A stretch of 36,853 bases of DNA. It comes from Spirochaetes bacterium ADurb.Bin133 (GTDB lineage Bacteria; Spirochaetota; GWE2-31-10; MWDO01). Positions 1 through 36,853 of this stretch are shown in pieces. Below the pieces are notes generated by a model. It ran no database searches, was not told the DNA's origin, and saw nothing but the letters and a program-made list of their open reading frames with translations. Within the stretch, counting starts at the first letter, position 1; the number at the start of each line of letters is the position of its first letter. Both the position numbers and the translations under genes were made by a program. The stretch covers positions 1-36,853 of the forward strand of contig MWDO01000028.1 in assembly GCA_002070605.1 (NCBI GenBank), read 5' to 3'.

Positions 1-69
1 TAACCAAACTTGGTTCAATTATAACCGCTTTAGCAGATTTAATCAATACTTTTACCTTAGCATCATATG
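1..69. repeat. Terminal inverted repeat, left copy
   Basis: This stretch is almost identical to the reverse complement of 36721-36787. Only one base insertion/deletion and one substitution separate the two, both near position 10. It ends in CATATG and runs straight into the palindromic repeat cluster. Because both window ends carry the same element in opposite orientation, the sequence probably stops inside a dispersed repeat. No transposase is visible. A short stretch is open on the reverse strand, but it has no start codon in the window and is not called as a gene. Confidence 0.85.
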
Positions 70-150
70 GGACGCAGAATTCTTAGGGAGAAAAATCCCC
101 CCCATATGTGTCATTTTAAAAATTGTCATTTTCGAGGCGCGAACTCTCCG
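61..150. repeat. CATATG palindromic repeat cluster 1
   Basis: There is a CATATG core at 64-69 and a CATATGTGTCA unit at 103-113, followed by a second TGTCATTTT-like half-unit around 124-132. The segment between the cores (AGAATTCTTAGGGAG and flanks) reappears in inverted orientation between the cores at 12481-12528. This shows that whole composite elements, and not only the 11-mer, are shared between clusters. The cluster lies directly upstream of the mnmE promoter. Confidence 0.75.
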
Positions 151-159
151 CGTTTTACA

Positions 160-188
160 TTGACTTATTACGTAATTTTTCGTAAAAT
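160..188 (+). promoter_or_regulatory. Predicted sigma70-type promoter of mnmE
   Basis: TTGACT at 160-165 and TAAAAT at 183-188 are separated by 17 bases. Transcription would start near 195, giving a leader of about 28 bases before the ATG at 223. The in-frame ATG at 187 overlaps the -10 box, which argues against it as the start of mnmE. Confidence 0.55.
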
Positions 189-222
189 GCGGAGTTCTTT
201 AGGAACAAGCGGTAAAAGTTGT

Positions 223-1635
223 ATGAAACAAGAAAGATTATATTATGAAGACGTTATCTGTTCTAAAGCGACCCCGTCGGGGGCGTCGGCTATCGCCGTA
301 ATCAGAGTGAGCGGCGACAACTGTTGGTCGATTATCGATAAAATATTTTTAAGGAAGAATCGCAAAAAAATAGAGAATATCAAGTCCCATAAGGTTTATT
401 ACGGTTTTATTATGGACGGCAAGGACGCGATCGATAGCGTAGTTCTCATAACTTTTGGAAAGGATAAAAGTTTTACAGGCGAAGAGAGTTTTGAGATAGA
501 TTGCCACGGGAGCGAGTTGATTTCTCAGATGATTATCAATATTCTTTTAAAAAACGGAGCGCGCCTTGCCGATCCCGGAGAGTATAGCAAAAGGGCTTTT
601 TTAAACGGAAAAATCGATCTGTCTGAAGCCGAAGCTATAATGGACGTCGTGAACGCGTCGACTAAACAGTCCGCAATAGTGGCGTCGAGGCAGTTAAACG
701 GCGCCGTTCGCGACGAGATTAATAGGATAAAGGATTCCGTTTCTACGCTTCTTACCGCCGTCGAAGCTCTCATAGATTATCCGGAAGAAGATATTTCGCC
801 GGACGTAGAGGAATGGATGGAGTCGTTAGCTTTGATTAACTCAAACTTAGAGAGTTTGCTATTAAGTTTTGAAAGGGGGAGATTTTTTAGAGAAGGGGTT
901 AGAGCTACTCTGATAGGTAAAACAAATTCCGGCAAGTCTACGATATTCAACTCTCTTTTAAACGAGGATAAAGCTATCGTTTCGGATATTCACGGCACGA
1001 CGCGGGACTACCTCGACGCGATTATAAATATTAAAGGTTTCGGCGTAAGACTTTACGACACCGCCGGACTTCGTTATACGACCGATCCGGTAGAAATGGA
1101 AGGAACTAAAAGAGCGGTCGACCTATCTCAAAATTCGGACGTTATACTATACGTTCTCGACGCCTCGTTGGGATTGTCGGAAGAAGATAAAAAGAATATA
1201 ATGGAAATTGATAAAAATAAAAATCTAATCGTTATTCTTAATAAAATCGATTTAATAAAAAGCGCTTCCGCTCTGACGGACGAAATTACCGATTTTTTAT
1301 CGATAAGGAAAAACTTTAAAATTTCTGAAATGAGCGCAAAAAACAGAACGGGCATAGAATTATTTAACAACAATTTCATATCGCTCTTGACAAACCGACA
1401 AGACGCCGGTATAGAACATGAAAGCGCCGTAATAACAAACGAAAGACACAAAAACTTACTCGACAAAGCCCATAAGAATATTATAAATTCTTTCCCGTAT
1501 TTACGGGACGGAATTCTTGACATCGCGGCTTTCGAATTGAGAGAGTCGCTCGACCGGCTTGGAGAGATAACCGGCGAAGTAACGCGGGAAGATATTATTA
1601 ACAAGATATTTTCAAATTTTTGCGTTGGCAAATAA
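223..1635 (+). CDS. mnmE: tRNA modification GTPase MnmE (TrmE)
   Basis: MnmE is a cytoplasmic GTPase that acts with MnmG to modify the wobble uridine (position 34) of certain tRNAs, using a methylene-tetrahydrofolate-derived carbon. The N-terminal region reads ATPSGASAIAVIRVSG, the usual folate-binding start. A central Ras-like G domain carries GKTNSGKST (P loop), TTRD (switch I), DTAGLR (switch II) and NKID. The protein ends in FCVGK, the conserved C-terminal Cys motif needed for modification. From the ATG at 223 it is 470 residues, normal for the family. The reading frame stays open upstream to 67, but that part is palindromic repeat and promoter sequence. No strong Shine-Dalgarno sits before 223; an AGGA lies about 20 bases upstream. 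MnmG is not in the window. The function is secure, and the start is supported by homology and the predicted promoter. Confidence 0.96.
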   Translation: MKQERLYYEDVICSKATPSGASAIAVIRVSGDNCWSIIDKIFLRKNRKKIENIKSHKVYYGFIMDGKDAIDSVVLITFGKDKSFTGEESFEIDCHGSELISQMIINILLKNGARLADPGEYSKRAFLNGKIDLSEAEAIMDVVNASTKQSAIVASRQLNGAVRDEINRIKDSVSTLLTAVEALIDYPEEDISPDVEEWMESLALINSNLESLLLSFERGRFFREGVRATLIGKTNSGKSTIFNSLLNEDKAIVSDIHGTTRDYLDAIINIKGFGVRLYDTAGLRYTTDPVEMEGTKRAVDLSQNSDVILYVLDASLGLSEEDKKNIMEIDKNKNLIVILNKIDLIKSASALTDEITDFLSIRKNFKISEMSAKNRTGIELFNNNFISLLTNRQDAGIEHESAVITNERHKNLLDKAHKNIINSFPYLRDGILDIAAFELRESLDRLGEITGEVTREDIINKIFSNFCVGK

Positions 1636-1672
1636 TTTTTTTTTAAATTTTAAATTATTTAAAATATTTCGA

Positions 1673-1701
1673 TTGGAATTTATCTTTATATTCTTTATAA
1701 T
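1673..1701 (+). promoter_or_regulatory. Predicted promoter of the two-gene membrane protein operon
   Basis: TTGGAA at 1673-1678 and TATAAT at 1696-1701 are separated by 17 bases, upstream of the ATG at 1740. The space after mnmE (1636-1672) is A/T runs without a clear GC-rich terminator stem. Confidence 0.5.
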
Positions 1702-1739
1702 CGATAATGTAATGAGATTTATTATTCCGGAATAAAACA

Positions 1740-2897
1740 ATGAAACGACTTTTGATTAATATTATAAAATACTGTATTATTCTGCTTGTCCTGTTTATCG
1801 CAGTATTTTCTTTTCATTTTTTGATAAATATAATTAATCTTACTAAAATCCCGAAAGGCGCTATAGATACGACCGGTATAGTAAACGCCCTTATCGTTCC
1901 TATAATCGTCCAATCATGCTACGTCGCTTTGCTGTTATCTCTGTTTATTTTCAACTATATGATACTAAACGGAGTTTATAAATTCAAAATACTGAATTTT
2001 TTTATCCCTATCGTAATCGGTTCGCTTGCCGTCCTATCGGTATCGCTGTTATTTAACAGAAAAATTAACGAGATAACGATAAGAAACATTAAAGACGCGC
2101 GGCTATATTTTTCCGAAAAAAGTATTTTTGATTATAAAGAGACTCTAAAGAAAAATATAGAGGAGAAGGATTTTGAAAATAACGTTATAAATAAGATAAA
2201 AGACGAAAAAAACCGGGTTTTTGTATCAAGAATGTATATAAAAGACCTATATTCCGGAGAATATTTTCTAAACAAAAAAATTAGCGCTCTTGAAATTAAT
2301 AAGATATTGGATATATTTTACTCGATAGATTATTACAAAGTTCTCAAATTATATTTTGAAGATATTCGGAAAGAGAATATTGGTCTCGTAAAGGTCTTAT
2401 ATGATAAAGAATTTTATAACTTTACCGACGTAAAAGTAGAATTTCTTGAAGACAAAATTCTCGTCAATCTTCCCGGTTTAAAAAATTTGGAATTTGAAAG
2501 AAATTATTCTCAAGAGTATAGCTCCGGCAATATCTTTATCGAATCGATTTTGAAAGGGGTCAAAAACTTTCCCTACTCTTTTTATATTTTTGACAATATT
2601 TTAGCGAGAGTTATCTTATGGTTCGCCTATTCATTTTTAGCGCTATCGATAATTAACTCAATTAATGTAAAATTATATCAGCTATTGTCGGTATCGATAA
2701 ATTTCTTTGTCTTATTATTTTTCTTTTATTATACTTACTCTCTTTTTAATCTTTACAACGTAGCGGTATTAAATTTTATTCCGGGAGATTTTATCAAAGG
2801 GATAACTCTCTCTTTTGCATTTATTATAACGGGGTCGCTGGTTCAATTTGGAAACTGGGCTTTAGTAAAAACGGGTATTTGGGAGAAGACAAAATAG
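1740..2897 (+). CDS. Polytopic membrane protein, unknown function (possibly LptF/LptG-like topology)
   Basis: I do not recognise this 385-residue protein by sequence. It has three hydrophobic segments near the N terminus (about residues 9-33, 47-75 and 82-105), a charged soluble region of about 170 residues, and three more at the C terminus (about 288-310, 312-345 and 352-376). Three helices, a soluble domain and three helices is also the arrangement of the lipid-export permeases LptF and LptG, and the length is similar, but I see no diagnostic motif. The downstream gene starts one base after this stop and also has membrane helices at both ends, so the two are probably one operon and may form a complex. 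The start at 1740 follows a weak CCGGA ribosome-binding site and a good promoter. Confidence 0.8.
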   Translation: MKRLLINIIKYCIILLVLFIAVFSFHFLINIINLTKIPKGAIDTTGIVNALIVPIIVQSCYVALLLSLFIFNYMILNGVYKFKILNFFIPIVIGSLAVLSVSLLFNRKINEITIRNIKDARLYFSEKSIFDYKETLKKNIEEKDFENNVINKIKDEKNRVFVSRMYIKDLYSGEYFLNKKISALEINKILDIFYSIDYYKVLKLYFEDIRKENIGLVKVLYDKEFYNFTDVKVEFLEDKILVNLPGLKNLEFERNYSQEYSSGNIFIESILKGVKNFPYSFYIFDNILARVILWFAYSFLALSIINSINVKLYQLLSVSINFFVLLFFFYYTYSLFNLYNVAVLNFIPGDFIKGITLSFAFIITGSLVQFGNWALVKTGIWEKTK

Positions 2898-2898
2898 T

Positions 2899-4860
2899 AT
2901 GGCTAAAGACGAAAATTTAAGTAAAATTTATTTTAAAACTATTATTACTTTTTTTGTAGTATTTATATCGCTTCTACTTTTTAGTTTTGTCTACTCGAAT
3001 TTCTCTTTTAATAAGATTACCTTTCATCCCCAATTCTTTTTTGATTTTTTTAAAGCAAATTCAGTCGTAATTTTTTTTAACAACTATTTTTTATGCTCCT
3101 TACTCTTTTTAACCCTTACCTATTCGTTGGTAATAAATAGCAAAGATTTAATATCAAAAACCGGAAGTAAACTGCTTTTTTACCAAATATCGTCGAGAGG
3201 ATTACATTTGCTTGTTTTTTTAACAATTTTCTACATTATCGCTCTTGAGTTTATCGTTCCTTCGGCGCTTGAAAAAATCGACGCCATCAAAAACAGTTCT
3301 CTCAGAGCGGGAATATCTTTACGCAACGGCGAAGAAGCTTACGAAAATAAAGATTACGTCGAAGCGGCAAAATTTTTCAACGAATATCTTTCAATAATTG
3401 ACGATGTTACGATAGAAGAAAAATTTAGAGAAGCGAAAAATAAAATCGTTTTGCCTAAAAAAATGCGCTCAACCGAACTCGACGCTATACTTAAATCCTC
3501 TAAAAATGAATCCGATAAATTATTTATAAAAGAACTTTACGAAAAAGAGATTAACGACTATTTTTATTTGAAAGATAATACTTCGACGGAAGAAAAAAAC
3601 AGGTTATGGTCGCTTTTAAACGGAATCGATTATTTCGATAAAGCCGCTCCTATAGAGTACAAAGACGACGGTCTTATTTCCGATATTATAACCGATTACG
3701 GTCAACTTGCCGAAATATTTTTTAATAAAAGAGATTATTTAACGGCATGGTATTATTATCAGTACGTCGTAGAGGCGGATACCGCAAAAAGAGCCGAAGC
3801 GCAAAATAAAATATATTTGATAAAAAAAGCTCTAAAATACCAAAAATCAGATTTTTCAGAGACCGAATTTGCGGAATTTATGAAAAACAAAGAATCCGAA
3901 ATAAAGAATATTTATAATTTAAAAAAAACAGCCGCAAACTATTTAAATTTAAAAGAATACCAAAAAGCTTATTTCGTTTATCAGGATATTTTAGGCATTA
4001 ACAAAAATTTAAGAGACGCCCTTAACGGAATAAATTTGTCCCGATCTGAGTTAAATAAAATATCCGCCGAATATTCAGACATAGAAAAAGCAAAGAAGTA
4101 CGTCGGCAAAAGGAACTTCGTTTTTCTACTAGATCAACATTCGACAATATATATAGGAAACATAGTTAAAACTTATAACGAAGATTTTACTTATACTTAT
4201 TATCTTTACGATATAAAAATAAACTATTTCGACGCTAAAACAAATAAAAGAAGCTTAATAAAAGCCGATTTCGGACAAATGAAAACAAATTATCTAGCGA
4301 CGTTCTATTGCTTTGATATTTCAGACAGAAACAGAGAATTTTTCCCGACTATAACTGAAAACGGCGTAACAAAGGTATTAAAAGATAACTATTTGTATAC
4401 TATCCCGATCGATATCAATACTTTATACAACTTCTCGTACGATTACGAAAAGACCTTGACGTTTCCAATCGTAAAATTATTGAGGTTAAAAAATTATAAA
4501 TTTACCGGTTCAAATAACAATAACGCCGGTATAAATATGGATTTTGTAAAAACCGCTATTTTGGATAAAATATCGAGATACTTCATACTGTTTACCTTAG
4601 GGCTTCTGACAATAAGTTTATCGTGGAGACTAAGGTCAAAATACCCGGGCGCCTTCCCGATTTCATTATACCCTATTCTTCTAGTAATACCGCTCTTCCT
4701 ATATTTTGTAATAAAAACCGCTCTCTACTTCTCCACGCTGACCTTTTCGATACTATCCGGATGCGTCGATTTTACAATACTGCTGATAATAGCCGTAGCG
4801 TTTCACTCCATACTATCGGCGGTATCGGCTATATTTTTAGCCGTAACGCTTGTCGAGTAA
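2899..4860 (+). CDS. Polytopic membrane protein with TPR-like soluble region, unknown function
   Basis: This is a 653-residue protein. Three hydrophobic segments (about residues 10-32, 50-78 and 96-120) are followed by a soluble region of about 420 residues and at least three C-terminal membrane helices (about 555-575, 585-612 and 617-650). The soluble part has tetratricopeptide-like helix pairs: NGEEAYENKDYVEAAKFFNE, then a similar AWYYYQYVVEAD stretch, then LNLKEYQKAYFVYQDIL. TPRs bind proteins. The third N-terminal helix ends in EFIVPSALEKID, loosely like the end of helix 3 in LptF/LptG proteins; this is a weak resemblance only. It begins one base after the previous stop, with no good ribosome-binding site of its own, so translation is probably coupled. 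The family is not identified. Confidence 0.8.
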   Translation: MAKDENLSKIYFKTIITFFVVFISLLLFSFVYSNFSFNKITFHPQFFFDFFKANSVVIFFNNYFLCSLLFLTLTYSLVINSKDLISKTGSKLLFYQISSRGLHLLVFLTIFYIIALEFIVPSALEKIDAIKNSSLRAGISLRNGEEAYENKDYVEAAKFFNEYLSIIDDVTIEEKFREAKNKIVLPKKMRSTELDAILKSSKNESDKLFIKELYEKEINDYFYLKDNTSTEEKNRLWSLLNGIDYFDKAAPIEYKDDGLISDIITDYGQLAEIFFNKRDYLTAWYYYQYVVEADTAKRAEAQNKIYLIKKALKYQKSDFSETEFAEFMKNKESEIKNIYNLKKTAANYLNLKEYQKAYFVYQDILGINKNLRDALNGINLSRSELNKISAEYSDIEKAKKYVGKRNFVFLLDQHSTIYIGNIVKTYNEDFTYTYYLYDIKINYFDAKTNKRSLIKADFGQMKTNYLATFYCFDISDRNREFFPTITENGVTKVLKDNYLYTIPIDINTLYNFSYDYEKTLTFPIVKLLRLKNYKFTGSNNNNAGINMDFVKTAILDKISRYFILFTLGLLTISLSWRLRSKYPGAFPISLYPILLVIPLFLYFVIKTALYFSTLTFSILSGCVDFTILLIIAVAFHSILSAVSAIFLAVTLVE

Positions 4861-4890
4861 CGGGCGTAAGCTAAGCTAAAATTTTCCTTT

Positions 4891-5715
4891 TTAAAATTTT
4901 CTCTTACCGTACCAAGTTCCCTTATCCGAACCGACAGTCCACGTTCCGGAGGCGTATCGCTCGTAAACCTTTCCGGTAGCGGTCCCCCGACCATCGTTAA
5001 GAGAAATATTCCAATTATTATTTCCCGTATCCTGACCGTCAAATTCGGCATTAATATTTTGAAAAAAACTGTCCGAGATATAACATCCGCCAAAATAGGC
5101 GCCTTCCGTAGAAGTTTCCTCTATAATAGTGTTCCATACTCCCTTTATGGTATAGTTAATCGTCCCGCCGCTGTCAAGCGAATAAGAACCCGAGCCGTTA
5201 AAATTTCCTTCGTAAGCTTTGATCAATTTGTCCGAAGTCTCTTTAGAAATATTAAAGTAAAAAAACACGTCTTTATTTTCATATCCTTTTACGATTAAAC
5301 TTACATTATAGGTATCGACAGTTCCGGTTTTAAGAATGGGAATTTTAAAGTTATATTTGTCATTAATAAAACCATAGTTATAACAATAACCGTCCCACGA
5401 AGAGCTCCCGTCGATAGTCGCCGTTTCGCCGTTGAAATTCAATATTACATATATGGAATTCGAGGAAGCCCTATTGGGAATATCGTTATTAGCTACCATT
5501 TTAAAACTACCGGTTATTTCTTTACCGGCGGTTCTATCTTTGCCCGTAATTACTCCTTTATATATGCCGTCGTTAGATCTATCGTTAACAGCCAACGCCT
5601 CCGGTTCGCTGGGGAAATACTCGGCGGGCGGCGACTCTATATCCGCCGTCGGACATTGAATAAAAATAACTAACATTGATATTAACAATATGGACGCTAA
5701 AATCTTTTTAATCAT
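4891..5715 (-). CDS. Secreted lipoprotein, unknown function
   Basis: This 274-residue protein begins with a classic lipoprotein signal: two lysines, a hydrophobic stretch, then FIQC with the lipidated cysteine at residue 21. The loose lipobox is typical of spirochaetes. The mature part is rich in Gly, Thr, Asn and aromatic residues with alternating hydrophobic positions, consistent with a beta-sandwich or barrel, and ends in GTWTVGSDKGTWYGKRKF. It contains few charged helices and no catalytic motif I can name. It is divergent from rubrerythrin, sharing a 165-bp intergenic region, and has its own predicted promoter. Lnt, encoded at 27773-29428, would complete its acylation. Function unknown. 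Confidence 0.85.
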   Translation of the reverse strand: MIKKILASILLISMLVIFIQCPTADIESPPAEYFPSEPEALAVNDRSNDGIYKGVITGKDRTAGKEITGSFKMVANNDIPNRASSNSIYVILNFNGETATIDGSSSWDGYCYNYGFINDKYNFKIPILKTGTVDTYNVSLIVKGYENKDVFFYFNISKETSDKLIKAYEGNFNGSGSYSLDSGGTINYTIKGVWNTIIEETSTEGAYFGGCYISDSFFQNINAEFDGQDTGNNNWNISLNDGRGTATGKVYERYASGTWTVGSDKGTWYGKRKF

Positions 5716-5750
5716 TACAAACCTCTTATTTTTTATATTTTTCCCCTATT

Positions 5751-5779
5751 ATAATAATACTAATCCCCTAAAAATTCAA
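5751..5779 (-). promoter_or_regulatory. Predicted promoter of the lipoprotein gene
   Basis: Read on the minus strand, TTGAAT (5779-5774) and TATTAT (5756-5751) are 17 bases apart, about 35 bases upstream of the start at 5715. Confidence 0.45.
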
Positions 5780-5880
5780 CTTTTAAAATATTTTTTATAA
5801 AATATATGTTTTTTTTGTAATTTTTTTAGACAAATTTTAAATTTAATAGTAAGTATATAGAAAAACATTCAGGAGAATGC

Positions 5881-6381
5881 ATGAAAACGGTAGAAAATTT
5901 ACTCGCCGCTTTTGCCGGCGAAAGTCAAGCCAACAGAAGATATTTAGCGTTTGCTAAAAAAGCCGACGAGGACGGGTATCCTCAAATAGCAAAGTTGTTT
6001 AGAGCCGTCGCCGAAGCCGAAACGGTTCACGCCCACGCTCATCTAAAAGCCGCGGATGAGATCAAATCAACCGAAGAAAATCTTAAAACGGCTATCGAAG
6101 GGGAAGCGTACGAATTTAACGATATGTATCCGGACTTCCTGAAAGTCGCCGAAGAAGAAGATCACAAAAGAGCGATAACAAGTTTTAAATTTGCTCTCGC
6201 CGTAGAAAAAGTCCATTACGATCTTTATAAAAAAGCGTTAGAATCGTTCAAGGGCGGTAAAGACTTGCCAAAAGCGGAAATTCATATCTGCCCGATATGC
6301 GGAGACACTTTCGTTGGGGAACATCCGGATAAATGCCCCGTGTGTTCGGCTCCGGCAAGCAAGTTTGTAAAGATTAGTTAA
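5881..6381 (+). CDS. Rubrerythrin
   Basis: Rubrerythrin is a cytoplasmic non-haem iron peroxidase that reduces hydrogen peroxide in anaerobes, taking electrons from NAD(P)H through rubredoxin-like partners. The 166-residue protein has the four-helix ferritin-like domain first (E14, E45/E47, H50, E91-E93 region, E109, H112 as likely di-iron ligands). A C-terminal rubredoxin-like domain holds a four-cysteine iron site (CPIC at 137-140, CPVC at 152-155). Length and order match classical rubrerythrin. An AGGAG lies ten bases before the ATG. It is a single-gene unit, or possibly read through into the LolA-like gene 71 bp downstream. No PerR-type operator could be recognised with confidence. Its presence suggests an anaerobic or microaerophilic lifestyle. 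Confidence 0.95.
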   Translation: MKTVENLLAAFAGESQANRRYLAFAKKADEDGYPQIAKLFRAVAEAETVHAHAHLKAADEIKSTEENLKTAIEGEAYEFNDMYPDFLKVAEEEDHKRAITSFKFALAVEKVHYDLYKKALESFKGGKDLPKAEIHICPICGDTFVGEHPDKCPVCSAPASKFVKIS

Positions 6382-6396
6382 TTTTTTTTTGTAAGT

Positions 6397-6426
6397 CAAG
6401 GCGTCGTAAAAATCTACTTCGCCTTG
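6397..6426 (+). other. Intergenic hairpin between rubrerythrin and the LolA-like gene
   Basis: CAAGGCG (6397-6403) and CGCCTTG (6420-6426) form a perfect 7-bp stem with a 16-base loop. A T run precedes it (from about 6382) and none follows. On the plus strand it is therefore not a standard terminator; it may be an mRNA-stability hairpin, or a terminator for transcripts on the minus strand. Confidence 0.4.
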
Positions 6427-6452
6427 TATTACTTTATCCGAAAGGAGACGTT

Positions 6453-7019
6453 ATGTTTATGAGATTCTTATTAAGCGGTTTGATTGCGTTTGTCCCTTGC
6501 TTTATTTGGGCTCAGTCGCTGCCAAAACCGGATAAAGACTATTTGTATACCGAATTTAGCTCCGTCAGGAAGCTAAAATACGTTAAAAAACCGATAGTTT
6601 CGAGCGGATATATCGCAATGAACGGTAAAGAGGATTTTATATACCGTCAAGAGACCCCTACCCTGCTTGAGATAAAAAAAATTGGCGATGCGGCGTTCTA
6701 TAAAAAGGAGAATATCGCTCCCATACAGATAGATTTGTCTAAGTCAAATTTCGACGAAAGTTATAGCGTAATTTTTTTATTTTACGGAGACGACGAAAAG
6801 GTAAGCGAGTATTTTAATATTACTAAGACTTTTAAAAACAATATAGATTACTACGATATTTATCCCAAAAAACAGGGAACGATCAAGCAGGTCTCAGCTA
6901 CCGGACTTGGAGATAAACTTTACTCGATTGATATGACCTACGCCGACGGGTCGACTCTCTCTTACAAGTTTGCCAATAGCGTTACGGGGACGAAACCCGA
7001 CGATAAATACTTTAAATAA
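6453..7019 (+). CDS. LolA-like periplasmic lipoprotein carrier
   Basis: This 188-residue protein has a Sec signal peptide ending around WAQ (residues 1-21), so it is periplasmic. The mature region resembles the LolA/LolB beta-barrel fold. It has LKYVKKPIVSSGYIAMNGKE followed by DFIYRQETPTLLEIKKIGDAAFYK, the region where LolA proteins recur as "shared substrate-error, glycine, then W/Y of the P-loop-like strand". LolA carries lipoproteins from the inner to the outer membrane. Its neighbours include a lipoprotein gene and, further away, lnt. AAAGGAG sits just before the first of two close ATGs (6453), which fixes the start. The LolA assignment rests on pattern and size only. A generic outer-membrane-lipoprotein-sorting-like protein is the alternative. 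Confidence 0.6.
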   Translation: MFMRFLLSGLIAFVPCFIWAQSLPKPDKDYLYTEFSSVRKLKYVKKPIVSSGYIAMNGKEDFIYRQETPTLLEIKKIGDAAFYKKENIAPIQIDLSKSNFDESYSVIFLFYGDDEKVSEYFNITKTFKNNIDYYDIYPKKQGTIKQVSATGLGDKLYSIDMTYADGSTLSYKFANSVTGTKPDDKYFK

Positions 7020-7043
7020 CTCCGCTAAACCCCTTCCGCGCCG

Positions 7044-8114
7044 TTATAATCTTATAATCGGCGGCGACGTCGTAGTATCCGACGGCTCGTAGTCGTATCT
7101 TCCAAGACTGACTCTGTTTCGTCCGTTTTGTTTGGAAAAGTACAAAGCCTTATCGACGCGCTCTATGATGTCCTCGTTGCGCTTTACAAATTCCCGTTTG
7201 AATTCTATTACCCCGGCGCTTATAGTTACCTTAAACGGTCCCCCCTCGCCGGGAAAGTCGTAGCGCTCTACGTTTTGTCTCAAACGCTCCGCTACCAAAG
7301 AGGAGGCTTTGATATCGCTTTCGGGCAATATCGCTATAAACTCTTCTCCGCCGTATCTGGAGGGAAAATCGACGTCCCTGACAGAATTTACCATCAATTT
7401 AGCTATCTCTTTTATGATAATATCCCCCTGAAGATGACCGTAAACGTCGTTAAATTTCTTAAAATGGTCTATATCAAACATTATCAAGGAGAATTTATAA
7501 TCGTATCTATGCCCTTTTTTTATCTCTTCTTCAAGCCGCTTTTGAAACTGATGATGAGTGTAAAGTTTGGTCATTCTGTCTACGGTAGCTTGGCGGTATA
7601 AATTGGCGTTTTCTATCGCTATCGAAGTAAAACTCATAATATTAATGCAAAATTCCAAATCTTGCATAGAATACGCTAAATTATCGCTTCGTTTGCCCTG
7701 CATAAATACGCCGATTATCCCCTTATCAGATCTTAACGGTATGAGAAAATCCGGATTGATCTTCTCTATCTCTTTTAAAATTTTCTTATCCGGAAAATAT
7801 TTACAAAATTGCGGAAAATTTATTTGATTAAATTCGTTTTTATCAAAGAAATCTACCAATGGAGCGATAGAATCAAACCCGGGCGTTACAATCTCCTTGA
7901 TATTTCCGCGAAATATATTAAAAACCGGAGAATAATCGTCAATATCCTTTGGTAAAACAAAACACGACTCTAAAGAATTAAATTTAGACATTACAATATA
8001 ATTTACGTTTTTTAAAATATAACTTATTTCTAAACTCGAAGATATCTGCTTGGCTACTTCGATTATCTCTTTTAAGTTTTGCGTCTCTAAATTACTGTTA
8101 AACGATAAATCCAC
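7044..8114 (-). CDS. Diguanylate cyclase with N-terminal GAF-like domain
   Basis: This predicted cytoplasmic protein of 356 residues makes cyclic di-GMP from two GTP. Residues about 20-170 look like a GAF sensor domain, with no membrane helix. The GGDEF domain (about 180-342) has DRMTKLYTHHQF at its start, metal ligands D214 and D216 in MFDIDHFKKFND, and an intact active site GGEEF at 255-259. RDVD at 246-249 lies exactly five residues before GGEEF, which is the RxxD product-inhibition site, so feedback inhibition is expected. No EAL or HD-GYP domain is attached. The start codon is GTG at 8114, with AGAGG about eight bases upstream. It is divergent from the LUD-domain gene. The ligand of the GAF-like domain is unknown. 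Confidence 0.93.
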   Translation of the reverse strand: MDLSFNSNLETQNLKEIIEVAKQISSSLEISYILKNVNYIVMSKFNSLESCFVLPKDIDDYSPVFNIFRGNIKEIVTPGFDSIAPLVDFFDKNEFNQINFPQFCKYFPDKKILKEIEKINPDFLIPLRSDKGIIGVFMQGKRSDNLAYSMQDLEFCINIMSFTSIAIENANLYRQATVDRMTKLYTHHQFQKRLEEEIKKGHRYDYKFSLIMFDIDHFKKFNDVYGHLQGDIIIKEIAKLMVNSVRDVDFPSRYGGEEFIAILPESDIKASSLVAERLRQNVERYDFPGEGGPFKVTISAGVIEFKREFVKRNEDIIERVDKALYFSKQNGRNRVSLGRYDYEPSDTTTSPPIIRL

Positions 8115-8138
8115 CCCGTCGCCTCTTTATTATATTAA

Positions 8139-8166
8139 ATAATACCATAAAAAATAATATTATCAA
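8139..8166 (-). promoter_or_regulatory. Predicted promoter of the diguanylate cyclase gene
   Basis: On the minus strand, TTGATA (8166-8161) and TATTAT (8144-8139) are separated by 16 bases. The -35 box lies about 30 bases from the -35 of the divergent LUD-gene promoter, so a single regulator could control both. Confidence 0.45.
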
Positions 8167-8197
8167 TTAATATTTTTCTTTATTTTTTTAATATCGC

Positions 8198-8247
8198 TTG
8201 ATATATTTATTAATGAATGTTATACTTAAGTCGGAAAAAACTTTCCG
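8198..8247 (+). promoter_or_regulatory. Predicted promoter and leader hairpin of the LUD-domain gene
   Basis: TTGATA at 8198-8203 and TATACT at 8221-8226 are 17 bases apart. Near the expected transcript start, CGGAAA (8232-8237) and TTTCCG (8242-8247) form a 6-bp hairpin with an AAAC loop. The leader to the ATG at 8326 would be about 90 bases, longer than for most genes here. Confidence 0.45.
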
Positions 8248-8325
8248 TTATGAAAGTTAGATACGGGTCGATTTATTGAAAAACTTGATTTGAAAAAAAA
8301 TATTATTAAAGAAGAAAAGATTTAA

Positions 8326-8967
8326 ATGAACGAATACGCCGAATACAAGAATATCTTAATTCAAAAAACCATAAAAAATCTCGAAAAGAATTTTTTTGAC
8401 GTAATATTTTTAAAGGATAAACTCGAAGTATTATCGTACCTTAAAGAGCTCATCCCCTCCGACGCGGTTATAGGATACGGCGGGTCGAGAAGTCTTGAAG
8501 AGGTAGGTTTTTTTGAACATTTCGCTAAAGAAAACTATCCCAACCTGCTTGATAGAAGAGCCGAAGGGCTTACTCAAGATCAAAAAAGGGCTCTGCAAAT
8601 ATCCGCTCTATCTTCGGATTTTTTTCTCTGTTCCGTTAACGCGCTGTCTATGGATGGGGATTTGGTTTTCATCGATAAATGGGGCAATAGAAACGCGGCA
8701 ATGACTTTCGGTCCAAAAAACCGAATCGTAGTCGTTGGAAAAAACAAGATCGAAAAGACGTTGCCCGAGGCGATATCGAGAGCCCAAAACGTCGCCGCGG
8801 TATTAAATAACATCAGATTTAATACAAAGAACCCATGCTCCGTTCAGGGCGCCTGCGTTAATTGCTCTTCCGCCGAAAGATTGTGTTGCGTTACTACCAT
8901 TATAAGCAGATGCGCGCCAAGCAAATCAATAAAAGTCGTTATAGTCGATGAAAATTTCGGTTTTTAA
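8326..8967 (+). CDS. LUD domain protein (LutC/YkgG-like) with C-terminal cysteine cluster
   Basis: This is a 213-residue protein of the LUD (DUF162) family, related to LutC and part of LutB of the lactate utilisation complex. The family pattern is clear: IGYGGSRSLEEVG (about residues 48-60), LLDRRAEGLT, the LCSVNALSMDGDLVFID region, and TFGPKNRIVVVGKNKI (about 126-141). The C terminus adds a cysteine cluster, C-x5-C-x2-C-x6-C-C and one more near SRCAPS, which could bind a metal or Fe-S centre. No LutA or LutB gene is in the window, so lactate oxidation cannot be claimed. Many stand-alone LUD proteins of anaerobes have no known substrate. The ATG at 8326 follows an AAAGAAGAAAAG purine-rich stretch. 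Confidence 0.85.
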   Translation: MNEYAEYKNILIQKTIKNLEKNFFDVIFLKDKLEVLSYLKELIPSDAVIGYGGSRSLEEVGFFEHFAKENYPNLLDRRAEGLTQDQKRALQISALSSDFFLCSVNALSMDGDLVFIDKWGNRNAAMTFGPKNRIVVVGKNKIEKTLPEAISRAQNVAAVLNNIRFNTKNPCSVQGACVNCSSAERLCCVTTIISRCAPSKSIKVVIVDENFGF

Positions 8968-9012
8968 GAATAATCGCTTGAATTTTTTTAAAAATGATTT
9001 ATTCTCTATTAT

Positions 9013-10212
9013 ATGAAAAATATTTTATTGGCGTTGTTGATTTTATTACGCGCGCAATCTTTATTTTCTACGGAAAACTTTATATTAAGAAAGTGCGCTT
9101 TATTAAATCCAAAAAACAGTCAAAACGTTTCAACTTATAATATCATAAAAAATGAGACGATTAAAATTCTCGAAACTCAAACTTACCTAAAAAAAATTAA
9201 CTATTTTGACATAAACCGTCTAAAAAAAAATATCGATCTTATTAAAGACCTTGACAACCTCAATAATTTAAAACTTTTTTACATCAAAACAGACGTCGAT
9301 TCTTTGATTATTTTGGACGTTATAGAAGAGCGCGACCATTATACCGTCGACGTTAATATAGTCGATATTATAAATAATTTGGACTATATCAGGAGTTATA
9401 ACGTATCAAAAAGGTATTTTTACGACGATCTTAACAAATTTGCCGAATTTATAAGAAACATAACCGAAGACGATTTCAAACCGGTCGAGTTCAACGAGCT
9501 AAAAAGAAAAAAAAAGAATCAAAAAATAGTATTAAGAAACAACCCCCTATATAACCTAAGTCTCTCGGCGGGTCTGGGCGTAACTTCCGGAAACGCATCC
9601 GATAGCGAAAGTCAAATTATATTTACGGGACCAAACGTCTATATAAACATCGATACAAAACTCAAATCGTTTTATATGGGCGCGTTGTTTGAATGGACTC
9701 CGCTTTTTAACGAACCGCTCGACAGGTTTACCTCTAACGAGAACGATAAAAACAAAATATTTTTAAATAACTTTTTTGGAAGCGCCTCTTTCGGCGGACT
9801 TTTTTTTGTCGAAACTTTTCTTTTCGGAGGAGGAGCAGCTTTTTCATATCAAAACATTTATAGCCAAATTCAAAAAAATTCGAGCGGGTTGTCTGAGTTT
9901 AACGTAAAAAATTTTAATTTATTATTTTTTTACCTCAAATTTTCTTTTATCCCAATAAAAGAGGCGATTATCTCTCTGGACGTAGGTTCTTTTTTTTCAA
10001 TTACAGATATTAAAAATATTATCCCCTCAACTTTTTTTCCGCTTTACCTGAATTTTACTTTTTCATACGTTTTTTATAAAAATATTTTCTTCGAGGTAAG
10101 AATCCCCTCTTATTTGATCCAGGTAAACAACTCTCAGAATTATAGTAAAATTTATATGAAGTTTATCTTAGATATAGGGTTAGGTTTTAAAATAGAATGG
10201 TATAAAAAATGA
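9013..10212 (+). CDS. Probable outer-membrane beta-barrel protein with N-terminal periplasmic domain
   Basis: This 399-residue protein has an N-terminal Sec signal (MKNILLALLILLRAQSLFS). Residues about 20-160 alternate helices and strands and read like the small alpha/beta domain seen in TolB-N or CsgG-like proteins: DSLIILDVIEERDHYTVDV, then helices. From about residue 175 onward the sequence is alternating aromatic and glycine-rich strands, typical of an outer-membrane barrel (LSLSAGLGVTSGN and later strands). It overlaps the next gene by four bases (ATGA), and that gene has the same layout, so they are probably paralogues expressed together. No Shine-Dalgarno is visible before 9013. A possible promoter (TTGAAT 8978-8983, TATTCT 9000-9005) would start the transcript almost at the ATG. 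The barrel assignment is inferred from strand pattern. Confidence 0.75.
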   Translation: MKNILLALLILLRAQSLFSTENFILRKCALLNPKNSQNVSTYNIIKNETIKILETQTYLKKINYFDINRLKKNIDLIKDLDNLNNLKLFYIKTDVDSLIILDVIEERDHYTVDVNIVDIINNLDYIRSYNVSKRYFYDDLNKFAEFIRNITEDDFKPVEFNELKRKKKNQKIVLRNNPLYNLSLSAGLGVTSGNASDSESQIIFTGPNVYINIDTKLKSFYMGALFEWTPLFNEPLDRFTSNENDKNKIFLNNFFGSASFGGLFFVETFLFGGGAAFSYQNIYSQIQKNSSGLSEFNVKNFNLLFFYLKFSFIPIKEAIISLDVGSFFSITDIKNIIPSTFFPLYLNFTFSYVFYKNIFFEVRIPSYLIQVNNSQNYSKIYMKFILDIGLGFKIEWYKK

Positions 10213-11453
10213 AAAAACTAATATTTATATTTTTATTGTTTACCGGCGCGTCTCTTTTTTCTCAAACCGAGAGTATTTTCTATAAGATTCTCCTTAAAAA
10301 ATTTGAGAACTTAGACGAAAAAACGGAGACCGACTTTATGAAAGAGTTGATTTTTGATACCGCAAAAAAAGAATTGTCGGCTAAATTTGACGTTATCTCC
10401 TACGACGATTTTTCCGCGCCGCTAATGACGGACGACGAAGTAAAAATTCTAGCTCGGACGTCGATAGAAAAAATTGATTTTTTCTGTTCGGGTTACTACT
10501 TAGAACGCGACAACGTCGTTAAAGTTGTTTTAAAATTTTACGACGCCAATACTTCGCTTTTGATATATACAAAAGATATATATTGCGAAAACGTCGTCGA
10601 TCTATACGGAATAATCGCAAACGAGTCAAGAGATTTGATAAAATTTGCGTTTGATTATATTAACTTAAAACAAACTAAGAGTTCTAAAAAAAGCGCTTAT
10701 AGAAAAAAAGACGTCGTTAATTTAAAAGACGAAAACTTTATATTTTTTCAAACGGGACTCGTATATTCCAATCTCTATTTTCACGCTATGTCGAGAGATA
10801 TTTCAAACGATATAGATATTTCATCGTATAAAAACTGCCAAACAAATTATATCTCTCCAATGTGTAATTTTGAAATTTACAAGTCGAATAAAGACAATCT
10901 TCACGGATTCGGATTATTGTTTGAAATCCCGATTGTTTTTCCAATCCCGAGATTTTTTATGAACAACAAATTATCTATGAGTTACATTTTTGGATTTAGA
11001 AAGAAATATTTTTTTAAGTTCGGCATAGAACTGGTAAACTTGAATTACTCAAAATATTCGACCCCTTCCGGCTCGTCTATAAGCGTCTCTTTCCTGGGAA
11101 TAGGGGGTTCGTTCAATTTCAGATATATCGTCGACGCGGCTAATATTTATTTTGAGACGGGAATCGAGATTATTCCCACTATAACGCCTATTAAGAATCG
11201 AGACGGCTACGGATTCGTTCCGTTTAATTTTATCGTAAACAATAGCTCTCTGGGAGGCAGTCAATATATCCCTATTACGCTTTCTAACGCTCTCGGATAC
11301 TTTTTTAATAAAAATATCGGCATATATATATCGCATAATATATACATAATAAAAGTAGATTATAAAACTAAAGCTACTTTCAGCTACGGAAAAGACTTAG
11401 GAATAGGTAATAGAATAGCGCTGGGATTTGTTTTTAAAAGTTTTTTCAATTAA
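10209..11453 (+). CDS. Probable outer-membrane beta-barrel protein, paralogue of the upstream gene
   Basis: This 414-residue secreted protein has the signal MKKLIFIFLLFTGASLFS. Residues about 22-160 form an alpha/beta domain with IDFFCSGYYLERDNVVKVVL followed by a FYDANTSLLIYTKDIYCENV strand pair and a DLYGIIANESRDLIKFAF helix. This strand-strand-helix order is the pattern of TolB-N/CsgG-like domains. After a basic linker (about 160-175), the remainder is beta-rich with many aromatic and Gly residues, consistent with a membrane barrel. It starts inside the stop of the preceding gene (ATGA overlap), so translation is coupled. The substrate or binding partner is unknown. Downstream lies the repeat cluster and the toxin-antitoxin pair. 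Confidence 0.75.
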   Translation: MKKLIFIFLLFTGASLFSQTESIFYKILLKKFENLDEKTETDFMKELIFDTAKKELSAKFDVISYDDFSAPLMTDDEVKILARTSIEKIDFFCSGYYLERDNVVKVVLKFYDANTSLLIYTKDIYCENVVDLYGIIANESRDLIKFAFDYINLKQTKSSKKSAYRKKDVVNLKDENFIFFQTGLVYSNLYFHAMSRDISNDIDISSYKNCQTNYISPMCNFEIYKSNKDNLHGFGLLFEIPIVFPIPRFFMNNKLSMSYIFGFRKKYFFKFGIELVNLNYSKYSTPSGSSISVSFLGIGGSFNFRYIVDAANIYFETGIEIIPTITPIKNRDGYGFVPFNFIVNNSSLGGSQYIPITLSNALGYFFNKNIGIYISHNIYIIKVDYKTKATFSYGKDLGIGNRIALGFVFKSFFN

Positions 11454-11480
11454 AAGTCTTATTATCGATTAAGCGGCGCG

Positions 11481-11634
11481 GCGCATATGCGTCAAATTTA
11501 TTTTTGACACATATGGAGCTTTAATTTGACGCATATGTGTCAATTTATATCGGGGAACGTCGACGCGGCGCGGGCGGCGGCTATGAGACTCATATGTGTC
11601 AATTTATATCGGGGAGCGGCGCATATGCGTCGAA
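11481..11634. repeat. CATATG palindromic repeat cluster 2
   Basis: At least five units are visible: CATATGCGTCA at 11484-11494, TGACACATATG at 11505-11515, a nearly full palindrome TGACGCATATGTGTCA at 11527-11542, CATATGTGTCA at 11591-11601, and CATATGCGTCG at 11622-11632. The tail CAATTTATATCGGGGA follows two of them in direct orientation (from 11541 and from 11600). Between units the DNA is GC-rich (11558-11580), unlike the flanking genes. No reading frame of interest is present. Confidence 0.85.
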
Positions 11635-11668
11635 TTCTCCCGCCAAAGAGAAAAAGAAAAAAAATATA

Positions 11669-11709
11669 TTGACATTTTTTTTATTATAACTATAATGTAA
11701 CTATAGGAG
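11669..11709 (+). promoter_or_regulatory. Toxin-antitoxin promoter, operator-like repeats and ribosome-binding site
   Basis: TTGACA (11669-11674) and TATAAT (11691-11696) have a 16-base spacer and form one of the best promoters in the window. ATTATA/TATAAT (11683-11688 and 11691-11696) form an inverted repeat across the -10 box. TAACTATA occurs twice, at 11687-11694 and 11698-11705, one helical turn (11 bp) apart. Such sites are where a ribbon-helix-helix antitoxin would be expected to repress its own operon. AGGAG at 11705-11709 is the ribosome-binding site for the ATG at 11716. Confidence 0.6.
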
Positions 11710-11715
11710 CTCTCT

Positions 11716-12000
11716 ATGGTAAATTTAACTATTAGAAATATACCAAACGACATAATTAATAAGATTAAAGTTTTATCGCAAATAAATAAAAGAAGTATGA
11801 ATAGCGAAATTTTATTACTTTTAGAAACAGGTATACATAAAAAGTTAAAAGCGGGAAATGAAAAAAGACAAATTTCAAAAAATACTCAAATAAATATTTG
11901 GAAAAAATTATCCGGTTTATGGAAAGATGATAGAAACACGGATCAAATTATTAATGATATTTATTCTAATAGAACTAGCGGACGGGATTTTACTTTATGA
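11716..12000 (+). CDS. FitA/VapB-type ribbon-helix-helix antitoxin
   Basis: This is a 94-residue protein. The first about 45 residues fit the Arc/FitA ribbon-helix-helix pattern: strand VNLTIRNIPNDI, helix IINKIKVLSQINKRS, then MNSEILLLLETGI. The C-terminal part is variable and contains WKKLSGLWKDDR, the usual toxin-wrapping segment. It should neutralise the PIN toxin encoded downstream and repress the operon as a complex. Its stop overlaps the toxin start by four bases (ATGA). Codon use differs from most neighbours, with Asp mostly GAT. The assignment is strong from the pair structure. Confidence 0.88.
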   Translation: MVNLTIRNIPNDIINKIKVLSQINKRSMNSEILLLLETGIHKKLKAGNEKRQISKNTQINIWKKLSGLWKDDRNTDQIINDIYSNRTSGRDFTL

Positions 12001-12389
12001 TATTGCTTGATACCGATGTTTGCATAGAACTATTGAGGAATAATAAAACGGTAATAGAAAATCGAATTAATACGGATGATGATGTAGCCATATCATTTAT
12101 GACTGTTGCAGAATTGTTTTTTGGCGCTGAAAACTCAAATTATAGAGATGAAAACTTTAGTTTGGTAGAAGAATTTATTTTAACGGTTCCTATAATTGAT
12201 TCAGACATAAACATAATGAAAAAATTTGCTGCTATAAAGTCTGAACTAAAAAAAAGAAATGAAATAATTGCCGATGCAGATATATTGATAGCTGCTACTA
12301 CTTTAGAAAAGTGTACTAAACTTATAACAGGGAACGCCGGACATTTTGAAAGAATTAACGGTTTACAATTAGAAAATTGGATAAGATAA
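11997..12389 (+). CDS. vapC: VapC-type PIN-domain ribonuclease toxin
   Basis: This 130-residue protein has a PIN nuclease fold. Acidic metal-binding residues are D5 in ILLDTDVCIELL, E39 in MTVAELFFGAE, and D93/D95 in IADADILIAATTL. N113 in TGNAGHFERINGLQLENW is the usual last motif of VapC toxins. Family members cleave specific RNAs, often tRNA or rRNA, with Mg2+ or Mn2+; the target here cannot be told. All catalytic positions look intact, so the toxin should be active. Nine of ten Asp codons are GAT, whereas neighbouring genes use GAC heavily. The pair is flanked on both sides by palindromic repeat clusters, which together suggests recent acquisition. Confidence 0.93.
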   Translation: MILLDTDVCIELLRNNKTVIENRINTDDDVAISFMTVAELFFGAENSNYRDENFSLVEEFILTVPIIDSDINIMKKFAAIKSELKKRNEIIADADILIAATTLEKCTKLITGNAGHFERINGLQLENWIR

Positions 12390-12402
12390 AACGGCGGGGG
12401 AA

Positions 12403-12424
12403 CCGGACATAACGGCATTTGCCG
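12403..12424 (+). other. Small hairpins after the toxin gene
   Basis: CGGCA (12413-12417) and TGCCG (12420-12424) form a short GC-rich stem just after the toxin stop, and CCGG motifs lie around it. No T run follows, so this is not a clear intrinsic terminator. The GC-rich stretch continues to about 12480 and leads into repeat cluster 3. Confidence 0.3.
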
Positions 12425-12450
12425 GTTACGCGTCGCTTGCGCTTGCTGCG

Positions 12451-12590
12451 CCCAAATCCCGCTTTTATCAGGGCGCGTCCCATATGTGTCATTTTCTCTC
12501 CTAAGAATTCTATACGCCATATGTGTCAATTTCATTTATCCCATATGTGTCAAATTTCATCGAGGCGCGCCGCGTCCCATATGTGTCAAA
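12451..12590. repeat. CATATG palindromic repeat cluster 3
   Basis: There are four CATATGTGTCA units in the same orientation, at 12481-12491, 12518-12528, 12542-12552 and 12578-12588. Spacings vary (37, 24 and 36 bases), unlike a CRISPR array. The preceding CCCGCTTTTATC at about 12454 recurs inverted near 26320 in cluster 4, again beside a CATATG unit. Reading frames across this region encode only repeat-derived peptides. Confidence 0.85.
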
Positions 12591-12642
12591 TTCTCCTCGA
12601 TTTCTCCGCGCGTATGCGAGGAGAAATCGAGGGGGCGATAAT

Positions 12643-13659
12643 TTATATTTTATCCCATCTATATCCGCCGCTGAAATAAAATCCCCCTTCGGCAAGAGCT
12701 TTAAATTTCTTCCATATACCTTCGGCGTTATTGCCCGTGTCAAAATATATTTCAGAATATAATACCGCTCCGAGCCGCGTCTCTACGGATAAATACAGAT
12801 TCGCGCTATGTTCCGTTAACCCCATCGACTCGCCTAAAAAATCAAGTCCGCCAAGAGCCGAAAATCCGATCGGAAATCCGTCTAAAAATCCTCCGTAAAC
12901 AGCCCCGCCGACAAAAGGCTCTACGCCTTTAAGACCGGTATTTGCAAAATTATACTTTAACGATATTTCTAAAGAGGGCATAATAAAGTTAGTCAAATTT
13001 ATACTGAAACCCAGCGTCAAATCGTTGACAAATCTGTATCCCCATACAAAATGTACGTCAAAGTTTGACTTTACGTACGGGTCGAAAGTTCGGGGAAACT
13101 TATGCGGCGTCGGCATGCCGTAGCTGTCGATACCGGAATATTGTTCGTTATCGGAGTTATAGTATAAAAGCAATATTCTCATTAAGACTTTGGAAGCGTT
13201 TATCGATTTTTGAATAATATCCGGATCGGTTTCATTAATTATTCTGTAAACGTTATTTTTTTTATCTAATTTATAGTTTTTTAAATACCCCTTTTCGACG
13301 TTATTTATATTTAACAATACGTTCTTTTTTAGAACGGTCGAACAAAATACAATCAAGGGTTTTTCATTTTCAAGAATATAGTTATCTCCGGAATTATCGA
13401 GTTTATAGACGGAATTTATAAACGATAAATCCGTTTTATCTTTGATCTTATTTAATATTTCCGTTTCAAAACAAGTTTTATTATATGAATCTTTTATTTC
13501 GTCAAAATTCGGACCTATTTTATCCATCTTTTTTTTGGTTAATCCTTTTTCAACGTCTATTTTTAACAGTATCCCGGTCCTGCCCTGTAAAAAAAAACCT
13601 TCCTCTGCAAACAGAAAAAAAGCCGGCAAGGTAAACAGAATAACAAAATATTTTCTCAT
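12643..13659 (-). CDS. Probable outer-membrane beta-barrel protein
   Basis: This 338-residue protein has a Sec signal (MRKYFVILFTLPAFFLFA). Residues about 20-170 are mixed helix and strand. From about residue 185 to the end it shows repeated amphipathic strands with Gly and aromatic residues: VHFVWGYRFVNDLTLGFSIN, then LEISLKYNF and FVGGAVYGGFLDGFPIGFSALGG. This is typical of a small outer-membrane barrel. GGAGGG lies seven bases before the ATG at 13659. Its layout matches the two barrel genes at 9013-11453, so the three may be distant relatives separated by the toxin-antitoxin island. No enzyme motif is visible. Confidence 0.75.
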   Translation of the reverse strand: MRKYFVILFTLPAFFLFAEEGFFLQGRTGILLKIDVEKGLTKKKMDKIGPNFDEIKDSYNKTCFETEILNKIKDKTDLSFINSVYKLDNSGDNYILENEKPLIVFCSTVLKKNVLLNINNVEKGYLKNYKLDKKNNVYRIINETDPDIIQKSINASKVLMRILLLYYNSDNEQYSGIDSYGMPTPHKFPRTFDPYVKSNFDVHFVWGYRFVNDLTLGFSINLTNFIMPSLEISLKYNFANTGLKGVEPFVGGAVYGGFLDGFPIGFSALGGLDFLGESMGLTEHSANLYLSVETRLGAVLYSEIYFDTGNNAEGIWKKFKALAEGGFYFSGGYRWDKI

Positions 13660-13853
13660 TTTCGCCCTCCAAAATTTTATTCTATTATTTAATAAAAAAA
13701 CGCTAAACGCCGGGCGATTATCAAATATTATGCTAAAATTTTCAATATATTTAATATCAATTATATAGAATTCATACCGGTTTATAAAATTTAAGTTAAA
13801 TAATTAAAATTTGAAATAAATTTAAAATAAATGATTATTTTTAAAAAATATCA

Positions 13854-13882
13854 TTGACATAAATTTAGAAATATCATAAAAT
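13854..13882 (+). promoter_or_regulatory. Predicted promoter of the giant coiled-coil operon
   Basis: TTGACA (13854-13859) and TAAAAT (13877-13882) have a 17-base spacer. Transcription would start near 13889, giving a leader of about 80 bases. The rest of the 311-bp gap (13660-13853) is A/T-rich with no gene recognised. Confidence 0.6.
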
Positions 13883-13932
13883 TCTCCCGTCGGGCTTTTT
13901 TCTTTACAAAGCGCGATATATGAAACATCTTT

Positions 13933-13965
13933 AAAAAGAATCGCATATTCTTTTTTCGGGGGAGG
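13933..13965 (+). promoter_or_regulatory. Leader hairpin and strong ribosome-binding site of the giant gene
   Basis: AAAAAGAAT (13933-13941) and ATTCTTTTT (13947-13955) pair perfectly with a 5-base loop, directly before the purine-rich GGGGGAGGGGG that acts as ribosome-binding site for the ATG at 13971. The stem is A/T-rich, so it would be weak. The T run makes it look like an attenuator-like or protective leader hairpin. Confidence 0.45.
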
Positions 13966-13970
13966 GGGAT

Positions 13971-16900
13971 ATGGATCTATTAACTCTATTCTTGTCGATA
14001 TTTGGTTCTATTTCTATTGTGTTGATCGGAAGATTTCTCGATAAAAAAAATAGAAGTTTTGAAAAAATTGCCAGATTGTCTAAAAACATCAAAGAGGAGT
14101 TGTATCGTTTTGCCGAGGACAAGTTTCAGTCTTTAAAAGATTTCGACAACTGCATAGACGTTTCTCTTCAAAAAGGGGACGGACTGCTCGAAGTTTTAAA
14201 TAGTTCTATAAACGAACTCGAAGAGAGATATAATAACGTCGACAAAGAAAAGGAGAGAGTATCCTCGTTTTTTCAAAAAATAGACGTTCTGGATAGCGAC
14301 CTTCGAAATATAGCCGAACAAGCTCGAGAGATTCAAAACAGCAAAGAGCTTATAGAATCCGTTGAAAACAAAATTGATAAATTCAAGAAAGAGATAGCTC
14401 TCGTTGAAAAGGATATGTATAGAATCAGCGACGATCTCAAAAAAGAGAACGTCGAACAGTTAAAACAGATAAAATCCTCAATAATCGCGGAGACTGAGGT
14501 CGAATTGTCGTCGGTTAAAGAAAATATCTCCGCGCTAAGATCAAACTTAACGCTGGGCAATCAAGAAATGGCGTCGGCGATAAAACAAAACGGCAAAGAG
14601 TTGCGGGACGATCTGGAAAACACCCGCGCCTCTATAGAAAATCTTAAAGAGGTATACGACAAGCAATACGTCGAGTCGCTTGAACTTTTTAAAGAAGAGA
14701 TATCCTCCATCAATAATACGGTTACTAAAATGAAGGAGAATTATATCGCCGACATTGTTGAAAAAATCAAAGAAATTGATAAAAACAACGAAGATAAACT
14801 TGAGTATTATAAAAACAGTTATAAAGAGGTATATATCAACTATGACAATTTAATTAACGATAAACTGTCGACGTTAGAAAATACCGTCAATTCTTATGAA
14901 AACAGAGCTTCTAACATTGAAAAAGACTCAATTTCAAAGTACGAAGAGATAAAAAACAGGAATTTATTCGAACTACGCTCTTCGTATCAAAACATTCTGA
15001 AAGAAATCGAGCAATACGGCGCAAAAATCGGCGATAACGTCAAATTCAATATCATAACTACGGGAAAAGAGACGGAAGACAGATATAAAAATCTCTATGA
15101 AAAGCTAAAATCCCTCGAAAATGAAGCTATGAACAGAAATATCGATTTTGAAAACCAGATTGCCAAATCTATCGAATCTTTTAACAATATTCAGATGGAT
15201 TTTGATAAACGAACTTCTGAAAAACTCGATAACTTCAACGAAATGTTTGAAAGAATCGGGGCCTCGGGCTTGAATCTGGAGAATAAAATATTCGCTACTA
15301 TCAAGGATAAATTAACGGCTTTTAAAACCGACGTAAACGATAAATTAAAATCTATGGAAATAGACGTAATCAATTCAAGGTCTCTATTTGAAGAAGAAAT
15401 TAACTCTTTCTCGTTAAAAATCGGCTTAATGAAAGACGAGATAGCGAATATTGACCTAAACCTTCAAAATTCTAAAGATGCGATAGATGAAAAATCGAAT
15501 TTTATAAAGGAAGAAGCCTTTAAAGAAATCGAGAACGTTAATCTGCAAATTACAAATAACGTCTCAATGTTGAAGTCGTATTACGACAACGAAAAAGAGA
15601 AGGTTTTTGAAAAAATCGACGAATCTATAAAATCTCTGCTAAATTCCTCCGACGATAAATCTGCGGAAATTTCTCACAAATACAATCAAACGCTTGAAAA
15701 TATCGAAAAAGAATTGCAAACTATTAAAAACTCGTATTCCGATAAAATATCTGCGATTAAAAACGATATTTACGAAAACGCCAATAAAATTGAACAAGAG
15801 TTGCTCGCTAAACAAAACTCGGTCGCCGACGATCTTTTTGAGAAGTTCAACGCCGTTAAAGATGAAATTGAAAACGACAATATTAGGACCGTTGAAAATA
15901 TCAAACAATCCTTCGCCGATAAGAATACTGAAATTGAAGAGTCTCTCAATTTAATTTCCATAAAATTCTCAAACTTCAATCAGGAGATCGAAAATAACTT
16001 TTTAAAAATCGGCGACAACATAAAAGAAAAAATTACCGAAGTCGATTCAAAACTTGATTATAATATTTCGAATATAATAGACAAATCAAATTCTATAGAA
16101 AATCGATATAAAGAGAGCTCTTTAAAAATAATTGAGCAAAATAGCGTTAAAATGGAGGAATTTGATCGCGAATTTGAGGATTTAAAAGTCCAATTTGAAT
16201 ATTTTAGGGACAATATCTATAAAGACGTTCAAAGTAAAGTAGACGCGAGCTCCGAAGAAATAAACAGCCTGCTTTCATCGGGGTTGGTAAAAATAAATGA
16301 AATCAATGAAAAAGTTAAAAATGAAGCTAAAAATCTGATCGGACTTTACAAATCCGACGTTAATAAAATTAAGATTTCCATAAAAAATATCGACGAAAAG
16401 TATAACGAGAAACTATCGTCCAAATACGACGATCTTGATAAGAGTCTCCTCGCTAAAATACGCGAAGCAAACGATATTATCGAAAATATACAAGAGATCA
16501 GAAATAAATACGAATTAAAGGCGAACGAATCGTTTACCAAAGTTTACGACCTTGAAACTCTATATACTTCCAAAATTAGCGAAATTGAAGAAGAATTTAA
16601 GAACAACTCCGCAAAACTTCTTGAAAAAAGAAATATGGAAATCGAATCGTTATCCTATAATTACAACGAAATTAATGATAAGATCGAAAACTTGAAGAGC
16701 AGTATCGATAAAGTCGTCGACGATAAGATATTAAACGCAAGAAATACGATCGACGAAACTTTTGAATCCAGCAAAAACGTACTAAAAGAGTATTATCAAA
16801 AACTTGAAGAGCAAACGGTAAGAAAGATTAACGATTTTAAAGGCGATATAGTTAAGATCAAAGATACCATAAAAGGAATAGACGAAAAATACAGCCAATT

Positions 16901-19900
16901 TATCGTTGAAAAAATATCTACCGCCGACGAAAAATTCAGAGAAAAATTTTCTGAAATCGACGCCGGTTATAGAAACAGTTTGGAAAACCTCAACGCAAAA
17001 GTAATAGTTTACGAGAGCGATTTTGCAAAGAAAATTGAAGAGATCGAAACGGTTTACTCCGTTAAAATGGATCAAATAATTAACGATAAGGCTTTAAAAG
17101 TTGATTATATCGCTGAAAATTTTGATAAACTCAACTCGGATATCGCGACGGTAAAAGATAATCTCTATAAAGATATCGACGGACGTATCGCGGGCTCGAT
17201 TGAAAAAGCCAACGCGACGTTAGACGAAAGATTGTCAAATTTCGACTCCGAAATACAAACGCTCGAGTCCGGCGCCGCGAAAGAAATTGATATTTTCAAA
17301 TCCTCCCTTTTTAAAATCAAAAATCTCATCCAAAATGTGGATAAAAATTTTTCTCAGAAATTCAACCTTAAACTTACCGACTTAAACGGAAAACTTGAGT
17401 CTAAAATAGAGAATATCGAGAAAGAGTATAGAGAAAAAACCGACGCGCTTATAAAAGAAAAATCCGATCAATTGAACGTATTTAAAGGCGATTTTCAAAC
17501 TATAAACTCTGAAATAGACAGATTAAAAACAAAATTGGACGTTGAGATAAACGAAAAGATAACTCAAGGCAACGGATTTTTAGAGGAGATTTTTGAACAA
17601 GGAAAAAGCTCTATTTCCGAACAGTATAAATTTCTCGAAGACGAAACCAAAAGAAATATCAAACTATTTCAAAACGATATATTGAAAATCAAGCAGAACA
17701 TTCTGCAAATAGACGAAAGAATTAACGAAAAAATATCCGATAAGTTCGACAACGTAGATCTAAGATTAACGGATAAAATCAATGAAATTCAGGATAAATA
17801 CAAAGAGTCGCTCGACGAGATGAGCGCCAAAGTCTCTACCATTGAAAACGATTTTAGAAATAAACTCGACGAAATAGAAGATATTTACAACGATAAAAAT
17901 GAAAAAATGATAAATAAGAGTTTTGAGAAATTCAGCGCTCTTTCGCAGAAATTCGGCGATTTATCAAACAACCTGACCGCTTATAAAGAAAAAATCGAAA
18001 AAGACATCGAGACGACTCTTGAAACCGGTAAAGTAGAAGTCGATAAATTGTGGAAAGATAGCGCCGCTGAAATAGAAGCGGATATTTTGAATATGAAAAC
18101 CAGACTCGAAATTGAAATTAATGAGAAACTTATGAACGAAAAATCAAATATCGAAGAAATAATATCGAATAGAAACAGAGAAATAATAGAGAATTATAAA
18201 ATTTTTGAAAACGAAACGCTGATAAAAATGAATTACTATAAAGAAAATCTTGAAAAATTTGAGACCTCTTTAGTGAACGTCGATAAAAAATTCGACGAAC
18301 ACATATTTAAAAAACTTGCCGACGTCGACCGCGCTTATTATGAAAAAGTTAATGGAATATTAGACTCCGTCAAACTTATTGAAAACGATTACAACGGTAA
18401 GATAACCGAAATTGAATCGGATTATCTTGCTAAATCGAGCGAAATAATCGATCAAACAAAAGAAGATTTTGATAATATCCGGAGCAAATTCGACGCCTTA
18501 TTAAATCGTATAAATAAAGTCGAAACCGCCGTCGAGACTGAAATATCGAAAAAAATCGAGAACGGTCTATCCGAAGCCGACGGCATAGTCGGCGAAAAAT
18601 TATCGCAGTTAAATTCGGTTATAGATAATTTTGACCAAACGACAAACTCCAAAATTGATTCGGTCAAATCAAAACTGGACGATTTTGACAACGTTGTGGT
18701 AAATCTTGAGAATAAATTCGATATTAAAATCGGTCAAAAAATGAGCGATATAGAAATTCAATACGGCGATAAGGTCAAAGAACTTAACCAAAATATCTCC
18801 CTGATAGAAGAAGACTTTAAAGAGAAAATACGCTCGATAAGATCGGATTGCGACGAGGTTAACCGCAGTTCAATCGTCGTCGTTGAAAACGAAGTTAATA
18901 TTTTAAAAAATACTATAGATGAAATATCGGCAAAAATCGAGAACGGTCTATCCGAAGCCGACGGCATAATCGGCGAAAAATTATCGCAGTTAAATTCGGT
19001 TATAGATAATTTTGATCAAACGACAAACTCCAAAATTGATTCGGTCAAATCAAAACTGGACGATTTTGACAACGTTGTGGTAAATCTTGAGAATAAATTC
19101 GATATTAAAATCGGTCAAAAAATGAGCGATATAGAAATTCAATACGGCGATAAGGTCAAAGAACTTAACCAAAATATCTCCCTGATAGAAGAAGACTTTA
19201 AAGAGAAAATACGCTCGATAAGATCGGATTGCGACGAGGTTAACCGCAGTTCAATCGTCGTCGTTGAAAACGAAGTTAACGTCTTAAGAAATACCATAGA
19301 GGAGACTTCAAAACTAATTAATTCGATAAAATCCAATCTCGACGGCGAAATACAAGAAAAACTTGAAAACGGCAGAAAAGAGATAGACTGGATGTTGACT
19401 TTCGGCTCTGAAAAGATCAAAGAGGAGTTTAAAAATATCGAAAAAGATACAATCGAAAACATTAGTTACTGTAAAACAAATATTTCGCAATTAAAAGACG
19501 ATATTTCAGGAATGGAGACTAAATTCAACGATATATACGAAAATAAGATCTATCAATTTGATCTCGACGTAACCGTTAGAAAAAATCAGATTTTAGACGA
19601 TTTAAACCTGTCGAAAGAAGATTTGGATAATAAATTAAACGCTTTTGAAAACGAATTAACCGCCAAACTGCAAAATATAAAAGATGAATTCTCAAACGTC
19701 GATCATAAATTTGACGTACACATCGAAGATCTATTGAAAAACGCCGACGAAAAATACAAATCCAATCTTGATTCTATTAGCGCTCGTTATTCGCAAAATT
19801 TCAAAAGCGTTACGGAATCTCTAGAAAATTTGAAAACCGAATTTGAGACAAATTTATTTGATATAGAAGAGAGATTAAAAAACCGGGCTGAATTTTTCAT

Positions 19901-22295
19901 CAATCAAACCGATAAGAAATCGGGAGATATTACCGCGTTATTTAACGAAATGAGCTCTACAATTCAATATCTCAAAGATTCGATGAAAACCGAAATAGAT
20001 AACGCCTTAACCGGAGCTAACAACCAAATTAATATAATGCTTGAAGACGGTCAAAACGCTCTGTTAAGAGATAAGAGTAAATTTGAAAAAGAGGCGGCGG
20101 ATTTACTTTCGGGTTACAAAAACGAGTTGACCTCGATACAATATGAAATATCCGAAATCGATAAAAAATACGACGACAGACTTAACGAAAAATTTCAATA
20201 CATCGATCAATCGTATAACTCCAAGATACTCAACATAAACGATACTATTAATTCCGAGATGGATAACTTAAATAATAAAATAATCGTTATAGAGAGCGAC
20301 GCTGAAAATAAAATCGCCTCGTATAAAAAAGAGATTGAAAATCTATCCGCTTCTATGAAAGAGATAGATAGAAAATACAATGAAGAATTAGATAACAAGA
20401 TGAAAGAGTACGAAGAGATTTTACGCGACAAACTTACCTCCCAAACTATCAATTACGACGAACAATTGAAAAAATCCATTGAAAAAACCGACGAATTCAG
20501 AACCGCTTTTACAAAAAGATTAGACGAGATACTGTTAAAGTATAGGGACGACGCCGACGCCATAACCGGCGATTATGAAAATCGATACAATAAATTTAGC
20601 TCCGACATATCGGACTTAAACGCCAAAGTCGACGAGATCAAATCCGCCGTAGACAACGACCTCGTTTCTTCTTTTAACGAAGGGAAAAACGCAATTAAAG
20701 AGATATTAGATTCGGGTAAAATCGATCTTTCAAAGCAGTACAGAGAACTTGAAAACGATACGGTCGCTAAGATCAATAATTACCGAACCGAGCTATATAT
20801 GATCAAGCAGAGCATATCGGGAATCGAAGATAAAATGAACGAGTATATTTCGGATAAAGCTAAAGACGTCGACGGCAAACTTGACGCTACCCTACTCTCT
20901 ATAACGAACAAATACTCTATAAACGCCGATAAACTTGACGAAAAACTCGACAAACTTGAAAAACAATACGTAGAAAAGTTTAAAGAACTTGAATCCGACG
21001 TAATTCAAAGAAATAACGCCGTTATCCAAAAAAATCTTGATACCTTCGACTCTTTCGTAGAAAACTTCAACTCGTTGTCGAAAGATATTTCAACGCTCAA
21101 ATCCAAGATCGACGAAGAGGTCGCCGTTAAAATAGAAGAAGGTAAAAAAATCGTAGCCGACGTTTTGGACGAAGAGACCGGCAAGATGAAAGAAAAATTT
21201 GCTAAAACTGAAGCCGAGACTATCCAAAACATCGAGGAGTACAAAAAAGAGATGATGAAATTGCAGTTAAATATGAAGCAAATCGACGACAGATTTACGG
21301 CGAGATACCTTGAACACTCCAACGTCCTTGACAAAAAAATAGCCGAGATTGATATGGATATAAAGAAATTTGAAAAATCGACGGGGCTCTTTGAAAAAGC
21401 TAATAATATGAAAGAAAAATTAACAAACGATATCAAGGAGATCAAAGAGAGTATAGCTTCTATAAAGAGCGACAGAAACGATATAATCGAGGTTGAGAAG
21501 AAAATGCTCAATATCGGCAATATTTACTCGATAACGGAAGAAAAATATTCAAAACTGCTAGGAGATAAAAAGAAAATCGACAATATCTCTTTAGTCGTAA
21601 ACGAACTTAAACAGATTACGGACGATATTGAGAATAAGATGGAAACTATCAAAGGCGCCAAAATCGCTATATCGAATCTTGAAAATAAGATTGACTTGAC
21701 GACTGAAAAATTCAAAAAAATCGAAACGTATATCGAAGAGCTGGATAATAAAGAGGATAAAATCGCCGGTTCTATCCAAAGTATCGACGGTTTCGATTCG
21801 ATTACAGACTCGCTGAATAAAAAAATTGATTCTCTTGAGAAGAAATTCGACGATCTAGATTTTAAACGCTCGACTTTTGAGAAGAGTTTTAAGAGTTTTG
21901 AAAAAGACGCGGCGATTTTGACTAAATCTGAAATAAAAATCGGCGAAGTGGTAGATAAGTTCAACCAGATGGACTTGTTAGTTGAAGACCTTGAGACGAG
22001 AACGGAGTATATCAATAAAATGAGAGAGTGGCTCGTCAAAGCCGAAACTAATATTGAGAACCTTAACGCCGATACGGATAAAAGAATCAAATTGATAGAG
22101 TCTCTTTTGTCTAAAGCTTCGCAAAGTCCCGGAATACAAAATAAATTAAAAGACGACAACTCAAAAAAAGAGGTTGTTTTACAATTAAGCGCGCAGGGTT
22201 GGTCGATCGACGACATTGCAAAGAATTTGTCTTTGTCTGTCGGAGAAGTCGAGTTGATATTAGACTTAGAGTACAATACCGCGCCGCGTAGGTAA
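13971..22295 (+). CDS. Giant membrane-anchored coiled-coil protein with C-terminal helix-turn-helix-like cap
   Basis: This 2774-residue protein has a single N-terminal membrane helix (about 3-21) followed by KKNRSFEK, so the bulk is probably cytoplasmic. Residues about 25-2715 are charged heptad-type coiled coil made of degenerate modules of roughly 125-190 residues, each with an IDEKYxEKI-like motif and an EIExxY motif. I find no proline before about residue 2720. The last region (REWLVKAETN near 2684, then GWSIDDIAKNL at 2743-2753 and SVGEVELILDLEY at 2756-2768) looks like the C-terminal cap of SwrB/YlxL (DUF6115) and DUF2802 proteins, which act with flagellar export. Long coiled-coil proteins are known in spirochaetes (one class is called SpiroCoCo, from memory). 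The gene downstream is a shorter paralogue. A recent in-frame repeat lies at 18540-19301. A role in cell shape, flagellar positioning or the cytoskeleton is inference. Confidence 0.9.
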   Translation: MDLLTLFLSIFGSISIVLIGRFLDKKNRSFEKIARLSKNIKEELYRFAEDKFQSLKDFDNCIDVSLQKGDGLLEVLNSSINELEERYNNVDKEKERVSSFFQKIDVLDSDLRNIAEQAREIQNSKELIESVENKIDKFKKEIALVEKDMYRISDDLKKENVEQLKQIKSSIIAETEVELSSVKENISALRSNLTLGNQEMASAIKQNGKELRDDLENTRASIENLKEVYDKQYVESLELFKEEISSINNTVTKMKENYIADIVEKIKEIDKNNEDKLEYYKNSYKEVYINYDNLINDKLSTLENTVNSYENRASNIEKDSISKYEEIKNRNLFELRSSYQNILKEIEQYGAKIGDNVKFNIITTGKETEDRYKNLYEKLKSLENEAMNRNIDFENQIAKSIESFNNIQMDFDKRTSEKLDNFNEMFERIGASGLNLENKIFATIKDKLTAFKTDVNDKLKSMEIDVINSRSLFEEEINSFSLKIGLMKDEIANIDLNLQNSKDAIDEKSNFIKEEAFKEIENVNLQITNNVSMLKSYYDNEKEKVFEKIDESIKSLLNSSDDKSAEISHKYNQTLENIEKELQTIKNSYSDKISAIKNDIYENANKIEQELLAKQNSVADDLFEKFNAVKDEIENDNIRTVENIKQSFADKNTEIEESLNLISIKFSNFNQEIENNFLKIGDNIKEKITEVDSKLDYNISNIIDKSNSIENRYKESSLKIIEQNSVKMEEFDREFEDLKVQFEYFRDNIYKDVQSKVDASSEEINSLLSSGLVKINEINEKVKNEAKNLIGLYKSDVNKIKISIKNIDEKYNEKLSSKYDDLDKSLLAKIREANDIIENIQEIRNKYELKANESFTKVYDLETLYTSKISEIEEEFKNNSAKLLEKRNMEIESLSYNYNEINDKIENLKSSIDKVVDDKILNARNTIDETFESSKNVLKEYYQKLEEQTVRKINDFKGDIVKIKDTIKGIDEKYSQFIVEKISTADEKFREKFSEIDAGYRNSLENLNAKVIVYESDFAKKIEEIETVYSVKMDQIINDKALKVDYIAENFDKLNSDIATVKDNLYKDIDGRIAGSIEKANATLDERLSNFDSEIQTLESGAAKEIDIFKSSLFKIKNLIQNVDKNFSQKFNLKLTDLNGKLESKIENIEKEYREKTDALIKEKSDQLNVFKGDFQTINSEIDRLKTKLDVEINEKITQGNGFLEEIFEQGKSSISEQYKFLEDETKRNIKLFQNDILKIKQNILQIDERINEKISDKFDNVDLRLTDKINEIQDKYKESLDEMSAKVSTIENDFRNKLDEIEDIYNDKNEKMINKSFEKFSALSQKFGDLSNNLTAYKEKIEKDIETTLETGKVEVDKLWKDSAAEIEADILNMKTRLEIEINEKLMNEKSNIEEIISNRNREIIENYKIFENETLIKMNYYKENLEKFETSLVNVDKKFDEHIFKKLADVDRAYYEKVNGILDSVKLIENDYNGKITEIESDYLAKSSEIIDQTKEDFDNIRSKFDALLNRINKVETAVETEISKKIENGLSEADGIVGEKLSQLNSVIDNFDQTTNSKIDSVKSKLDDFDNVVVNLENKFDIKIGQKMSDIEIQYGDKVKELNQNISLIEEDFKEKIRSIRSDCDEVNRSSIVVVENEVNILKNTIDEISAKIENGLSEADGIIGEKLSQLNSVIDNFDQTTNSKIDSVKSKLDDFDNVVVNLENKFDIKIGQKMSDIEIQYGDKVKELNQNISLIEEDFKEKIRSIRSDCDEVNRSSIVVVENEVNVLRNTIEETSKLINSIKSNLDGEIQEKLENGRKEIDWMLTFGSEKIKEEFKNIEKDTIENISYCKTNISQLKDDISGMETKFNDIYENKIYQFDLDVTVRKNQILDDLNLSKEDLDNKLNAFENELTAKLQNIKDEFSNVDHKFDVHIEDLLKNADEKYKSNLDSISARYSQNFKSVTESLENLKTEFETNLFDIEERLKNRAEFFINQTDKKSGDITALFNEMSSTIQYLKDSMKTEIDNALTGANNQINIMLEDGQNALLRDKSKFEKEAADLLSGYKNELTSIQYEISEIDKKYDDRLNEKFQYIDQSYNSKILNINDTINSEMDNLNNKIIVIESDAENKIASYKKEIENLSASMKEIDRKYNEELDNKMKEYEEILRDKLTSQTINYDEQLKKSIEKTDEFRTAFTKRLDEILLKYRDDADAITGDYENRYNKFSSDISDLNAKVDEIKSAVDNDLVSSFNEGKNAIKEILDSGKIDLSKQYRELENDTVAKINNYRTELYMIKQSISGIEDKMNEYISDKAKDVDGKLDATLLSITNKYSINADKLDEKLDKLEKQYVEKFKELESDVIQRNNAVIQKNLDTFDSFVENFNSLSKDISTLKSKIDEEVAVKIEEGKKIVADVLDEETGKMKEKFAKTEAETIQNIEEYKKEMMKLQLNMKQIDDRFTARYLEHSNVLDKKIAEIDMDIKKFEKSTGLFEKANNMKEKLTNDIKEIKESIASIKSDRNDIIEVEKKMLNIGNIYSITEEKYSKLLGDKKKIDNISLVVNELKQITDDIENKMETIKGAKIAISNLENKIDLTTEKFKKIETYIEELDNKEDKIAGSIQSIDGFDSITDSLNKKIDSLEKKFDDLDFKRSTFEKSFKSFEKDAAILTKSEIKIGEVVDKFNQMDLLVEDLETRTEYINKMREWLVKAETNIENLNADTDKRIKLIESLLSKASQSPGIQNKLKDDNSKKEVVLQLSAQGWSIDDIAKNLSLSVGEVELILDLEYNTAPRR
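18540..19301 (+). repeat. In-frame 381-bp tandem duplication inside the giant gene
   Basis: Copies start at 18540 and 18921, an offset of exactly 381 bp (127 codons). Positions 18551-18898 and 18932-19279 differ at only two bases, one silent (GAC/GAT) and one Val/Ile. Immediately after this block the copies diverge sharply while the proteins remain similar (NILKNTIDE versus NVLRNTIEE). This suggests recent gene conversion between older neighbouring modules, or a duplication with diverged edges. Confidence 0.95.
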
Positions 22296-22331
22296 GCGTT
22301 TGGAAATATAATATTTTAGGAGATCTTTAAA

Positions 22332-25300
22332 ATGAACGCCGCTATTTTATTTATATTATCGATTTGTATATCTACGACAATTCTTCTGATTTTCCGACAG
22401 TTGGATAAAAACAACAGAAGTTTTGATAAAGTTTCAAGATTATATAAAACGATAAAGGAGGATTTGAGTAAATTTTCTGAAGAAAGATATACAGAACTGG
22501 AAGATTTTGATAAAAATCTCGAATCTTCAATGAAAAAAGGCTCAAATTTGCTTGAAACTCTCTCCAAAGCTACGACTCATATTGAGAAAAACGCGGTTTT
22601 TGACGAAAACGTCGCAAAAAGATTGACTCAAATCGAGAGCGAAATAGAAAAAATTACCGCGGCGCCTAATTCTCAAAGCGCGGCTCCCGTAAACGCGGGA
22701 TCTTCCGATAGAAAAGAGATGAGAAACGAGATGAAAATCTTTAAGAATGAAATAGCAAATATGACAAAAAATCTCGATAAAAAGAAAAAAGAGATAACCG
22801 AGTATTTTAAAGGCGTTGAAACTAAAAATAAAATTGAATTTGACTCCAGAAAAAACGAGATTTTTGATTTTATAAAATTGCAAGAATCTATATTTATCGA
22901 TAATTCTAAAAGATATAACGCAGATATAGATAAAATTAATGGGCAAATTACAAAATTAAACAATAAATACGTAAAAGAGGCTGAAAAAGAGTATGAATTG
23001 ATTACCGAAAATTATAAAATGAAGTTTGAAGATTTTAAAAACAGTTACGAAAATCTTGAAAACGAAGCTCAAAATAATCTTGAAACCAAAATTAATGATT
23101 ATTCCGCTTACGTTGCAAGATTGGAAAGCAGAGCCGAAGGATTAAGCGAAAAAATAATTAAAAATCTCGAAAACAAAAAGTCGGACTACCTATTGGATTT
23201 AAAAGAGTTGGATTCCAATTTAAGAAGCGATTATACCAAACATTCGGAAAAAATGAGAGCGGAAAGTAAAAACTACATTCTTAAATTATTAAAAGATAAC
23301 GAAGATAAATATAAGACATATTACGACAATTTTAAAAAAATTGAGAGCTCCTCGCAACTGACAATAAAGGATTTTGAGAGCTTCATAGCCGAATCTTCCG
23401 ATAAGATAAAAAATCTGAAAGATTATACGTATAAAGAAATAGACGAAAGGCTGAAGGACTTCAATCTGCATATAAATAATTCAAACGAGATGGGGATAAG
23501 ACTTGAGTTAGAAATATTCAATAATATTAAGACAAAACTCGAAGCGTTTAGATCGGAAGTCTTAAAAAATATCGGAGACGTCAAATCCGGAATCGATAAC
23601 AATATCAATACGTTTGAAACTCAAATTAATAATAAATATTCGGGCATTAATAGTAGTTATTCGGATTTATTGAAAAAATACGATTTTCTTACGAAAGAGA
23701 TAGACGATATTAAAAACAATTTTAACGCCGTTATTGCCGATTTTTCAGATAAACAGAAATCTATCTTTAATCAAATATCTGAAAACAATCTATCTCTAAA
23801 AAATAGCGTCGACGAAGATTTGAAAAATCAAAAAATTAAGTATGAAACAGACAAAGAGGCGTATCTTAACGATCTTTCGTCTCAATTCAACCTTCTCGAA
23901 GAAAAAAAGAAGACGTTTAAAGACGATATTATGGAAAATCTTGAGAAATACAAAAATTTGGTTAATACAAATTTAATGAAAATTAAAGGATATTTTGACG
24001 TAGAAAAGGAAAAAACTTTCCAAAATATCGATAAATCTTTATTAAAACTTAATAACGATGCGGACGATAAAACTCTGGAAATTTCAGAAAAATTCGATAA
24101 AACTTATTCAGAATTTGAAAAGAAATTAAAATCTATACACGATAATATGGTCGAGAAAGCTTTAGAAATAGAAAAAGACCTCTTAGGCAAATCGGCCTCT
24201 TTAAATGATTCCCTGGACGATAAAATTGAAAAGTTTAAAGTAGAAATGAACGATAAACGAAGTAAATTTGAACAGGAATTGATAAATGAAAACAATGAGA
24301 TTATTTTTAAAATAAATAGTTTTAAAGACGAGGTTTCGTCAAAATTAAACGAAAGCAGCCAATTTATCGATCAAAATATTTCCGAATCTTCGGAAAAAAT
24401 TAATACCCTAAAGGAAGATTTTACTCAAAAAATGAGTAATATCGAAACTTTTTATTTCGATAAAGGAAAAGAACTTTTAGACGCAAATAAAGAGAAACTC
24501 GACGGTTTCATCTCAAAATTTAACGACATTAATGAAAATATTTACAGTCTTAAGATGAAAATTGAAAATGAAGTTACGGCTCTATCGGATAACGGAATAG
24601 CTCTAATCGGCGATTTATTTACCAAAGGCAGTTCGGAATTATCGGATAAGTATAAAAAATTATCTTCGGAAAGCGACTCTAAAATCGCCGAATATAGAGC
24701 CGAACTTGTTAAAATCAAACAAAATTTCAAGTTTTTCGACGAAAAATATGATCAGAAATTTGACGGTAAAATTGAAGAGTATAACAAGAAATTCGATACA
24801 AAACTTGATATGTTTTCAGAAAAATACAAGATTCATCTGAATGAAGTTTTTGATAAAACTAAAAGCGCCGAGAACAATTTTACAGAAAAAATATCTCAAA
24901 TTGAAAAAGAGTATTTTACAAAAACTGAACAACTTATCGATGGAAACAACAATCATTTATCGGAATTCGTAGTAAAATTCAACGATCTTTCCGATAAACT
25001 TCAAGAGATGAAACTCAAAATCGATATCGAAGTCGGTAAGAAAATCGACGACGGCAAAATAAAGCTTTTGGACGAATATAAAATATTTCAAGCGGAACTT
25101 GACGATATGATGAATAAAGAGATAGAAAATACAAAAGAGAAATACAAAAAAACCGAAGACGAATTAAATATAAAATTATTAAATTATAAAAAAGACGTAA
25201 CGCTTTTGCAAAACAATATCAAACAAATCGACGATAAATTTACCGGTAAATTCCTTGAACACAGTAGTTTTTTAGATAAAAAAATCAATAATATTAACGA

Positions 25301-26234
25301 AAACATTAAAAACTTTGAGAAATCGACGGGGCTTTTTGATCGAGCTTACGCTATGAAAGATAAGTTGTCTATCGAAATAGACGCGATAAAAGACGAAATC
25401 AAAAATATCAAGCAAGATAGAGAGAAAATCTTAGAAGTCGAAAAAAAATTAATGAATATCGACGATATCGCTAAATCTTCAATAGAAAAAAGCGCTCTAA
25501 TAATTTCAGAGAAGAAAAAAATCGATACGATAGCGGAAGTTTTAAACGCGCTAAAAGAGTTGTCGGATTCGGCTTTTACAAAAATTGACGACATAAAAAA
25601 CGCCAAAGTCCTGCTGTCTAACATCGACCAAAAAATCGAGGAGACCAGTCAAAAATATAACTCCTTAGAAGAGTATATAGGGTCCATTATCGAAAAGGAA
25701 ACTGAAATGAGAGCTCTTTCCGATAATATAGTCAACCTCAACGATAAATTTGTCGATTACAATCAAAAAGTAGAATCAATTAATAAAAAAATTGAAGATT
25801 TGGAGTTTAAGCGGGTTACTTATGAAAAGAGTTTTAAAACTTTTGAGAAGGACGCTTCGCTTATAACCAAATCCGAGGCAAAAGTTGCGGAGGTAATCGA
25901 CAAGTTTAATCAGATGGATTCGCTTATAGAAGACCTTGAGATGAGAACCGAGTATGTAAATAAAATTCGAGAATGGCTCGTTAAAGCCGAAACCAACATC
26001 GAAAACATGAATAACGAAACCGATAAAAAAATAAAACTACTCGAATCGCTTATGTCAAAATCAGCCGAAAGTCCGCTTTTAAAAGAGATAATGAAGGACG
26101 ACTTTGAGAAAAAGGAAATTGTGCTGCAATTGCAATCGCAAGGATGGACAATAGACGATATTGCCAAAAACTTAGAATTATCCGTCGGCGAAGTAGAACT
26201 GATTTTAGACCTTGAATATCCAAGAAAAAGATAA
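22332..26234 (+). CDS. Large membrane-anchored coiled-coil protein, paralogue of the giant upstream protein
   Basis: This 1300-residue protein has an N-terminal membrane helix (about 4-21) followed by RQLDKNNRSFDKVSRLYKTIKEDL, closely matching the same part of the upstream protein. A short proline/alanine-rich hinge (about 112-126, with two prolines) leads to a coiled coil of some 1100 residues with no further proline until about 1264. The C-terminal 430 residues align along their length with the giant protein: KFLEHSSFLDKKI, NFEKSTGLF, FNQMDSLIEDLEMRTEYVNK, REWLVKAETNIEN, and the cap GWTIDDIAKNL then SVGEVELILDLEY. The gap to the upstream gene is 36 bp, with AGGAG before the ATG, so both are probably one operon. 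The two proteins could co-assemble through matched ends. No enzymatic domain is seen. Confidence 0.9.
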   Translation: MNAAILFILSICISTTILLIFRQLDKNNRSFDKVSRLYKTIKEDLSKFSEERYTELEDFDKNLESSMKKGSNLLETLSKATTHIEKNAVFDENVAKRLTQIESEIEKITAAPNSQSAAPVNAGSSDRKEMRNEMKIFKNEIANMTKNLDKKKKEITEYFKGVETKNKIEFDSRKNEIFDFIKLQESIFIDNSKRYNADIDKINGQITKLNNKYVKEAEKEYELITENYKMKFEDFKNSYENLENEAQNNLETKINDYSAYVARLESRAEGLSEKIIKNLENKKSDYLLDLKELDSNLRSDYTKHSEKMRAESKNYILKLLKDNEDKYKTYYDNFKKIESSSQLTIKDFESFIAESSDKIKNLKDYTYKEIDERLKDFNLHINNSNEMGIRLELEIFNNIKTKLEAFRSEVLKNIGDVKSGIDNNINTFETQINNKYSGINSSYSDLLKKYDFLTKEIDDIKNNFNAVIADFSDKQKSIFNQISENNLSLKNSVDEDLKNQKIKYETDKEAYLNDLSSQFNLLEEKKKTFKDDIMENLEKYKNLVNTNLMKIKGYFDVEKEKTFQNIDKSLLKLNNDADDKTLEISEKFDKTYSEFEKKLKSIHDNMVEKALEIEKDLLGKSASLNDSLDDKIEKFKVEMNDKRSKFEQELINENNEIIFKINSFKDEVSSKLNESSQFIDQNISESSEKINTLKEDFTQKMSNIETFYFDKGKELLDANKEKLDGFISKFNDINENIYSLKMKIENEVTALSDNGIALIGDLFTKGSSELSDKYKKLSSESDSKIAEYRAELVKIKQNFKFFDEKYDQKFDGKIEEYNKKFDTKLDMFSEKYKIHLNEVFDKTKSAENNFTEKISQIEKEYFTKTEQLIDGNNNHLSEFVVKFNDLSDKLQEMKLKIDIEVGKKIDDGKIKLLDEYKIFQAELDDMMNKEIENTKEKYKKTEDELNIKLLNYKKDVTLLQNNIKQIDDKFTGKFLEHSSFLDKKINNINENIKNFEKSTGLFDRAYAMKDKLSIEIDAIKDEIKNIKQDREKILEVEKKLMNIDDIAKSSIEKSALIISEKKKIDTIAEVLNALKELSDSAFTKIDDIKNAKVLLSNIDQKIEETSQKYNSLEEYIGSIIEKETEMRALSDNIVNLNDKFVDYNQKVESINKKIEDLEFKRVTYEKSFKTFEKDASLITKSEAKVAEVIDKFNQMDSLIEDLEMRTEYVNKIREWLVKAETNIENMNNETDKKIKLLESLMSKSAESPLLKEIMKDDFEKKEIVLQLQSQGWTIDDIAKNLELSVGEVELILDLEYPRKR

Positions 26235-26235
26235 T

Positions 26236-26490
26236 CCGTCGGTTTTTTGGGGCGGGGAGGAAAATGACACATATGACGTTAAGAATAAAATTGGACGCAT
26301 ATGCGGCGCTACGCTCCCCGATAAAAGCGGGAATTCCCGTTTTGAATATAATAAAATACTAAAACTTTCTTCATACCGGGACATTATCGGGGCTTGCGCC
26401 GCTAAGAACAAATGTCCCATATGTGTCAAAAAAAATATTGACACATATGGGACGCGCCGCGCTTCAACGAATAAAATTGACACATATGGT
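26236..26490. repeat. Composite repeat and CATATG palindromic repeat cluster 4
   Basis: The cluster starts two bases after the stop of the paralogue gene with CCGTCGGTTTTTTGGGGCGG, then TGACACATATG at 26265-26275, GTTAAGAATAAAAT and GACGCATATG at 26294-26303. Further units are CATATGTGTCA at 26418-26428, TGACACATATG at 26439-26449 and TGACACATATG at 26478-26488. The first about 65 bases match the composite elements at 30826 and 36678. The gap to the next gene (26235-26618) holds nothing else except a weak promoter; the reading frames in it are repeat-derived. Confidence 0.85.
26414..26453. repeat. Perfect 16-bp inverted repeat with 8-base loop
   Basis: GTCCCATATGTGTCAA (26414-26429) and TTGACACATATGGGAC (26438-26453) are exact complements around AAAAAATA. 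This is the longest perfect hairpin seen in the window. It consists of two palindromic-repeat units facing each other. It could form a cruciform in DNA or a stable RNA stem, and could act as a bidirectional terminator after the coiled-coil operon, although no T run follows directly. Confidence 0.9.
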
Positions 26491-26553
26491 TTTTTTTATT
26501 TTCATCCCGCGCCCCCAAAAAACTGAAGAAATATAGATTTTTTAAAATTTATA

Positions 26554-26580
26554 TAGACAAAACAGTTTCTTTATTATAAT
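26554..26580 (+). promoter_or_regulatory. Weak predicted promoter of the methyltransferase gene
   Basis: TAGACA (26554-26559) and TATAAT (26575-26580) have a short 15-base spacer. The -10 box is perfect and the -35 box is poor. It lies between repeat cluster 4 and the ATG at 26619; GAAAGGA is the ribosome-binding site. Confidence 0.4.
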
Positions 26581-26618
26581 CTCGTATTAATACGCGCATA
26601 GGAATAGAAAGGATTGAT

Positions 26619-27761
26619 ATGTTCGAAAAGTGGTATTTAGAAGAATTGATAAACAAAACAATCAGAGATATATGGAAGTTAACAGATTACTTTTTATTAA
26701 AATTGATATCGAATATTTTAGATAACGCCGAGATTACCCCTTTGCTAAAAAGCGGAACTACGGTAAATAATATAATTCAAAAAAAAAATTATCCTGCAAA
26801 CGTTTACGCATCTTTAAAGTGGTTGTTGGACAGACTAAAGCTTGACGGTTTTGTCTCGATGAGATTAGATAATAACGTAGAGTTTTATACTTTATCGAAT
26901 AAGACAATGGATTACGATTTAGACGCGATCAAAAGTATGGCGGAAAAAGCGTCTCCCGAGAGTATGGCGGCGTTTAATATGCTCGAACTTATGGCGAATA
27001 ACTATCCGGATTACTTATCCGGAAAAAAAACCGGAGTGGATATTATTTTCTCGCCTGAAAACATTGATATAACCAACGAATATTACGGCAACAATCTGTT
27101 TTACAACGTTCACAATATTGCCGGAGCTAAAATAGTAAATTGGGATATCTCTACGCGAAAAAATCCTCAAATTCTCGAAATCGGCGGCGGACTTGGCGGC
27201 GGCACTAAGCAATTTGTAATTCAAAGATTAAAAGAAAACGCTCCTTTAAACAGTTTTAATTACTGTTTTACAGACGTAGCCAACAAGATGCTTCGCTCGA
27301 CAAAAAAAGCTCTATCTACGTTAACGGAAGACTTATCGGCATTTACGTTTAAGAAACTTGACTTTAATAAAAATTTATCGGAACAGGGCTATGCTGAAAA
27401 TTCATACGACGTAATTTGGGGGGTAAACGCCGCGCACGTTTCGTTTGATATGAGATTTTCTTTAAACGAACTATTTAAAACGCTTAAAAACGGCGGTTCG
27501 TTTATTATATCCGAAACTGTTCGTCCTATCGGAAACCTTATGATACAACAAGAGTTTGTTCTCAATACTTTGGACGACTATTGGAACGTAAAACTTGACG
27601 AAAAGATCAGACCGAGGCACGGATTTATGGATTGGAACGATTGGGTTAGAGCGCTCAAAGAAATCGGCTTTACTAATGTCGAAACCATCCCGGATATGAA
27701 CGTTTTACAAAAAGAGTACGACAATTGTTACGTCGCGGTAGTTAGAGGTATTAAGCCGTAA
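26619..27761 (+). CDS. SAM-dependent methyltransferase, polyketide-synthase-type
   Basis: This 380-residue cytoplasmic protein has an N-terminal helical region of about 120 residues (possibly winged-helix, as in small-molecule methyltransferases), then a class I Rossmann methyltransferase domain. Motif I is ILEIGGGLGGGTKQF (near residue 187). NYCFTDVANKMLRSTKKAL, VIWGVNAAHVSFDMRFSLNEL and LKNGGSFIISETVRP follow, and they resemble the methyltransferase domains built into polyketide synthases. Here it stands alone, with no ketosynthase, carrier protein or other biosynthetic gene in the window, so its substrate is unknown. It has its own promoter after a repeat cluster and ends 11 bases from the convergent lnt stop. 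The class is confident; the PKS-like subgroup is inferred from motif resemblance. Confidence 0.85.
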   Translation: MFEKWYLEELINKTIRDIWKLTDYFLLKLISNILDNAEITPLLKSGTTVNNIIQKKNYPANVYASLKWLLDRLKLDGFVSMRLDNNVEFYTLSNKTMDYDLDAIKSMAEKASPESMAAFNMLELMANNYPDYLSGKKTGVDIIFSPENIDITNEYYGNNLFYNVHNIAGAKIVNWDISTRKNPQILEIGGGLGGGTKQFVIQRLKENAPLNSFNYCFTDVANKMLRSTKKALSTLTEDLSAFTFKKLDFNKNLSEQGYAENSYDVIWGVNAAHVSFDMRFSLNELFKTLKNGGSFIISETVRPIGNLMIQQEFVLNTLDDYWNVKLDEKIRPRHGFMDWNDWVRALKEIGFTNVETIPDMNVLQKEYDNCYVAVVRGIKP

Positions 27762-27772
27762 TATTGTTTTTT

Positions 27773-29428
27773 TTATTCCATCCACATTTTATAAAGGTTT
27801 CTTCTATGATGAGCGGCTTTCAACAATCTTTTTCTGATTAATTTGAATCTAGTTCTCTTTACAAACGAATATACAAAGATCAACAAAACAAAAAGAGCAA
27901 GAATATAGATAAATAACCAGCCGCCTGAATTGTAAATCGTATTAATATCCATAAGCGGAACGCTTATAGTCTTAGAGTCTTTTTTAAAAACTTCCGATTC
28001 GTAGACCAATTCGCCGGTCGGATAAAATACCGCCGAATGACCGGTGCAAGTAGCCCTTACTAATGTTTTTCGGTTCTCTATAGATCTAAATCCGGAAATA
28101 TGTAGATGCATCTTTGGCTCAAGAGACTTTCCAAACCAAGAGTCGTTTGTGGCGTTTACGATCAGATTTGCTCTCTCTCCTTTAAGATCGAGCGATTTCA
28201 TAATAAATTCGGGAATAACGTCTTCGTAGCAAATATTAGGAGAGATTTTCATGTTTTTAATCTTTAAAATTTTATGCTCTTCGCCGCGGCTAAACGAACT
28301 TAATCCGTAAAGTTTCATAAAAAAATTTAAAAACGGGAATGGAATCTCTTCTATAAAAGGGACGAGTCTCATTTTATAGTAAGTATCCAGTTTAATCCCT
28401 TGTCCGTTCAACAAAACAAGCGAATTATAGACATTTTCTTCATTGCTTATAATATCATATTCGCCTATATGACATCCAAATAACAGCGGAACGTCCGGAA
28501 AACGTTTAATATTATTAAATCTGGAAACATTTCCGTCGAAAAACGCGGGAACCGCCGACTCGGGCCAAATAACCAAATCTGGGCTTTCTTGTAGTTCGGA
28601 GAGAGTAAGATTGTTATATACGTTTATCATATAATCAAGATTTGTCTTACCTCTCTTGTCGTTCCCGGAAAAATTTCCTTGTATAATGGCAATTTTTGTC
28701 TTTGGAACCCTTTTAATTATTTCAGAAATATATTCGTTTCTAAACCATCCGTATATACTGCCTAATACTACGAGTATTATAACAACTCCAAATAAGATCG
28801 AGGGGAACTTAACGTCCTTTTTATAAAATATAGATTCGACGAGCATTATAACGCTTGAATTACAATATAAAACGATAAGCGTAATAAAAGGAACTCCAAA
28901 AATATCCGCTATTTGCGAAAAACTTAAAAATATATATTGCGAATAACCGATATTATCAAACCATAACTTCGGATAAAAATAGTCCAAAGAGGTCATAACA
29001 AGCGGAAAAACCAAGTAAAATATATAACCTTTCTTTCTTGCAAGATATTTTGTAATAAAAACGGCTAAAAAATAGACAAAACCGTGATAAACCGATATAA
29101 AAATCGTTACAATCAATCCTATTAAAAAGCCTACAATCGTAAGTATAAACGAAGAACCGCCGGCCGAGAAATACGAAACGAAGGGATTAACCATCCACCA
29201 TAAATGAACAAAATAGGCGACGCTCCCGAATAACAATGAGTAAATTAGCGCCTTTTTTCTTGACTCATACTTCATTGCCAGCATAAAAGGAATAAGGGCA
29301 AACCATGTCAAAAAACCAAAAGAATAGCCGACGTTAGATACCGACCATAATATCCCAATGGAAGTATAAAACAATATTTTGTAATGTAACTTTACGTCCC
29401 TAATTTTTTCTTTAGTTAGAAGTTCCAT
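27773..29428 (-). CDS. lnt: Apolipoprotein N-acyltransferase
   Basis: Lnt transfers the third acyl chain from a phospholipid to the N-terminal cysteine of lipoproteins at the inner membrane, with its active site facing the periplasm. The 551-residue protein has about seven N-terminal membrane helices (residues about 20-225), a nitrilase-like domain, and a C-terminal membrane helix near 505-525. The catalytic residues are visible: Glu in VIWPESAVP (near 289), Lys in YKMRLVPFIE (near 352) and Cys in NICYEDVIPEF (near 400). The region NATNDSWFG follows, as in the family. It begins three bases after the stop of the DUF1015 gene, so the two are co-transcribed. It would mature the lipoproteins encoded at 4891-5715 and 34857-36596. 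Confidence 0.95.
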   Translation of the reverse strand: MELLTKEKIRDVKLHYKILFYTSIGILWSVSNVGYSFGFLTWFALIPFMLAMKYESRKKALIYSLLFGSVAYFVHLWWMVNPFVSYFSAGGSSFILTIVGFLIGLIVTIFISVYHGFVYFLAVFITKYLARKKGYIFYLVFPLVMTSLDYFYPKLWFDNIGYSQYIFLSFSQIADIFGVPFITLIVLYCNSSVIMLVESIFYKKDVKFPSILFGVVIILVVLGSIYGWFRNEYISEIIKRVPKTKIAIIQGNFSGNDKRGKTNLDYMINVYNNLTLSELQESPDLVIWPESAVPAFFDGNVSRFNNIKRFPDVPLLFGCHIGEYDIISNEENVYNSLVLLNGQGIKLDTYYKMRLVPFIEEIPFPFLNFFMKLYGLSSFSRGEEHKILKIKNMKISPNICYEDVIPEFIMKSLDLKGERANLIVNATNDSWFGKSLEPKMHLHISGFRSIENRKTLVRATCTGHSAVFYPTGELVYESEVFKKDSKTISVPLMDINTIYNSGGWLFIYILALFVLLIFVYSFVKRTRFKLIRKRLLKAAHHRRNLYKMWME

Positions 29429-29431
29429 GCA

Positions 29432-30691
29432 TTAATCCAACTTATGAAGCGTTATACCCGATAATAACTTCGGTTCAAACCAAGTCGATTTTGGGGGCAT
29501 CAATTTGCCGGCGTCGGATACTTTAAAAAGTTCTTCCATAGTAGTCGGAAACATACTAAATACTACCGAGTATTCTTTTTTATCGACGCAACTCTTCAAA
29601 TAAGCCGTCCCTTTTATCCCGCCGATAAAATCAATTCTTTTATCAGTTCTAGGATCTTTAATACCCAAAAACGGCTCTAATATATTATTTTGTAAAATCG
29701 ACGCGCTCAAAGATAAAACAGGGTCGTCTATATAGTATTGCGGCTTAATTGTAAGCGAAAACCATCTTCCCGACATATACATCCCAAACTCTTTTTTACT
29801 TTCGGGCGCGTATCCGCCGTCTTTATCGTTAGAAGAGACCTCGCTGATCGTAAATCTTTCAGAAATCTTAACAATAAATTCTTCTTCCGATAAATTATTC
29901 AGGTCTTTAACGGCTCTATTGTAAGCCATGATCCTTAAATCTCTATCGGGAAATACGACGGCCATAAAATAGTGGTATTCCCTATCCTCTTTTCCGCCGC
30001 TATTCTTTGTCTCTTCATCCATTCTCAGCGCATAATTAACCGCCGCGGCAGATCTATGATGGCCGTCGGCTATATAGAGGCAATCCAGCTTCTTAAAATT
30101 GTCGACGACGCTTTGAATAACCGACGGCTCTCTGATCTCCCACAAAATATTACGAACTTTGTCCGCCGAAATAAAATCTATATAAGGAGATCTAGCGGTA
30201 ACGTTTTGTATAATATCGTTCAAGGGCAGAAAACTCTTATACGACAAAAAAACCGGCTCAGATTGGCATTTGGTCTCTTCTATATGCCGAATTCTATCCT
30301 CTTCCTTATCCTTTCTTGTATTTTCGTGCTTTTTTATAATACCGTTTATATAATCGTAAACGTTAACGCAACCGATAAAACCGGTCTGAGACCTCCCGTT
30401 CATAACTTGACGATACACGTAAAATATCTCCTCGTCCTCCTGAACAAGGTATCTGTTGTTAAAAAATGTTTCCAGATTCTCTTTAGCTTTTTTATAGACA
30501 ATCTCCGAATGGCAATCTACGTCTTTAGGAAGGTCGACTTCCGATCTTGTTATATGTATTAATGAATATTTGTTATCCCGAGCCAAATTCTCGCAATCCG
30601 AATAAGACAAAACGTCGTATGGAGGCGCCGCAACCTTTTCATAAAGCTCTTTCGGCGGATGCACCGCCCTGAAAGGTTTTATCCTGACCAT
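29432..30691 (-). CDS. DUF1015 family protein
   Basis: This 419-residue soluble protein belongs to the DUF1015 family (related to SerK-like ADP-dependent kinases and ParB-type nucleases in fold, as far as I recall). The start matches the family closely: VRIKPFRAVHPPKELYEKVA followed by APPYDVLSY. The conserved DCLYIADGHHRSAAAV motif lies near residue 205-220. The NNILEPFLGIKDPRTDKRIDF region (family pattern with DPRTD) is near 340-360. The biological role of most members is not established, although some relatives phosphorylate serine. AAAGGAG is spaced seven bases before the ATG. It is the first gene of an operon with lnt. There is no signal peptide or membrane helix. Confidence 0.88.
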   Translation of the reverse strand: MVRIKPFRAVHPPKELYEKVAAPPYDVLSYSDCENLARDNKYSLIHITRSEVDLPKDVDCHSEIVYKKAKENLETFFNNRYLVQEDEEIFYVYRQVMNGRSQTGFIGCVNVYDYINGIIKKHENTRKDKEEDRIRHIEETKCQSEPVFLSYKSFLPLNDIIQNVTARSPYIDFISADKVRNILWEIREPSVIQSVVDNFKKLDCLYIADGHHRSAAAVNYALRMDEETKNSGGKEDREYHYFMAVVFPDRDLRIMAYNRAVKDLNNLSEEEFIVKISERFTISEVSSNDKDGGYAPESKKEFGMYMSGRWFSLTIKPQYYIDDPVLSLSASILQNNILEPFLGIKDPRTDKRIDFIGGIKGTAYLKSCVDKKEYSVVFSMFPTTMEELFKVSDAGKLMPPKSTWFEPKLLSGITLHKLD

Positions 30692-30824
30692 ATCTTTCGC
30701 TCCTTTAGCCTAATCGCTAAAAATTATTTCCGCAACGACTACTTCAACCTTCAAACTAAAATAACTTTTAATTGTTGAAAAGTCAATATTTTATGGATGG
30801 AATATTTTATGAAAAAAACGGCAG

Positions 30825-30897
30825 CCCGTCGGTTTTTTGGGGCGGAGAAAAATTGACACATATGATGTTAAGAATAAAATCGGCGCATATGTGTCAT
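30825..30897. repeat. Composite repeat and CATATG palindromic repeat cluster 5
   Basis: CCGTCGGTTTTTTGGGGCGG (from 30826), TGACACATATG at 30854-30864, ATGTTAAGAATAAAAT, and CATATGTGTCA at 30886-30896. This is the clean second copy of the composite element also found at 26236. It lies in the 318-bp gap between the divergent DUF1015 and 31010 genes. Confidence 0.85.
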
Positions 30898-30930
30898 TTT
30901 TTTTAAGTAGTAAAATATTTGTCATTTTCT

Positions 30931-30950
30931 AAAAATTTATACAAATTTTT
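30931..30950. promoter_or_regulatory. A/T palindrome upstream of the small orphan gene
   Basis: AAAAATTT (30931-30938) and AAATTTTT (30943-30950) are exact complements around ATAC. The site is about 60 bases before the start at 31010, with a weak TATATA-like -10 box near 30977. It could be an operator, possibly for the encoded protein, or a chance A/T palindrome. Confidence 0.35.
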
Positions 30951-31009
30951 GTAAAGAGTTTTCTACTTTTAGTTGTTATATATATTAAAGAAAAAAAGGA
31001 GAAAACTTT

Positions 31010-31525
31010 ATGAAAGACAAAAAACATCTATTTCATTTTATAGTATCGGAGTCTATGAATAACAACGTCATAGATTTTCTACTAAAAGAGTTCAAAATTA
31101 ATACGTTCAGTAAACTGTTTGAAACTATGTTTCGCCTCGTTAACAAAAAAATGCCAAAAATGAAGAGAATAATTGGAAATCATCGCTCCGAATATGCCGT
31201 TATAGACAATACTGACGATAAAAGGCTGGATAAATACCTCAGAATCAGCGAAGCGGACTATCTTCAAATAAAAAGATGGCATTCCTTGTATAACGAATTC
31301 GGTATGGCTTCGACGGTTCGCGATATTATCCTGTTTTTTTATAACGGCGTCGTGAAATATGGATTGGAAGGATTCCTTGAGATTGTTGGTAAGGAATTAA
31401 GGATCGATAAATTGAAAAACGATTTTTTGGATAAAATGACACAACTGTTAAATATCGCCGCTCGAAAACAGCTATTATACGCCCTCGTAATCGAAAATTA
31501 TCCCAGATACGTCTACTCTACGTAA
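31010..31525 (+). CDS. Small orphan protein, possible ribbon-helix-helix DNA-binding domain
   Basis: This 171-residue protein has no signal peptide or membrane segment and is not recognised by family. The middle (about residues 75-120) reads LDKYLRISEADYLQIKRWHS then NEFGMASTVRDIILFFYNGV. A short strand, a helix ending in a turn and a second helix with VRDII is the broad pattern of ribbon-helix-helix regulators, and of the spirochaete DUF1564-type proteins as I remember them. The first 70 residues are basic (KKMPKMKRIIGNHR). AAGGAG is well placed before the ATG. It is a single-gene unit between a palindromic repeat cluster and the chemoreceptor promoter. If it binds DNA, the adjacent A/T palindrome is the first candidate site. 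This is a suggestion only. Confidence 0.7.
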   Translation: MKDKKHLFHFIVSESMNNNVIDFLLKEFKINTFSKLFETMFRLVNKKMPKMKRIIGNHRSEYAVIDNTDDKRLDKYLRISEADYLQIKRWHSLYNEFGMASTVRDIILFFYNGVVKYGLEGFLEIVGKELRIDKLKNDFLDKMTQLLNIAARKQLLYALVIENYPRYVYST

Positions 31526-31565
31526 AATTAATTTTTTATTCCACCCAAAAAATTATCATATATAT

Positions 31566-31593
31566 TTGACAAATTTAAGAAAATATTTATAAT
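31566..31593 (+). promoter_or_regulatory. Predicted promoter of the chemoreceptor gene
   Basis: TTGACA (31566-31571) and TATAAT (31588-31593) have a 16-base spacer; both boxes match the consensus. The leader to the TTG start at 31686 is about 85 bases. Confidence 0.6.
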
Positions 31594-31685
31594 ACAGATT
31601 ATAATTTTCTTCTGCTATGCATTAATAAGGTTTAGATTGAGAATAGGGCTGTTTTTTTAAATATTTTAAAGAAAAGAGGGCAACT

Positions 31686-33428
31686 TTGAAGTTAAGATCA
31701 ATACAAATTAAAATTATTTCAGTTATTATACTGGCTTTGATTATCGTCATTTTTTTATCCTTACTGATCTCGCTTAATATGCAGAAAAAAAGTCTTTTAG
31801 ACGCTTCAAAGCAAATTCTTTCCAACGACACCAAAACGCTTAACGTTATGATAAAACATTTAATGACCAGCAACAACGTCTCTCTTACTCAAGAGACCAT
31901 TACCGACATAGAAAAAAACAATAATTATATAGAAGTTGGCGTTTACGACATTGAAGGAGAGAAGAAATTTTCCGAAGAAGAAAAAAATATATCTGAAAAC
32001 AAAAGTTTCCAAAACGCCGTAAATAATAATAAACCTATAACGCTAAATCTAAAAAACAAAAAGGAGATGGAATATTATTTTCCTATTCAAAACGAAGACG
32101 AATGTATGAAGTGTCATAAAACCGATAGTAATATATTGGGAGTTTCTGTTTTTAAAATATCTGTCGCTAATATTTACAAACAACTTGATCGCGTCAAATT
32201 TACTTTAACCGGTTTTTTTATCGTTAACGGTTCCATTTTAGCGGTAATTTTATTGATTTTTCTAAAAATAATCATTGTTAAACCTATATACGCAATCGAC
32301 AAAGTAATCAAAAACATAAAAGACGGTAATTTTGAATCCAGAGTAGCGGTAAAATCTAACGACGAAATCGGCGAGTTATCCGAAATCTTCAATGATTTTC
32401 TCGATAAATTTAAAGAAACAATCGCAAACATCAAGCTCATAACTAATACAAGCAAAGAAGTCGGACAAAATTTAACGCAAATTGCAACGGACACTTCCGC
32501 AAGCACTGAAGAGATATCGGCGATAATTTTATCCAGTAAAGAAAACATCGATATGCTCAACGGCAGGATTCAAGAATCGGTGGAGTCGGTTTCGCAAATA
32601 GTTAGTTCTATCGGAAAAATAACCAACTCTATCGAGAATCAGTCCGCCGCCGTCAGCGAATCTTCCGCTTCGATAGAAGAGATGGCAAAATCAATAGAGA
32701 ATATGGAGTCAATGGTTGAAAACGAAAAAGTTCTATCGGATAATTTATCAAAAAAAGCCAAATCGGGTATTGATAAGATGGACGAATCTATCGAGGCTAT
32801 CGATAAAATATCTAAATCGACAAGCGCTATGCTCGAAATGATAGAGGTCATTAATAATATCGCCGAACAGACGGACTTGCTTGCTATGAACGCCGCTATT
32901 GAAGCGGCTCACGCCGGAGACGCAGGCAAGGGATTTGCCGTCGTAGCGGACGAGATCAGAAAATTAGCCGAAATGACGGCCATAAATTCCAAATCAATAG
33001 GCGACGCTCTAAAGAAAACGGTCGACGATATTCACAAGTCCAGCGATCTCAATAAGAATTCAGGCGAATATTTCAACGATTTGGTAAAAGGCATACAAGA
33101 AATTTTATCCTTTATGGAAGAGATGTCTAACGGTATGCGAGAACTGACTTTGGGAAGTAAGGAAATAGTCGAGTCAATTAATTCGCTTATGCGCATGACG
33201 GAAGATATTAGACTTCACAATGGCGAAATTAATTCGAACTCGGTTGCAATAAACGACAACATATTGCAGATTTCAGACTTTTCATTTCAAACGTCCAGCG
33301 GCATGGAAGAAGTATCTAAAGGCGCTATACAAATAGCCCAATCTATGCTCAATCTAACAGACGTTGGTAAAGAAAACGAAAGTATTATATCCAAATTGAG
33401 TTCCGAACTATCCAAGTTTAAAACTTAA
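31686..33428 (+). CDS. Methyl-accepting chemotaxis protein with c-type haem motif in sensor domain
   Basis: This 580-residue inner-membrane receptor signals to CheA/CheW. It has membrane helix 1 (about 9-30), a periplasmic sensor (31-172), helix 2 (about 172-198), a HAMP domain (about 198-247), and a cytoplasmic signalling coiled coil. The hairpin tip (about 392-430) contains [20 protein letters not shown] then [15 protein letters not shown]. The sensor carries CMKCH (C140, C143, H144), a covalent haem c-binding motif, in [20 protein letters not shown]. Such haem-sensor receptors are known from Geobacter-type bacteria and respond to redox or small ligands. No CheR-binding pentapeptide ends the protein. 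The start is TTG with AGAGGG upstream; no better ATG keeps the first helix. It converges with the FecR-domain gene and overlaps it by 11 bp. The assignment is secure; haem attachment is predicted. Confidence 0.93.
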
Positions 33429-34857
33429 TATTTCTGGTTATATCGTCGTACTCCGCCGCTATAACCAAACGATCGACGGGTTCGTTAGCGTTGAATTGCA
33501 TTGACGCCGATTTATTATTTATGTTGGAAAGATAGTTTAGAACAGAATATTTTTTGCCGTTATAAACAACTTTTTCTAAAGAAGGATCGTCGGCGTCGTC
33601 TCTTTGTAAGACGTAAATATTTTTTACCTCGACGTCAAATTCAAAATAAATATTCCTTAGCTTTTTATCTATTTCTCCGATTTCAACTATTTGTCTGTTT
33701 TTAACCTCTTTTCCAAATATTTCGAGAGGACCGTTGTAGTCGTAAAATAAAATAGGATAAGGGGTAGAGTTTATAAGAATAGTTTTTAAACCGACATTCC
33801 TTTTTATATCTATATATTTGTATTCGCCGCTTGATAGCGAAAACGTCATATTTTTCTTTATAAACCCCGCGTCTTCCTCTATCTTATACAATCCGGGAGA
33901 TAATAAAAAAATATATCTGTTTTTATCTTTTAATGGTCTGTTCATAAAATTTAAAACCGACGCAGTCCCCCCTATGCGCAACTCTAAAAAAGATATATTA
34001 GAAATTGACATATCGCGATAATCGATATTTGGCGGCTCAAATTCCAGGGCGTTTATATCCAACAGATATTTTGGAATTATTAAGTTTGAAGCTATATAGT
34101 CTTTGTTCATATTTTTTAAAAAACTTGATTCGTAAATTTTATTTAAAATATCGTCGAGCTGATTGGACATAGAATATTTTATATCTGCCCGCTGATTTTT
34201 TTTTAAAACGTTGGCGGTATTTATTAATCGTTCTATCGAACTTGATATTACGTAAATTTTTTTATTTCTATAAAAATCAATTTTACCGGAATACGGTCTG
34301 AAATAAACTTCGCCGTCGAGACAATATAAATTTGATTGAAAATCGTCAATTTTGTCAACTATGAATTTAGCTTTATTTGTAGACAAATACAAATTTGACG
34401 TTTCCATAATCAAATACGAGTTATCTGAATAGAAATTTAAATCGGCAAACATTCTCCCTTTTTCCAAAGTCAGTCTGGTCTCCTTTGTCGCCGTATTTTT
34501 AGAATAATATTCAATTTTGTCAATAAATAGTATAGAATTAGGATATAAGTAGTAATAGCCGTGATCTTTAATATAAAACGCTATGATAGAGTCTTTCCCC
34601 GTCTGGATAGTCATTTTACGGGATATTGGAGTGTTGTATTTCACTGTTTTTCTCTTTTCGTTATTTATTGAATACGACGTATCTCTCCCCTCAAGATAAA
34701 CGATATAAGAAGTAACGGGAAGATTTTGTTCGGCAAAAAGATTGTCGAAAAAACTAATATTTATCTGATAACGAAACAGATACCCCAAAATTAAAAATAT
34801 TAAAACTACAAAACCGATTATTAAATATAATTGAACGTATAATTTCTTATATTTCAT
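33418..34857 (-). CDS. FecR-domain membrane-anchored protein
   Basis: This 479-residue protein has one N-terminal membrane helix (about 9-28), with the rest probably periplasmic. Residues about 65-200 look like a FecR domain: [45 protein letters not shown] then [15 protein letters not shown]. These alternate short beta strands in the typical order. The C-terminal half is beta-rich (about 270-479), perhaps one or two sandwich domains. Classical FecR proteins pass a signal to an ECF sigma factor, but none is in the window and the cytoplasmic tail is very short, so a structural or cell-envelope role is more likely. It overlaps the stop of the peptide-binding lipoprotein gene (TAATG), so the two are co-translated. 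No motif for an enzyme is seen. Confidence 0.7.
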
Positions 34858-36596
34858 TATTTGATCAAATTAGAGTCGTAGTAATATTCTATATTCTCAG
34901 CCGGCAGCGCGACGTTATTTGTCAGCGCGTCGATTAGAGCCCTCTCTTTATCGGGGCTAACCGACCATCTGCCGTTTACCGCATCTTCGTCGCTGTACTT
35001 CCCTAGAATATCCTCAGGCATATCAAATTTATTCCAATACATAATCCTCGTATATGGAGCCGTCCACAGCAAAACCGTCGGATAATCGCTAATCAAAATA
35101 TCGTCGATAGTTTTCATCATAATTTTTCTCTTCGACTCGTCAAACTCCTCAAGGTATACGTCCAAAAGTTTATCCAGGTTGTCGTTTTTGTAGCCGCCGA
35201 CGTTATTTGAATTAACCTCGTCCCCATACTTTCCTCGCCACAACCCTTCGATTTCAGGAAACAGCGTTCCGCTCCAATTGATCCAAATCATATCGTAATC
35301 GTAATCGACAAAACACTTTTTTCTGTAGGCGGACGGAGCTACTAGATTAAGATTAATCATAACGCCCACTTTTGCGCACTCCTCCTTGTATATAGTCAAG
35401 TGTTTTTCTACCGATTGATCGTGATAAGTAAAATCTACTTCAAACCGATCGCCGTTTTTGTTTTTCAAAACTCCGTCCGCGTCTATATCGTCCCATCCCG
35501 CTTCCGTTAGTAATCTTCTCGCTTCATCAGTATCAAATTTAATCGGCTCTCTGTCGTTATTAAAATATTCCGGAAAATAAGAATTAAGTTTCACGTATTG
35601 TTTATACATCAGCTTTTCCTGCAACAAATCAAAGTTCAATAACAAATTCATCGCTTTTCTGACTCTGACGTCTTTAAATTTATCGCGCCTCATGTTCATA
35701 TAAAAAGACTGAAATCCGATCGGTCTGTAATTCCATACCCTTTTAGCCAATATCCAGTTTTTAGTTATGGCGTCGATCGGATTTTTATAAACCCTGTTAT
35801 ACCATTTGAACGCGCTATATATTGCCAAAAAATCTATATCCCCTTTTTTTAAGGATTCGTATTGTATCTCTTCGTCGCTAATGATCTTATATTGTATCTC
35901 TTTAAATTTATAATAGTCTTTTAGATATGGCAGCGAATATCCCCAGTAATCCTCTCTTTTTTCCAGCTGGACGAATCGATCTGTTTGTACCGATTTAATC
36001 CTATATGGACCGCTGCCTTCCGGCAGAGTAAGGTTAAAATCTCTATTAAAATCTTTGTTCTCGTAGTATTTCTTTGGTAAAATAGTAAAACTAGAAGCGG
36101 AAATAAGGTTAGTCCATCTTTTTTGCTTTGCTTTAAAAACTAAAGTGTTCTTATCGGGCGCGTATATCTTTTCAAATTCGTCTTCGTATCCCGATCTAAA
36201 TAGTCCGGTAAGATTTTCGGGATTCATAATAGTTTCATAAGTAAATATCGCGTCTTCGCTTGTTACGGGCGATCCGTCCGCCCATTTAGCGTCCGGATTC
36301 AGTTTGAAAGTATAAGTAGTTTTATCCTCGCTCACGCTCCAGCTCTTTGCAAGAAGCCCTTTCAACTCTAACGTAACGGGGTCTCTTGTACACAAACTCT
36401 CGTAAAGCATACTGCCGATTAATACGGAAGTACTATTATAATCTACAAAGTAATTTAACGACGCAGGCATCGATTGCAAGCCGGCGACAAAGATTTCCCC
36501 TTTTTTTAAGTTTTCGACATTAATGCTCTTTTTGCAACCAACGTTTAACGATATAATAATTATTGTTAAAACAAATATAATCCCGAACTTTCTCAT
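34857..36596 (-). CDS. ABC transporter substrate-binding lipoprotein, oligopeptide family (SBP family 5)
   Basis: This 579-residue protein has a lipoprotein signal with lipobox LNVGC (Cys21), so it is anchored at the outer face of a membrane. The body matches family 5 binding proteins (OppA/DppA type): LLAKSWSVSEDKTTYTFKLN, then DAKWADGSPVTSEDAIFTYE, GSGPYRIKS and KAMNLLLNFDLL-like segments (VRVRKAMNLLLN here). It ends in a long C-terminal lobe with FEVDFTYHD. Family members deliver peptides, sugars or metals to an inner-membrane ABC transporter. No permease or ATPase gene is in the window, and the gene next to it encodes a FecR-domain protein, so the partner may lie elsewhere. AGGGGAG precedes the ATG at 36596. 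Confidence 0.93.
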   Translation of the reverse strand: MRKFGIIFVLTIIIISLNVGCKKSINVENLKKGEIFVAGLQSMPASLNYFVDYNSTSVLIGSMLYESLCTRDPVTLELKGLLAKSWSVSEDKTTYTFKLNPDAKWADGSPVTSEDAIFTYETIMNPENLTGLFRSGYEDEFEKIYAPDKNTLVFKAKQKRWTNLISASSFTILPKKYYENKDFNRDFNLTLPEGSGPYRIKSVQTDRFVQLEKREDYWGYSLPYLKDYYKFKEIQYKIISDEEIQYESLKKGDIDFLAIYSAFKWYNRVYKNPIDAITKNWILAKRVWNYRPIGFQSFYMNMRRDKFKDVRVRKAMNLLLNFDLLQEKLMYKQYVKLNSYFPEYFNNDREPIKFDTDEARRLLTEAGWDDIDADGVLKNKNGDRFEVDFTYHDQSVEKHLTIYKEECAKVGVMINLNLVAPSAYRKKCFVDYDYDMIWINWSGTLFPEIEGLWRGKYGDEVNSNNVGGYKNDNLDKLLDVYLEEFDESKRKIMMKTIDDILISDYPTVLLWTAPYTRIMYWNKFDMPEDILGKYSDEDAVNGRWSVSPDKERALIDALTNNVALPAENIEYYYDSNLIK

Positions 36597-36623
36597 AAAC
36601 TCTCCCCTAAATATTTATTCCTT

Positions 36624-36653
36624 ATTATACAACAATCGGATAAAATTAAGCAA
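36624..36653 (-). promoter_or_regulatory. Predicted promoter of the peptide-binding lipoprotein operon
   Basis: On the minus strand, TTGCTT (36653-36648) and TATAAT (36629-36624) are 18 bases apart. The promoter lies between the ATG at 36596 and the composite repeat at 36678. Confidence 0.45.
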
Positions 36654-36674
36654 TACATTTTTTCTTTAATTAGT

Positions 36675-36733
36675 CCCCCGTCGGTTTTTTTGAGGGCGCG
36701 TAATGAAAATAATTTGACACATATGATGCTAAG
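36675..36733. repeat. Composite repeat and CATATG palindromic repeat cluster 6
   Basis: CCGTCGGTTTTTTTGAGGGCGCG (from 36678), a variant of the composite element head, is followed by TGACACATATG at 36715-36725 and ATGCTAAGG. Compared with the copies at 26236 and 30826, the head is altered and a longer stretch separates it from the palindrome unit. It runs into the terminal inverted repeat. Confidence 0.8.
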
Positions 36734-36787
36734 GTAAAAGTATTGATTAAATCTGCTAAAGCGGTTATAATTGAACCTGTTTGGTTA
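36721..36787. repeat. Terminal inverted repeat, right copy
   Basis: This is the reverse complement of positions 1-69 with one base insertion/deletion and one substitution. Beyond it (36788-36853) the sequence has no counterpart at the left end. It includes TTCGAGCTCG and another CATATG at about 36833, but no recognised gene. Confidence 0.85.
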
Positions 36788-36853
36788 AGTACGATGAAAG
36801 ATTGTTAGGACGCATGAGCTTCGAGCTCGTACATATGATTAATATATTTAATC

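What the first reader, a model, noticed from the sequence alone, without database searches (positions are those of the whole stretch)
13971..26234. Tandem giant coiled-coil proteins with a SwrB/DUF6115-like architecture
Both proteins have an N-terminal membrane helix, a very long coiled coil, and a C-terminal motif G-W-[ST]-I-D-D-I-A-K-N-L ... S-V-G-E-V-E-L-I-L-D-L. This is the layout of SwrB/YlxL (Firmicutes) and DUF2802 (gammaproteobacteria) proteins, which are small and linked to flagellar export or motility genes. Here the spacer is up to about 2700 residues. I infer that these could be spirochaete relatives in which a cap that binds a flagellar or polar complex is carried on a rod. The resemblance is by pattern only.
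Basis: partly seen in the sequence, partly recalled or inferred. Interest (0 to 1): 0.88.

Follow-up and report, generated by a model that had tools for sequence, protein, structure and literature searches.

The report
Giant spirochaete rods with flagellar caps
The two giant rod-shaped proteins belong to a named but unstudied spirochaete family (SpiroCoCo), found from syphilis and Lyme relatives to Brachyspira where they reach 7,800 residues, and they end in a small cap related to proteins that organise bacterial flagella, which makes them good candidates for the part that arranges the internal flagella of spirochaetes.

Summary
Observation confirmed. Window ORFs of 2,774 and 1,300 aa each have one N-terminal membrane helix, a rod almost free of proline and a ~45-residue C-terminal cap. 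The cap matches Pfam DUF6115 above its cut-off (40 bits against 27) and DUF2802 below it, carries the three invariant residues of the polar flagellar factor FipA at identical spacing, and is predicted as a helix-turn-helix. It is nearly phylum-wide: about 1,100 aa in Treponema- and Leptospira-like genomes, 2,166 in a Borrelia-like one, 3,900-7,800 in Brachyspira. The rod repeats every 3.64 residues, not 3.5. A separate short TM+cap protein sits in flagellar or chemotaxis clusters, also in this genome. In two lineages without flagella, the examined homologue keeps the N-terminal module but lacks the cap. Best reading: a membrane-anchored cytoplasmic tether whose cap engages a flagellar assembly factor and helps place periplasmic flagella. 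Flagellar linkage is well supported; the partner (FlhF or export apparatus) is inferred. This order carries a tandem long+short pair. Family already named; the SwrB/FipA and flagella link appears new.

The parts
13971..22295 (+). Giant SpiroCoCo protein A, 2,774 aa (P0001)
   Evidence: ORF; SpiroCoCo_C 193.6 bits (cut-off 125) and SpiroCoCo_N 78.2 bits (cut-off 75)
13977..14054 (+). N-terminal membrane helix and juxtamembrane basic motif R-F-L-D-K-K-N-R-S (aa 3-28)
   Evidence: Single hydrophobic segment; R21 and D24 at least 90% conserved in 32 long forms; +4 net charge after the helix suggests a cytoplasmic rod
14007..14621 (+). SpiroCoCo_N module of protein A (aa 13-217)
14622..21314 (+). 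Variable rod of protein A (aa 218-2448), 3.64-residue period, no proline; up to ~330 nm if one extended helix
   Evidence: length at 0.1485 nm per residue is arithmetic, not a measurement
18552..19280 (+). Near-exact internal duplication in the rod: aa 1528-1643 and 1655-1770, 115/116 residues and 345/348 bases identical
21315..22262 (+). SpiroCoCo_C module of protein A (aa 2449-2764): ~270-residue neck (period 3.45) plus cap
22152..22277 (+). Cap of protein A (aa 2728-2769), DUF6115/DUF2802-like HTH; G2743, E2759, L2762
22332..26234 (+). Giant SpiroCoCo protein B, 1,300 aa (P0002), 36 nt downstream of A
   Evidence: ORF; SpiroCoCo_C 174.6 bits (over cut-off), SpiroCoCo_N 46.4 bits (below cut-off 75)
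22998..25259 (+). Variable rod of protein B (aa 223-976), 3.64-residue period
25260..26207 (+). SpiroCoCo_C module of protein B (aa 977-1292)
26100..26222 (+). Cap of protein B; G1271, E1287, L1290; AlphaFold three-helix HTH
13854..13882 (+). Promoter-like site TTGACA-17-TAAAAT, 88 nt upstream of protein A
   Evidence: 11 of 12 consensus matches; consensus match only, total count near chance

Best explanation
The pair are SpiroCoCo-family proteins: single-pass membrane anchor (N-terminus out, rest in the cytoplasm by the positive-inside rule), a long nearly straight alpha-helical rod of lineage-specific length, a conserved neck, and a terminal helix-turn-helix-like cap homologous to DUF6115/DUF2802 (SwrB/FipA type). 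The cap most likely docks on a flagellar assembly factor (FlhF by analogy with FipA, or the basal body/export apparatus by analogy with SwrB), so the protein tethers or organises periplasmic flagellar basal bodies at a reach set by the rod. Shown: family membership, cap homology and fold prediction, near phylum-wide presence, absence of the cap in homologues from two flagella-less lineages, 3.64 period. Inferred: topology, oligomer, partner, positioning role.
For: DUF6115 above cut-off for both caps; 45/45 homologues match, 27/45 DUF2802. FipA's three invariant residues G110, E126, L129 (G and L needed for FlhF binding; PMC11620751) fall at the same spacing in both caps. AlphaFold cap is a three-helix HTH, pLDDT >90 in its core. 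SpiroCoCo profiles over cut-off. Small SwrB/FipA-like relatives sit next to flhA-flhF-flhG-fliA-fapA in several relatives and next to dnaK-dnaJ-cheW-cheR-cheA in this genome; the FlgV paper calls this gene a flagellar TM+HTH protein (PMC11607428). Strong cap hits in 227 of 344 FliF-positive against 6 of 49 FliF-negative spirochaete genomes, and all four of those six that were tested have FlhA. G371 (no FliF, FlhA or FlhF) and G260 (no FliF or FlhA) keep SpiroCoCo_N (160.8, 88.4 bits) but have no SpiroCoCo_C or cap.
Against: The giant genes are not in flagellar operons. The capless forms kept in flagella-less lineages mean the membrane anchor and coil have some other role too. The cap/FliF association is not phylogenetically independent: it is dominated by one family (f49) plus G371. 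No localisation, binding or mutant data were found.
Confidence: 0.6

Rival explanations
1. Cytoskeletal or cell-shape element: the rod itself (membrane-anchored straight helical bundle) is the functional part, stiffening or organising the cytoplasm or inner membrane, and the cap is an accessory link.
For: Enormous rod lengths (proteins of 713 to about 7,800 aa, with a 9,127-codon open frame in one genome) with a conserved 3.64 period; the anchor and coil are retained without the cap in flagella-less G371 and G260.
Against: The best conserved parts are the two ends, not the rod; cap-bearing forms follow flagella; the cap belongs to a flagellar family.
Confidence: 0.17
2. Membrane-to-nucleoid tether: the HTH cap binds DNA and the rod anchors the chromosome to the membrane.
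For: The cap is predicted as an HTH; Foldseek best matches are DNA-binding HTH domains such as NarL/GerE and resolvases; weak HTH_23 and sigma70_r4 profile hits.
Against: The third helix is acidic in the window caps (GEVELILDLE); Foldseek E-values are not significant (none at or below 0.001); the related FipA cap binds a protein, FlhF (PMC11620751); the cap is absent from the flagella-less homologues examined.
Confidence: 0.1
3. The rod is not a coiled coil but an amphipathic 11/3-type helix lying along the inner face of the membrane, as in apolipoproteins.
For: 3.64 period and hydrophobic positions a/d/e/h of an 11-residue repeat with lysine at the flanks; sub-threshold Pfam apolipoprotein match, 89.0 bits against a cut-off of 90.
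Against: The hydrophobic stripe is narrow (about 4 of 11 positions), as in hendecad coiled-coil cores. Otherwise compatible with the main explanation.
Confidence: 0.12

Closest known systems
SpiroCoCo family coiled-coil protein (NCBIfam NF047514 SpiroCoCo_N, NF047515 SpiroCoCo_C)
   Same: Both window proteins pass the C-terminal cut-off, protein A also the N-terminal one; same layout as Treponema-, Borrelia-, Leptospira- and Brachyspira-like homologues.
   Different: Here there is a tandem pair, seen only in this order; protein B is below the N-terminal cut-off; the family has a name but no published function that I could find.
FipA (DUF2802) of gammaproteobacteria
   Same: One N-terminal membrane helix, cytoplasmic coiled region, C-terminal cap with G/E/L at identical spacing (PMC11620751).
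   Different: FipA is about 163 aa and encoded next to flhF-flhG; the giants are 1,300-2,774 aa and are not; the Pfam cut-off of 33.5 bits is not reached (22-25 bits).
SwrB/YlxL of Bacillus (its DUF6115 membership is from memory; B. subtilis rings for PF19610)
   Same: DUF6115 cap; membrane-anchored flagellar protein that activates type III export (PMC4526659).
   Different: SwrB is small (about 170 aa, from memory); no giant rod or SpiroCoCo modules.
Short spirochaete TM+HTH protein of the flagellar superoperon (PMC11607428)
   Same: Same cap; present in this genome (G000:C74, 185 aa).
   Different: About 200 aa, in flagellar or chemotaxis clusters; far below the SpiroCoCo_C cut-off (32 bits against 125).

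Membership tests
SpiroCoCo | SpiroCoCo_C domain above 125 bits | tested here: met
   193.6 and 174.6 bits
SpiroCoCo | SpiroCoCo_N domain above 75 bits | tested here: inconclusive
   Protein A 78.2 (met), protein B 46.4 (not met); B's N-terminus is part of my own long-form N-terminal model
DUF6115 (PF19610) | Gathering score 27 bits | tested here: met
   40.2 and 40.8 bits for the last ~115 residues; DUF6115 not listed for the full-length sequences
DUF2802 / FipA | Gathering score 33.5 bits | tested here: not met
   22-25 bits
DUF2802 / FipA | Invariant G, E (+16), L (+19) | tested here: met
   G2743/E2759/L2762 and G1271/E1287/L1290; spacing from PMC11620751
DUF2802 / FipA | Gene next to flhF-flhG | tested here: not met
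   The giants lie between unrelated genes; short paralogues do lie in flagellar/chemotaxis clusters
DUF2802 / FipA | Binds FlhF and localises to the pole | not testable with these tools
   Needs binding assays and microscopy
SwrB | Small protein that activates flagellar export | not testable with these tools
   Size differs (1,300-2,774 aa); activity untested

The most novel reading that the evidence does not exclude
SpiroCoCo is a molecular ruler or scaffold of up to more than 1 micrometre: its cap holds flagellar basal bodies or FlhF and its lineage-specific rod length sets how many periplasmic flagella form, or how far from the pole they sit.
Probability: 0.12. Interest if true: 0.92.

Novelty: new member of a known kind. 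Interest (0 to 1): 0.62.

Why it matters
Spirochaetes keep their flagella inside the cell envelope and control their number and place by means that are still poorly understood. A nearly phylum-wide giant protein with a cap of the FipA/SwrB type, absent from homologues examined in flagella-less relatives, gives a concrete testable candidate, and it links a family of unknown function (SpiroCoCo, including Treponema- and Borrelia-like members) to flagellar organisation. The Brachyspira forms, at 7,670-7,832 aa, are among the longest bacterial coiled-coil proteins I know of.

Tried and rejected
SMC/Rad50 matches are far below cut-offs and are generic coiled-coil similarity. A simple heptad coiled coil is rejected by the spectra (MCP control). 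Whether proteins A and B form two separate ancient clades could not be resolved: the cap tree has few supported branches and mixes A and B. The FliF-negative genomes with strong caps seem mostly to be gaps in incomplete assemblies: all four tested have FlhA. Brachyspira first seemed to lack the family with my N-terminal model but has it as its longest forms. Literature for BB0512, TP0408 and SpiroCoCo: no open-access paper found. No solved structure beyond generic helical, HTH or coiled-coil chains was found for the C-terminal module.

Full report
OBSERVATION. Each has one hydrophobic segment, at the N-terminus, followed by a basic stretch, which by the positive-inside rule puts the rest in the cytoplasm (inference). 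The rods of both are almost free of proline (none in A, two in B). Rod A holds a 116-residue stretch twice, 115/116 identical in protein and 345/348 in DNA, so the rod grows by duplication, or the assembly is wrong there.

ROD. Hydrophobic periodicity peaks at 3.64 residues in both rods and in almost all of the other long forms from across the phylum; 43 of 44 sequences lie at 3.63-3.66 and shuffles give no such peak. A chemotaxis receptor from the same window peaks at 3.50, so the method sees heptads where they exist. In the window proteins the last ~300 residues change to 3.45. The rod is therefore probably an untwisted or slightly right-handed bundle of the hendecad type, followed by a left-handed neck; a membrane-lying amphipathic helix is not excluded.

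CAP. The isolated C-termini match DUF6115 above Pfam's cut-off and DUF2802 below it; all 45 C-termini of long forms match DUF6115 at E <= 0.001. The FipA paper reports three invariant DUF2802 residues, G110, E126 and L129, with G and L needed for FlhF binding (PMC11620751). Both window caps have G, E (+16) and L (+19). AlphaFold gives three helices with a confident core, and Foldseek's best matches are HTH domains, though none is significant at E <= 0.001 for so short a chain.

FAMILY. NCBIfam already has the family: SpiroCoCo_C and SpiroCoCo_N. Their borders agree with my division into an N-terminal module of ~220 aa, a variable rod, and a C-terminal module of ~313 aa (neck and cap). My N-terminal model finds it in 304 of 393 Spirochaetota genomes (E <= 0.001) and my cap model, which also finds the short forms, in 333 (233 at E < 1e-8). 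Lengths run from 713 aa (L059) through ~1,050-1,100 in Treponema- and Leptospira-like genomes and 2,166 in a Borrelia-like genome to 3,898, 7,670 and 7,832 aa in Brachyspira; one further Brachyspira frame is open for 9,127 codons. The 7,670-aa form is in the genome of 3,241,804 bp, the published length of B. murdochii 56-150T (PMC3035287). That the Borrelia form is BB0512 and that genome G058 is T. pallidum rests on my memory of sizes. A tandem pair of a longer and a shorter form is seen in this order; other lineages have as a rule one copy.

FLAGELLAR LINK. (1) A small paralogue with the same cap lies after flhA-flhF-flhG-fliA-fapA in several relatives; in this genome it lies before dnaK-dnaJ-cheW-cheR-cheA on contig C74 (these gene names are by similarity to the annotated cluster and by eye). 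It corresponds in position and layout to the TM+HTH protein of the FlgV paper (PMC11607428). (2) Strong cap hits occur in 227/344 FliF-positive and 6/49 FliF-negative genomes (Fisher p 5e-13, not corrected for relatedness); of the six, the four tested have FlhA. (3) Where flagella are truly gone, the homologues examined are capless: G371 (618 aa) and G260 (655 aa, next to a HAD-hydrolase gene as in Treponema) have SpiroCoCo_N but no SpiroCoCo_C. These are two lineages, so the evidence is good but not large.

MECHANISM. The most economical reading is a FipA/SwrB-type cap placed on a long tether: anchored in the inner membrane, it engages a flagellar assembly component and so organises basal bodies. 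FlhF is the first candidate, since FlhF controls number and configuration of flagella in Borrelia (cited in PMC11607428) and binds FipA. Against FlhF: flagella-less G260 and G223 keep FlhF-like GTPases without the cap. An export or basal-body partner, as for SwrB (PMC4526659), would fit as well. The capless relatives show that the anchor and coil can serve something else too.

VERDICT. Ordinary in that the family has a name; of interest in that its cap ties it to flagellar organisers, that it is nearly phylum-wide and reaches extreme size, and that the hypothesis is directly testable.

Noticed in passing
11716-12389: Likely type II toxin-antitoxin pair: FitA-like RHH antitoxin and PIN-domain protein.
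   Followed up: no
18552-19280: Near-exact 116-residue duplication inside rod A, probably recent.
   Followed up: partly
26414-26500: Perfect 16-bp inverted repeat around a T/A-rich loop downstream of protein B, with the motif TTGACACATATGG repeated nearby.
   Followed up: no
L140 (1263-18033): In a Brachyspira genome of 2,555,556 bp the SpiroCoCo gene is split in two overlapping frames (806 and 4,788 aa); the related genome L141 has it intact. Could be sequencing error or a broken gene.
   Followed up: partly
G260:C74:11234-12055 and G223:C34:22873-23355: Flagella-less spirochaetes keep an FlhF-like GTPase.
   Followed up: no
L083 (G000:C12), 1496-10667: This genome's flhA-flhF-flhG-fliA-fapA cluster; the short cap protein that follows it in relatives is here on another contig (C74).
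   Followed up: partly
1740-4860: Two large proteins after MnmE (385 and 653 aa) without any Pfam match.
   Followed up: no
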